From positions 52,899,236 through 52,963,235 of the forward strand of contig CM072515.1 in NCBI GenBank assembly GCA_036898135.1: a stretch of 64,000 nt of DNA, read 5' to 3'. Below the pieces are notes generated by a model that saw only the letters and a program-made list of their open reading frames with translations, had not been told where the DNA came from and did not search any database. Shown here piece by piece: positions 1 to 64,000 of this stretch (the first letter of the stretch is position 1; every line of letters begins with the position of its first letter). The DNA comes from Oncomelania hupensis (lineage: Eukaryota; Mollusca; Gastropoda; Littorinimorpha; Pomatiopsidae). A program made the translations under genes and the position numbers.

Positions 1-689
1 CAGAGCCATTTGTATTATACATAGGAAGAGTAGGATCTGGCTGCAGTCTTTGGCGAAACGAATCGGCCGCTCAAACGGTTAATTCTCAAACTGCATAAGA
101 ACGCACACGTAATCTTCCCCTAAATCGAAACGATATAGACCTATATGATAGGTGAAAGTTCCACAAATAATAACATTGGCCTCTATCAATGTCTTCCCAG
201 CCACAGGACCGCGGGGTTTTCTTCCCTTTAAAAAAATGTAAATGATGGTTTGTTGGTACGCGGTTTGGAAATAAGTCCTTTGAACCGCCGATTCGTTTCG
301 CCTAAATGCAGTCTAATCCTATACTACTATCCACGATATATGAGCTGTAAGCTACCACTGCTTCCGCTATGCTTTCGAGGATACACGTTTTTTTTTTTGC
401 CAACGCGGATCCATTCTACTTGCTTAGTGCCCTTTATTATCCCACAACTATATTTGTGGCTGATATTTTTTGTTGTCGATATTTTTTCTTTCGGTCGGGC
501 AACACTCACAGTGAATGTTAAAAGGAGCTGCCCCACTGAACTGGTGCTACTGTGGCCCTTGATTTTACCAGCTGCTTGTGGACAATGTTTCCATGCTTGA
601 ACAATTTCTTCCCAAGGACTTCAGCCAGTTCATGTGGTTGAAAATTGGGTGAATAATGATTGAAAACTGAGAGCATTCCATCACACTGA
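1..689. other. unassigned, no gene seen
   Basis: No conserved coding sequence, tRNA or repeat family shared with the rest of the window was recognised here. Short open frames exist but have no protein-like composition. Confidence 0.5.
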
Positions 690-932
690 CTGAATGAATG
701 AATGAACATTGATTTTTAACGTCTACATCCACCATTGGCGATATGGCAGACGGGGATAACCATCCCAAGGAAAGAGGGGTAGGGACCTGAATCAACACTG
801 AACCATCAGAGCAATCATAATGCTAAAATGGACAGTGAAAATGGCCACATTTTATATCGCCCACCACGGGATTCGAACCTGGGTCATCGGTGTGCCAGGC
901 GAACGTTCTACCACTTGAGCTACGGCGGTGGA
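690..932 (-). mobile_element. tRNA-derived SINE, family A (copy 1)
   Basis: On the minus strand a tRNA-like head has an A box (TAGCTCAAGTGGTAGAAC) and a B box (GGTTCGAATCCC, at 868-879 reversed). A body follows that is shared with copies near 8641, 35125, 39578 and 48534, and it ends in ATTC repeats at 690-705. RNA polymerase III promoter boxes plus a shared body identify a SINE. It is not a functional tRNA because the cloverleaf 3' part is missing. Confidence 0.85.
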
Positions 933-941
933 ACCACACTG

Positions 942-1022
942 ACTTTAAATATCCTGACGCTCATGTCCTACACAGGTGCTTGCCAGGTACAAAAATACAT
1001 CTTGCACGAAATGCGCCCTATT
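942..1022 (+). mobile_element. SINE family B body fragment
   Basis: The stretch beginning CTTTAAATATCCTGACGCTC matches the central body of the full family B SINEs at 25943 and 45137 but lacks both tRNA head and tail. It abuts the head of the family A SINE, so it is a relic or part of a composite insertion. Confidence 0.6.
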
Positions 1023-1207
1023 CCACTTCTTCCTGTGTGTCGCTGCTCTGCGTCAAACGTGCTTTCGCTGAGACAGCATCCCGGATTTCGTCCACTTGAG
1101 CTACGAGAATTATTCAAAACCCAATTATCCAAAAATGCTTTCCTACTTTATTTATTTATTTATTTTATTTTATTTATTTGTTTAAAAATTAATTAATTGA
1201 TTTATAG

Positions 1208-1208
<1 letters not shown>

Positions 1209-1283
<75 letters not shown>

Positions 1284-1345
1284 CATCATCATCATTATTA
1301 TTATTATAATTATAATCATTATTATTATCATTATTATTACTACTA
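1209..1345. repeat. (ATT)n microsatellite
   Basis: About 24 near-perfect ATT units are followed by an imperfect ATC/ATT tail. The poly-Ile, poly-Met and poly-Tyr frames seen across it are artefacts. Confidence 0.95.
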
Positions 1346-2604
1346 CAACTACTACTATTGTTACTCTTCTTCTTCTACTTCTCATTACTCTCAACCCGAT
1401 CTCCCCCCCCTCCCCCATTCCCAGTCCCTTATTCGCTCATGGGACGCGGGACTTTAATCTACCTACCTACCTTCTACTTCTTTTGTGAGGATGTGTGTAT
1501 ATGTTAAAACTAGCCCCATTAGAATGTAGCGCGTATTTCACAGTTGTTCAAACAATCCACACAGATATGATCTGTGTAGCGTTACAGTGTATCATCGTCA
1601 ATAAAATTGCATTTTCTGATAGAGTTGTTTTTTGTAACTTTCTTCGTCACATTAAAAAAGACGGGCGTGTGTTGTTTTCGTGAAGGTTAAATACGTGTTA
1701 TAGTTGTCGTATTATAGAATATTTCCTGCCCTGATACTACAAACTTAGACGGGGACGGTTAAATCTCCAGAAAAGCTTTGTTTTTAACTATCCGCCCAAC
1801 GCCTAAATTCTTGCTGGTGCAACTTGCGGCTGCCGTATTTTCTCAAAGAAGACTACCCGAATTTCGCCCGCACCTGTGACAAATATTTGAAACCCTCTCT
1901 ACCTTTCCCTTCCCCACCCCAGAAAACATACAACATGATAACATGAAATAAATTAAAAAAAAATAAATAAAAAGATAAAAATAATAAATATAAATAAATA
2001 AATCAATAAATCGTGTTATCTGCACACATCAATTGTCCATAAATATTCCACTGGAAACACGGTCTGTCACAAGTGTCACAAACAAAAGAATTTTGACCAA
2101 TTGTACGATTGCGCAGCCTGAACATACTGAGAAACAGCAGGAGTGTTATCACTACAATCACAAGTATATCAATTAGTTGATATACTTGTGCTACAATCTA
2201 ACGCATCCTACGGTAATTTCTGATAATTATAATCAGCGCGAATATTTGAGTATTTTACTTTAAATTTAATTCTATAACAATTGGTGTCTACTTTATGCCA
2301 CAGGATAATCGTTGCTGTTTCTACTATTTTCCTATTGAGGTATTTAGGTACACCGCTATATTTCAGAGCTAAAACAGAAAATGCACTTCATTTCATTGCT
2401 TGCAGAAACAGGTGTTAGGGAAAAGTTGTATATTTTCACTATTCATCCGCAGGTAAAAATGATTCGGTGTTTATTTAGTTGTCGACATGAAAATTCTGCT
2501 GTGCTGTCGATGTTGACAAAATAACAGTAATTCTATACTTTTTAATTATTCACATAAAAAAAGTTTTATTAAAGTGTGATTTGCACATAGCTTGGATTTC
2601 TCTT
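1346..2604. other. unassigned intergenic stretch
   Basis: AT-rich sequence with no recognisable gene. The only structure noted is the short palindrome at 2159-2190, listed separately. Confidence 0.5.
2159..2190. repeat. 32-bp palindrome
   Basis: The 14-base arm CACAAGTATATCAA is followed after four bases by its exact reverse complement. It could form a small hairpin; no repeat family or flanking duplication was seen. Confidence 0.7.
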
Positions 2605-3010
<406 letters not shown>

Positions 3011-3634
3011 CAAATACCTTATCCTCACCTTCTTTAGTCCGGAGTTTGAAAATAGAAATCAAGCACTAAAAATATCTCACATTCATAAATTAGCATTCAC
3101 AAATAATCCCATGCGGCACATACTAATAATAAATAGAAGTCCTATTAAGCACTACTTCTCCTTCTCGCTCTTCTGCTTCTCTCTTCTTCGCTGACTGCTA
3201 ACAATACCCGGTATAAAGATAACACTTCTACTTTAGGCTTACTTGAATTGGTTCAACTGAGCTAAAGCTAGTCACCTCCGGCGCGACACCCCTCCCCCCC
3301 CCCCCCCCTCTCTCTCTCTCTTCACAGGCCCACCACAAGGTTAGTTTTTGTTTTGTTTTGTTTTGTTTGCGATTACTCTGTACTCTGCTACTGTTTGGCC
3401 TCGGACTTGCATAGTAGGGAGAATTGGCGCAGTTCTCTTGCTTCTAGTTTTGTCCTTTGTGCTTTCAGTAAGCTTCTGTGTCATAGTCTGCGTAGGGCTA
3501 ACACAGCTATTTGCTTACGCCTATGTTACTTTTCATGCTTGAAAGAGTTGTATGTTTTAAACTCGATAATAAGTTTCAAGTCAAGAAGATGGGATCAAAT
3601 AAGTGATGAGTCAAAGATATGCGATATAATTATG

Positions 3635-3774
3635 TTACCGGCAATGTGTGAAATCCCAGTATTGTATAGAATGCCTAGGTAAGGTATAGAATGCCAGCCT
3701 GATAGTTTTTGTGTGAAATTGGTACATACTTTACAGAAAAATACAATAGCGGGATTTCACACATTGCTGGTAAT
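3635..3774. mobile_element. small MITE-like element with about 33-bp TIRs
   Basis: TTACCGGCAATGTGTGAAAT near 3635 recurs inverted, with few mismatches, ending near 3774 (ATTTCACACATTGCTGGTAA). The 140-bp unit has no coding capacity. Size and TIRs fit a non-autonomous DNA transposon; the superfamily is not determinable. Confidence 0.7.
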
Positions 3775-3870
3775 AGATACACGAAGCTTTGGTAAATTCT
3801 AGGTAGATCTAGATATACGTACAAATCAATTTTTTCACTCAGTTTCTTTAATTGAAATTCAACATTACAT

Positions 3871-3990
3871 TTTCTTCTTCTTCTTCTTCTTCTTCTTCTT
3901 CTTCTTCTTCTTCTTCTTCTTCTTCTTCTTCTTCTTCTCCTCCTCCTCCTTCTCCTCCTACTTCTTTCCTTCTCCTCCTCCTTCTTTTTG
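3871..3990. repeat. (CTT)n / (CTC)n microsatellite
   Basis: A long CTT run at 3871-3937 degenerates into CTC and CTT mixtures. It yields poly-Arg, poly-Glu and poly-Lys frames that are not genes. Confidence 0.95.
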
Positions 3991-4375
3991 CGGGGGAAAG
4001 AGGTGAAGGATGGGTAGAAGGTGAATAAAGTGGTAATGGGATTGCCAAGATGGGAGAAAAGCATATTTAACGAATTTTAAATGTGCCTAATTAATATTTT
4101 GGGAACGTTTTGGGCAAATGCCGGATACTGCTATAATTCAAATTCATGTTCAGTTTATAGTCCCATTAAAACTAAAGCTTGTGTGTTTAGTTTCGCGAGC
4201 ATTAGATGACAGTGGCAGGTAGCATGCGGCAACGGTCTTAAAATATAATGAAAGGTTTCTCGATAATTATAAAGCATTTGGTGTAAATCGGAATGTCTAG
4301 GACTGGGAACTCGTGCAACTCGCATTTTATTGGTATTTTTTACTTTATTTTATTTTGTTTATTTTTAAAAGCTTT

Positions 4376-4475
4376 TTTTTAAATAGCGCTTTTTTCCAGC
4401 TCCAGAGCTGTTCAAGGCGCTGACGAATACAGGATGTAACTCAAGTAGTCGGAGACGCCAGTTTGATGTCTTAGA
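4376..4475 (-). mobile_element. SINE family B 3' tail, truncated
   Basis: Reversed, it reads GGCGCCTTGAACAGCTCTGG-like sequence then an AAAAGCGCTAT-like end, the tail shared with 24405, 26265, 45480 and 51678. The tRNA head is absent, so this is a 5'-truncated copy. Confidence 0.65.
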
Positions 4476-4580
4476 CCAAAGAGTTTAAACTCTTTGATTA
4501 GACGCATCGTCCCCAGGCAGCTGAGCACAATGCTGAGGAACCGGTTGTTCTAAAAAGAGAGGGGACCCAATGCTTGTTTA

Positions 4581-4890
4581 TGACGGCCTACTAGCGCCAC
4601 AACTTGATAATTACAAATATCATGAGATAATTACAAATATCATGGGATAATTACAATTATCAAGGGATAATTACAATTATCATTGAAAAATTACAAATAT
4701 CTTCGCGTGATCCTGTTAAATTTTCAGGTTTGGCTCTAGCAATCCGCTTGGAAATGGGCCAAAACCGAAAATTGTAATTATCACATAATAATTAAAATGT
4801 TCACTTCATAATTACAATTTTTACGTGATCATGCTTAATTCTGACAAAGGCGGCTTACTAGCGCCAAAACGTCAATTTCCAGGTATCAGT
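4581..4890. mobile_element. palindromic TIR element, TGACGGCC family (partial copy)
   Basis: It starts TGACGGCCTACTAGCGCCA, preceded by TA, and continues into the family's AT-rich interior of repeated ATAATTACAAATATCATG units. It ends in the internal variant GGCGGCTTACTAGCGCC rather than a true inverted terminus, so it is incomplete or rearranged. Confidence 0.75.
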
Positions 4891-6826
4891 GATGTTCCTG
4901 CACCCGTCGGACGGAAATGGTAAAATGGCGAGTCAAGGGGGTAAGGCCACGATTTCATATGCGCTCAATAAAATACGACGACACACGCAGACAAAAAGTA
5001 AAAAATAAACGTTTATTCTTGCATTAAAGGCCACAAACTCAAAGTTGACTAGAATTAAAAAGATATTGAATCAAGTTAAAAATACTGTTTTGAACCTAAC
5101 TAATAGTGGGTGACAACAACTAAAGAAGAATTGATGAAAGCGTGAAGTCGCGTAAAAGAGAGCGATGAAACTGTAAACACAAAAACAACAGCAAGTCTAC
5201 AATCATGTCACACTCAAACAGATTTAGCTCACAAACCTACCCAACTAATTTCTAAAACAAAATTCTTCAAAAATAAGAACATTAGATATTGCACGTTATT
5301 TTCATTTGCACACACTATGATCAATAGTACTTTATGCTTTACAGCTTCAAAAAAGGACTATTGAAAAAACAAAGCAACCCATTTTCAGAAAACAAGCACC
5401 AAATTTAAAATAAATTTACCGACACAAAATACTAGCTTATCAAATAAAGGCTTATCACCAGAATAGAAATAGAATAAATTATCAGAACAATATTAAAATA
5501 AGCTTGACAAAAGACAACCAAATATTTCAGAAAATCATAAGACGCAGAATAAAAAGAATGACACACAAAATAAAGTGTTTGGTACAACACATCAAAAAAG
5601 CACATTTTACTAACCCTCTGGCTCAATCCCAATGGATGGTCAAAAACCGCGCAGACTGGTTACATGATCCACAAAACACATCATGTCCAAAATACCAAAA
5701 ACGAGAAGTGAATCAACAACACAGCAGTGAACGTTTACAAAAACCGTCCTGAACACAGCACCCTCCGGCGAAGACACAAAATTTTCCTTGTTACAATCCA
5801 ACCCAACTTAATTTTCTCAATGCTATCTTCTCTAACTAAAACTAACCCGTCTTCTCTCTGGACTGTCCTCGTCCCTCTTTCTAACTCTTTCTGTCTTTAA
5901 CTACATCGAATCCTTGTCCTGCACTTATTTTATTGTCAGCATCCCAGAAGCAATTTCGGCTCAAAAACTCGACCATTGTCCTCTCCCTAGTCCAATCCTC
6001 CTTCCTGTCAACCAAAATCTGTTGACAGCAGCAGTCTGACACCCGCTGACACAAAATACAAACAAATGCTTTCCACCAACTCTCTTATTTCAATTCCTCA
6101 CTTATCTGCCCCCACAGACCGGGAAAACTCAACCCTATATCCAACACATGGGCAAAACCCACTCTTTTAAAAGAAATATACATTGTAGGTTTACAAATCA
6201 AATTAAAGCATTCACCATTATAAAGGTTGTTTCTACCTATAATAGCATGCACAATGACTACATTAAACTATATACTAACCCAATAAACATACCTCTTCAT
6301 TCATTACTATCACCTTGCTATACTCCAGGTTATACAACAAATACACAAAATTAAAAATTCCAAGTGCAAAAATTAGAACCAACATTAATTATACAAACTG
6401 TCAGTGTCACATGAATCAACATTATGGCTTTAATACTCCGGCCGTGCACGTGGGACGACTCGGGTCAAACATTTGCTGGGGACAGGACATACAGGCACGG
6501 GAGTGACATGCGAAGTTGATTTGTCATTTCTAAAACTTCCGCTCTTCATTGTATACCTTATACATTTTTTTTATTCTGCTGTCTTGGTTACAATAAAAAG
6601 GAGGGATGATTTGATGAAAAATGTTAAAACAATTAGCAGTGACACAAAAACACACGCACAAAGCATCAGCACTTGAATTTGGACAGGGCGCTCCGTTTAT
6701 ATTCAGCATATCAATAACCATCCAAACCAGCCATCACCATCGAACATTTTCCGGATCTTGCTTCCACTTTGGAAGCAAGAACAAGTGATAATAGTAATTA
6801 ACACGTGTTCTGTATAACTCACATTA
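4891..6826. other. unassigned AT-rich stretch between two TIR elements
   Basis: About 1.9 kb without a recognisable protein. It lies between two copies of the TGACGGCC TIR family, so it could be the interior of a larger element, but no transposase motif was found. Confidence 0.4.
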
Positions 6827-7251
6827 TGACGGCCTACTAGCGCCAAAACCTGATAATTGCAAATATTATGTGATAGCAACGACATATTTACAATTAACAC
6901 ATAAAAATTGTAATTATTAAGTCAAAATTACAATTTCCGGTTTTGGTCCATTTCCAGACGGATTGCTAGAGCCCAAACTGAAAATTAAACATGATTACGC
7001 GAAGATATTTGTAATATTTCAATGATAATTGTAATTATCCATTGATAATTGCAATTTTCATATGATATTTGTAATTATCTCATAATATTTATAATTATCA
7101 GGTTTGGGCGCTAGGAAGGCGTAGCAAATACCCAAAATTATTAATTAACACTGTGGATTACCGGTGTCTCTGTAAATTACACAGAACATGTGTTAATTTC
7201 AATTATCTCGTGATAATGGTAGCTCTCGGTTTTGGCGCTAGTAGGCCGTCA
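6827..7251. mobile_element. palindromic TIR element, TGACGGCC family (425-bp copy)
   Basis: Both ends are present: TGACGGCCTACTAGCGCCAA at the left and its inverse, ending GGCGCTAGTAGGCCGTCA, at the right. The interior is a chain of short AT-rich palindromes and corresponds to the inverted first half of the longer copies at 38767 and 59912. No coding capacity. Confidence 0.85.
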
Positions 7252-7273
7252 CACTTGTCGGTTGTGCTGATGA

Positions 7274-8573
7274 AGTCGGTGCAACGGGCTGAAATGGCTC
7301 CCTTACCAATTTTACTCCCAAGGGTAGTTTCAGTCCAGGCACAGATTAACTCCCAGGGAGTTAGTCTGGTTATGGCCCATAATCGGCCCTTTCTATTCCA
7401 AATCAGCCCCACCAGTATAACCAATATGCTTCTACTCAAAATAACCAATCATTCGGGAGTTAAAACAGAACAGTTCAAGAATACCCCCCCCCTCCCCACA
7501 CAACATGGGAGTTAAACTGGGACTAGTCCAAATCAGGCCACAGGGGAGTTTAACTGGGACAGGGACAGTAAACCCCATCACACCTATAAAGCACTGCAAA
7601 GGAGAAAAACTGGGTCAAGTCCAGAACATAGAGTTAAGCTGGGATAGTTCTACAGACCCTATAAAACGACAGGGGAGTTAAACTGGGACAGGTCCAGGTC
7701 AGCCCAAACACACTAAATACACAAAGGCTAAACAGGGGAGTTCAACTGGGACAAGTCCAGAAAACCCCCTGACTTTCTTAGAAAACGTAACACTGGAGTT
7801 TAAGATGGACAGGGCTAGAACAGCCCTCTCTCTTCCTCCCCATAACACACTATACGGGAGTTAAAGAGGGCAGAAGGACAGATCCAGAACAGCCTCCAAA
7901 AACACCTATAAAACACTACAGGGGAGTTAAACTAGAACAGGGCCAGAACAGCCAACTCACTCACACGCAAACGGTTAAAACATTACAAGGGAGATAAACT
8001 GGGACAGATTAAGAAAAGCCTCACACACAGTACTATAAAAGTGATACAGGGCTAGAATAGCCAACCCACCCACACACACGCCTTTAAAACAGTACAGGGG
8101 AGTTAAACTGGGACACCACCACCACACACGCACAGCTATAAAAAACACTACAGGGGAGTTAAACTGGGACAGCCCCATCCCCCTACATCCACCCATACTG
8201 CCATGAAAACTAAGGGAGTTAAATTGGGACAGATCAAGAACGTTCTCCTCAACCTCCCACTCCCACACCTCTATAATCCCTCCCCCCACACACACCTCTA
8301 TAAAACATTACAGAGGTGTTAAGCCCACTTTCACTCCTGGTAGTTTTTCTGGTACAAAATGTTTCAATGCCAAAGTAACTCCCTGGGGGATGTCCTGGAA
8401 CACATAAAGAGTCAGTCCAGTTCATTACCTTGATCGTCCCTATGTAATCTTTATTCCCCGAATTAACTCCCGGGAGTTGATTTGGAATTAGTCTGGGTCG
8501 GGACTGAAACTATTCCCAGGAGTAAAACTGGTTTGGGGGAGCAATTTCGGCACGTTACTCCGGCACTCGCCAG
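7274..8573. mobile_element. TIR element carrying an internal minisatellite
   Basis: A segment of about 100 bp at 7274-7375 (including TTTTACTCCCAAGGGTAGTT) recurs inverted at about 8455-8573 with roughly three quarters identity. Between them (7505-8330) lie about 13 degenerate units with core GGGGAGTTAAACTGGGACAG, spaced 35-110 bp apart by C/A-rich linkers often containing CTATAAAACACTACA. No open frame is convincing. The organisation recalls mollusc elements that carry tandem arrays between terminal repeats; the relationship is inferred. Confidence 0.7.
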
Positions 8574-8640
8574 TCTAGTTCGCTTTAATTTCTGTCAAAT
8601 TTCATTTTCTTCAGTTTAAAAGCAAGATTACATCTCGGCT

Positions 8641-8840
8641 TGACGTCATAGCTCAGTGATAGAGCGTTCGACCCAGGTTGGATTCCAGTAGTGGGCAAAA
8701 AAAAAAGGTTGCTCATTTTTTGATGTCCACCTTAGCAGTATGATTGAGTATTCTGGTGGTTCAGTGTTTATTTAGGTCCCTAACCCTTCTTCATTGGGAT
8801 GTTTATCCTCCTCTGACCTATCGCCATCCAGAATATTATA
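8641..8840 (+). mobile_element. SINE family A (copy 2, diverged)
   Basis: The tRNA-like head CATAGCTCAGTGATAGAGCG is followed by a degenerate B box (GGTTGGATTCCAG) and the family A body, including GGTGGTTCAGTGTTTATTTA. It is older than the copies at 35125 and 39578. Confidence 0.75.
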
Positions 8841-8867
8841 CTACTGACTACATAAGCTAAAACCTCT

Positions 8868-9020
8868 CTCGTACTGGTAAAGGTCGCTGGTTCGAATCCC
8901 GGATTGGTGAACGTGTGATCATATTATTTTCCCCTTTACCAACAACTGGCCCGCTGGTGTCAGTATAAATCGGTCCAGTAGTCACCTATATGCGAAAGTG
9001 TCGTGTGACTATAATCTACA
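8868..9020 (+). mobile_element. tRNA-derived SINE, family C (copy 1)
   Basis: The B box GGTTCGAATCCC lies at 8889-8900. The body (CCCGCTGGTGTCAGTATAAA) and a tail of ATAATCTACAAACAAACAAA follow. A minus-strand copy at 51500-51666 confirms the family. Confidence 0.8.
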
Positions 9021-12000
9021 AACAAACAAACTCTCGTACTTTTAGTGGGTCATTCAAGCCAGTGCCTATACTTCATCTAGGTCTACCGCCTTGGCGTCAC
9101 AGCCTTCGGGTGTTTCTGGTGTGCTTTCCATCAAGCTTTTGCGACGTTCAAAAAGAAGCGGACTCTTGCTTTTATATACGCGTATCAGAAATGTTTAACT
9201 CTATAACGTGGACTAATAAAATGTTCTTATGACCGCACTATCTAGTATAAAAGCTGAAGGGGGGGGGGGGGGGGGTGGGAGGGGGGATGGCGTTTATTGG
9301 CAGAAGATGAGTTGAAAGTGAAACTCAGTGTACATGTCCTAGGTTAGCCTATATACATAAACATAGAGGATGGGCACAATAAGTGTACGTGTCCTAGGTG
9401 TACTCTTGTATACAAATATGCAGTACAAGTATACTTAAGCGGTCTGCTGCCTGTGTAGCGTCGTATTTCTAAGTAACCTAACTTTGGTTACAAAAAATAA
9501 AAATCTTGCGAAATGGTCATTCAGGTATTCGTGCACGTGCCTGTCAACTTGTGTTCTGCATCAGTGAGTTTGAATTGGGCCTTTAGAAACCTGTACTGTT
9601 AAATCGGGTGTCGTTGGTTTAAAGGCTTTTTACACGTTATTTTCTTTTCTACCACTGCTTGTTGCTGCTGTTGTTCATGTTGTTGTTTTTAGAATCAACC
9701 GTGATGCTATGAACGGGCACATAAACTAATTTATCGATTTATATTAAATTCGTACTTTCGATTGAGACTATATTTTGGCTTCATCTTATTTTTTTTCCGG
9801 TGGGGTAACACTCGATCACTGTGAATCGCTGGAATGTGCGATTGGGGAGTCCTGTAAGGTAAAGGGTTAAGAGTCAAGGGTTAACGTATTATACTTTATT
9901 GTAGAGATAACTGTCCAGCTTTAAATGTAAACTGCATCCGACGTGTATTGATATCATATTCACATCAAGCGAGCAGAAACAAAGATGATAAGAGCGCGGG
10001 GTATCATCTATATATATAAATTGCTTAGCCGGAAGTCCTTCTTCGCCTCTACTGTAATGTTTGTCCGGTATGGACGCTGATCTGGGCAGGTGCTGGGCGC
10101 TGCGGATCGGCCTGCTGTGCGCTCAAAACCCGCGAAATCGTTATAGCCGACATTTCCTTACCGAACGTTTAACCGTTTCTGAGATAAATAAATAAACAAA
10201 ATGTCCACAAACTGCAATAGCCTCATTCCGCGAGCTACCCATTCAACCCGTGTCAAGAACGTGCCGTTCCGTAATACCGCAAATTTTGTTTTATTTCCAT
10301 TCAAAACACTTTTGCACTCATGTTACTGTCACCGCCACGACTCTCCCTGGGCAGACGCCACAAACAAACAACTTCCACACGCAGACAACCCAGAAAGAAT
10401 GACGATTTCCCGCAGACGGAAGTGATGAAAAACACAACAAATAATATACAACTTTCAAGCTATTTATTCATTCATACCACACACTCATACACATACAACA
10501 TTTACACATGAAACGAAGAAATGGTAATGAAACAATCAATGGGTCAATGGAACGATGCAATGGTTCGTGGGTGATCGGGGGTCGCTAATCGACCAACGTC
10601 CTCAAATCGAACGTGCACAGCCAAAGTCCGAGGCACGTGTTCACAAACAGACAGGGGGGGTTGTGAAGGAGAGGGACAACACAAAACGGGCCCACCTGGC
10701 GAAATGCAGTCCCTGGTAAAGTCTCCTCCAACGTTCTCGCCCCCTTCCGTTGACGTCCAAACGAAGGAGCGTTGCCACCCGTGGTCGCCACTGACGATGA
10801 TGTTGAAGTGATGATGATGGCGCTGATAACAGGGGACGCGTGGACAATAACAGATGGCGATGCTGATGATGTTTGGTCCACTTGACCAAGTGTCGTCGTC
10901 GTTGCTGCCTTGCGTTTTCCAGCGACGAACTGGCGGATTGACGAACGTTGAGCTGCGAACTTCAAACTCGAATTCAATCCTCAACGACAATCCTCGACGA
11001 ACCCAACGGTTCGCATGAAATTGCACCCCGTAGCCCTTCTCCACTGCCCTCCTACGAAAGTACATCCAATTAGGGTAATCCGGTAGTGTGTAGTTCCCGT
11101 AGTAGACAATACCTCGATACTACCTACCACACTACCACAGACTTGCTTTTCTACAGCTGCACTCCAACTGAGCGTATCACTTCAGAAATTTGCAATCTTT
11201 AAACTAGTATCCTTCTCGGAACCAGATATTATTATTCGTTAATACCCGTCCCACCCTAATTCCAGAACACAGCAAAAACCACAGAGCACTAGACAAACAC
11301 CGTCTACACTGTACTGCTGACAAACACGTTCTCCCGATAGTGAGCAAATTCCTAACTTGGCCTAACCGGCGTATGCTGTTTACCATGCTTTGCACGCTCC
11401 CGAGACAACAATAATCACGAATACGGCAACACGCAGTACCACCCCCGCCCCTATACTCTTCACACACAGACTACATGGCTTTCTTCACGGGCTGCCCTGT
11501 GACAGTTACCAATCTTACAAAATTTTGTGTTTAACTAATTAAATTTGATTAATAAGCGTATAACTATTATTGTTATTATTATTGTGGTGGAATGGGAGGC
11601 GACTGTTTCAAGCTTGGGAGAGAGGTTGTCGACCTTCATTTGTTGGTTAGATTAGCCTTGGGTGGCTTTTGCTGTGCAGAATTCTTTGGAGTGGCCATTG
11701 GCTTAAGCAGGACAAGGCGACACGACATTTGTTCTCCATGGCTGACCATTCTGCTTTTGGTGGTGAGCAAGGCTACATTGTCGGCAGGCATTTTATGCAA
11801 GTCAGTGGCAGCGACTTTGCAGAGAGTGTCGTGGCACTAGTAGCCGGCAAACCGGTTTACTATCAACACGCTTCACCGCCTTGCAGGGCAAATATTTTTA
11901 AGTCCCTCTTACGAGGGATAAAAGAAAATAACAGCTCTGGTTGGGCCGTGGTCTCAAGGTGGTGGCCGAGAGACGGGAGTCAAATACTCCGCTCGGCTAC

Positions 12001-12339
12001 ATATATCAAGTTAAATAATGTGAAAAGTCAGCTGAGAAAAAGCTTTAAATAAAGAATTGTGTCCAGTATGAAAGGTCATAGACCTGCTGAAAATAGCAAG
12101 CATTAGAACTCTGTAGGAAAACGAAACTGTGATACTATTCCAAAACGTTCCGATCATGCGATTGATTGATTGATTGATTGATTGGATTCTGATCATGCAT
12201 CTGTTCTTTTCTAGTTCGTGTCTGTCTGTCTTTTTCACTTTTTTTTTTTTAAATATAAAAGGACATGAACAGATACCATCCATCACGTAATGATTATGAT
12301 GTCAGACATTGCATCAATGCTTTTACAACTTCGTTCATT
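9021..12339. other. unassigned stretch, no supported gene
   Basis: It holds a run of about 18 G near 9258, then mixed sequence. A GC-richer part at 10200-11470 has overlapping open frames on the minus strand (largest 10544-11065). These have no recognisable domain and little splice support, so I do not call them genes. A repeat or an unannotated host exon is possible. Confidence 0.35.
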
Positions 12340-12560
12340 GTTGCCGACTTCGTAAAATCGGCAAAACCGTCGACATCCGTTTTCGTGAAATCGGTTCCCT
12401 GTTTCACGAACTTGGCAACTTTGAAAAGCCTTTTCACTATTTCGGCAACAGCTTGCCGCATTTGCGTTCTCGGCAAGAGATTGCCAATTTCACGAAATCG
12501 GCAACTCAGCTGGCGATTTAGGGGATTTAGAAATTTTATCATTTCGTTACGACATATAAT
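12340..12560. repeat. palindrome-rich repeat, TTTCACGAAATCG type
   Basis: It contains several direct and inverted copies of TTTCACGAAATCGGCAA and ends CGTTACGACATATA at 12545-12558. The same terminal motif bounds the near-perfect hairpin at 54480-54594. Confidence 0.55.
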
Positions 12561-12615
12561 TATAACCCTTTGCAAGTCTGTCAATACCAGATTGTTGTTT
12601 GCGACTCGCTTTAGA

Positions 12616-12780
12616 CACAGGGGAATTAATCAAGCAGTAGCGGATTCTCGACAGAATAGCGATAGCAACCCTTTGTATCATAGCAAAAGTATTATAAGTC
12701 TGATCATAAGTTAGCTACACAGGGTTGCTACCGCTGTGCTATCGAGGATCCAATACCACGTACCAGTTAATTCCCTTGTA
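12616..12780. mobile_element. foldback MITE-like element
   Basis: The left part contains ACAGGGGAATTAA and GCGATAGCAACCC. The right part contains GGGTTGCTACCGCTGTGCT and TTAATTCCCTTGTA, its imperfect reverse complement. About 165 bp, non-coding. Confidence 0.55.
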
Positions 12781-12829
12781 GTCGATCATACAGCGTAGCT
12801 AAGACTACACTATGCCTACTCCGTCTCTC

Positions 12830-13079
<250 letters not shown>

Positions 13080-13630
13080 TCTCTTGTTTGAGACTGGACA
13101 CTGAGCCTGCTGATGGGTAAAATCATGAGAGACTATATCATCTCCACAGGTTCTAAAAGGTTCAGGAACCTAAGTTCGGTTCGGAAACGGAGAATTCGAA
13201 AAAAGGTTCGTGAAACTCCACGAACTTTCAGTTCAGACAGGCCTTTCGGTCAAGCAGTCAACAAGGTCAGTCGGTCAGTCAGACACTCCGGTCCTCTCTA
13301 GCGAGAAGCTAGACGCGAGAAGCTTTCGCGTACTATAAACTACAGAAAAAGTTGTATAACGTTGTAAATCCAGATTAACCTCGAGATAATGTTGATCTTT
13401 CATGACTTCTGAGGCTCACGTGTGAGCAAATAAACCAAAGTCGAGGCATACTGCAAGTCAAATATTGAAATAATGACACATTTTAAAGGTTTTTGTCAGG
13501 TCTAAACATCAATAGATGACTATTTGCTTATATATGCATACATTTTTCGTGTCTAATATTTGTGAAATGTGAATGTACACGTCTACTTTCATTGTTTTAT
13601 TGAACTGTGATATCTTGCTCGTAAACCTAA

Positions 13631-15365
13631 TGTCACTCTGTGATTACTGTACCCTGGCAATAGGCTGTATTTGTGATTAGATGGAAACAGCCTCTTCTGT
13701 GAGAATCTGTTTTACATTCTATTACATAATTTACTACATAAATTAATAGTATGGGTGTGTATGTGTGTGACAAGGCGTGCAATAGCACCTCTGAGCTAGG
13801 CTGCAAGCATTCCACACTCACACTCAGCCAGCCATCATTTCCACCCAACCAGCCATCTCTAGCAGGCTCGCTCGCCAATTCGCTTAAGCCCCGCCCTCGG
13901 GCATCAAGTTAAAGCCTGCCACAGAACCTGACTTAGTGTCAGACCCAAGCCTTCCAGCCTTGAAGTCACAACCTGTCCGAAGACACGTCTCCATCACCGA
14001 GTGACCTCTGAGCTTCGACAGTACCCGTGTGCTTCCACCCGTCTAAGTCAAGGTAAGAGAGGGAACTTACTCTTTGTCATATAGCAGACCCATCACCCGT
14101 CGTTCGCCCACCATGTTCATGCGTCCTGTCGATATGTATGTTCATGTTTATAGTTTTGCCTTGATGTGTTGCTGTGACTTGTATTTATCCCTTGCACATA
14201 CTTTCTACCTTGTATATGACCCATGACATGTTTGGATTTATGCTTGTATGCTCCGTTAGCCCCATGTGTAAATACCCCATGCCATGCTGCCACCCCCACA
14301 TAGATTAAAGTCCCCACTACAACCCCTTTGCCCTGTACCCCTTCCATTTGATTTCCACCATGCTCCCAATGTATAAATATTTGCCCTGTTGCCAACCCCA
14401 TCCTAATGCGCCGAAGGTATCATATACTAGCGGCTGCCAATAAACTCCACTTTGGCCCAGTAAATCTAGTTGCATTGTTTGACTGTTGGTATATGCACTG
14501 GCTCAACCTTGACCGGTCAACCAATTTGAATTCTGAGATGGGCGACTGTACCACAGGCCCTGAATCCACACTATCCCGATCCCCCGCTGATACAGAGTCT
14601 GTATTACATTACAGACGGGTTCCTGTACCGGGCGAATCACCCCGGCCTTGTATCATCTCCCAGTCGCTGACCCGCTGCAGGCCCCTGACATCCCAGGAGG
14701 TCAATGAGAAGCGTGACTCGGGACTTCGCCATTTTTCTAGACGGCTAGCTACGAAAGCCGAATTCTAGGCCTGTACCTGCACAAGACAATCACTCGTGAT
14801 CGATGCGTCACCGCGTGACCAACTGACCTGCATCATCACCGCCCACGCCACCGACCGTGGTAAACAAGCCACCCAGAGTATCCTGGACTAATCGCCGCTC
14901 TGCAGTACCGAGCTAAGTGATTAGCCTACGAGAATCCCCACTCGCCAGATTATCAGAGAGACTCTGAAACCACACAGATACACTCTCGCCCTGTGATGAA
15001 ATCAGTCTACAGTAGCTCTAGTACCCCTGATATTGACTACCCAGAATATCACCGAACTACTCCTTACTGAAAGACGCTTTGCTAATGACTCACGTTAGAA
15101 GTATTTGACCCAGACTCCCCCCTTCAACTTAATAAAAGTAAATAGTTAAAGAAATTGCAATTATCCTGACTGGCCTTTGAATTTGAATTTCTTAACTAGT
15201 GTAAGTCTACCGTCTATCTCGTCTATTACCTGTCTGTCTATCATTTAGTTAGTTGGCCTAGCATTACTCTCTTGAATGTCATCGCACCATTAACCTATCA
15301 AAGGAGGTAATACAGCGCGAGAGATTAAGAGCTTACCCCATCCCCCAACCCCTCTCTTCGTGACA
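13631..15365. other. candidate long LTR or unassigned region
   Basis: The segment starts TGTCAC and ends GTGACA, the short terminal inverted repeat typical of LTRs. It contains a GC-richer promoter-like stretch near 13860-13900, a donor-like AAGGTAAGAG at 14050 and AATAAA signals near 14440 and 15130. The five bases outside the proposed ends do not match, and no second copy is in the window, so this is only a candidate. Open frames inside are not protein-like. Confidence 0.2.
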
Positions 15366-15603
15366 ATGTGTGTGTGTCCATATATAATCGTATCCTACAT
15401 GTTGTAAAGATTTTAAACAAATATTATACTATCTTTAATTTTTTACTTGCATTTTTATTTTATTTTTATTTTGTTTTATTTTAGTGATCAAGTGCCTGTC
15501 ATAGTTCCTTGTGAGAGGTAATACAGATTTGTTGAATTGAATTGAATTGAATTGAATGGTCTGTGCGTTCTACATAGGTCCTGCTATTGGCAGTTAGTGA
15601 CGT

Positions 15604-15716
15604 CCTCTTCTTCTTCTTCTTCTTCTTCTTCTTCTTCTTCTTCTTCTTCTTCTTCTCCAGCGCTTTGAGCAGGTTCTTAGCTGGAAAAGCGCTATTTAAG
15701 AACAATAAATAAATTA
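15604..15716 (+). mobile_element. (CTT)n plus SINE family B tail
   Basis: A CTT microsatellite (15604-15656) runs directly into CCAGCGCTTTGAGCAGGTTC and AAAAGCGCTATTTAAGAA, then A-rich sequence. That is the 3' tail of family B without its head. Confidence 0.7.
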
Positions 15717-17309
15717 AAATGTGGAATTGTGCCATGTGTACTTCTGCATATGGCTCACGTGTGAGCAAAAAATAGAAAGGCAAAAAAACTGATAATTACA
15801 AATAAAACTTGAAATTCCTCGCCATTTTGAAAGCATGGCGGCTTCGAGGTACTTTTTTTTTCATTAGTTACAAGCTCTCAATGCTGGTCCAGGATCACAA
15901 ATTGTTGAAGAAATGCGTCAAAGATGCTCCTGAACCAACTGGACCTTCAACTGTGGACGCCACTTTCTGCCCCCTAGTCTACAAGTCCCAAGTTGTGAGT
16001 TCTTCTCACGATCATAAGAACTCAATCAGTATCCAGTCACGTTGCTGAAGAACGTGTCTAGAAGGTCAACTAAAGCATCAAGTAAGTAGCGATTTCTTAT
16101 CTTCAGTGATGAAAATGTTGAGTCTTCGCTCTCTAACGTAGGCATAAACTTTGGAGTATATCTAGAAATCATTCCCAAGGTGCAGGCTTAAGTGCATACG
16201 ATTTTGAACATACGTGCATAATACTTGCCGGGTTTGTTGACAATAGCGCCTTCGATCATGAAGTTTTTACCATAACATAAGTCTACATCTTGTGCAAGCA
16301 TGAGGCATTGTCTGGTCCTGCAATATAGATGAGACGACAGCTCGCCCTGTGGTAACCAGACAGATAGTTGCTGGGCAGGAAGACACTTAATTACATGCTG
16401 AATATCTCGTGCAAAACCTCACCCTTCATTCTTCACTATATCCATTCTCGAACGGTCCTTGCATACTCTGCTAGTTCATTAATAAACCAAGTTACTGCTA
16501 CTGTAACCAGTCGGGGCTTATGAACAGTATGGTTAAGACAGTGAGCAACAAGCTTATTGTTTTTCGATCAAGGTTTATTCGAGCCAATTAAAAAAAACAA
16601 ACAAACTAAAATCAACTTATTTCAGAGCTAGACGATTTCTTAACCTCGTAAGAAAACTGGAATGGCGTGGAAAACAAACAGCGTAACTTTCCTCATAAAT
16701 ACGATAGTCGGTAGAACATACTCGTCATGCATAACTCATTCAACTTTCCGCTTCATCAGAAAGACAGTGGGTTAACTGTTATACTAGCTCCGAGCTCTGT
16801 TAAGTGGCCTACTTCAAACCTGAGGAACCAAGACTAAGCATGGCAGTGTGTTTCTGTTGTCTGGTGCGTTAGACTGCGCGCATCAAGCAGCAAGTTGGAG
16901 CCTTTGGGTGGCTTGAGTTAATTAGAAACTATTTCGTCCAGCGCATGAAGCATCGTTTTGAGCTGATAAAGCACTAGGCCTATATAAGAATAATTCAATC
17001 ATTCAACCGCGCCTTCCGAAAACTATAATTGCTTACAGATATTTTATTAAACATTATAGGCTATATGTTTTCTGTCCATGTTTAATCAGCTTCTATTTTT
17101 TTGACGGTGTTAGGAAATTCGACTACTGTTTCTGGGATGACTAAAGTCAAAACAGTTTCATTGTCATTATCAACATTATTGCTGATGTTGATACTGACGA
17201 TAGTTTCATTGATAGATAGAAAGTTTAACTGATAATGTAATAAATAGACTACGTAACATAACCCAGGCTTGAACAATCTTTGTTAATTATTGTGGAGTCC
17301 CCCGAGAAA
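15717..17309. other. unassigned stretch
   Basis: No gene or known repeat recognised. A 14-base palindrome GCTCACGTGTGAGC near 15753 also occurs near 13414, so the two places may share an old repeat. Confidence 0.4.
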
Positions 17310-17674
17310 ATGTCTGGACATATGCCTCCATACCAAACCAGTACGAGAAGGCTGACTAAATCAAATTCCAAAAGCTCTGACTACGAATGTTCCTCCTCTG
17401 AGCTCCAAGTCGACGGAGCATGTGCATCAACGCCGAGCCGTCAGTCGTCATTTGATAACGCAGACGACTGTGTGACGTCACATTCCTATCCAGATGAGAC
17501 TCTATTAAAGCCTGGAGGAGGGACATTCAAACGTCAGGGTGCGTCATCAGCCAAGCCGCACAGGGAGCAGGCGATGATAGTTATCCAAGGGGCAGATGTC
17601 GGCGATCACCCATCCACATCTGAAGGCGCTTGTGCCCATGCTGTTGACCATGACAACGTCGAAGAAGAAATAAC
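17310..17674 (+). CDS. possible coding exon, unrecognised
   Basis: From an ATG at 17310 an open frame of 121 codons runs into a consensus splice donor (AAC|GTAAGT) at 17675. The peptide is polar and acidic, rich in Ser, Asp and His, ending VEEEIT. No domain is recognisable. It could be the first exon of the THAP-like gene downstream, but its end phase (two bases over) does not put the next candidate exon in the zinc-finger frame. That gene is itself frameshifted, so the link is undecided. Confidence 0.35.
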
Positions 17675-17805
17675 GTAAGTCTTGTACAATGTTTTTTTGT
17701 GTGTGGATTTCTAAAAAATCGTATTTCCGCCTAAAGATCTAAATTCTCCTGCATAACTTCATCTCTCTTCTCAGTTTCCGTTTTGTCTTTTCCCCTCCCT
17801 CCCCC

Positions 17806-17808
<3 letters not shown>

Positions 17809-17852
<44 letters not shown>

Positions 17853-18093
17853 TCTCTCTCTCAATCTCTCTCTCCCTGTGTCTGTCTGTCGGTGTCTCTC
17901 TTCATCTCGTTCTCATTCTCTCTTTTCATCACGCTCTCATTCGTTCTCTCCCCACCTCTCCTTGTGTGTGTGTGTGTGTGCGTGTGTGTTAATGTTTTGT
18001 GTTTAAGTATGTGTATGTATGTGTGTGTGCGTGTGTGTGTGTGTGTGCGTGTGTGTTAATGTTTTGTGTTTAAGTATGTGTATGTATGTGTGA
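17809..18093. repeat. (CT)n and (GT)n microsatellites with a local duplication
   Basis: CT repeats lie near 17809-17850. GT-rich sequence follows, in which a block of about 60 bp containing TTAATGTTTTGTGTTTAAGT is tandemly duplicated (about 17965-18027 and 18034-18093). Confidence 0.85.
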
Positions 18094-18147
18094 ATGCGCG
18101 TGTGTGTTTGTGTATGTGTGCGTGCGTTTGTGTATGTGTGTGTCCTA

Positions 18148-18247
18148 TCCTTTCCTATCCTATCCCATAACTTCGAGGTCGTAGGGGCACCACAGATTAT
18201 CGTTTAACCAGCGTACTCCATCTTTCCCTGTCCTCAGCAACCCTGAT
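18148..18247 (-). mobile_element. non-LTR retrotransposon 3' end (copy 1)
   Basis: Reversed, it ends in a run of GGATA pentamers preceded by the 3' coding end shared with the copies at 28081 and 32461. Only about 100 bp remain, a strongly 5'-truncated insertion. Confidence 0.8.
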
Positions 18248-19574
18248 AGAGCGTACCGAATGCAGCATTTTCAACCAATCCCAAAATTCCGTGTCGGCTG
18301 CCGGGGAGCAGTCTTTTAGCACGTGCCTATTGGAGCCTCACACGCGCTAGCAGACGACATAAACAATAGTGACCGCGAGGTTCATTTCTATCTGATTTTG
18401 TAGGAAGTTATTACTATTGAAGATGAGGCAAAATTGTCATACATTGCCAGTTGGGTACTTGCAACGGAGATGCAAGGTTTCCCAAGTCGATCAAAGGCAA
18501 ACTCATGCCATTTCCTAACCCCAAAACAAGAAAAGTCGTCGCAATGGCGTGGATAAAAGCGTGCATGAAGACTTTAATGTCAGCATCTTAGAAGATAGAA
18601 ACAAGCAAAAGAATCGAGGCGTTTGCAGTAGGGTAAGAACACGTAAGTTTGGTTTTGCTCTTTATGTAATTAGTTACAAATTTGTACCACTACAATTGCA
18701 TCTTTTTAAGCTGTAATGCTGTGCCTTTTTCTCTCCTTATGAATCAAGATGTTGGGTGAAGGCAATGGTTTGATTCATTAAATGCTCAGTTAGCCTGCTT
18801 TTATTGTTCTTTTGTTAGGGTTGTTGCTTTCATTTAGGAGAAAAGTGGGAAAATAGCAAAATGTTTTATGTGAGGTTACTTTTACTGTAGTTTGTTGGCT
18901 ACTTATAAACTATACATCATTTGCTGTTACTATAGCCTTTTACCTGAGATAGGAAATGTCATATTTTGCCAATTTAAAGTATGTGTTATACATGTAAATA
19001 AAGCAGAACACACACACACACACAAACACAGAGTGACCACACGCTGAAATGAGAGATAAATAGAAAATCACACAGGTACATATGACAGGCATATTTTTCA
19101 AAACACTATGTTTTTTAGTTGTTGTTTTTTTTTATTTTATTTATTCCAGCATTTCATAGATGGGGGACCTTGTGAGCTTCACCCCTACCCAATGCCTGCA
19201 TATGGATCTTCTATCCACAAAGCCAAGAGACCACTAGCTAAAAAAAAAAGATACATTCCATGTCCTACAGATTCTGCAAATTCTAAACAAACTAAACACC
19301 CTGTTACCAAATATGTTTTTGTGTAAGTGGTTTTTTCCCATAATCATGGTATTAAAAATTACATTTAACACACAACAGAAACTTGTCCAAATGTACTTGA
19401 CATATTTGAATTCCCCCCCTCCCCCCCCCCCCCCCCTGATATATCATACACTATTTTTTTTCTTTTTGTGTACTTGGCAATAATAGACACTAACAAATAC
19501 AGTTTCCATGATTCATGTACTTGGGAATAATAAACACTAACAATAACAGTTTTAATGGTCACCATGCTTGATTA

Positions 19575-20010
19575 ATCAACACAAAACATTCTGCCCTTGC
19601 CAAGAAATGTCAATCATTCCAACAATTTAATAATCATCACAAAGTAAGTTAAACATTCTGTCCATGTCAAGAAATAAGACTACATGTATTGTCAATCATT
19701 CCCACAATTTATTAAGCATCACAAAGCAATCATCACAAATCAAGTTAAACATTCTGTTTATGTCAAGAAAAAGGACTACCTGTAGTGTCAATCATTCCCA
19801 CAATTTAATAATCATCACAAATCAAGTTTGACATTGTGTTCATGTCAAGAAATGTGACTAGTGTCAAAGTAATAACCATCTCAAAGCAATATGAACAAAA
19901 GCAAGTTAAAAACATTCTGTTTGCTTAAAGAAATATGGCTTATTTCAATCACAGTGTAATAATCATCACAAACTGACAAAGCAGGTTAAACATTCTGTTT
20001 ATGTCAATTT
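19575..20010. repeat. tandem repeat, unit about 80-96 bp
   Basis: About five diverged units contain CAATCATTCCCACAATTTAA, AATCATCACAAA, GTTAAACATTCTGT and TATGTCAAGAAA in the same order. The array occupies the second recognised intron of the THAP-like pseudogene. Confidence 0.8.
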
Positions 20011-20056
20011 TTTTTTCTCAGGTATGATAAAGGTGTGCCAGCGGGAGACTTAAACT

Positions 20057-20124
20057 ACAATACAATACAATACAAGATTATTGCTTTAGGTCCAGCGGAC
20101 TCTTCCGAGCCAAATCAGGACCAA
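20057..20124 (-). mobile_element. (TGTAA)-tailed retroposon, 5'-truncated (copy D)
   Basis: The terminal 65 bp of the retroposon family (TTTAGGTCCAGCGGACTCTT, reversed) has a (TTGTA)n tail on its low-coordinate side. Flanking direct repeats GGGAGACTTAAACT (20043-20056) and GGGAGACTTCAACT (20125-20138) are the target-site duplication. It sits in an exon of the THAP-like pseudogene. Confidence 0.85.
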
Positions 20125-20200
20125 GGGAGACTTCAACTGGGAAATTTCATCTTGTGTCACCTTTGGTACCCTGCACAAATGTAAAATGTGTGTATAACAT

Positions 20201-20789
20201 GTGTAGCTGAATGAGTTATTTGTTACAATATTGAGCAATGTTTGTGGCACATGCATGAATTGTTGACACTCCACTGAATGATGCAAAGAAGAAATTGACC
20301 CATGAATTGATTTGTGTGTGTTGCCTTTAGTACTGAATTGATGAATGAATTTTTTTCTCCTTCAGTACTAAATGAAACTGTTAAGGACTGGTAATTGTCT
20401 GAGTTGTTTACACACAAAACATAATGGAAAAACTTATTAAAAAAATTAATGTTACTTGGACCTACATTTGTTTTAAATTGATAAGATGAGGTGCTTACTT
20501 GCTGTTAATGTCAACCTGACACATGATTGGTTTCCTCTTCCTCTTGTCAACTGGGCGTGATAGCACTAGGTGGTTGATTGGGACAGGTGAGATTTTGCTG
20601 CCTCTTAGTGCTGCCACACCCCCACGCTTGCGGCATACTTGTGCAGCTCAACTTACCAGGGACATGAGTAAAGTTCTGCAATTTGAAGTATTGCAGAGTC
20701 TTCAGAAGCCCGATAATGTGGGAGCAGTGACCATCCAAACTGAAAAAAAAAAAAAAAAAAAATCAATAGCACATGTACATGCATTTTTT

Positions 20790-20872
<83 letters not shown>

Positions 20873-21465
20873 ATTTATTGTGCATTCAAGAATGTTATAA
20901 AATGGACGATATGCTAGCTTCAATAAAATGTGTAACACTATTGTGTTCTGTCCTGTTCTTTTGGTACTGAACACGCAGATAAAACAGTGAAAATGGCGAA
21001 ATTTACTACTAGGATTATATAACTAAAATTATGTATAATAAATTTCGAAAATATATTTTTTTTTAAAAGAACATGATAAACTTACCCTGCTTTGCAATCG
21101 CACATGGCTTCGGAAATACACTCCTTTCTGATGTTGATCTCGATGACGAGTTTATGTGGGTCGGCAAGATTTCTATTCTGTAACATTAATTGCAGCTAGT
21201 ACTTCCACAGTTTCTGTTGATCCATCCTTGAAAACTCGGAACATCGTCGATGAACAGAGATTTGAATTTGTTCATCCCCCACTATAGCACAGTTTTTGAC
21301 AACGGTGTGAAGTTAGGGAGATACTGAATTTGGGATGCAATCGATGCTATCCTTCGCGCAAGCATCACTAATTGCCGCCATCTTGTCCACTTCATGTGAG
21401 GCCAGCTATCAGGCAGGCTGTGGTTGCTATGCTCTCACTGCGCATGCCCGCAAACCGGTACGCTC
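20201..21465. other. unassigned stretch with (CT)n at 20791-20868
   Basis: No further exon of the THAP-like gene could be identified. An A18 run near 20744 and a CT microsatellite are the only clear structures. Confidence 0.4.
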
Positions 21466-22121
21466 TATTGTTTCACTCAGTGTCAAACCAGTCCATTCTC
21501 GAATGTTGTCTTCCCACCTCTTTGTCGGTCTCACTCTTCTTCTACCTCCTTGCACTGTGCCTTGCAGGATGGTCTTTGCAAGACCTGATGATCTGGTGAC
21601 GTGTCCATACCATCGGAGTGTCCGTTTTTTCACCACTGTGAGCAGGTCATCGTGTTGTCCAATGGCTTGTGTGATGGTCTGTCGGACTTCGTCGTTGGTG
21701 ATGTGTTGGGTATAGGAAATGCCCAGAAGTCTTCTGTAGCACCTCATCTCCATGCTTTGTATTCTTCGTTGGAGATCTGCTGTGGGGGTCTATGTTTCGC
21801 AAGCATATAGGAAGATGGAGATGACAAGGGAGCGCAACAGCCTTACCTTGGAATGTAGACTGATGGTCCTGTCTTTCCAAATTGGCTTCAACCTCGCCAG
21901 TGCAGCAGTTGTTTGTCCGATCCTGGAGAGGACTTCCTGTCCGGACCTATTGTCTGATACAATGGCTCCTAAATATTTGAAGCTATGCACTGTGTTGATG
22001 GATTGGCCTTGGACTTTGATGTCCGTGTTGATGCCATTGGTGTTGTTGGTCATTATTTTGATCTTCTCTGCACTTATTTCCATTCCATAGGCTCTGGAGG
22101 TGGTGTCAAGCCTCTGTACCT
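21466..22121 (-). pseudogene. non-LTR reverse transcriptase fragment (copy 2)
   Basis: Translated from the minus strand it shows MEISAEKIKIM, FKYLGAIVSD, FLYACET, EMRCYRRLLGISYTQH and LRWYGHVTRSSGL, the downstream half of a non-LTR reverse transcriptase and its C-terminal region. The frame breaks once near 21760. Unlike the other copies it is cut at both ends and lacks the GGATA tail, so it was truncated after insertion. RTE-like by motif style; clade not certain. Confidence 0.85.
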
Positions 22122-22184
22122 ATGTGTGTGTGTTTCGTACAATCTTTTTGCGTGGATTGTTGTATAGAAGTGAGTGTGTCAATG

Positions 22185-22774
22185 TGTTACAAGTGGTTAT
22201 TTATCAATGGTGATTCAGTCCCGATGCTTGAATCTTGATAAGTGTAACTCAGATTGGTTTATCCACGCAGCCTGTTCATTCAGCAACAAGGCAGGAGTCG
22301 TCGTATAAAGTTTCCCAACTTTATTCAGCAAACATCAACTGCATACAAGATCGCTTTCCGAAAATCACTTCCAAAGATCAGCATAAAAAATCATCATAAA
22401 TCACTGACATACAATCAGACAGCGCGTTACTTATAATTATAGCCTCTCTACAATCGAGAAAAAGTTCGAACATTCCAGCATGACGCAATAACACCCAATC
22501 AAAATAAAACTCTTCACCGGAACTATTCACTTTCTTACGTCATTATGTTAGGAGAATCGCTTAGCTATTGCCAGTTCTATTTCGAAACTTCGGTCGATAG
22601 TAAATAAGCAACTCCAGAAAATTCTAAACAATATCGACCGACGAAAATTATCAACATTATATAAAGCTTCCTCTAGAAGCAACGCAAAATCAAATCAAAG
22701 GTAAATATGCTCTATTATTCCATGCTTAGCAAAACAAAATGATCGGATCTATCGTGCGCGTCTCAAACGTAACA
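22185..22774. mobile_element. solo LTR, 590 bp, with 5-bp target duplication
   Basis: It begins TGTTAC and ends GTAACA and is flanked on both sides by CAATG (22180-22184 and 22775-22779). A second, interrupted copy at 59617-61145 shares sequence along its length. The matched target duplication and TG...CA ends establish an LTR; absence of internal coding sequence shows it is solo. Five-base duplications fit Ty3/Gypsy or BEL/Pao elements. Confidence 0.9.
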
Positions 22775-22855
22775 CAATGTATGCGAGTAGGTTGGCGTGT
22801 TTGCGTACCCTATGTGTGCCAATGAAGCTGGTGTGTGTATTTGTTTGCGTGAGAA

Positions 22856-22856
<1 letters not shown>

Positions 22857-22918
<62 letters not shown>

Positions 22919-22925
22919 GAGAGAG
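22857..22925. repeat. (GA)n microsatellite
   Basis: Nearly uninterrupted GAGA tract. Confidence 0.95.
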
Positions 22926-23846
22926 ATTAATGGATTGATTTTGATTTTTGACACTTAATTGTCAATTTTTTTTTCGGGAAATTCTTGGCGGCCTCCCTTT
23001 GGTAAAGCGTAATCGCAGCCTGTGGCGCGACCAAACCCAAACTACCTAAACCAATATTAGTTGTGTTTTTGAAATTTTTAGTGTTTCTATGTTGGGTATG
23101 GATGTGTGCACAATGTAGCAAATAAAATATATTGGAGATTTGAAGATTCCTACTTTAGGCTACATTAGAAAAAAGATTATTACTACCGGTATTAATAATG
23201 TGTTAAGTACAGTATTACATATTCACGTGTAGTCACACCCCCAAATATAATCGTTCTTCACTTTGTAAGATTATAAAAGTGCCACAGAGAGACAGACAGA
23301 GAACGTCCCCTATATGCTCATGTGTCCGGGGACATTAATTTATCCAAGAAAGAAAGAAAGAACAGACAGAGAGCGGGAGAGACAGACAGACAGACAGACA
23401 GAGAGAGAGAGAGAGAAGGCTAACAACAATCATTACAATACCATCACCGCCACCAAGAACAGCAACAACGACAACAACAACAAGGTAGCAAAACTCAGAA
23501 CTCACAATTGTGTCATAAAGTGTATCGTTGCTCTATTTTAGTCTATCAGCAGACAATTATTAATATATATTAAACATCAAATGAGGCGCCCCCAGCAAGA
23601 ACTTTAAGAATGTATAATCTACATACATTTTAAGTTCAATCGTACACCCATCCCAACTCAACCTTCCCACCCACCCCCCCACCCCCCTTCCATCTTTACA
23701 TTTCGGAAATGTTCAAACTAACGGTCAGAAACTGTTCTCGGCTGTGTTATTATGGGCCATACAATAGGTGTTTCGTGGATTGTGTGTATTTGTGTGTGTG
23801 GGTGTGTTTGTGTGTGAAGGGTGTGAGTGTGTGATGTGTGTGTGTG

Positions 23847-23889
<43 letters not shown>

Positions 23890-23892
23890 TTT
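22926..23892. other. unassigned, with (GT)n at 23795-23888
   Basis: Low-complexity AGAC and GAGA patches near 23283-23417 and a GT microsatellite. No gene recognised. Confidence 0.5.
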
Positions 23893-24084
23893 GCTATGAT
23901 ATTTGTAATTATCTCATGATATTTGTAATTATCAGGTTTGGGCGCTAGGAAGGCGTGGCAAATACTGATAATTATTAATTAACACTGTGGATTACCGGTA
24001 TCTCTGTAAATTACAAAGAACACGTGTTAATTTCAATCATCTCGTGATAATGGTAGCTCTCAGTTTTGGCGCTATGGGCCGTCA
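23893..24084. mobile_element. TGACGGCC-family TIR element, right half only
   Basis: It contains ATTATCAGGTTTGGGCGCTA, the conserved AACACTGTGGATTACCGGTA and the right terminus ending GGCCGTCA (with a GCTATG variant). The left half is replaced by the (GT)n tract. Confidence 0.8.
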
Positions 24085-24404
24085 TCCATGGGCTCATTGG
24101 TTTAAAGGGAGACAACAGCCAGTGTTTGTCAAGATTATAAACCTATTTTCTTGTGGAATAAACATCGGCTCATAGATATAAGGGAGACAACAACTGTTTG
24201 TCTGAAACCGCACTGGTACAGAGGAGTTATCGATCGTGGCAGAACTAGAAGCGGAAAGTAAGTTGCCATATATTTCTTCACTTTCGATTCCTACAGTAGG
24301 ATAGCTGAGGACGTCTTTGATACGCTCGCATACACCATTTGCCACCATAACCAGTCATGGGAAGAAGGATAGTGTGTAGAAATGGAGGGAGAACGGGCGC
24401 ATCG

Positions 24405-24500
24405 GCCGGCCGGCTTGAGTTAGATCCTGGATTGGCAAGCGCCTTGAGCAATTCTCGAGCTGGAACAGCGCTATATAAGAATGATAAAATAAATTAATAC
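24405..24500 (+). mobile_element. SINE family B tail
   Basis: GGCTTGAGTTAGATCCTGGA, then AGCGCCTTGAGCAATTCTCG and AGCGCTATATAAGAATGATA with an A/T-rich end, matching the full copies at 26265-26385 and 45480-45580. Headless. Confidence 0.75.
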
Positions 24501-24864
24501 AGAGAGTTTGAATCACACTAGAGGGAGCAGATGCGGGGCTAAAGAAACAGAATCAGCCAACGACCTGTAGGTATAATTAATTATCAAGCTGGCTGGCTCG
24601 CCGCACTCCAACAAATGTCATTATAATTCAATAAAGCATTTGGTTTTGTTGTTGTTGTTTTGATTGTGCTTTTTTAAGTGTGGCAACACTTACTGTGAAT
24701 GTTAAAAGGATCTGTCACGCTGAATTGGTAGCTTAATATTGTTGCCCTTTCAACTGAACCAACTGTTATTGCCTTGGAGCATTGTTTAGAATCGCTCTAT
24801 GCATCACATTTTTGGTGTTTTTGTATTTCATAACAAATATTTTGAAATATTCGGGAATCAGACC

Positions 24865-25215
24865 CAGCCAGGAGTCAGTCTGTCCATGGACTCTATATGT
24901 AGCATATAGTGTCCATGGTCTGTCAGTCTGTCCGCCCATCTGTCGGTTTGTCACGCGCCATATTTCAAGAACCCCTTAAAGGATTTTGACCCAACCTCAT
25001 ATGAACATTACCTAGGTTAGTGGACAGTGGACCCCTGCCATCATATTTGTTCTAACGCAAAAAGTCAAGGTCGCTGGCGTCAAATTATTTCTAAACGCGT
25101 TTTACTCTATATCTCAAAAACAAATAATAATGATAATAAACGGCTGAACCCAATTTTGTTGATATACTGGTACTTCAACACTTGGCCAATTCAGTAGCAA
25201 ACCAACTGTCGATCG
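24865..25215 (+). repeat. dispersed repeat G (copy 1)
   Basis: TCAGTCTGTCCGCCCATCTG, TTTCAAGAACCCC, TTAGTGGACA, AAAAAGTCAAGGTCGCTGG and TATCTCAAAAAC recur in the same order at 37575-38095 and, inverted, at 57595-58160. No terminal repeats or coding capacity recognised. Confidence 0.6.
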
Positions 25216-25942
25216 TTTCGTCGGTCTGTCAGTCCGTGTCGCTCCGAATGTCACTTTGCCGAGATGTTCTGATGGTTATTATCCAGTCCTGCATTGCTAT
25301 TGTATTGTTTGAACCATACATTGCGCTCATACTCTCTGTACGGATTTAGCGATGAAGTTTGAGAAGTGTGGGGGGGAGGGGGGTGTTTGTGTGTGTGTGT
25401 GTGGGGGGGGGTTGTTTGTGTGTGTGTGTGTGTGTATGTGTGCGTGTGTAAGAATATGTATAATTTATTTTAGACATAAAGGGTATGGAAATACGATCAT
25501 TTTAGACGTCCCAGGAAATTGGACAGTAAGCAGTTAAATATGAAAAGTGTATATACATTAAGGGTTTAGTCATAAAAGGTTAGACATTAAATATTTAGAC
25601 ATTACAGAGATCCCCGTTTAAAAGATTCCGCGTTTAAAAGATTCCGCGCTCGGATCAGGTTGGTCCTAACATTAACCTGACTTTGAGTACTGGTCATCTC
25701 GTAGCTTGAATCCCGTTTTCTTTCTTATAGAAGCTACTTCTTCAGGGATTTACTGAATCATCACCGATGGTCTTGTTATATTTTGTCAAACCCCATCCAC
25801 TCTCTCATCCAACGGTTCAGAAAATCAATGGTCCGTTAATTGGCTGTATCAAAGTGCGACCACCAAAAGTCTTTGGACAATGCATGAATTATGCACACCC
25901 CTCCTTTCATGCTGGGTGGCAACGTAGTCCACAGGCGCATTG

Positions 25943-26385
25943 GGAGGCACTGTGGTCTAATGGTAGTGCTTCGGCTTGAGGATCTGAAGGTCCCGGGTTC
26001 GAGCCCTGGCCGGGCCATTGTGTTGTGTCCCTGGGAAAGACACTTTACTCCTGTTTTCCTACTCCTTCGGATGAGAGTATAAACCGAGGTCTAGTCTGTG
26101 TGTCGCATACATTCCATCATAACGGACTTTAAAGATCCTGACGCTCATGTCCTAGACGGGTGAGTGCCGGTAACAAGAACACACCCAGCATGCACTTGGT
26201 CCTTCTCCCCCATCCCTGGTTGCCCAGGATTGTGCTCAGTTGTCCGGGCGCCAAACCATGCGCCAAAGGCTGCGGGTGGGCGTCTCGGGCGGTTTGCGTT
26301 AGATCCTGTATCGGCCAGCGCCTTGATCCTTAGGCTAAGGCGCCTTATAAATGACGAACATTATTATAAATGACGAACATTATTA
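25943..26385 (+). mobile_element. tRNA-derived SINE, family B (full copy 1)
   Basis: The head (CACTGTGGTCTAATGGTAGT; B box GGTTCGAGCCC at 25996-26006) is followed by a body of about 300 bp and the tail GCGCCTTGATCC...AAGGCGCCTTATAAATGA with ATTATT repeats. The copy at 45137 is nearly identical in organisation. The TTAA-flanked MITE begins immediately after the tail. Confidence 0.9.
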
Positions 26386-26389
26386 TTAA

Positions 26390-26682
26390 CCAAGAAGAAT
26401 GCCCTCGGCAAGAACTTTATGGTTCCCCGATAGCGGAGGGATAGCGCAGTAGTACGTATCAATGTATATGATACCACAGGCGCTTGTATCTGGACACGCG
26501 AGCGCCTATGCCTGTGACGCGTCTCCCTTTGCTTATAATACAGACAACCACAGGGAGACGCCTCACATGCGTAGGTGCTCGCTTGCCCAGATACAAGCGC
26601 CTATGATATGATAAGTACTACAGCGCTACCCGTCCGCTATCGGGGATCCATACAATTATTGCCGAGGATCTATGCTTCTTGG
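26390..26682. mobile_element. TTAA-flanked foldback MITE
   Basis: It begins CCAAGAAGAATGCCCTCGGC and ends with the inverse (GCCGAGGATCTATGCTTCTT then GG). The two halves are largely complementary over about 130 bp, including CGATAGCGGA and CAGGCGCTTGTATCTGG. TTAA flanks both ends (26386-26389, 26683-26686), the piggyBac-type target. Non-coding, 293 bp. Confidence 0.85.
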
Positions 26683-26825
26683 TTAATGCGCCTGTGCTTA
26701 GTCCCTCCAATATCGAGAGCCAGGCGATCCTATTCGCATCTAGAGGGGTGTCAAGTAGGTAGTGGACCTACTATTCACTGTTGTGGCCTGTCTTTATAGA
26801 ATAAGTAAAATAATTGTCCTTATAA

Positions 26826-26930
26826 AACGGTTTTACTAGCTCAAGGAGCTGCTTAAGGCGCTGACCAAAATCACAATCTAACTGAAGTCGCCCAAGACGC
26901 CACACATTGCACTGTAAAACGCCCGAATAA
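26826..26930 (-). mobile_element. SINE family B tail
   Basis: Reversed it shows GCGTCTTGGGCGACTTCAGT, then GCGCCTTAAGCAGCTCCTTG. The head is missing. Confidence 0.65.
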
Positions 26931-27424
26931 CTGAGTCACCCCGATCGACCTAGGCCGAATGCCTGTTTATTTAAGACAGTCGCCTGTCGTTTTTGACAGA
27001 ATAACTGGAGTCTGTAATGTGCCGTTGCGGCGACAAGAGTAAAGTGAACTACAGTATAAAGAGCCATCACAAATTGTCGACTCCTGTGAGAGAACAGCCT
27101 CCCGTCACCGTGGAGAATGAAACTTAGGTCCTCTCGTTCGCCAGCCGAACATTGTTGGACCGTTGAGCCACTGTGCTATCCTGCCTACCTTACCCGGGGA
27201 ATCGAACAATTTTGAGAACGTCCTACCGGTGTCCTGTTTCTTGCCCTCCCTCGACCCTGGGATGATGCCGAGGTGATGGAGGGTTAAGATAAAGCAGAGA
27301 TGTACAGGGTCTCTGTAGCTCTTTGGATAAAGGTTCTGCCGCGACCTTTTGACCATCTCTTGTCTCAGGACCACTCTCACACAGCATAGCTGGGACTCGT
27401 CAAGGTTAACGTTTAAAAAAAAAA

Positions 27425-27722
27425 GGTAAAGGTATTCCCTTAGCTTTGTGGCCGTAGAGAAGCGTGATGTTGGAGATCACACTTATCTTGCGCCAGCGTA
27501 ATGAGGGTAATGCCCATCTCTCTCCCTCACTGCTTTACCTTCCCCACCCTTAAGAGAGTATAGGTACTCAGTCACAGTTGAGTCAACTGGGGGCGTTGTT
27601 ATTTGTCGCTTCACGGTTTGCGGTCACCCATCCAAGTCCTAACCGCACTGTACGGTGCTTAACTTGCGACACAGTAGCGAGTGCTCCAACCACTGCGCTA
27701 TCCAACGTTTACCTCTCAATAA
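27425..27722 (-). mobile_element. SINE with hybrid tRNA/5S rRNA head, family E (copy 1)
   Basis: Reading the minus strand from 27722: a tRNA A-box-like TAGCGCAGTGGTTGGAGCAC is followed by TTAAGCACCG and GGACTTGGATGGGTGACCGC, which matches the 3' half of metazoan 5S rRNA. The body follows, with an AAAGGTAAAGGTATT-type terminus (reversed). A related copy lies at 61258-61522. Polymerase III-derived SINE; the hybrid head is inferred from this one copy. Confidence 0.75.
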
Positions 27723-27884
27723 TGTCCGCGGCCGCAGATCACCCAAGCGCTACCTACGTCAGAAGGGTTTATTGGTGTGAGACATATCCTTTGCGTCTCT
27801 GGCTTTCGCAGTTCCAACATGCATTATCAATACCCATTGTTCGCTGAACCCAAGCGCTTTGACCCAGGCGCCCATATCTCAATG

Positions 27885-27990
27885 AGAGCAGTCATCCATT
27901 CCATCGTACGGACTTTAAAGATCCTCACGCTCATGTTCTAACAGTTGAGCGTCCGATACAAAAAGTACCAGCAAGCACAACGTCCTATTC
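27885..27990 (+). mobile_element. SINE family B body fragment
   Basis: ACGGACTTTAAAGATCCTCA and the following bases match the middle of the full family B copies. Head and tail absent. Confidence 0.6.
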
Positions 27991-28080
27991 ATTCTCATCC
28001 TAGGTGACGCTGTTTTGCCGCTGCCGCTCTTTCGCTGAGGAAGGTACTAAGAACTTCGCCCGCATAAGTGACGAATGGTA

Positions 28081-28905
28081 TTTCTCCAATCTTCGTTTTG
28101 CGGATGACATTGATGGATTGGCTGGAGAGGAACAAGAACAGCTAGTACAGAAGCTTGACACCACCTCCACAGCTTATGGAATGGAAATAAGTGCAGAGAA
28201 GACCAAAATGATGACCAACAACACCAATGGCATCATCACGGACATCAAAGTCCAAGGCCAATCCCTCAACACAGTGCATAGCTTCAAATATTTAGGAGCC
28301 ATTGTTTCAGACAATGGGTCTCGACAAGAAGTCCCCTCCAGGATCGCACAAACAACTGCTGCCCTGACAAGGTTGAAGCCCATTTGGAAAGACAGGACCA
28401 TCAGTTTACATTCCAAAGTAGGACTGCTGCGCTTTCTTGTCATCTCCATCTTCCTATATGCTTGCGAAGCATGGACACTCACAGCAGATCTCCAACGAAG
28501 AATACAAAGCATGGAGATGAGGTGCTACAGAAGACTTCTGGGCATTTCCTATACACAACACATCACCAACGACGAATTCCGACAGACCATCACACAAGCC
28601 ATTGGACAACACGATGACCTGCTTACAGTGGTGAAGAAACGGAAACTCCGATGGTATGGCCATGTCACCAGATCATCAGGCCTTCCAAAGACTATTCTGC
28701 AAGGCACAGTGCAAGGAGATAGAAGAAGAGGGAGACCGAAAAAGAGGTGGGAGGACAACATTCGAGAATGGACTGGTTTGACACTGAGCGAAGCCATCAG
28801 GGCTGCTGAGGACAGAGAAAGATGGAGTATGCTGGTTAAACGATCATCTGTGGTGCCCCTATACGACCTCCGGGTTACGGGACAGGATAGGATAGGATAG
28901 GATAG
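28081..28905 (+). pseudogene. non-LTR retrotransposon 3' part, frame intact (copy 3)
   Basis: A single frame of about 270 codons encodes LRFADDIDGLAGEEQ (the F/YADD catalytic motif), GMEISAEKTKMM, FKYLGAIVSD, EMRCYRRLLGISYTQH and RRRGRPKKRWEDN. It ends at GGGACAGGATAGG... with four GGATAG-type tail repeats. The endonuclease domain and first RT motifs are missing, so the copy is 5'-truncated and not autonomous, yet has no internal stop, suggesting recent insertion. Confidence 0.9.
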
Positions 28906-28933
28906 GTATTTCAGAAATCAAAATCCAATCGCC

Positions 28934-28936
<3 letters not shown>

Positions 28937-29004
<68 letters not shown>

Positions 29005-29005
29005 C
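28937..29005. repeat. (CT)n microsatellite
   Basis: Long CT tract shortly after the LINE tail. Confidence 0.95.
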
Positions 29006-29526
29006 CTCTCTCTTTGCTTGCCCATTTTCTCACCTTTGAAGCAGAAACACTACGCTTATTTTGCATGAATAATCATTCATACATTATCGGTTCCTTTCTT
29101 GACCTAATACAGGCTTAACTTTCTCAAGGGTGTTGCCTCAGTAAGCTTATTGCCTTTTTCTCCCGGGTTGTTCTGTTTTCGTTGTTAAAGTTTGTCATCG
29201 TCATCTACGGGCACGACGTTTGGTGGAGGAGGACGTAAAACCATATTTATACCGCCTCTATATCCTACGTGTAATGTATATTTTGCTATTACTATTTTCT
29301 TTACATCGTTAGTTTATTTGATAAAGCACGATGTAACGTTTTTTCCTCCTACATTTGCGATTTTAGTTTATATGAGTAGATCCTTGACATTTCTTTAAAT
29401 TATAATCTACAAAGGTTATTTTATCGGAAACGCGAGACGAATGTCGTCTCACAGCTTATTTTTTTTATATAATTTTTTAAAAAAATGAACATTGACTGTT
29501 TTTGTGGTGATTTGTGATGTATAAAA

Positions 29527-29600
<74 letters not shown>

Positions 29601-30880
29601 ACAACAACAACAACAACAACAATAACAACAGCAATAACAACTGTTTCTCCAGCCACTACTCGGAGTTGCCTGCTAGTAAAGTGGACATTGGGTTTAAATA
29701 AACATTTACGTGATAACTATGTTTTCTTGAAATAAGTTCAATAACTGCACTTTTATGTTCGAGATGGGAAAAATATGATCTGAGAGTTCAGATTGCTATA
29801 CTTCTTCTTCAAGATACTTGCTATGACCGATACTTTCAACGATCGTTCTTGTCGAAAACCTTCAAAACCAACTTGATGTTTTGACAGATGTATTCGTGAC
29901 CTTAGCATGCAGACCTTCGCCAGGCAGAAGAAAGACAACTGTATTGGCGCGGTCAGCTGTTGCGTCTCTGACGCCGTCCCCCAACGCCCTGACCGGGCAA
30001 AAGGCTGTGCTGAGATAAGATGCGATAAGATAATTCCTGAACAGTGGTTAGGTGTTTATGCTGTTAATATCTTCTTATCACACTGTGGCTTATATTTATT
30101 TGTTAATTTGACATTTTCTGCATGGGATAAACAGCTTAATCATCTGAAGTGGATCTGCAGTCTTTATTTCAGCTTCACTATTTTTCTGTCTTCACTATTT
30201 CCTCCTCCTCCTCCTCCTCCTCCTCCTTCTTCTTCTTCTTCTTCTTCTTCTTCTTCTTCTTCTTCTTCTTCTTCTTCTTCTTCTTCTCCACTTTCAATAA
30301 TTTTATGTTTTAATTTAAAGTAAAGATTAATACCATTGGACATTAAAATTAGTTAAAACGACAAACAGTACTAAACTTCTTCTGTTTTACTTCTATCCAA
30401 TAATCTATCTCTGCCACGTTCACACACCTTTCCTTCCCACTCACCCACCCACCCCCACCCCTAAAAAAATGGACCTGTCCGTTAATCGGAACCATTTACT
30501 CTTTTAAAAGAAGGATCGATCTTCATCAAAGAAAGAAGAGGAGCCAGCACGCGATGTTTTGACTCCGTTGTCTTATCCGAGCCATCGCAACTAAGCTTCC
30601 ATTACGGTATTTTCACCCCAAGTGGGGACAATAACGCCAGATTTGGGTGATTAGATACAGTGTCCTTTTCGGATCTGTGCTGCCGTCTGCCTGGGTGTGA
30701 AAAATAAAACAGCTTCCGATGCATAAAGGAATGATTACACGAAATAGCTTACCTATTTTTTGTGCTTGAGCAACATTTTTAAATGTAGGCTTATTAGATT
30801 GGGTTTATTGTGTTCGTCAGCTCCATTCACTCGTACTTCGTTAATTTAAGTTCTGTTTCCTCTAGTAACCAACTGCACAT
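29006..30880. other. unassigned, with (CAT)n/(CAA)n and (CTC)n/(CTT)n
   Basis: Microsatellites at about 29527-29625 (ATC then CAA units) and 30199-30287 (CTC then CTT). The remainder has no recognisable exon. It is upstream of the five-exon gene and should hold that gene's promoter, but no clear promoter motif was identified. Confidence 0.5.
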
Positions 30881-31093
30881 AATTACAAAGTGGGGCAATA
30901 CTTTGTAAGGCATTTGCCACAATTTATTTTACAACTACAGTCACCTTCATCTTCTACTAACACATCAACTTCAGCATCGCCATCGACAATCTGCATCGTT
31001 ATCACCTTCAGCGTCAACATCGTTTTGATCTACTGCTACCACATCAGCATCAGCATCAACATCGACATCGTCACCTTTTTTGTCGTCGTCATC

Positions 31094-32272
31094 ATGCCTA
31101 CAGCCAGCCAGTACAAGATCTTGAGCAAGCTAGGAGAGAATCTGCACGGAGATGCGGGTCGGGCCATCTCAGCCAGGATGATCGTTCAGAAGTACGCTGC
31201 TGAAGAACATGATCTTATTCAATATGTGCCCCCGCTCCCTATGGTCTTCTCCGTGTACAAACAGATCGACATCACCAAGCTGAAGGTAGCGTTGGTCATT
31301 TTTTTGTTCGTGCGCATTCGGCATGCTATAGTAGAAGGATAAAAAGGAGCATGCCAACTATAAGACTCTAAACAATGGATCAATAAGTCATTCCAACTAA
31401 AACCAACTAGTCATTCAATTCGTAAAAGAGGGGGAGATAATTTATTTTTCTAGGCTATATTGTAATGAGACCGAGGTATTGCTCACTTCAAGCTTTTAAC
31501 AAAATTGTTTCCGTTAATTGTTGCTATTACAGGGAGGTGCTATTAAGGGAATAACGGAAATGTGAGGAAGAATCATATATTATATTATATTATATTATAT
31601 TATATTATATTATATTATATTATATTATATTATATTATATTATATTATATTAATATTATATTATATTATATTATATCATATTATTTCATATTATATTATA
31701 TTATATCAATCAATCAATAAATTTGATAAACAGAAACATAAATAAATTAAAATTATTATTAAAAAGATAAAGATAGCAAAAATTAAGAAAGTGGAAAATA
31801 AAACAATAAATCAAATTATGGAGGTAGAATTAAACAACAACAACAACAACAAATAAACTTATTTAAAACTTTTTAACACTTGACAAAGTTACACACATTT
31901 ACTTTCGTCTGCAAAATAATTCAACATTTCAAAATAACAAATAAATACATAAATAGATAAAACCTCACTAAAACAAATGACCAACGACTACCTTCAAAAC
32001 GGCTAGGCGATGCAATTTGCGGAGGCGTCTGGTGCGGACATGAAGACCTTTTTCCCCGAGATGGTCAGCATGGCCAGGACCTTAGTTCGACCTGGCCAGA
32101 CTGCGGACGACATGACCGCGGACGAGATTATGAAACGCCTCCAGGAGCTTGGGTGGCGTAAAGAAGGGGAAGCCGAACGGTACGAAGAAGAACAACGCAT
32201 AAGGTTAGACTATTGTTTGAATACCTATCGGTGTGTAGGAGTAAGAGGAGGTGGAGGAGCAGTAGCAGTAGC

Positions 32273-32341
<69 letters not shown>

Positions 32342-34484
32342 TCTTGTTGTGGTAAGTAGTCGTAGGAGTAGTAGTGGTTGGCTTGTAACTCATGGAGAAA
32401 CACTTTAGCGAAATACGATTTTAGTATGCTGCGTTTTATCTTAATCTCGTCTTCCAGTAATCTGCCTACTCTCTCCAACACTCTTCAACATCTGCCTAGA
32501 GCGCATCATGTCAGATGCCCTTGCAGACCACGAAGTCACAGTCAGCATAGGGGGAAGAGCAATCTCCCACCTCCGTTTTGCGGATGACATTGATGGATTG
32601 GCTGGAGAGGAACAAGAACTTGAACAGCTGGTACAGAGGCTTGACACCACCTCCAGAGCATATGGAATGGAAATAAGTGCAGAGAAGACCAAAATGATGA
32701 CCAACAACACCCATGGCATAATCACGGACATCAAAGTCCAAGGCCAATCCCTCAACACAGTGCATAGCTTCAAATATTTAGGAGCCATTGTATCAGACAA
32801 TGGGTCCCGACAGCAAGTCATCTCCAGGATCGCACAAACAACTGCTGCCCTGGCGAGGTTGAAGCCCATTTGGAAGGACAGGACCATCAGTCTACATTCC
32901 AAGGTAAGGCTGCTGCGCTCCCTTGTCATCTCCATCTTCCTATATGCTTGCGAAACATGGACCCTCACAGCAGATCTCCAACGAAGAATACAAAGCATGG
33001 AGATGAGGTGCTACAGAAGACTTCTGGGCATTTCCTATACCCAGCACATCACCAACGACGAAGTCCGACAGACCATCACACAAGCCATTGGACAACACGA
33101 TGCCCTGCTCACAGTGGTGAAAAACTCCGATGGTATGGCCACGTCACCAGATCACCAGGTCTTGCAAGGACTATTCTGCAAGGCACAGTGCAAGGAGGTA
33201 GAAGAAGAGGGAGACCGAAAAAGAGGTTGGAGGACAACATTCGAGAATGGACTGGTTTGACACTGAGCGAAACAATCAGGGTTGCAGAGGACAGGGAAAG
33301 ATGGAGTACGCTGGTTAAACGATCATCTGTGGTGTTCTACGACCTCCGAGTTATGGGATAGGATAGGATCCAGTAGTAGTTCTTTAATATTAGTAGGGGA
33401 CTAAGATAATAGGCTGTAGTATGAGTGGTAGTTGTGGAAGTGGTGATCAGCAGTATTAGTAGTTTTGTTGAAATACCTATCTATTCAATAATTGTGGTAG
33501 TAGTGAGCGTAGTAACTGTGCTGTTTAGACAGTAAAATTATAAGATGGTTAAAAAAAAGGTCCAATAGAATTATTGATTAGACAGTGTGTTGTTGTTTGT
33601 TTGTTTGTTTGGTGTCTTTTTTTTTGGGGGGGGGGGGGGAGAAGAGGGGGGGGGAAGAATACAAGTAACACTATTAGTTGTAATAATTACTAGTTTGAGG
33701 ACCGAACAATTCGTTAAAATCTTGTATTTCTATTAATTTGTGCGGTGGTTGGAGCATTCGTTTGTGGAGCTCGGGGAGGGGGAGGTGGTAGGGGATGGGA
33801 GGTGGTCCAAGTATTTCCATTGTTTCTTACTTTTTTACATGTTGGTTGGTTTCGAAAAGTTTCCTACACAACCGCCACAGAAAAAGTAATTTTAAACGTT
33901 AGACACGGGTCTGCGTGCGCGCGTGCGTTCGTGTATGTTCAAGGGTGTTGTATTTGTGTGTATGCGTGGGTGTGGGTGTGGGTGTGTGTGCGCATGTGTG
34001 TGTGTATGTGTGGGTGGGTGTCTTTGAGTTTATGTGTGTCTTTTTCTTTCTTCCATCCTTGCTTTCTTTGTTCCTTCCTTCATTCCTGTCTCCTTTCTTT
34101 TTTATTTTTATTTTATTCTTCTGTGCTCATTGTTCAGCTCAAAGACAATCAAATACGTACTCTTGTATTGTGCTAATATTGGAAGGTGATATGTGCAAAT
34201 TAGCTGAGGATGATGACGTCGACGGTGCTGATGTTGACGACGATTATGATGACCCGATGATTGATACCGGTTCAAATATGTGGTCTTTGAACGCAGCTGA
34301 TATTCCTTCCTTTCTGTCTTTATTTTAAAACAAAATAACCGAGATTTTTAATATATAAGTTAATGATAAACGATGTTTGTTTCTACTCCAACCTGAACAT
34401 TGAAACTTGACAGTATTGATATTTGACTATAACACACAAACACACATACACGCACCTACACACACACGCACACACACACAAACG

Positions 34485-34517
<33 letters not shown>

Positions 34518-37513
34518 TTGTTTACACGGCGTTATTATGACTTTCATGAAACGGCAAATACGTTGCGTTGACAATGGGTCATATTTCGTCCCCCCTTTTT
34601 ATGTATTTTTAAATGTTCTAACGCTAACCCTAACCTTAATGGATCATTGGTTTGACGTCAAAACAACGAGGACTGTTAAAACAAGGTATGTAGATGTTCA
34701 ATAGTTTGTCCAAATAACGCCGTGAAAACAAGTCCACACACACACACATACACACACCCGCACACACACACACACACACACCCAACCGAGGTTACACAAT
34801 ATTATCAGGACTTTCCCAAAACGCCACATACGTTGTGCTGACAATGGGTCATATTTCGTCCCCATTTTAAAGTACTTTGCAGTGTTCCTAACCCTAACCC
34901 AGCCCTAACCCTAACGGATCATTGTTCTGACGTCAAAACAAGTAGGCTTGTCAATACAAGTTATGTAGATGTTCACTGATTTGTCCAGATAACGCTGTGT
35001 AAACAAGGACACCAAACCACCACACTCTTTCCTTCAGAGAAGAGGAGCTATTTTTGATAGAGACAAGAAACAGCAATGGTAGCCCAATAGAAAGTGACAT
35101 GTGAATGTGCAATGTACACGAGCACCACCACCGTAGAGCGTTCGCCTCATCCACCGACGACCCAGGTTCGAATCCCGTGGCGGACGAAATAAAAAGTGAC
35201 CATTTTTCACTGTCCATTTTAGCAGTATGATTGCTCTGGTGGTTCAGTGTTGATTTAGGTCCCTCTGGGATGGTTATTCCCGTCTGCCATACCGCCAATG
35301 GCGGGAGTAATGACGGCCTGCTAGCGCCAAAATCTGATAACTACAAATATCATGAAATAATTACAAATATCATGGGATAATTACAGTTGTCAAGGGATAA
35401 TTGCAACTATCATTGCAAAATTACAAATATCTTTGTGCTATCATGTTTAGTTTTCAATTTTGGCTCTAGCAATCCGCCGTCAAAACCGAAAATTGTAAAT
35501 TATAGAAAGGCGTGGCAAATACTGATAATTAGTAATGAACACTGTGGATTACCGGTATCTCTGTAACTTAAACAGAACGCGTGTTAATTTCAATTATCTC
35601 GTGATACTGGTAACTCTCTGTTTTGGCGCTAGTAGGCCTTCATAAGGTGTAGACATTAATCATTAATGTTCATTCAATCAAGCACAAGTACAGCTGAAAC
35701 GAGCAAGTGTGCGCTGTATTAACAATGACACCACCCCTTCCTTCTTCCTACAGGGCGGAAGAGCGGAGGAAGCGGGAGGCGGAGGAGGTTGCCCGTCGAC
35801 GCCAGGTGTTGGACATCGTCAACGACCCCATTCTCAGGAGGGTTAAGGACAAGAACGAGAAGCTGTACGTGCCCAAATACACCAAGGCGCCTGACAGCCG
35901 GCCCTGCGCCATCTGCTTCGATTATATTGGACCCTCCATCGCCCACTCTACCGTCAAGATGAAGCTAGACGAGCTCTTCGACGAGATGCGGGACAACGAC
36001 ATCAGGGTAAGTGGGGTCAAAGTCAAAGACAAAATGAATTTAAACTCAAGTGTTCCCAAACAAAATATGAGTTAACGTTCCTTTTCCGCATGATTATCCA
36101 GTGTGGGGTAACGAAACATTTTTCTTCATGGTCATTGAGATCAAGGTGATGTTTAAGGTCAGTGTCATGGTCAATTTCGGACTCTCAAGTAGAAAGAAGT
36201 TAAGATTTCTAGGTTAGACAAAGAAGTAGGTTACACGTAATGGCTAAATCAAGGTCGAAGTCTGATACTTGGAAACAAGCAATAACGAAGATAACAGGCT
36301 GAGTGTCACATAGAAGCGAAGGTCAGGGTCTAAATCACTGTCAAATATCAAAATGAAGATTGAGTAGGTCAAGGTCGGAGTCCGTCAGTACCGAAACCGC
36401 ACATTTCATGTGTTGCTAACAGCCAATACTCAAGAGTCGGAAGAATACCATTGAAGTTTTCTATGGGGGAAAAATTAGGGCTGTTCACTTCGCTACAGCC
36501 CTATAAGGTTAAGCTACGTTTTTCATGAGAAGAATCAAAAATTTGTAAATGGTCAGTCGGTATAAGATGACTGAAGATGCAAGCTGGGTGGCTTGAGTAA
36601 GCTACGCAACGCTATAAGCAGCAGTATATTTTTTGAGATAAATAGTTTTCTCAGTTTCTTCTGATCATATTCAAAGTATCATGATCAGTTTATATTGTCC
36701 CTGGATGATTGCAGATCGCGACGATCGAGTTCCAGCCTCGCGCCATCCACACACGTGGGAAGAACAGCAGCAACCGTTGGGTCATCACCGTCAACTCTCC
36801 GTTCGCCGTCAGCCAGCTGGATGGCAACACCATCACCTTCGGAAAACAGGTACGTAGGTTTTCTACAGATTATTCCCCGACTACCTCCAAGCGTAGCAAG
36901 AGTTCTTTGGTACCTGAACCGTTTACCTGGGGTGAAGCAGAAACTGGGTCCGGGAATGACGGGTGTTGTTGTAGTTGAGGTGATTGCTGTTGTTTTCTCG
37001 TAAGAATTAACTTTGTTGAATGACTTTTTAAGTGGTGGTTCAATTCACCAAGCATCGCCAAAGCGGCACGTTAAACAACCCGGTTATTGTGTCAAGGAGG
37101 TGGTTGATGGTGTTCAAATCAACCCTTTTACATAAAAGTGCATAAATCGATCAGAGCGGTTCAGCTGTCTAGGTTTGATTGTGCGCTTGAAGCTGAAAGT
37201 TGGAGTCTTGGGCGGCGTGAGTTGAGATTCTGATTTTGGCCAGGCCCTTGAGTAGCTCTTTGAGCTGAGAAGTGCTTTATATATGAACAATTAAGTTCGA
37301 TTTATTTCAGTGTGGTGTGTGTATGTGTGTGTTTGTGTGGTGTGTGTGTGGGTGTGTGTGTGTGTGTGTGTATGTGTGTGTGTGCAGAAGGTGACGCTGA
37401 AGGCCTATGATCAGGTGCTTGGTGGCGAGTTCGCGACGTTCACCAAGCAAACCAACTTTATGTCTCGCATGTTCCACCACGAGCCTGCAAGTGAGCAGTC
37501 TACGACCGCCTGA
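31094..37513 (+). CDS. five-exon gene, 300-residue protein of unknown family
   Basis: Exons: 31094-31285, 32007-32203, 35754-36006, 36715-36849 and 37388-37513 (stop TGA). All introns are GT-AG with fitting phases (0, 2, 0, 0). The start MPTASQYKILSKLGE follows a CA-rich stretch without an upstream ATG in frame. The N-terminal 130 residues are mixed. Residues about 105-155 are a highly charged helix (RYEEEQRIRAEERRKREAEE), probably coiled coil. The C-terminal 130 residues look like a compact alpha/beta domain (DSRPCAICFDYIG; RWVITVNSPFAVSQLDGNTI). No signal peptide or membrane segment. I do not recognise the family. Alternative 3' ends are possible because a donor-like GCAA|GTGAGC lies inside exon 5. 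Intron 2 (3.5 kb) contains a LINE, two MITEs, a SINE and a TIR element. Confidence 0.8.
31575..31710. repeat. (TATAT)n pentanucleotide repeat
   Basis: About 25 units of ATATT with few interruptions, in intron 1 of the five-exon gene. Confidence 0.95.
32263..32341. repeat. (GTA)n microsatellite
   Basis: About 26 GTA units, 60 bp downstream of the exon 2 splice donor. Confidence 0.95.
32461..33370 (+). pseudogene. non-LTR retrotransposon 3' part (copy 4) in intron 2
   Basis: Starts within the RT at the equivalent of SPTLFNIFLERIM and encodes LRFADDIDGLAGEEQ, GMEISAEKTKMM and FLYACETWTL. The frame is lost near 33120, where about eight bases are missing relative to the copy at 28081, and resumes with RRRGRPKKR. 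The tail is ATAGGATAGGAT. Inserted in sense orientation within the five-exon gene. Confidence 0.9.
33371..34516. other. intronic sequence with G-rich, GT and CA tracts
   Basis: Part of intron 2 of the five-exon gene. A G-rich tract lies near 33627-33655, GTGT-rich sequence near 33950-34030 and a (CA)n tract at about 34430-34515. No exon recognised. Confidence 0.6.
34517..34732. mobile_element. MITE with telomere-like core (copy 1)
   Basis: TIRs CTTGTTTACACGGCGTTATT (34517-34536) and AATAACGCCGTGAAAACAAG (34713-34732). The interior carries CTAACCCTAACCTTA (34624-34638). (CA)n flanks both sides. Confidence 0.75.
34786..35007. mobile_element. MITE with telomere-like core (copy 2)
   Basis: Tandem relative of the preceding element, about 270 bp further on. 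The right TIR is ATAACGCTGTGTAAACAAG (34989-35007) and the left TIR is degenerate. The core at 34887-34914 contains CCTAACCCTAACCC and CCCTAACCCTAACG. The shared segment TGACAATGGGTCATATTTCG confirms common origin. Confidence 0.7.
35125..35308 (+). mobile_element. SINE family A (copy 3)
   Basis: Head with GTAGAGCGTTCGCCTCATCC and B box GGTTCGAATCCC (35164-35175), then the family A body ending near GTCTGCCATACCGCCAATGG. Lies in intron 2 of the five-exon gene, directly before a TIR element. Confidence 0.85.
35311..35642. mobile_element. TGACGGCC-family TIR element (332 bp)
   Basis: Left end TGACGGCCTGCTAGCGCCAA, right end GGCGCTAGTAGGCCTTCA. The middle is partly deleted relative to the 425-bp copy (the segment after GCAATCCG). 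Intronic. Confidence 0.85.
37195..37300 (+). mobile_element. SINE family B tail
   Basis: AAGTTGGAGTCTTGGGCGGC, then GGCCCTTGAGTAGCTCTTTG and AAGTGCTTTATATATGAAC. Diverged, headless copy in intron 4 of the five-exon gene. Confidence 0.65.
37311..37384. repeat. (GT)n microsatellite forming the exon 5 acceptor
   Basis: The tract runs TGTGTGTGTGTG up to GCAG|AAG at 37387/37388. It takes the place of a normal polypyrimidine tract upstream of exon 5. Confidence 0.9.
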
Positions 37514-37574
37514 TTCCAATCCCAGTCCACTCCTTTGTTTTGTATATTATCTGGAAACACATTGAAATAGTCTG

Positions 37575-38095
37575 GAATCGGTCTGTCTGTGTCGGTCGGG
37601 TCCGTCCATCGCTTTTACCCAAATTTCCAGAACCATGAAAACAGACTTTAACCAAATTTCATAGTTACATTATCCAAGTTAGTGGACAACCTCCCATGCC
37701 AACAACATATTTGCTGTACCGTAAACGTCAAGATCACTGGGGTCACTTTGTTGCTTCATACGTTTTGCTCAATTTCTCAAAAATACCTGAATCAATTCAG
37801 TTGATTTTCGTATATAGGTACTACAGCTCATGGCCAAGTCATTCAGCGGCAGTCTGGGTTTGTCAGTTTATCAGTCGGCTGGTCGGTCCGTCTCTTCAAA
37901 TTTTACCCTTTTGTTCAAAACTCATTGTTTGCTTTATTTCAAGAATGACATTACCGATATTTATTAGGGAGATACTTCAACCAACACTCAGCCTTTTTGT
38001 GTCCTTGATCTTTGCTACTTCACAAAGGTCAAGGTCGCTGATGTCTTTTACAAATAAAATCTATTTTGCGCGTTATCTACACATTTTTTTAATAT
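37575..38095 (+). repeat. dispersed repeat G (copy 2)
   Basis: GTCTGTCTGTGTCGGTCGGG, AATTTCCAGAACCATGAAAA, AAGTTAGTGGACA and GTCAAGATCACTGGGGTCAC match copies at 24865 and 57595. A second GTCGGTCCGTC...AAGGTCAAGGTCGCTGATG half follows at about 37880-38060, suggesting an internal duplication. Confidence 0.6.
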
Positions 38096-38766
38096 ATATT
38101 TAAAAAAAAAAAATTTTTTTACTTGCACAATTCAGATATTGACTCATTTTTTCTTGCTTTGGGGGATAAAAATCGAGTCACAGCATCGCCACAAAATTGC
38201 CATTTTACAGGTAGCATTTTTGAAAAAGTTGATTTTCAGCTATGTATGAGGGTGTCTGGAAATACATTAAAATGGCTTACCATCTTGGTTTTTAATATAT
38301 TTTTTTAAATATATTTTTTACTTGATCAGCAGTCAATCGCTGAGCAGCCAACAACGACCTGAGTTGGAATCTAAGTCCACACGTTATTTTTATTTTATTA
38401 TAATTTCTTTACAATTTTAAAATTATATTTTATTGTATATTTGTGTTGTGTTTATTTTTTAAAAGTTAGTTTACTTTATTTTATACGAAGTCGTTATTTT
38501 ATTTATGCTATTAGACTATAACATTTGATTTATTTATTTTACAATTTATTTCATTTTCATTTTTGTTTTGATTTGATTTTTCCTCCGTGAAGAGGCTTTA
38601 TTTAGCTCATACAGCGTTTTTTGTTCTGGAGATTTTATACCTTTTTAAATGTTTACATTGCACTTGATAGTAAGACCATAGATGATTACCTTTGTTTTGT
38701 TTGTGGAAGGATCAGTTTTGTTTTCTGTCATAGATCTATCAAATCATGACCTTTTGCGCGCTAGTA
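38096..38766. other. unassigned AT-rich stretch
   Basis: Sequence near 38330-38390 (GAGCAGCCAACAACGACCTG) echoes the 3' end of exon 5 of the preceding gene. Otherwise A/T runs with no gene. Confidence 0.45.
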
Positions 38767-39494
38767 TGACGGCCTACTAGCGCCAAAACCGAGAGTTACC
38801 AGTATCACGAGATAATTGAAATTAACACGTGTTCTGTGTAATTTACAGACATACCGGTAACCCACAGTATTTATTAATAATTATCATTATTTGTCACGCC
38901 TTTCTAGCGCCAAAACCTGATAATTACAAATATCATGAGATATTTACACGTATCATGGGATAATTGCAATTATCAAGGAATAATTACAATTATCATTGGA
39001 AAAAGTACGCATATCTTCACGTGATCCTGTTTAATTTTCAGTTTGGGCTCTAGCAATCCATCTGGAAATGCGCCAAAATCGAACATTTTAATTTTCATTT
39101 GAAAATTACGATTTTTACGTGTTAATTGTAAATATGTCATTCATATTTGTAATTATCCCATGACATGTATAATTATCAGGTGTTGGCGCTAGTAGGCCGT
39201 TACATATGTAAATTACATAGAACACGTGTTAATTACCATTATCACTGATAGCTGTAAATGCACGTTTTGACGCTAGTAAGCCGCCTTAACCAGAATTAGG
39301 CATGATCACGTAAAAATTGTAATTATTAATTGAAAATTGTCATTATTATGTAATAATTAAAATTTTCGGGTTTTTTTGCGGATCACGCGAAGGTATTAGT
39401 AATTTTTTTTCAGGATAATTGTAATTATCCCTTGGTAATTGTAATTATCCCATGATATTGGTAATAATCAAGTTTTGGCGCTAGTAGGCCGTCA
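38767..39494. mobile_element. TGACGGCC-family TIR element, long form (728 bp)
   Basis: Termini TGACGGCCTACTAGCGCCAA and its inverse, ending GGCCGTCA. It has internal repeats of GGCGCTAGTAGGCCG (near 39190) and the variant GACGCTAGTAAGCCGCC (near 39265). The same internal order occurs at 59912-60666, so this is the propagated long form and not a chance cluster. Non-coding. Confidence 0.85.
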
Positions 39495-39577
39495 TATGCT
39501 GGAGGTTTCTCTCATCTCACCCCCCCCCCTCTCTCCCCAACCCCTTCTTCATCATTTCCCCCTCTTTTATGGCAGAA

Positions 39578-39814
39578 GAGAATGAATGAACATCGAGGTT
39601 TAACGTCTACACCCACCATTGGCGATATGGCAGACGGGGATAACCATCCCGGGGAACAAGGGGTAGGGACCTAAACTACACTGAACCACCAGAGCAATCA
39701 TACTGCTAAAATGGACAGTGAAAATGGTCACTTTGATTTCACCCACCACGGGATTCGAACCTGGGTCTTCAGTGTGCCAGGCGAACGCTCTACCACTGGA
39801 GCTACGGCGCTGGG
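39578..39814 (-). mobile_element. SINE family A (copy 4)
   Basis: Complete minus-strand copy: B box GGTTCGAATCCCG (39749-39760 reversed), A box GTAGCTCCAGTGGTAGAGCG, the body with ACTGTCCATTTTAGCAGTAT, and a GAATGAATG tail side at 39580. Best-preserved member of the family here. Confidence 0.9.
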
Positions 39815-40562
39815 ACTTGGTAGAAGAGTTTATTAATCCACAATATTGGGGTCAAAGCTCTCAAATAAGCGTGTAAGCAGCAAGACATTCGGTTCGTCGT
39901 TTCACTTCACCTTACCAATCTAGCAACGGACTCAGTAGGCGTCTTTCATACCACAGGCTCACAATATCCCCACTTGGTTATTTCACAACAGCGCTTTAGA
40001 ACATTTTCGTTGGGCGCCTGTGCTTCTATTTAATTCATACGGTAAATAACCCCTAAACGACCACTTGAACGGTCTAGCACGAAGTTTATGTGATGCCACG
40101 TTTTGCCTACAATGCCGATTGTTATCGTTTCCTTTAATTGTTTCTTGGGTTATTGAATTTTGTTTCTTCTTCTGAATTTGGGACTACTGATGTGTGAATT
40201 TATGTCCACTTTTTGTGTCATTATTAATTCGGCTGAATAGCCCACGTGTGATGCATACTTTGTTATTAGCTTTCAGATGATATTGTGACGGCTTAACATT
40301 TCATATTATTATTCTCACTAACTTTTACGAGGTTTTCACTGCCTCACTTCTATTTTTCTTACTTGACTGATTTTTGTTTTCATTCATTTTCCAATATATT
40401 TGATTTCAGGTGGGATGTTTTTCTCACAAATAGATTGAGAAATAGATTGTCTTATACTAGGAATTCCACGATGACGCATAACAAGGGTAGTTAAGTCATG
40501 CACTGATAATAGCAGACGCTCTTTTACAAGGCTCGGACATGACGTTTGGAATCACATTTGTA

Positions 40563-40614
<52 letters not shown>

Positions 40615-40844
40615 ACAATATTAATAATACTATATGCTAAGCTTATATAGGCCTACGCGCTTTTTCACAAATCACCAATCGGGCTCAAAGCGCGGTGATC
40701 TATACCAACATACACAATCACGTGTTTTACTTACTCTCTCACACATCTTTCACGCAAACATGTGGTGTAAAGGCAGGGAGATCGCTATTAGAATACGGAA
40801 AGGAAGTCGCATTTTAATTTTTGAAATTACATCCAATATCATTA
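39815..40844. other. unassigned, with (CTA)n at 40565-40613
   Basis: No gene recognised. One ACT/CTA trinucleotide microsatellite. Confidence 0.5.
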
Positions 40845-40958
40845 TTAACGGGAGGGAAGAAACCGGAGTATTCCGAAAAAAACCCTCGGTGACCTGAATA
40901 GTTTCGTACCTAAAATAAGTTCGCCCTTGGCGGGAATTGAACCCGCGATTTTCAGCAT
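40845..40958 (-). mobile_element. SINE family D fragment, interrupted
   Basis: CCGGAGTATTCCGAAAAAAA, CCTCGGTGACCTGAATAG and GGCGGGAATTGAACCCGCG (a reversed B box) match the family D copy at 49680. The tRNA-like sequence appears to resume near 41935 (GATTTATCCACTGCGCCACG), so a later insertion split it. Confidence 0.55.
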
Positions 40959-41930
40959 TATACAGGGTTCTTACACCTTCCAAGGGACAGAATTTAGGGC
41001 CTTTTTAGGGCCTTTTTAAGGCCAAAATAAATAAAAAAAAAGGGCCACCTTTCGCGCAATAAAAGAAGAAATTAAATCCTAAAAGGCACTACCCAACTCA
41101 ACTCGTCATACAACGTAGGTCAGAGTAGGGCACAAACTGGAAAATCTCTGGAGGGAAATCGAGATGCAGAGCATCTTTAGCCGCTTTGTCCACTGCAATA
41201 TTGCCGCGGATGCCCATGTGACCAGAAACCCACATAAAAACTATCTTTTTACCCTCATAAACAAGTTGTGTATGGAGGTCATGGATCTCTGCCAGAAAAG
41301 GGTGTGATATCTTTCTCGTGGAAAGAGCCTGGAGTGCTGACAGTGAATCGGACATGATTAAAAACGAGGTTCTTTTGGATTGATAAACTTGTTTCAGAGC
41401 TAGATGAATTGCCTTGAGCTCAGCTGTATAAACAGAACAAAAATCCTATATTTGTTCTCGCCATGACGAACCCGCATTTTAAATGTTTCATGGCTCAGCC
41501 AAGAGTCGTTAAATGTACACTTGCCCATCCTGGCATAACACTCAGGCGTCAATGATTCAATCACAACTCAAGATGAAGCGGAGCCGAACGTAACTCACAA
41601 CAACAAACACATCCGGGTACTGTCAAGGGATGTAACCGAAACGATGCTAGGGGGTACTCTCCCTTGAACAGAGCAGACGACAATTTAGCGTCGTACTCCG
41701 TGTTCGATTTCCACCCCCCAAAATTATATTTTTCCACCTTCTTTATTTTTGCTTCAGCTTCAAACCTTCGCTTTCATTTCTTCAACAGCTGTAAGTTCCA
41801 TTTTTAGGGGCTTTTAGGGCCTCTGGGTCTTTTCATCCGAAAATTAGGGGCTTTTAAGGGCCCTAAAATGAGGATCCAAAAATCAGGGGCTTTTAGTGGT
41901 TTTTAGGGATGCGTACGAACCGGCAAAGGG
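40959..41930. mobile_element. candidate hAT-like insertion containing LINE remains
   Basis: The left edge CAGGGTTCTTACACC and right edge GGATGCGTACGAACC are imperfectly inverted. Both subterminal regions repeat TTTTAGGGCC and AGGGGCTTTTA motifs. It appears to split a tRNA-type SINE. No transposase is present. Termini resemble hAT ends, but a matching target duplication was not identified. Confidence 0.35.
41098..41430 (-). pseudogene. RNase H domain of a non-LTR retrotransposon, fragment
   Basis: The minus-strand translation shows CSVYTAELKAIHLALKQVY, SDSLSALQALSTR, VFMWVSGHMGIRGN and AVDKAAKDA. These carry the Glu of TAEL, the Asp of SDS, the His/Gly signature and the terminal Asp of RNase HI as found in I/Jockey-group LINEs. 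The first catalytic Asp strand and the rest of the ORF are missing. Confidence 0.8.
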
Positions 41931-41965
41931 AACCGGCGATTTATCCACTGCGCCACGACATGCCA

Positions 41966-42463
41966 AAATATGTAAGCAATCGGTCATCTCATAGCGTGAA
42001 GTAAACATCTTTTTTTTTTTCGCAGTATAATCCAGGGTTCAGACTAACATTAATTAGAAATTGCGAATTGAGTTTAAATCACAGTAAGCATACCTTTAAG
42101 TTAATGTTGTTGTACATATTATTAATTTAGTATAGTAAGCGACTTGCACAAATGTAGTTTTGTTATTAGGTATTTGTAAGTCACATTTTCTTTAAAATTA
42201 GACGTTGAATAAAAGAATGTATTGAAATGAAATCTTTTTTCAGTCTAAATGTTCCGTCATGTAGCTCACCTTCATGATCATATCATCGTCGTCATCATCA
42301 TAATCGTTGGCGCCATCATCATCGTTGTCATCATTATTGAAGTCGTCGTCATCATATCATCATCGTCGTCACCATCACAAATACTACTACATCTATTCAT
42401 TGTCTGTTTCTTCCTCTATCATAAAATTCCCAATTATCAACGTAAGTTGACAATGTCAAGAGG

Positions 42464-42536
<73 letters not shown>

Positions 42537-44509
42537 CACACACCCACACACACACACACACACACAAACACAAACATAAACATACACACACACACAAAGA
42601 GGTTGTGAAGAAAAAAAAATTCACCTGTAGTTTTCCTGACTGCCAGTAAGACAGACATACAATGCTGGAAAACAAGCAAACAAAAGCATGATACCGTCAT
42701 GTGTCTTTACTAACTCACGGATAAAATATGCACATCTTTGTGTCTGCATTAATGTTTGAATGTGTCATGAATATGGACACTTGATTCTAAAATACGTTCA
42801 TCTTAATTTAAAATCACTTATTAACACCGATTAATAAATCTATTAGTAGACTAATGATGCAGTGTTGTATACGAACCATTCTGTAAAGTTTAGCTCCAAA
42901 CGCTAAAATGTAACATTTTCATTTGCGCAAAGATTAAAATAATAATGTTATCATCACTACAAACACAACGGTGATTACTAATATTATGCATAAGCAATAC
43001 AAATAATTCATAAGCAATACAATAAAATATGTATGTGAGCGGAGAAACACCGCAATGTTGTCACCAGTTACAAAAACAACAGTTACAAGCATGAACCTGT
43101 AACGGATCTAGTTAAAAAGGATAATAATATGAGAAGGAAAGGAACTTCCTGGCCAATCAAGAAATGATTATCCATCGAAAGTTTTAATGTCTGTCCACGA
43201 AGTTGATATTATTAAAAAAAAACTGTAGCCTATAGTAACCTGTAAAAACTCCAAATCGTATCAATAATAAACCGTTGAGGTAATTAATATATAAGATCAA
43301 ATAGACTTAGGGTAAAACGAGGCAGATGACTTTATTTGTGCTTATTTGACATTCTTTGCGCGCCTTGAGCATGCCGCCAGCGCGAATTTGTGCGCCTTAC
43401 AAGTCTACATCATTATCATCATCGTTATCATCATCATCATGATCATCGTCGTCGTCGTGTCGAGTCTGCCAACTTTACTATTACTGTTTACTTACTTCTT
43501 TGTTTATTTAATTTACTTTTACTATTTTGCCCCAATGCTCCAGCAATCACACTCCATTTTACCTGGGGACGCTTTGTAAACGCGCGTTTTTTTAAGCTAT
43601 AGTTTGTTTTTTCATTGTCAAAGTTTCAGTTGAATCATAGAAGAAAAACAACTACATCTACATAAAGTCCAGCCCTTTCTGTTGAATGTAACGCAAACAC
43701 AAACAAGCGTGAGCATAACAATGCGTCTTACTTTTTTATTTGTGGAGAAAATATAAGGATACGCTTTATGCGATCTAATCAGATCTTGTCAGTCAGTCCT
43801 ACAGTCATGTCACAGAAAACTTTATCCTACAGTGTCCTACTACCAAGCTTGAATATATCTGAAGTCTTGTTGACGAGTTCTCCTAAATGTGAAATGACAG
43901 GGAGTTGTGCAATGTACAGATCGGCACAGGTCTTGAAAAGTCGCCAGAATATTTGATAGAGGAATAAAACTAATACCTTAAAAAAGTCGTGATGTGGTAA
44001 AACGGGTCGAAGAAAGGAGGCAAAACCTGTGGAAAAAGACTCCTTACAGGTTAAGACCTTGACAGGGAAAAAATTTGCAGGCGGGTAGGAAATAATTAAT
44101 TCCAGGGAAGTAACCGATTGATTAGGGAAAGACTGACGGCTCAAAGAATGTAACGGGTTGCTTCGCTTTGACATATGAAAATTACTAGTGTCCGCGGATT
44201 ATTGGTAGACGCGTCAACAAACTGATTCCTGGGCAAGATATGGCTACATCTGTGGAATAGAAACAAGATGAAAAAGAAGAAGTAAATGGAGATGGAAGAA
44301 GAAAAAATAGAAATGTTGACTGGAGCATTTTAAAGCAAGCAACAATAACATTTCTTACATTTAGGCAAGACATTCAAGCAAGACAAGCAAGCGAATTATC
44401 GAAAATGGCATCCTCGGTAATTACCATAATAGCGACAATTGAACCTATATTAGGAGCTAAGGTTATTTGAAGACACGCCATATTCATTATCACAACCACA
44501 ATCACTATC
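41966..44509. other. unassigned, with (CA)n at 42470-42600
   Basis: ATC/TCG-rich low-complexity patches near 42260-42380 and 43405-43460, plus a long CA tract. No exon or known repeat family recognised. Confidence 0.5.
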
Positions 44510-44521
44510 ACAGTTCCATTA

Positions 44522-45098
44522 CATTACATTACATGGTTATTGCTTTAGGTCCAGCGGACTCTTCCGAGCCAAATCAGTACCAGAGAAGTGAAAGAGGACT
44601 CACCCCTGATCCGCATAAAAGATCCGCCGAAACAACCCTAGTGGTAACACTGAAGGCAATCTACCAGCCGGTCACTTTACAATAAAGACATCCCACGCAT
44701 GGGGACGCTGAGGCTATACTCTAATTTATCGAACCCCCGTTTACAGAAACAAAATAGCATACAAACATCATTATACAATATCAACAAAACACATACATAT
44801 AAAATGCCTACATTGCTAAATAATAACATCATAGGAAGCCGCAGTGACCATTTGGCAGAAAGCGTCCAATATTCCCAAGCTGATCCAACAGACCTCATAC
44901 AAAAATGAGGAGTATTGTCCCGGGAAAGTTTTCAAGAAAAAAGGTAGGTGACTGGTCTGGCGAAGAAGAAGATATTATACTAGATTGATAGAACAGAGTA
45001 GGAATGAGAAAGACAGCGACAGTGGGAATTTAAAGCACTAACTTTCCAGAAAGTGGGGATACTATATATACTTAAACCCCCGGCACCCCCACGGGGGG
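44522..45098 (-). mobile_element. (TGTAA)-tailed retroposon, full length (copy A)
   Basis: On the minus strand it runs from CCCCCCGTGGGGGTGCCGGG to GACCTAAAGCAATAACCATG followed by TGTAATG repeats. Target-site duplication ACAGTTCCATTA flanks it (44510-44521 and 45099-45110). No long conserved open frame. A (TGTAA)n 3' end is characteristic of L2-clade LINEs and SINEs that use their machinery. Confidence 0.85.
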
Positions 45099-45136
45099 AC
45101 AGTTCCATTATTACAACCTTGTAAACTGCATGCCAT

Positions 45137-45580
45137 GGTAGGCACGGTGGCCTAATAGTAGAGCTTTGGGCTTGTGGATCTGAATGTCCCGGGTTCGAGC
45201 CCAGGGCGGGGCATTGTGTTGTGTCCTTGGGAAAGACACTTTACTCCCGTTTCCTACTCCTTCGGATGAGAGTATAAACCGAGGTCTAGTCTGTGTCGCA
45301 TACATTCCATCATAACGGACTTTAAAGATCCTGACGCTCATGTCCTAGACGGGTGAGTGCCGGTGACAAGAACACACCCAGCATGCACTTAAGTCCATCA
45401 CCCCCATCCCTGGCTGCCCAGGATTGTGCTCAGTAGTACGGGCGTCAGACCATGCGCCCAAAGGCTGCGGGTGGGCGTCTAGGGCGGCTTGAGTTAGATC
45501 CTCTATCGGCCAGCGCCTTGAGCAGCTCTTGAGCTGGTAAAGCGCTATATAAGAACGATTAAATAAATAAATAAATAAAA
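45137..45580 (+). mobile_element. tRNA-derived SINE, family B (full copy 2)
   Basis: Head CACGGTGGCCTAATAGTAGA with B box GGGTTCGAGCCC (45191-45202), body, and tail GCGCCTTGAGCAGCTCTTGA, AAAGCGCTATATAAGAACGA with AAATAAATAAATAAA end. Confidence 0.9.
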
Positions 45581-45817
45581 TGGTATCCCATGATAAGGGA
45601 CGACCGAAACAACAGCAACCTGCTAGTACATAACGGACAATATACACAAGTGACCAACAATATCAACAACCAAACCAGCAACAAATGAAAAGTACAGGCT
45701 CTATATGACTTTGACTGATTGAGGCATAACACCACATTATATTAAAAGTCAGTGTTTGTAGCTTTAAGTGAAATACGCAGATATATTACTCGACGATTCG
45801 TTCAACTTCTGGGTCTA

Positions 45818-46802
45818 TCCTATCCTATCCTATCCTATCCTATCCTATCCTATCCCATCCTATCCTTGCCCGTAACTCGACTCGAAAGTCGTTGGGGCAC
45901 CACAGATGACCGTTTAGCCAACGTACTCCATCTTTCTCTGTCCTCAGCAATCCTCGTGGCTTCGCTCAGTGTCAAGCCAGTTCATTCTCGAATGTTGTCC
46001 TCCAACCTCTTTTTCTGTCTGCCTCTTCTTCTGCCACCCTGCAGGACGGTCTGTGCAAGGCCTTATGCTCTGGTGACGTGGCCATACCATCGAGGTTTCA
46101 ATTTCTTCACCACTGTGAACATTTCATCATGTTGTCCAATGGCTGGTGCGATGGTTTGTCGGACTTCGTCGTCGATGATGTGCTGGGTATAGGAAATTCC
46201 CAGAAGTCTTCTGTATCACCTCATCTCCCTGCTTTGTGTTCTTCGTTGTAGTTCTGCTAAGGAAGCGTATAGGAAGATGGAGATGACAAGGTAGCGCAGC
46301 AGCCTTACCTTGGAGTATACATAGACTGATTGTCCTGTCTTTCCAAATGGGCTTCAACCTTGTCAGAGCAGCATTGTTTGTTCGATCCTGGAGAGAACTT
46401 CCTATTGGGACCCATTGTTTGATACAATGGCTCCTAACTATTTGAAGCTTTGCACAGTGTTGAGGGAATGGCCTTGGACTTTGATGTCCGTGTCGATGCC
46501 ATTGGTGTTGTTGGTCATCATTTTGGTATTCTTTGCACTTATTTTCATTCCAAAAGTTTTGGAGGTGGCGTCAAGCCTCTGTACCAGCTGTTCAAGTTCT
46601 TGTTCTTCTACAGCCAAACCATCAATGTCATTCGCAAAACGGAGGTTAGAGATTGCTTTACCCCTATATTGACTGTGCCTTTGTGATCTGCAAGGGCATC
46701 AGACATGATGCGCTCTAGGAAGATATTAAAGAGTGTTGGAGAGAGGGGGCATCCTTGGCGCACGCCGATTGTTGTTCTGAACCAGTTCCCGATGGCGCTG
46801 TT
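45818..46802 (-). pseudogene. non-LTR retrotransposon, longest copy (copy 5)
   Basis: The minus-strand translation begins SAIGNWFRTTIGVRQGCPLS (RT motif with GxRQGxPLS), then LFNIFLERIMSDALADH, LRFANDIDGLA, FKYLGA-like and downstream regions with several frameshifts. It ends in about seven GGATA units at 45818-45860. The catalytic F-A-D-D reads F-A-N-D, so this copy is inactive irrespective of frameshifts. Confidence 0.85.
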
Positions 46803-47670
46803 CTACCACATTGTTACACAGCGTAGATGAGTTTGTGTGGCCTGTTCCCTCTTCAGAGGCTCGGCTACTCTGTATGTAACATTGTAACAAGGTATACTAC
46901 TGAAACTACCATTAGTGAAGTAAGTTTATTCAAAAACTAGCATCGAATGTACAGTGAAATGTATATACAAATGAAGAAAAGGTATGTATGTCTTTTATTT
47001 GGACAGGCACAACTACGTCACGAGCGCGCTAGCTCACAGGCAAGAAGCATAGGCGCAGGACGAGTAATTTGCCTGTGGTCAAAAGCCATTACATAAGGCC
47101 TAATCTCTAAATGTGATGAGGTGGTTTCATTCCCTGTGGTCACTGATTACCGGATGGCGTCAATGTCACCTGCACAAGACACAACACAGAATTTGGCTCA
47201 GTTAAAATCAGTCTAAAAAAAAATAAAAATAAACCTGCGATAGCAGACATACAGGTCTTAAGTAATAAGGAGAAACAGACATTAGAGACATCCCTTTCCT
47301 CAAGTCCAGCTTCATGAGGACAGCACCCATCTCTTTTCACTCGCTGCTTTACCTTCTCCAGTTCTATTTGTTCACGGTTACGGTTTTGTTTTTATCCCAT
47401 CCAAACCAAACTAGCGGTTTTGTTTTTATCCCATCCAAACCAAACTAGCGGTTTTGTTTTTATCCCATCCAAACCAAACTAACCAGTCTCATCTAGGCTA
47501 TAACCAGAATGATTGTTGCTTAATTTTTTCGAAACAGAATGTCTGCTTGAAGTTTAACCACCTTCTTGTCCCAATGCAGTTAAAGAAACCTCCGCGTCAG
47601 TAAGGGTTCAAATTCTGACATAGATGTTTGTATATATAGACTATAGTATAGAAAGAAAGTTTGAATGCTT
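46803..47670. other. unassigned, with SINE E fragment and short tandem repeat
   Basis: 47283-47375 resembles the body of the 5S-headed SINE (CCAGCTTCATGAGGACAGC, CTGCTTTACCTTCTCCAG). It is followed at once by a 34-bp tandem repeat. No exon seen. Confidence 0.5.
47381..47481. repeat. 34-bp tandem repeat, three units
   Basis: CGGTTTTGTTTTTATCCCAT plus 14 bases is repeated three times with essentially no divergence (starts 47381, 47415, 47449). Confidence 0.95.
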
Positions 47671-47676
47671 TTTATT
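47671..47676 (-). terminator. polyadenylation signal of the death-domain gene
   Basis: AATAAA on the minus strand about 100 bp after the stop codon at 47775. Suitable distance and orientation; cleavage not shown. Confidence 0.5.
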
Positions 47677-47774
47677 AAGCTGATATTATCGTATTATCCA
47701 TACCATGTTAATACTTGAGATTGCGATTCTTTTTCTTGGTCTTCGTCGTCTTCTTCAAAAGTTGCACAGTGATT

Positions 47775-48049
47775 TTAACTACTGAAATACTTACGAGCCA
47801 GAGCCCGGTACCGACAAAGGCGAAGTTTGTGTGACAGCTGTGTGACTGTGGCCTGTTCCTCAGTGGCGTCCTGGTTCTCCTTCCATTGTTGCAGGCTGCG
47901 CACGCATCGCTCGCGAGCGTTGCCCGTGCTATCGGCCACTTGCTGAACTTGCTCTTGCGTCAGGCCCAGAAATAGTGCCAGACGCCGCCATTGCGACACC
48001 GCCTTCTCGTGTCGGGCGATACGTACGAACGCCTTGTGCAGAAGTGTCT
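47775..48049 (-). CDS. last exon: death domain 2
   Basis: Encodes 91 residues ending ALARKYFSS then TAA. Key pieces: AVSQWRRLALFLGLTQEQV, NARERCVRSLQQWKENQ and ATVTQLSHKLRLCRYRALA. The W-x-x-LA-x-x-LGL start and C-x-x-x-LxxW motif are those of a death domain. It follows the first one after only about 35 residues, so the two are tandem at the C-terminus. Confidence 0.85.
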
Positions 48050-51000
48050 CTGAAATACACCGAACCACAACACTGCAGGTTGAGATAATTCCATTTCCTT
48101 TCAGTCTTCTAAAGGAGATCTTCCTGCCAACGTGTTGGATGGATATTTGTGGACATTTGAGACTGTGTGTGGAAGAATAAGCGCAACACTTCACCCTAAA
48201 ATGTTGGAACAGATTGACGCGTTTTGAGTTCCTGGGAAAAAGCGCTTGTGCGGAAGCATTCAGCATTCATTACTAATTTTTTTAATTAGATAAAATGTTA
48301 GGCGTAGGCCAATATGGCAGTAACTCGTAAACTACTACGTTACTATACGTGTTTTAAACAGCTGGTGGATCTATGTAGACCCCCTAAACACTGACCTCGA
48401 GTACCGAGAGCGTGTGTCTTGCGGAAGCTGTGTTCCTTGTCTCTGACCTCCTCCACAAGGTCGTTACGACCCACTGCTGTCAGCGCTGTGCACAATACGT
48501 CAACCTGCACAAAAAAAAACGGTGCTAGTAAACGAATTGAAGTTTAACGTCTACATCCCAAGGAAGAGAGGTAGGTATTTAAATCAACACTGAACCACAA
48601 AAGCAATCATACTGCTAAGAGGGGCAGTGAAACGTGGCCACTTTTCTCTAGTCCTCCACGGGATTCGAACCTAGTATACTAGTACAGACAACGAGGCTAT
48701 TAGACTTCGGCATCTCTCACATTCAAATAAGGCGGCCACTGAGCTCGATGCCGTCGGTTGTACAGTCTCCACAGGTGAGTGCAGAAATGGCTGGTTAGGT
48801 CAATAATCCTGGATGCACACACTCTGGGACAAGGGAAAGTCGCCACCGGTTGCTGAGGCCTTCCCTCTGCATTGGAAGTGCTTGCAGCAAGACGACACAT
48901 GGACTACTACTTACCCTATCAAAGGCTTGGGGCAGTCGCTTGGACCATGTGACCAGGAGGTCGTAGACGGGTATCCACGGCGGGGATGACACGTTCTGAC
49001 GGAGGATTGCCTGTAGACGTGTACGACGCACGTTGAGGATTGGAGCCAACTTCAGCCAGTCATCTGCTGCCAGCTGTTCCGCCACGTACCGCAGTAGATC
49101 ACTTGTCACTGGACCTACACAGAAAGGACATAAAGGGCGTGATGGAGAGAACCAACAACGTTGAAAAGGTAGTAGAGGAAATATGATTTACAAAACACAC
49201 ACACACGTCACACACACACACACACGTCACACACACCTACACACACACACACACGCACACGCACACGCACCCGCATATATATAAGACATTCTAGATCTAA
49301 ATAACTTACCGTAAGATTTGAGGGCGACAGGAGCCTGATTCAACGGTCTAGGAGACTCGGGCTCGGGCTGTTGATGAAAACAAGAACGCGATATTTAAAT
49401 AACATTTAAACAGAAAAACCACTCATTTTTGTCAAGCACAGGCTACAAACTCTAACAAACATGAGAACTGCTCGATCAGGATAAATCAGCGATCCGCGGA
49501 ATTACACAATGAAATTGAAAATTTAAATATAATGTTACAGCAATAAGAACTTTCAGTGCCGCCTCAACATAACATTAAACAGCCCAGTCATTTTTATTTC
49601 TGTCTAACACAGTAGACAGACTGAAACAAAGACGCTTACTGCTCAACTAATTATTATTTTGAACTTAGAACAGACTGCATCCAATACCATGATTATTAAG
49701 GGAGGTAAATTGGAATACCCAGAGAAAACCCTCAGCGACCTGGAAAGTCTTATAATACCTAAAGTCATCCCTGTGGAGGTTGGAACCACAACTTTTTGCA
49801 TTGGAAGTACTGCTCTAACCAACAACAGGCCACACAACATAGATACTGGAGTACCCAGAGAAAACCCGGTTAGCCTCATGTATCCAAGTCGCCCAGACGG
49901 GAGATCGAACCCACATATTCTGCACTGGAAACTCTAACCCACTGCAGCGTCTGGCCACTCACCTTGGGAAGCTGCACCTGGAGCTCAGCCAAAAGATGTT
50001 TGCCTGTGACAAAACACAGAGGAACCTTACTGCCTTCATCGTTGTCGTCAGGTGCCAGGCGCTTGAACGGCCCTTTGTACGTCGAGGAGACCTGACGGAA
50101 CAAATCAACAGTCACACTAAATATAGAAGGTCAATATTCTTAATTCTCCTTGTTTTCATCCCTTGCCTCTTCTTCTTCCATTTGGTCCCATTAGGCATTT
50201 TCTCTTTCTCTTCTTCTCCATTCTTCGTTACCTTTTCATCTCTGACTATTGTGCCTTTCTGTCTTTTTTTCTCCGTCTTCTTCCTCCCCTAGAAGTTCAA
50301 TAGTGTAGGGTTTACAAAAGCAGTGTGGAAAGAGGCTTCAGCCTGGGCGTGACGTCACAGCTAGCTCTGGCTCGCCTTGCCTCACGCTTCACTTTCGATT
50401 CAACACTTCCTGTTGATGATTATGATCTGTCATCGCTAAACCATCTTTATAGAGTAAGTTAAAGTTGTAAAGATTGTCACGGACTTGAGTCAATTCAACT
50501 GTTGCATCATGACACGGCAAAGCAGAATGCTTACCTGTACAAATCCTCGGTAATTGTCGAAGGCCTTTTGGGCGAAACTGTCAATCTCGTGCAGGTTAAG
50601 CCTGACCTTGAAGGGAATGGCGTTGTGGTATGCACAGCGAGCAGGGAACTTTTCATCCGTGGGCTCCAGGTTGCCACGGAAACTCAGCTCCAGCAATTGG
50701 CCTGGAAAGTTCATAACAACAAACAAAAAAGTCAGCCTTCTTCTTCTGCCGCTTCTCATGTCGATCAAATATATTTGTTCACAACAGAGGTAAGCATTTA
50801 TAACAGGATGACCGGCTTCTTTAATGACCCGCTGATGGGACGCGAGTGGCGCGAATCACCGGATAGAGAGTCGTTACAGTAAAGTCAATTCTTAATACAT
50901 GTATCACTATCCGTACACTAAGCGAGCACTTTGTCCACGGAACCACTCTGCTAGCAACATCACATTACATCCATCTCTACCCTGCATGAACATGTCCCAA

Positions 51001-52022
51001 ACTTACCTTCGCGTAATTTAACTTCAGAGGTGGGTCTCGGGCCTTGGTTGTAGCCGTCGTCTGCCAGGGTGCGCAGCGTGCGCTCGAGGTAAGGGGCGCT
51101 GGCGCACGTGAGGATCGCGTGAGAGGGTGTGAGTGCCATCTGTCGGAGAACGAGGTAGACGGGATGGTGAGCGGCCATGTATTCTAAGGTGTTGGCCACG
51201 CGTTCTATTGCACCGGTGGACAGACCTGTGTGCGTTCTCAACAGTATCAGTCTGAAACAGCAAACCAGGGAACTGAATAATTCTGTAAACAATCTTAGGA
51301 GTCAAAGCACATTGATTATTTGACCAAAATGAACTAATTAAAATGACTTCATTGTTTGAGTCAGATGCTTCTGAGACTCTTCCTGGGCTGAACATAATCA
51401 ACGGGCTTTGTGTTTGACAAAGTGAAAACTCCTTGGCCAATCCCAAGAGCCTCTCTCCTTGCCAATGTAAGAGAGGGAAATTATGTAGTTAGGCCCTGGG
51501 TCACCCAAAGTTGTTTGTAGATTATAGTCACATGACACTTTCGCATATAGGTGACTACTGGACCGATTTATACTGACACCAGCGGGCCAGTTGTTGGTAA
51601 AGGGGAAAATAATATGATCACACGTTGACCAATCCGGGATTCGAACCAGCGACCTTTCGGGGTCACCCAATTATTGCGTAGTTCTTATATAGCGCTTCAC
51701 CAGCTCAAATAATTGCTCAAGGCAATGGCCGAAATCAGGATCTAACTCAAGCCGCTCAAGGCGCCAATTTTCTGCTTGATGCGCTACAATGAGGAAGTAA
51801 GAAAGGCCCAGGAAGATGCCTTTAGTGTGTGATGTTAGTTATCGGTGTCTGCCCCAGCAGGAGCTGAGGTTGAGGGACATTATTCATAGCGTATTTCCGG
51901 CAACTTCTATTTGAGTAGCTTTATTCGCTTCCCTATACAATAAATATTTTGTTGTATACATATCATCTTCGTGTCTTACATGATCATGACGACGGCGGCG
52001 ATAGTGATGATGATAATGATAG

Positions 52023-52087
<65 letters not shown>

Positions 52088-55000
52088 ACCTGTCTACGGT
52101 TTGTTTGAGCTGGAAGACTACAACGTCTTTCTTTTTGGAGGTCTGAAACTCAACGTCCGCCATCTTGTTCCAAGAACCGCCATTCTTACGGAACAACAAA
52201 TGTATTTCGTCTTCATGGACTTCTTCTGAAAAGAAAAATAAATTTTAAAAATGAATAAATGGAGTGGAAATGATTCCCGCTCTCATTGAATTGGTTCTGA
52301 GAAAAGTGAGGCACATAAATAATGTTCTTCGAAACTCGGTTAAATAGGATTCGAGAGTTCCATTCACTGCAGTAAAGGTAAAGGTTTGTCCCATAACCGT
52401 TCTGTCTTATAGGGAGAGAGGGATTAGTGACCTCCCTTTTGTCATGGCCAGCTTTGTGAGGACGAACTCATTTCTTCAACCTTGCTGCTTTATCTTTCCC
52501 GGTTTATTCACTGCACCCTTATCTACAATTTAACATTAAATAATTAAATAACTTTTCATGTTAAAAATGCGCAAGTCTCATGAGAGTACAAAGGAGTAAT
52601 ATATACAGTCCAGTCCAGTGAAAAATATATACTGGTTATAGTGCACAATTCCTAGTCAAGAACTGTGACGACAGAGACCCAACTAATTAATCGAAAGCCT
52701 GTGAATGAAAAGAATGAATATGGGTATGATGCAATCAAATATAAATGACGTAGATCGATATAATGTCATATAATATTTCGAGCAGACCTTGTTTTATACT
52801 TCTCTTTAAACTTGTAGCGTAAAATGAATACTTATTTTTCCCAATATTACGATCAATAATAAACTTTAAATATTTATTGATTGTTGAAATCAGTATTATC
52901 AAGTGTTCGTGACACCTAGCAACTGAGGACTGTTGCCCGTGGAACCTCTTTTCTGCGTTGGTAACAAAAGTTGCGAACTGAGTCCGTAAGCCCCAAGCGG
53001 CACGGATTTGTGTTCGTAGAGGAAAAAAGTGGATTTATGCGAGTAGTTACATTACATTATATGGTTATTGATTTAGGTCCAGCGGACTCTTCCGAGCCAA
53101 ATCAGGACTAAAAAATCAAGACCACAACTTCACTGAAAGAGGACTCGCCCCTGATCCGCATAAAAGATCTGCCGAAAAAACCCTAGTGGTAACCCTGAAC
53201 GCATTCCACCAGCCGGTCACTTTACAATAAAGACATCTCACGCAGGGGACGCTGGGTCTATACTCTAATTTATAAAACCATAATAGAATACAAACATCAT
53301 TATAAAATATCAACAAAACACATACATAGAAAATGCCTACATTGCTAAATGATAACATCATAGGAAGCCCCAGTGACCATCTGGCAGAAAGCGTTCAATA
53401 TTCCCAAGCTGATCCAACCGACCTCACACACAAATGAGGAGTTTTGTTCCCGAAGAGTTTTCAAGAAAAAAGGTAGGTGATTGGTCTGGCGAAGAAGAAG
53501 GTAGTATAGTAGATTGATAGAACAGAGCAGGAATGAGAAAGAGCAAAGGAGAAAGACAGAGACAGTGGGAATTTAAAGCACTACATTTCCAGAAAGTGGG
53601 GATTCTATTTATACTGAAACCCCGGTACCCCCACGGGGGGAGAGGGAAGGGTGGGATGCGAGTAGTTACGGCTTGACAACAAACCTCATACACCATGTGG
53701 GTGTGAAAACTATTCGTTCGCATTCTGCGGATGTTTTGAGTACAAGAGAATCCTATCAATATGGATGTCAACGAAGAGACTCTAAGGGGATTTTTCATTA
53801 TTCATTAGTCTTCACCGCTCGCCGTTCACCGTTTATCCTTCATCGGTCTTCAGCCTCTTCTATTGGTTCTTCACTATTTATTAGCTGAGTCATAAACTGA
53901 TACTTGCCTGTCAACGAAATATCTCAAATTCAACTGTATCGCTGACAGGCAGTGTCTGAATTGTTAATCATTTATTTACTAAGTAACACGTCATAGTTTT
54001 ATCGAATCGCCTCTTTAATAAAATGTAATGTTGAAAAGTTAAGAACAATAGATTCATATCTTTTTTGTATGAAAAAGCAGGTAATGGAATAGACTGCATT
54101 CTCTTATTTATTTTTTTTAGGGCATTGTTATTTGCCCCATCGCCGATAAACTATAAGGCCAACACAAAAACAAGTCTGTTTACAATATTAAAATAGAGAA
54201 TTTAATACGGTCGGTAGGTCGGATTTCTTTCTTTTCGTTTTATTTTCTAAACCTTTTTCACCTTGGGTGCGATTTTTTGGCCTTTCTTCTTTTTTTCTCA
54301 GACGATCCCAAAAGAAAACTTCAGGTCGGGCCCAAACGAACAATAAGTGCTGCCGAATAAAGACCCGATTAGAATTTTCCTAGAATATAATTAATTATTT
54401 GTTATGCTTCCTCTGTGATCCTTAAAGGAGTTTATTTGTTCGAGGAGTTACTATAGAAAACACAAACATGAATAAACACGTATATGTCGTATCGAAATCG
54501 TGAAATTGACGAATTCGTGAAACCGACAGCTGTTATTAATTCAGCTGTCGATTTCACGAATTTAGCGATTTCACGATTTCGTTACGACATATACATGGCG
54601 TCTTCAGTATCATCCTTGACATCGCCTTCAGCAGTTCTGTGAACTGGTAAGTGCGCTGTACGAAAACAATTATTCTGTGATAATTATAATCATATTTGCA
54701 ATTTTGTTGGTATTTACTACGGAGTTAGGGTGGTGAGCCAAAAACAATATTCAGGTTTTACTACACAATGCAGTTGTATTGTGTTGTGTTGTGTTTTGTC
54801 GTGTCGTGTCGTGTTTTCACTAGCCTGTTGTCATAGTGAAGGAGAAGAAGGGCCTGGCTGTTGCGGGTCTCTCACTTCCTCCACCTCTCTCCCCACCCTC
54901 CACTGGTGTATTCCGTTGCACCGCGCTGGACGCAGGCCTTTGGGGTCGGGCTGCGGGGTTTGGCGGGCAGGGGACAGAGAAGGTGAGAGGCTTGAGGAGT

Positions 55001-58000
55001 TGCATCCCTTGGCTGTAGCAGTGGACGATGGGGCTGGAGGACATGAGGTGGTCACAGGCCACTTCACCACGCACGCGCAGATCAGTCACCACGCTCTGGT
55101 CCAACAGCTGCACCTTTTCAGGGGAGACAAAAGGTTGCGTAATACACGGAAAAGTAATAGTACTAACCTCCCCGTCTCGCCTTCTTCACGTGTCCAAGGG
55201 AGACGAAAATGTTAAACGACACTGGAGTAAATTATCTTCCCTTAAGAAAGGGTGCCACAGTAATAGATAATGTCACCATCAAATCGTACTATATAGTTAA
55301 GTCAACAAATCCCTATGGGTGATAGGCAATTACATTACATTACATGATTATTGCTTTAGGTCCAGCGGACTCTTCCGAGCCAAATGAGGACCAGACAACC
55401 CCTGATCCGCATAAAAGATCTGCTGAAACAACCCTAGAAGTAAAACTGAAGGCACTCCACCAGCCAGTCACTTTACAATAAAGACATCCCACGCAAGGGA
55501 CGCTGAGGCTATACTCTAATTTATCGAACCCCCGTTTACAAAAACAAAATAGAATACAAACATCGTTATAAAATAACATCAAAACACATACATATAAAAT
55601 GCCTACATTGCTAAATAATAACATCATAGGAAGCCCTAGTGACCACCTGGCAGAAAGCGTCCAATATTCCCAAGCTGATCAAACAGACCTCACACACAAA
55701 TAAGGAGTCTTGTCCCGGAAGAGTTTTCAAGAAAAAAGGTAGGTGACTGGTCTAGCGAAGAAGAAGATAGTATAGCAGATTGATAGAACAGAGCAGGAAT
55801 GAGAAAGAACAAATGTGAAAGACAGCGACAGTGGGAATTTAAAGCACTACATTTCCAGAAAGTGGGGATACTATTTATACTGAAACCCCCGGCACCCCAA
55901 CGGGGAAGCGGGGGGGTGTGGGGTGATAGGCAAGGCAAGGCAGACTGCGGTGAGGACGACTTTGATGATGATGATGAGGAGGAGGAGGAGAAAAAGTAGG
56001 AGGAGGAATAGCTTGATGATGACGACAAAGAAGAATACACACGTTGTACACGTACAGATATAGGAAGAACGGCCACTGTCTTGACCACGTTGTTTGGCCA
56101 CGACACTGTCACCCTGGAATCTGCTGACGACATTGTTTTGCCACCGTGACGACTGAGGCGAATGACGTCACGTTTCAGGCGTAGCACCACGCAAAATGTG
56201 CCCAACTCTTTCACCCTCGCTTCCACGAACTTGTGTTCCTGTAGACAAAGAGAGTAAACTCCTTCGGATGAGAGTATAAACCGAGGCCTAGTCTGCGAAC
56301 GAACGCATTCCATTGCACAGGCTTTAAAAAAAATCCCGACGCTCATGTCCTAGGCGGGTGAGTGCTAGCTAAACAAATACATCCAGGAAGCGCCTTGAGC
56401 AGCCCTTGAGCTGGAAAAGCGCTATATGAGAACGATTAAATACAACTGATGTTACATACTGATTTTATTAATTTGTATTTTTGTAAACTTGTAACCTACA
56501 ATTTCATTTTTAAATATAAATATACCAACTAAATCTTGTGCGAAATGGCCAAAATAAACATTGAATGCCCATGGTCCATATTATTTTATTGTAAATTCTC
56601 ACTCTGATACGCAAGGCGTGACGTAATTCTTACCCTGATGTCGTCAAAGCTGACGTCTGATGTAGGGACATCCCGCCATGCACTAGTGCCGAGAATGCGC
56701 ATGCGTACAGCTGGCTCTCTTCCGGGGCTGGTGCGAGGAGCACAGTGCGGCAAACACACGGATAGAAAGGGTACAAATGTCTGTAAGAAAAAGAAGAAAA
56801 CAGCGATTATTTAAAGGGAAGAAGAAGAAATGGACAAGACTCCTTCATTGGACTAGTCATTGATGAATGTTGAAAGTACGTCATTTTGGGTGAGCTTCAG
56901 CAGAATTTGGCATGCTGGTAATATAATTGTGTGAATAGCCTAGAAATTAGTGAGTAAAGTTCAAAACTAAAAACAACCAGCAGGCCTACATTCTATTTCA
57001 AGGCATGATTATTCCATTAGGCTCTGAGCCCTATCCCGCGTTAATTAAGCGTTCAGCCTACAAGTGTGAGGCCATCCCGACCTGGTTGGCGTCGCCATAC
57101 TGACGCCCGGGTGCCAGGTGCACGATGTTGCTGACCAGTTCCTCGTTGTCGGAGAGAGGGATGATGATGGAGGCGTGCGGAACGCGCGTGACTTCAAGGT
57201 CGTCATGACCCAGGCTGCCCTTTGATCCACAACGAACCACGCACCCTAGCCCCGTATCCCAGTCTCCAGGGTCAAGGCTGAAGCTGTGGTGTCGAAAATC
57301 AATCAGTTAGATAATCATGCGGTCACTCATCTAGTCAATCATACAAAAATTCTAAGTGAGTAAATCCGTCATTATTAATGATAATTGATAGTTGATAAGT
57401 AATCTATCAGTCGATTGACAAATCTATCTATACAATAACAACAAGATGGCAAGTCATTCAATTGTATTTCCAGAGAAACACACACCAGCTTAAAATTAGC
57501 ATTTTCAAAAGTGTTAATTTTCTTAGCGGTGTTTAACTCGACGTTATTCTAAAGAAGCAAACTAAAAACTCGGAGTGATGAGCCACTACCTGAACTATCT
57601 GCAAGCAAAAAAATTATTAAAAATCCGTTCGACCAGTTTTGAGATATAACGCAAGATGTGTTTAGAAAATACATGTAATGAACTACAGCTACCTTGATCT
57701 TTGAGAAAGTTCAAAGATGAATTACATAAAATGTGTATCAATGGGTAAAGTATCTACATTGTGAAAATAATTGAAAACCAATCCAGTCCTTCTGGAGAAA
57801 AGCAAAAAAAAAAATAATAATAATAATAAAAAAAGAATTTTCAACAAAACATTAAAATTTAGACCGACGGACCGACCGATTTTTACCGACACACCCGATT
57901 GCTACTTATTAACATGCAATGATTTAAAATACCCATATACCAAAAATCAACAAACTCGCTTGAGCAGTTTTTGAGATACAGAGAAAGAGGTTTTTAGCAA

Positions 58001-59053
58001 CAAAGTGACTCCAACGACCTTGACCTTTGCGGTCGAGCATAAGATTGCACATGAGACTGGCAAATCCCTGTGAATTTTGGTCAAAACCTGTTCATAGCAT
58101 TAAATTGTTGAGATATGGCGAGCAAAGGACGACGAGTGGATAGACAGACGGACAGGCAGCCAGCGCTGTGGTGATGTTTTGTCTGGTAGTGTTACAGGGC
58201 AATGCGTACAAAAATGTCTTGTCAAAACTACATGCAAAGACAAAGGTAAAAATGCAGTGACGTTTCAGCACTCACATAAGCCTTGTCCAGCTGGACGGTT
58301 TGCCCATGTCCATGTCTGGAGAGTCAGGGATGGGACTCTCGTGAACCACATGCACGTCCTGGAATACTCTCTGGGACGCCACTGATGAGCCCTTCCTCGT
58401 GACATCTATATACCTCTCGTCATCTTCTTCTCCTTCTACGTCATTTTGTTCAGTTTGCGAAATATCCTTCTCAAGCTGGCTGTCAATAGTGTTTTGTTCG
58501 TCGCCATTGTTTATATCCATGTTTTCAGCTTCTTTGTCACCGCTCTGGTAAAACGAAGCTGCAGGATCGTTCTGAGAATGCACTATACTTGTTCTTTGTT
58601 CGCCCAAACTCATTGTGTCTGTCTGTTCGGCAACGCTTTGCTGTAGGCCTATGTTTGGAGCAGAGCCGACGTTGAATGCATCACGTCCGCTCTGTGCAAT
58701 AGTACGCATATCGCCATATTCAGTGTCCTGGTCGCCATCTTGCCCGTTCGTCTCTAGTTCTTGGCTTCGTAGGGAGTCCGTTCCAGTGTGTTGGAGCTGG
58801 GCTTCCGCTTCATGTTTCTGCCTCGCTTCCTGTGCTGCATAAAACTGTTCAGCAGCCTCCCCGGCAACTTCCTTAGCTGCCGCAGCCGCCAGTTCTGCCT
58901 CCATCATCTCGGCTTCAGCTTCTGCCAGTTCCTGCGCTTTGGCCTGCATCGCATGACAGGCGCGTGCCACCGCCGCACGTGCTTCTTCTTCTTCACGTGC
59001 AAACCACTCGCGCTCTTCCGCATGATGCTCTTCTGGGTGCGAATTTTCGCGTC
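47775..59053 (-). CDS. ZU5-ZU5-UPA protein with tandem death domains (PIDD1/UNC5-like class), 5' end missing
   Basis: Thirteen exons, all GT-AG with compatible phases, in order: 59053-58276, 57283-57082, 56780-56634, 56238-56056, 55113-54876, 52225-52090, 51251-51007, 50701-50535, 50091-49963, 49367-49310, 49114-48915, 48504-48396, 48049-47775 (stop TAA). Together they encode about 954 residues. Order of regions: acidic Ala/Glu-rich segment, ZU5-A, ZU5-B, UPA-like domain, two death domains. Proteins with ZU5-UPA-death modules (UNC5, UNC5CL, PIDD1, ankyrins) act as receptors or scaffolds, the last domains recruiting partners in apoptosis or NF-kB signalling. No membrane segment is seen in the recovered part, so a cytosolic scaffold is likely. 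The first exon found opens with an acceptor, so upstream exons are missing. No frameshift or stop in 2.87 kb of joined exons argues for an active gene. Assignment to PIDD or UNC5CL is not secure. Confidence 0.88.
48396..49367 (-). CDS. three exons: linker and death domain 1
   Basis: Exons 49367-49310 (Pro-rich linker PEPESPRPLNQAP), 49114-48915 and 48504-48396. The fold is read from SDLLRYVAEQLAADDWLKLA, VYDLLVTWSKRLPQA and VDVLCTALTAVGRNDLVEEV. This is the six-helix death-domain pattern with its W-x-x-L-A core, the W in helix 4-5 and the final ALxxxGRxDL. Splice phases agree across all three exons. Confidence 0.85.
48534..48678 (-). mobile_element. SINE family A (copy 5, partial)
   Basis: Body and reversed B box (GGATTCGAACC at about 48661) are present. 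The A box part is degraded and the head end is missing. Lies in the intron before the exon at 48504. Confidence 0.75.
49680..49958 (-). mobile_element. tRNA-derived SINE, family D (copy 2)
   Basis: Head at the high-coordinate end: CCAGACGCTGCAGTGGGTTA then GGGTTCGATCTCCC (49899-49912 reversed). The body follows with two GGTTTTCTCTGGGTA-type motifs (reversed AATACCCAGAGAAAACC). Its head starts about five bases past the splice donor of the exon ending at 49963. Confidence 0.8.
49963..51251 (-). CDS. three exons: UPA-like domain
   Basis: Exons 51251-51007, 50701-50535 and 50091-49963. They encode RVANTLEYMAAHHPVYLVLR, EGQLLELSFRGNLEP, AIPFKVRLNLHEIDSF and NYRGFVQVSSTYKGPFKRLA. The L-E-L-S-F-x-G-N-L...F-K-V-R core and position between ZU5 and death domains match UPA domains of UNC5, PIDD1 and ankyrins. 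A family D SINE begins within a few bases of the last donor. Confidence 0.75.
51500..51666 (-). mobile_element. SINE family C (copy 2)
   Basis: Minus-strand counterpart of the element at 8868: GGTTCGAATCCCGGATTGGT (reversed), CCCGCTGGTGTCAGTATAAA and TAGTCACCTATATGCGAAAG. Intronic in the death-domain gene. Confidence 0.85.
51678..51790 (-). mobile_element. SINE family B tail
   Basis: Reversed it reads GGCGCCTTGAGCGGCTTGAG, then GCCTTGAGCAATTATTTGAG and GGTGAAGCGCTATATAAGAA. Headless, next to the family C SINE. Confidence 0.75.
52009..52088. repeat. (GAT)n microsatellite at a splice donor
   Basis: About 24 GAT units that, on the minus strand, begin at base 4 of the intron following the exon 52225-52090. 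Confidence 0.95.
52090..55113 (-). CDS. two exons: ZU5 domain B
   Basis: Exons 55113-54876 and 52225-52090. It starts in the preceding exon (GGKTMSSADSRVTVSW), continues ACDHLMSSSPIVHCYSQGM and LLKPLTFSVPCP, then a Pro/Gly-rich linker, and ends LFRKNGGSWNKMADVEF, DVVVFQLKQTV. The chosen donor (GGAA|GTGAGA) fits the phase of the next exon; reading on would give 18 more residues and a stop. The second exon's donor, CAG|GTAATC, opens directly into an (ATC)n tract. No HFS motif. Confidence 0.8.
52376..52515 (-). mobile_element. SINE family E body fragment
   Basis: AAGGTAAAGGTTTGTCCCAT, GTGACCTCCCTTTTGTCATG and CTGCTTTATCTTTCCCGG correspond to the non-5S part of the elements at 27425 and 61258. 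The 5S-like head is missing. Confidence 0.6.
53051..53655 (-). mobile_element. (TGTAA)-tailed retroposon, full length (copy B)
   Basis: Same organisation as the copy at 44522, flanked by ATGCGAGTAGTTAC (53037-53050 and 53656-53669). Inserted in an intron of the death-domain gene, in the gene's own orientation. Confidence 0.9.
53670..54875. other. intronic sequence, no exon seen
   Basis: Intron of the death-domain gene. Only the hairpin at 54480-54594 and GTGTT repeats near 54780-54820 stand out. Confidence 0.5.
54480..54594. mobile_element. near-perfect 52-bp-arm palindrome
   Basis: Arms TATATGTCGTATCGAAATCG... and the inverse ending CGTTACGACATATA differ at only a few positions, with a nine-base TTATTAATT loop. 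Both termini share CGTTACGACATATA with 12545-12558, so it is a small foldback family. Confidence 0.8.
55330..55920 (-). mobile_element. (TGTAA)-tailed retroposon, full length (copy C)
   Basis: Same family as 44522 and 53051, flanked by GGGTGATAGGCAA (55317-55329 and 55921-55933). A TATA-like TATAAATAG (reversed, near 55872) lies roughly 45 bp inside the 5' end. Confidence 0.9.
56056..57283 (-). CDS. three exons: ZU5 domain A
   Basis: Exons 57283-57082, 56780-56634 and 56238-56056. Conserved ZU5 pattern: ELVSNIVHLAPGRQYGDANQ, TFVPFLSVCLPHCAPRT, ILGTSAWRDVPTS and ELGTFCVVLRLKRDVI. At the position where PIDD1 and UNC5CL have the HFS autocleavage triad this protein has TFC. The first of the three exons has an unusual donor, CAG|GTCGGG. 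An alternative donor GTGTAC a few bases beyond the chosen GTACGT in the last exon would add two residues. Confidence 0.85.
56250..56440 (+). mobile_element. SINE family B, internally deleted
   Basis: Contains CTCCTTCGGATGAGAGTATA, the middle body and the tail GCGCCTTGAGCAGCCCTTGA, AAAGCGCTATATGAGAACGA. The tRNA head and about 130 bp of body are missing. It begins about a dozen bases from the acceptor of the exon starting at 56238. Confidence 0.8.
57595..58160 (-). repeat. dispersed repeat G (copy 3)
   Basis: Reversed it reads CTGTCCGTCTGTCTATCCAC, AAAGGTCAAGGTCGTTGGAG, TCACTTTGTTGC and TATCTCAAAAACTGC, matching copies at 24865 and 37575. Intronic in the death-domain gene. Confidence 0.55.
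58276..59053 (-). CDS. exon: Ala/Glu-rich N-terminal region
   Basis: Encodes about 259 residues. A first third rich in Ala, Glu and Lys (AREEEEARAAVARACHAM; EAEAEMMEAELAAAAAKEV) is likely helical or coiled coil. A long acidic Ser/Asp/Gln-rich linker without folded-domain character follows. The acceptor is CTTGTGTTTCAG; the donor AT|GTGAGT leaves two bases, matching the one-base start of the next exon. The first two bases complete a codon from an unseen upstream exon. Confidence 0.85.
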
Positions 59054-59197
59054 CTGAAACACAAGCAGTATAAATTTACTGATAATTTAGACAGTTACCT
59101 GCATTGAGACTGAGAACTTCATACTAATATGGATAATTTTTTTTTATTTTACTTACAACATTTCCTTCATTCATTCATCCATTTATAATCTTGGTTC

Positions 59198-59448
59198 CTA
59201 TCCTATCCTGTCCTATCCTATCCCGTAACTCGAAAGCCGGGCACCACAGAGAATCGTTTAACCAGCGTACTCCATCTTTCTCTGTCCCCAGAAACCATCA
59301 TGGCTTCGCTCAATGATGTCAATCTAGTCCATTCTCGAAAGTTGTCCTCCCACTTCTTTTTCTGTCTTCCTCTGCTTCTGCTTCCTTGCACCGTGCCTTG
59401 CAGGATGGTCTTTGCAAGACCTGATGCTCTGTTGACGTGGCCATAATC
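59198..59448 (-). mobile_element. non-LTR retrotransposon 3' end (copy 6)
   Basis: GGATA-type tail (reversed CCTATCCTATCC) followed by the 3' coding end with the GGTGCCC...AACGATTCTC region. The copy stops at GTGGCCATA, so about 250 bp are left. One bounding feature of the 5' side of the death-domain gene as recovered. Confidence 0.85.
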
Positions 59449-59911
59449 TTAGTTATCTATTTTCAAGTAAATGTATTGTAAACAATAGGTATACATATAC
59501 ACGAAGGACAGAAACGGAATAATCTATACATGTTTTCAGATTTATATGTAAATCACAAAGTTGTTGCAAATAACATTTGTCGAATCCATTTTCTTTAAAA
59601 TTTACACGTTTGTTTTTGTTACAATTGAGACGTGCACGATAGATCCGATCATTTTGTTTTGCAAAGCATGCAATAATAGAGTGTAATTACCTATGAATTG
59701 ATTTTGCGTTGTTGCTAGAAGAAGCTTTTTATAATGTTAATCATTTTCGTCGGTCGTTTGAGTTGAGAATTTTCTGGAATTATTTGTTTATTATCGATCG
59801 AAGCTTCTAGACCTCACGGGTAAAAGCTGGTTGAATCAAACATTATAATGACGTAAGGCAGTGCATAGTTCCGGTGACGAGTTTCAGTTTGATTGGATGC
59901 TATTGCGTCAT

Positions 59912-60666
59912 ATGCGGCCTACTAGCGCCAAAACCGAGAGTTACCAGCATCACGAGATAATTGAAATTAACACGTGTTCTATGTAATTTACAGAGACAAC
60001 GGTTAGCTACAGTGTTAATTAATAATTATCAGTATTTGCCACGCCCTTCCTAGCGCCATAACTTGTTAATTACAAATATCATGACATAATTACAAATATC
60101 ATGGGATAATTACAATTATCAAGAGTTAATTAGAATTTTCATCTTCGCATGATCCTGTTTAATTTTCAGTTTTTGCTCTAGCAATCCGTCTGGAAATGCG
60201 CCAGAACCATTTTCACTTGATAATTACAATTTTTACATGTTAATTGTAAATATGTCGCTATTAGTTATAATTATCCCATGATATTTATAATTATTATGTT
60301 TTGGCGCTAGTTGGCCGTCATAAATGTGAATTATACAGAACACGTGTTAATTACCATTAACACTGATACCTGTAAATGCAAGATTTGGCGCTAGTAAGCC
60401 GCCTTTGTCAGAATTAAGCATGATCACGTAAAAATTGTAATTATGAAGTAAAAATTGTAATTATTATGTGATAATCTCAATTTTCGGTTTTGGCTCATTT
60501 CCAGGCGGACTGCTAGCCCCAAAAATAAAAATTAAAAATGACCACCCGAAGATATTTGTAATTTTTCAATGATAATTGTAATTTTCCCTTGATAATTGTC
60601 ATTATCCCATGATATTTGTAATTATCTCATGATATCTGTAATTATCAGGTTTTGGCCCTAGTCATA
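59912..60666. mobile_element. TGACGGCC-family TIR element, long form (755 bp)
   Basis: Internal order matches the 728-bp copy at 38767. Comparison with the intact LTR at 22185 gives the empty site ATTGCGTCATGCTGG; here GCGTCAT stands on both sides (59905-59911 and 60667-60673). The outermost bases of both TIRs are slightly degraded. Confidence 0.85.
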
Positions 60667-60837
60667 GCGTCATGCTGGAATGTTCTAACCTTTTCTCGAC
60701 TGCAGAGAGACTATAATTATAAGTAATGCACTATCTGCTTGTGAAGATGATCGTTGTTGTGATTCTCAGAAAGCGATCTTTTATGCAGTTGTTGGTGTTT
60801 GCTGAATAAAGTTGGAAAACTTTATACGACGACCCCT

Positions 60838-60904
60838 TTTACACTACATTACATGATTATTGCTTTAGGTCCAGCGGACTCTTCAGAGCCAAATCAGGAC
60901 CAGT
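60838..60904 (-). mobile_element. (TGTAA)-tailed retroposon, 5'-truncated (copy E)
   Basis: Terminal 65 bp only (GTCCAGCGGACTCTTCAGAG), flanked by GACGACCCCT (60828-60837 and 60905-60914). Inserted into the second LTR. Confidence 0.85.
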
Positions 60905-60918
60905 GACGACCCCTGCCT

Positions 60919-61149
60919 AAACTGTTACACGTTTAATTATCAATAGTCGATTCAGCCCCGATGCTTGAATCTTGATATGTGTAACTCGAATTCGTTTATC
61001 CACCCAGCCTATTCACTGAGCAACAAGGCAGGGGTCGTCGTTTTTTCCTTGTTGCTGAGTGAATAGGCTGCGTGGATAAACGAATTCGAGTTACAAGATT
61101 CAAGCATCGGGGCTGAATCGACTATTGATAATTAAACGTGTAACAGTTT
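60919..61149. repeat. inverted duplication of an LTR end
   Basis: AAACTGTTACACGTTTAATT from 60919 onward is the reverse complement of the sequence ending at 61149, with arms of about 105 bp and a spacer near 61030-61047. The copied arm includes the four flanking bases outside the LTR, so it arose after insertion. Confidence 0.85.
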
Positions 61150-61257
61150 ATTTCTATATCTTTTTTGTTTGGTATTTAATTAATTAATCAGTTAGTTGGA
61201 TAGTTATTTCGTGGAACTTTTAGATAAGTGGTCAGTCTCTGCCACATGCATAAAAGA

Positions 61258-61522
61258 AAAAAGTTAAAGGTGTTCCAGTAACCTTCCGGGAAGAGGCATT
61301 CGTGACCTCTCTTTTCTCTTGGCCAGCTTAATGAGGGCGGTGACATCTCTCCATCACGGCTTTACCATCCCCAGCTCTAAACAGTGCCGAGTAGCCCCAT
61401 TCACACCTCGGTGGAGTGGAGTGTTTTGTGCACTTGGTTCATTGTTTGTGTCGTTCGACGGTGACCTTCTAAGCTTGGTCGCCCATCGAAGTGCTTACCG
61501 GGCTCAACGTTGCTTCAGGTAA
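61258..61522 (-). mobile_element. 5S rRNA-derived SINE, family E (copy 2)
   Basis: Minus strand from 61520: GAAGCAACGTTGAGCCCGGT, AAGCACTTCGATGGGCGACC, closely matching the 3' half of metazoan 5S rRNA. A body of about 200 bp follows with the AAAGGTGTTCC-side terminus at 61265. Too short and divergent to be a functional 5S gene. Confidence 0.8.
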
Positions 61523-61599
61523 TATTGTCTAGCGTGTGCCCAAACTACTACGTTACGGCGCCACCCCTTACTGATTAATGGCAGAGACAGTAAGCTTAG

Positions 61600-61712
61600 A
61601 CCACAGGCGCTTGTATTGTGAGCGCCTAACCCTGTGACGCGCCTCCCTTCAATCTATATTTATAGATAACCACAAGTTAGACGCGTCACAGGCATAGGCG
61701 CTTGCGTGTCCA
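61600..61712. mobile_element. core of the TTAA MITE family
   Basis: CACAGGCGCTTGTATTGTGA, CTGTGACGCGCCTCCCTT and the inverse AGACGCGTCACAGGCATAGG match the interior of the element at 26390. The termini with TTAA are absent. Confidence 0.6.
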
Positions 61713-63515
61713 GATACAACAGTTAAACGTACAGCGCTTTTTACACCTTTCGTGTGCTCAGTTCTTAATAATAAATCTAAGCCATCGTGGCACAAAGTGG
61801 ACCTATTATAATGATGTTCTCATTCTGCGGAGTTATTATTTTAAAATAATAGATACGCCATTTGGTGCGTTGAATGTCATTATAGCACACCCAACTATGC
61901 AGAAGATGTTTAAAACAATAGTGTATGCCATTCACGGGAAGTACCCAGTCAAGCCAAAGTTAATGAATAATATATTGTATCAACCGATCGCACGCTACCT
62001 TCCTAATTATTAATGTATCTGAGCATCCAGCAATACCTTTCTATGAGACCCAAGTTAATCATTCAATTCATGTAGGTTGTTAAATTTTTTTAAGTGTCAA
62101 TCACTGAATGTGCTTATATAAAGAAAACAATAACGGTACAGTTAGTTACTGGCTGGATGTGGGGTCAAATTGTTTCCAATCCAATACTTGATATTTTAAC
62201 CCTCTAGAACCATTTGTATACGATATGGTACATTAGTTTTTGATGCCATTTGCTGAACATCAGTATCGTTTAGGAGAACCAAAAATATAATTAAATCAAT
62301 AAAGTAGTCTACTGTGCCTATTCCCCGAGGTTTGCCACAGGGCTTTTAGATCTAAGTTTTTCTGACTAGGGCTGGACGGTTTTACCGATACGTAACTGTA
62401 TTCAGGTTCGGAAACGCGCGGGTACGGTATACCGGTGCGGGTGTCCAAGGTCCGGTTTACTGGGAAATCTCGACAACACAAAACGCCACAGTGGGCGACA
62501 TCTTGTCTGCCCAGAGAGCGATCCTAAAGCACAAACACGTGGATAGGCAGCTGTTCTTGAAGAAGAACTTATAAGAACAGCAGCTTATCCACGTGTTTGA
62601 GCATGGTACCAGTTGCCAATCCTTCTGAACTCGAAAGACCTTTCCCGTTGAATGTTTTTGTTTCATTTTAATTCTGTGTTTTAAGGTTTGCCGATGTTCT
62701 AAACAGTGATTTATCATAATTTGTTTTGAAGGCGTTCAAGCAAAAATAAAGCTTCAGTTTCTATGTAAATTCTATTGAAACTGTTTTGAAGTGTATAACA
62801 ATCTTTCTTTTGCTTCGGTCACTATAATGTCAGTGCCATATCCCATTTGATTGTAACACTTAAAATCGCGGTATACCGGTACTAAATACCGATACGACCT
62901 AAAAATACCGCGGTAATACCGATATGACTTTGACCCACGGTACCCAGCTCTATTTCTGACATGACCAGAGGCAACAAAATACAGTGAAAATTAGATCTAG
63001 GTTTTGGACAGCAATATTACTAAATTACAAGCATTGCCATTGTTTGTATCATTATAGTCTTGCAATTTCTATTGAAATGAAATGGGGAATTAAAAGATGT
63101 CCAAATTATTTTATTTATTTTTAGATCTAAATCAAAGGCCCACATTAATGTGTTATATATAATACATTCGATCTTAGAAGCACTCTAAATGGAGAAATTC
63201 CTCCCTCCCTCTTCCCCCCAATTTTTGTTTGTTTGTTCAATTAGACCTAATAGACATCCAATATTCTAAATTAAGTCTAAACTAATATAGTGTATTCTGA
63301 AGAAGAAGAAAAAAAGTTGTATTTACATTCAAATTTGACATAACTTTAGATCTAGTCGATAATTTTATAGTCAACATTCATGAATTTGACGGCCATAATA
63401 ATGTCAACAAAGCATATTTTGTTTGTTGAAAGAATATGAACATGATGATCAAGGTTGCGGGGACGGCAGATAGTTCATAATCAGAATAAAATTATTTTTG
63501 TCCCCAAGTACTTAC
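61713..63515. other. unassigned stretch
   Basis: No exon or known family seen apart from the hairpin at 62533-62598. It should contain upstream exons or the promoter of the death-domain gene if that gene begins inside the window, but none could be identified. Confidence 0.45.
62533..62598. repeat. 66-bp imperfect hairpin
   Basis: AAACACGTGGATAGGCAGCT and the inverse ending TATCCACGTGTTT form arms of about 26 bases with two or three mismatches and a loop of about 14 bases. Confidence 0.75.
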
Positions 63516-63890
63516 CAAAGGCTGCATTTGTATTGATATTAGAGACGGGGGCCTTTTCCTTCCCTGACGCATGGTGTTTTTTTGCCAGTTGTCACTTTAT
63601 TTACAGAATCACAGTGGCATTTTATGTACAAGAAACTGGCGAACCCCTGCCGGCGCTCTTCAATAATGTTGTGTAGTGCAAGGGGTGATTCGCAAGACAC
63701 ACGATCGCAGCTGCTCTGCAAAAGACCAAGTTCTACGATTCTCCGTCCAATTTTCCAAAGCACACCATTCTCGTCTTGAACATCTTCTATTTCTTTACGA
63801 TTCATGGATGATTCTTTTTTCATGGATGATTCTCTTTTACTGAACTTTTCACGACATAATTTTTCTTTCACACTGACCAATCTTCTTCTT
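63516..63890 (-). pseudogene. Mutator-like transposase N-terminal domain, frameshifted
   Basis: The minus-strand translation has a basic start (SRRRRLVSVKEKLC), then GRRIVELGLL, CDRVSCESPLALHNIIEE, RRQGFASFLYIKCHC and NKVTTGK. The GRRIVEL start, paired cysteines (zinc-ribbon-like) and G-x-x-S-x-L-x-I-x-C core match the region preceding the catalytic core in Mutator-type transposase-derived proteins of invertebrates. After TGK a run of seven A (63577-63583) shifts the frame; in the next frame APVSNINTNAAF follows and ends at a donor G|GTAAGT (63514-63515). The catalytic part is not in the window on this strand. Pseudogene or a one-base assembly error. Confidence 0.55.
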
Positions 63891-64000
63891 CGCGATGTCC
63901 TGGCTAGGACTATGTTGCGCAGGGGAGAGCATTCATGCGAGAAAGCACCAATAAAGGCAACCGCGGAAATTCAGTAATCCCAGTAAGCCCCCACCATTAC

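What the first reader, a model, noticed from the sequence alone, without database searches (positions are those of the whole stretch)
47775..59053. Gene with two ZU5 domains, a UPA-like domain and tandem death domains
Thirteen exons with matching phases join into about 954 residues ending in two consecutive death domains. Known ZU5-UPA-death proteins (UNC5, UNC5CL, PIDD1, ankyrins) carry a single death domain. Two in tandem at the C-terminus, with an Ala/Glu-rich acidic N-terminus instead of LRRs, ankyrin repeats or an ectodomain, would be an uncommon layout. The recovered protein could be a lineage-specific death-fold scaffold.
Basis: partly seen in the sequence, partly recalled or inferred. 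Interest (0 to 1): 0.75.

Follow-up and report, generated by a model that had tools for sequence, protein, structure and literature searches.

The report
Snail scaffold with two death domains
A snail-type genome carries what looks like an intact gene for an ankyrin-like scaffold protein ending in two different death domains (protein-binding modules known from cell-death and immune signalling); relatives in other sea snails, abalones and sea slugs have the same layout, so it looks real, an apparently undescribed variant close to the poorly understood DTHD1 protein.

Summary
The 13 exons join as described (954 aa). Pfam scores both C-terminal death domains above cut-off on their own (35.0 and 41.5 bits), and 9 of 9 gastropod homologues carry both. 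The predicted fold of one homologue best matches ankyrin-B ZU5-ZU5-UPA-DD, with a second death fold behind it. Homologues corrected the model: a 317-aa first coding exon lies beyond the window, one exon is 51 nt longer (GC donor), and the C-terminus is a 23-nt exon at 47169-47147. Full model: 15 exons, 1290 aa. NCBI names 2 of 9 homologues 'death domain-containing protein 1-like'. New here: (i) a diverged collinear paralogue in the same genome seems to have only the first death domain; (ii) DD2 sits almost wholly on one symmetric phase 1-1 exon whose skipping keeps frame; (iii) the two domains are unlike: among solved structures DD1 is nearest PIDD1's, DD2 nearest FADD's. Best reading: a DTHD1-type cytosolic scaffold with an added FADD-like death domain; kinship with vertebrate DTHD1 was not tested directly.

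The parts
58276..59053 (-).
   Evidence: 17-33% identical to the 8 homologues that have it
57082..57283 (-). Exon 3, first half of ZU5-1
56634..56780 (-). Exon 4, second half of ZU5-1 (contains the invariant PHC.PR....GRE stretch)
56056..56238 (-). Exon 5, end of ZU5-1 and start of ZU5-2
54825..55113 (-). Exon 6, ZU5-2; extended from 54876 to 54825 with a GC donor (CAG|GCTAGT)
   Evidence: homologue alignment
52090..52225 (-). Exon 7, later part of ZU5-2
51007..51251 (-). Exon 8, ZU5-2/UPA junction and first part of UPA
50535..50701 (-). Exon 9, UPA
   Evidence: UPA fold by structure of homologue P0003
49963..50091 (-). Exon 10, end of UPA
49310..49367 (-). Exon 11, Pro-rich linker (PEPESPRPL), 47-79% identical to homologues
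48915..49114 (-). Exon 12, most of death domain 1
   Evidence: Pfam Death 35.0 bits for DD1
48396..48504 (-). Exon 13, end of death domain 1 and linker
47795..48049 (-). Exon 14, nearly all of death domain 2 in one symmetric phase 1-1 exon of 255 nt; skipping it keeps frame with exon 15
   Evidence: Pfam Death 42.4 bits with corrected C-terminus
47147..47169 (-). Exon 15, terminal 23-nt exon encoding (R)DIDAIR-stop
   Evidence: scan for the conserved terminus: score 22, next best 14 (a strict pattern had found none)
47775..47794 (-).

Best explanation
The gene encodes a cytosolic scaffold of the DTHD1 (death domain-containing protein 1) type, 1290 aa: a Ser/Pro-rich then Ala/Glu-rich N-terminus, an ankyrin-like ZU5-ZU5-UPA platform, and two unlike C-terminal death domains. 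Proposed mechanism (inferred, on its own about 0.3): the ZU5-ZU5-UPA block docks a fixed partner, and the two death domains recruit or oligomerise with two different death-domain partners, DD1 through a PIDD1-like and DD2 through a FADD-like surface. DD2 sits on a symmetric, skippable exon, so a single-DD form by splicing is possible. By analogy with human DTHD1 the likeliest place of action is the motile cilium or sperm flagellum. Shown here: exon structure, domain content, conservation across gastropods, a paralogue with one DD found, exon symmetry. Inferred: orthology with vertebrate DTHD1, cytosolic and ciliary location, binding partners, alternative splicing. The confidence given is for the anatomy and family type, not for the mechanism.
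Confidence: 0.72

Rival explanations
1. It is a PIDD1 orthologue that has lost its LRRs: a caspase-2 (PIDDosome) or NF-kB scaffold activated by ZU5 autoproteolysis.
For: Same ZU5-ZU5-UPA-DD order (PIDD1 layout recalled); DD1 is nearest PIDD1's DD among solved structures by sequence (E 1.7e-4).
Against: No LRRs even with the upstream exon. No HFS, SFS or RFS anywhere in this protein; at the ZU5-2 end RFS occurs only in the 3 Haliotis sequences. PIDD1 has no second DD (recalled).
Confidence: 0.08
2. It is a MACC1/SH3BP4-type endocytic adaptor (ZU5, SH3, two DDs).
For: MACC1 also ends in two death domains after a ZU5 (PMC11585957, passages). Weak SH3BP4_C Pfam matches at the DD1 end, all below cut-off (E 0.057 for DD1 alone and 2.5 for the 954-aa protein; 0.1 for P0003 and 0.077 for P0004).
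Against: No SH3 hit in ours or in 9 homologues. Two ZU5s rather than one. DD2 is nearest FADD among solved structures.
Confidence: 0.07
3. The tandem is a duplication of one DTHD1-type death domain and both copies do the same job (avidity for one partner). This can hold together with DTHD1 kinship.
For: Both are Pfam Death and adjacent; the DD1 and DD2 profiles do match each other (hhalign E 3e-4, probability 39%, 16% identity).
Against: Each domain is 36-77% identical between species but the two share only 16%. Nearest solved relatives differ (PIDD1 versus FADD). Exon structure differs: DD1 over exons 12-13, DD2 almost wholly on exon 14.
Confidence: 0.2
4. Two separate genes were joined by the model: a single-DD gene and a downstream DD exon.
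For: Exon 14 is a self-contained 255-nt module and the C12 paralogue ends after DD1.
Against: 9 of 9 homologues, from three gastropod subclasses, carry both DDs in one predicted protein joined by an alignable linker. Phases match. The intron between exons 13 and 14 is only 346 nt (coordinates).
Confidence: 0.03

Closest known systems
DTHD1 (death domain-containing protein 1)
   Same: NCBI names 2 of 9 homologues DTHD1-like; ZU5-ZU5 plus C-terminal DD layout (layout of human DTHD1 recalled)
   Different: Human DTHD1 was treated as having one DD: construct 047 DTHD1_DD is not among the tandem-domain numbers given in the passages read of PMC8564539. The gastropod protein has a second, FADD-like DD. 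Direct sequence comparison not done.
Ankyrin ZU5-ZU5-UPA-DD module (ANK1/2/3)
   Same: Best structural and sequence match for ZU5-ZU5-UPA and, in 4d8o, DD1
   Different: No ankyrin repeats found; an extra DD; spectrin binding not tested
PIDD1
   Same: ZU5-ZU5-UPA-DD order (recalled); DD1 nearest PIDD1 DD among solved structures
   Different: No LRRs, no HFS motif, extra DD
MACC1 / SH3BP4
   Same: MACC1: ZU5 plus two C-terminal death domains and a disordered N-terminus (PMC11585957, passages); two DDs in SH3BP4 recalled
   Different: MACC1 has an SH3; no SH3 found here; two ZU5s here
UNC5 / UNC5CL
   Different: No receptor domains found; two ZU5s; two DDs

Membership tests
DTHD1 family | Specific full-length sequence relationship to vertebrate DTHD1 | not tested
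   No vertebrate sequence was retrieved; only NCBI's name on P0002 and P0009
DTHD1 family | ZU5-ZU5(-UPA) followed by C-terminal death domain, no LRR/ankyrin/ectodomain | tested here: met
   (layout of vertebrate DTHD1 recalled)
DTHD1 family | Single death domain | tested here: not met
   Two DDs here and in 9 of 9 homologues; in the same-genome C12 paralogue one was found. Whether a single DD is truly defining is open.
PIDD1 | N-terminal leucine-rich repeats | tested here: not met
   None by Pfam in the 1290-aa model including the upstream exon
PIDD1 | HFS autoproteolytic sites at ZU5 ends | tested here: not met
   No [HSR]FS in this protein; motif recalled, related cleavage paper PMC3210808 seen only as the start of its abstract
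MACC1/SH3BP4 | SH3 domain between ZU5 and death domains | tested here: not met
   No SH3 Pfam hit
MACC1/SH3BP4 | Two C-terminal death domains | tested here: met
Ankyrin | Ankyrin repeats | tested here: not met
   None by Pfam
Ankyrin | ZU5-ZU5-UPA-DD supramodule fold | tested here: met
UNC5/UNC5CL | Single ZU5 and, for UNC5, a receptor ectodomain | tested here: not met
   Two ZU5s; no receptor domains by Pfam
Death domain (Pfam PF00531) | Score above curated cut-off, twice | tested here: met
   35.0 and 41.5 bits vs 22.6

The most novel reading that the evidence does not exclude
Gastropods carry a two-headed death-fold adaptor: an ankyrin-like ZU5-ZU5-UPA platform with a PIDD1-type and a FADD-type death domain in series, the second on a cassette exon acquired as a symmetric module and skippable by splicing, letting one scaffold bridge two normally separate death-domain assemblies (caspase-2-type and FADD-type), perhaps at the motile cilium.
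Probability: 0.25. Interest if true: 0.62.

Novelty: new variant of a known kind. Interest (0 to 1): 0.42.

Why it matters
DTHD1 is a little-studied human protein recently reported in motile cilia (PMC12310455), whose function is not established. A conserved gastropod form with an added, unlike death domain, beside a paralogue in the same genome in which only one was found, gives a natural comparison for what the death domain does and suggests a route (a symmetric exon) by which death-fold adaptors gain or lose a second head. If the two heads bind different partners, it would be a scaffold joining signalling layers that are separate in vertebrates.

Tried and rejected
Rejected: (1) LRRs or ankyrin repeats hidden outside the window. 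The upstream exon was found; it is Ser/Pro-rich with no Pfam match over cut-off. (2) The GTGAGA donor at 54876: it fits the phase but drops a segment conserved in 9 of 9 homologues. (3) Integrase_1, bDLD3, RRM_PARP14_3 and other weak Pfam matches: all below their cut-offs.

Led nowhere: the first AlphaFold run on P0002 with 4 sequences (pLDDT 36.1). The alignment-based protein search returned only two already known relatives. A scan for RFX X-boxes (pattern recalled) in 3 kb upstream found none; shuffles expect 0.02 strict and 0.18 relaxed, so it has little power. phmmer of our single sequence against PDB gave nothing significant (best E 0.099); only the family profile did. A near source of DD2 in the genome: among the 8 death-domain loci fetched, the best DD2-profile score outside the gene itself was 20.0 bits (L003) against 142.2 for itself. 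Whole-genome ZU5 search: 22 places, 12 of them on C16, none in this gene; not followed. Papers PMC5359545 and PMC8195603 (passages) added nothing on DTHD1's domain layout.

Literature: none of the titles and abstract openings listed describes this protein. Listed of found: 20 of 25, 9 of 10, 30 of 119, 40 of 97, 4 of 4, 15 of 46, 12 of 3,923, 15 of 7,550, 10 of 978. Open-licence PMC only, so absence is weak.
Full report
WHAT WAS CHECKED. The finding lists a minus-strand gene at 59053-47775. I read the strand and its frames and rebuilt the exons from their splice contexts: 13 exons, all phases matching, 954 residues, one stop. Pfam gives two Death stretches, 35.0 and 41.5 bits when each is scored alone against a cut-off of 22.6. 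ZU5 was only sub-threshold in this sequence (14.3 bits, cut-off 21), and a six-frame ZU5 search of the whole genome listed 22 places, none in this gene.

HOMOLOGUES. Protein searches returned nine relatives, all gastropod: Littorina saxatilis, Babylonia areolata, Nucella lapillus and Batillaria attramentaria, then three Haliotis and two Elysia (9 of 1509 candidates at E <= 1, the first four included). Lineages looked up for four of them give three subclasses, Caenogastropoda, Vetigastropoda and Heterobranchia. Over the core (649-718 aligned residues) P0001 to P0009 are 62, 60, 61, 55, 41, 41, 40, 40 and 40% identical to ours; the three Haliotis are 90-95% alike and the two Elysia 79%, so these are fewer than nine independent witnesses. 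Nine of nine have two Death stretches; four of nine pass the ZU5 cut-off (P0004-P0007). Two of nine bear the NCBI name 'death domain-containing protein 1-like'; the others are 'hypothetical' or 'uncharacterized' in the NCBI or nr name shown, and UniRef calls three 'Death domain-containing protein'. By domain, identity to ours is: linker 47-79%, DD1 47-77%, ZU5-1 42-65%, DD2 36-73%, ZU5-2 35-55%, UPA 31-57%, N-terminal exons 17-33% where present. The genome is therefore gastropod and, among these, nearest the caenogastropods; its name was not given.

CORRECTED GENE MODEL. The homologues showed three errors. (ii) The exon ending at 54876 continues 51 nt to 54825, where a GC donor (CAG|GCTAGT) joins in phase 1; 9 of 9 homologues have the corresponding RP..A(R/K) segment. 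(iii) The stop at 47775 probably lies in an intron: after 47795 comes GTAAGT, and although a strict pattern found nothing, a scored scan for the conserved terminus found one clear terminal exon, 47169-47147, encoding (R)DIDAIR-stop (score 22, next 14). The full model has 15 exons, 1290 residues and one stop.

PARALOGUE AND EXON LOGIC. A genome search with the core gave 16 pieces: 12 of this gene, two weak ones in order on contig C12 (37% identity, E 0.002; 38%, E 0.074) and two at chance level (E 8-9). In 50 kb fetched there, tblastn with the family gave pieces in the same order and strand: ZU5-1 (best E 0.001), ZU5-2 (1.9e-7), UPA (4e-4), DD (4e-8), among many low-complexity hits. I joined only its death-domain exons, not a whole gene. 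The domain spans three exons and ends in a stop 28 residues after the Pfam stretch; Pfam scores one Death stretch, 34.4 bits. It fits the DD1 profile (90 bits) and not the DD2 profile (13 bits), and no frame in the 50 kb, including some 9.4 kb downstream, matched DD2 better than E 1.5. In the window's gene DD2 sits almost wholly on exon 14, 255 nt, phase 1 on both sides; joining exon 13 to 15 keeps the frame. So DD2 behaves as a cassette, gained in one paralogue or lost in the other; which cannot be told without an outgroup. The DD1 and DD2 profiles match only weakly (hhalign E 3e-4, probability 39%, 16% identity), against a recent internal duplication. No close source of DD2 appeared among the 8 death-domain loci fetched from this genome (best 20.0 bits).

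WHAT IT IS AND HOW IT MAY WORK. Best reading: a DTHD1-type cytosolic scaffold with an added FADD-like death domain. The ankyrin-like ZU5-ZU5-UPA block would dock a partner; the two death domains would each recruit or oligomerise with their own partner. Human DTHD1 was reported in wild-type motile respiratory cilia and reduced or missing in cilia of DNAH5-mutant patients (PMC12310455, abstract and passages) and is listed among hub genes with DNAH7, CCDC113, SPEF2 and SPAG17 in nasal epithelium (PMC9340151, table passage). In an interaction screen DTHD1_DD gave signals with ANK2, MYD88, IRAK2, CASP10, CASP12 and PYDC2 domains, a spread that suggests low specificity (PMC8564539, passages). A ciliary role for the snail protein is inference only; a scan for RFX X-boxes upstream found none.

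KNOWN OR NEW. MACC1 also has an SH3, and none was found here. PIDD1 membership fails on LRRs and on the HFS motif. DTHD1 membership could not be tested directly: no vertebrate DTHD1 sequence was retrieved. The layout ZU5-ZU5-UPA-DD-DD therefore looks like a new variant of a known kind, present in three gastropod subclasses as predictions in public databases, and not described in the titles and abstract openings listed by my searches.

LIMITS. No RNA data; homologues are themselves predictions; the GC donor and the terminal 23-nt exon rest on conservation; UPA rests on structure alone; nearest-relative statements for DD1 and DD2 hold among solved structures only.

Noticed in passing
G000 contig C12, 17436000-17485999 (L021-L025): Diverged collinear paralogue of the window's gene with ZU5-ZU5-UPA pieces and one death domain ending in its own stop; possibly the closer DTHD1 orthologue.
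   Followed up: partly
window 28004-28897 (+), 32445-33257 (+), 21430-22119 (-), 46063-46698 (-): LINE-like reverse-transcriptase fragments recur through the window; 28004-28897 has a sub-threshold RVT_1 match, the others were only seen by eye to share its sequence.
   Followed up: partly
window 41101-41445 (-): RNase H domain fragment over Pfam cut-off (41.1 bits), probably of a retroelement.
   Followed up: no
window 17262-17675, 32007-32285, 35698-36072 (+): Open frames that look like coding exons of a plus-strand neighbour gene; no Pfam match.
   Followed up: partly
window 36965-37060 (+): ARAGORN tRNA-Glu(ctc), 96 nt, possibly intron-containing or a tRNA-like repeat.
   Followed up: no
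G000 contig C16, about 6.8-7.3 Mb and 43.3-44.8 Mb: 12 of the 22 ZU5 matches in the genome lie on C16, 4 and 7 of them in these two stretches, most in long open frames; suggests local expansion of another ZU5 gene family.
   Followed up: no
P0005-P0007 (Haliotis), end of ZU5-2: RFS where PIDD1 is recalled to have its second HFS cleavage site; not at that place in the other six homologues or in ours.
   Followed up: no
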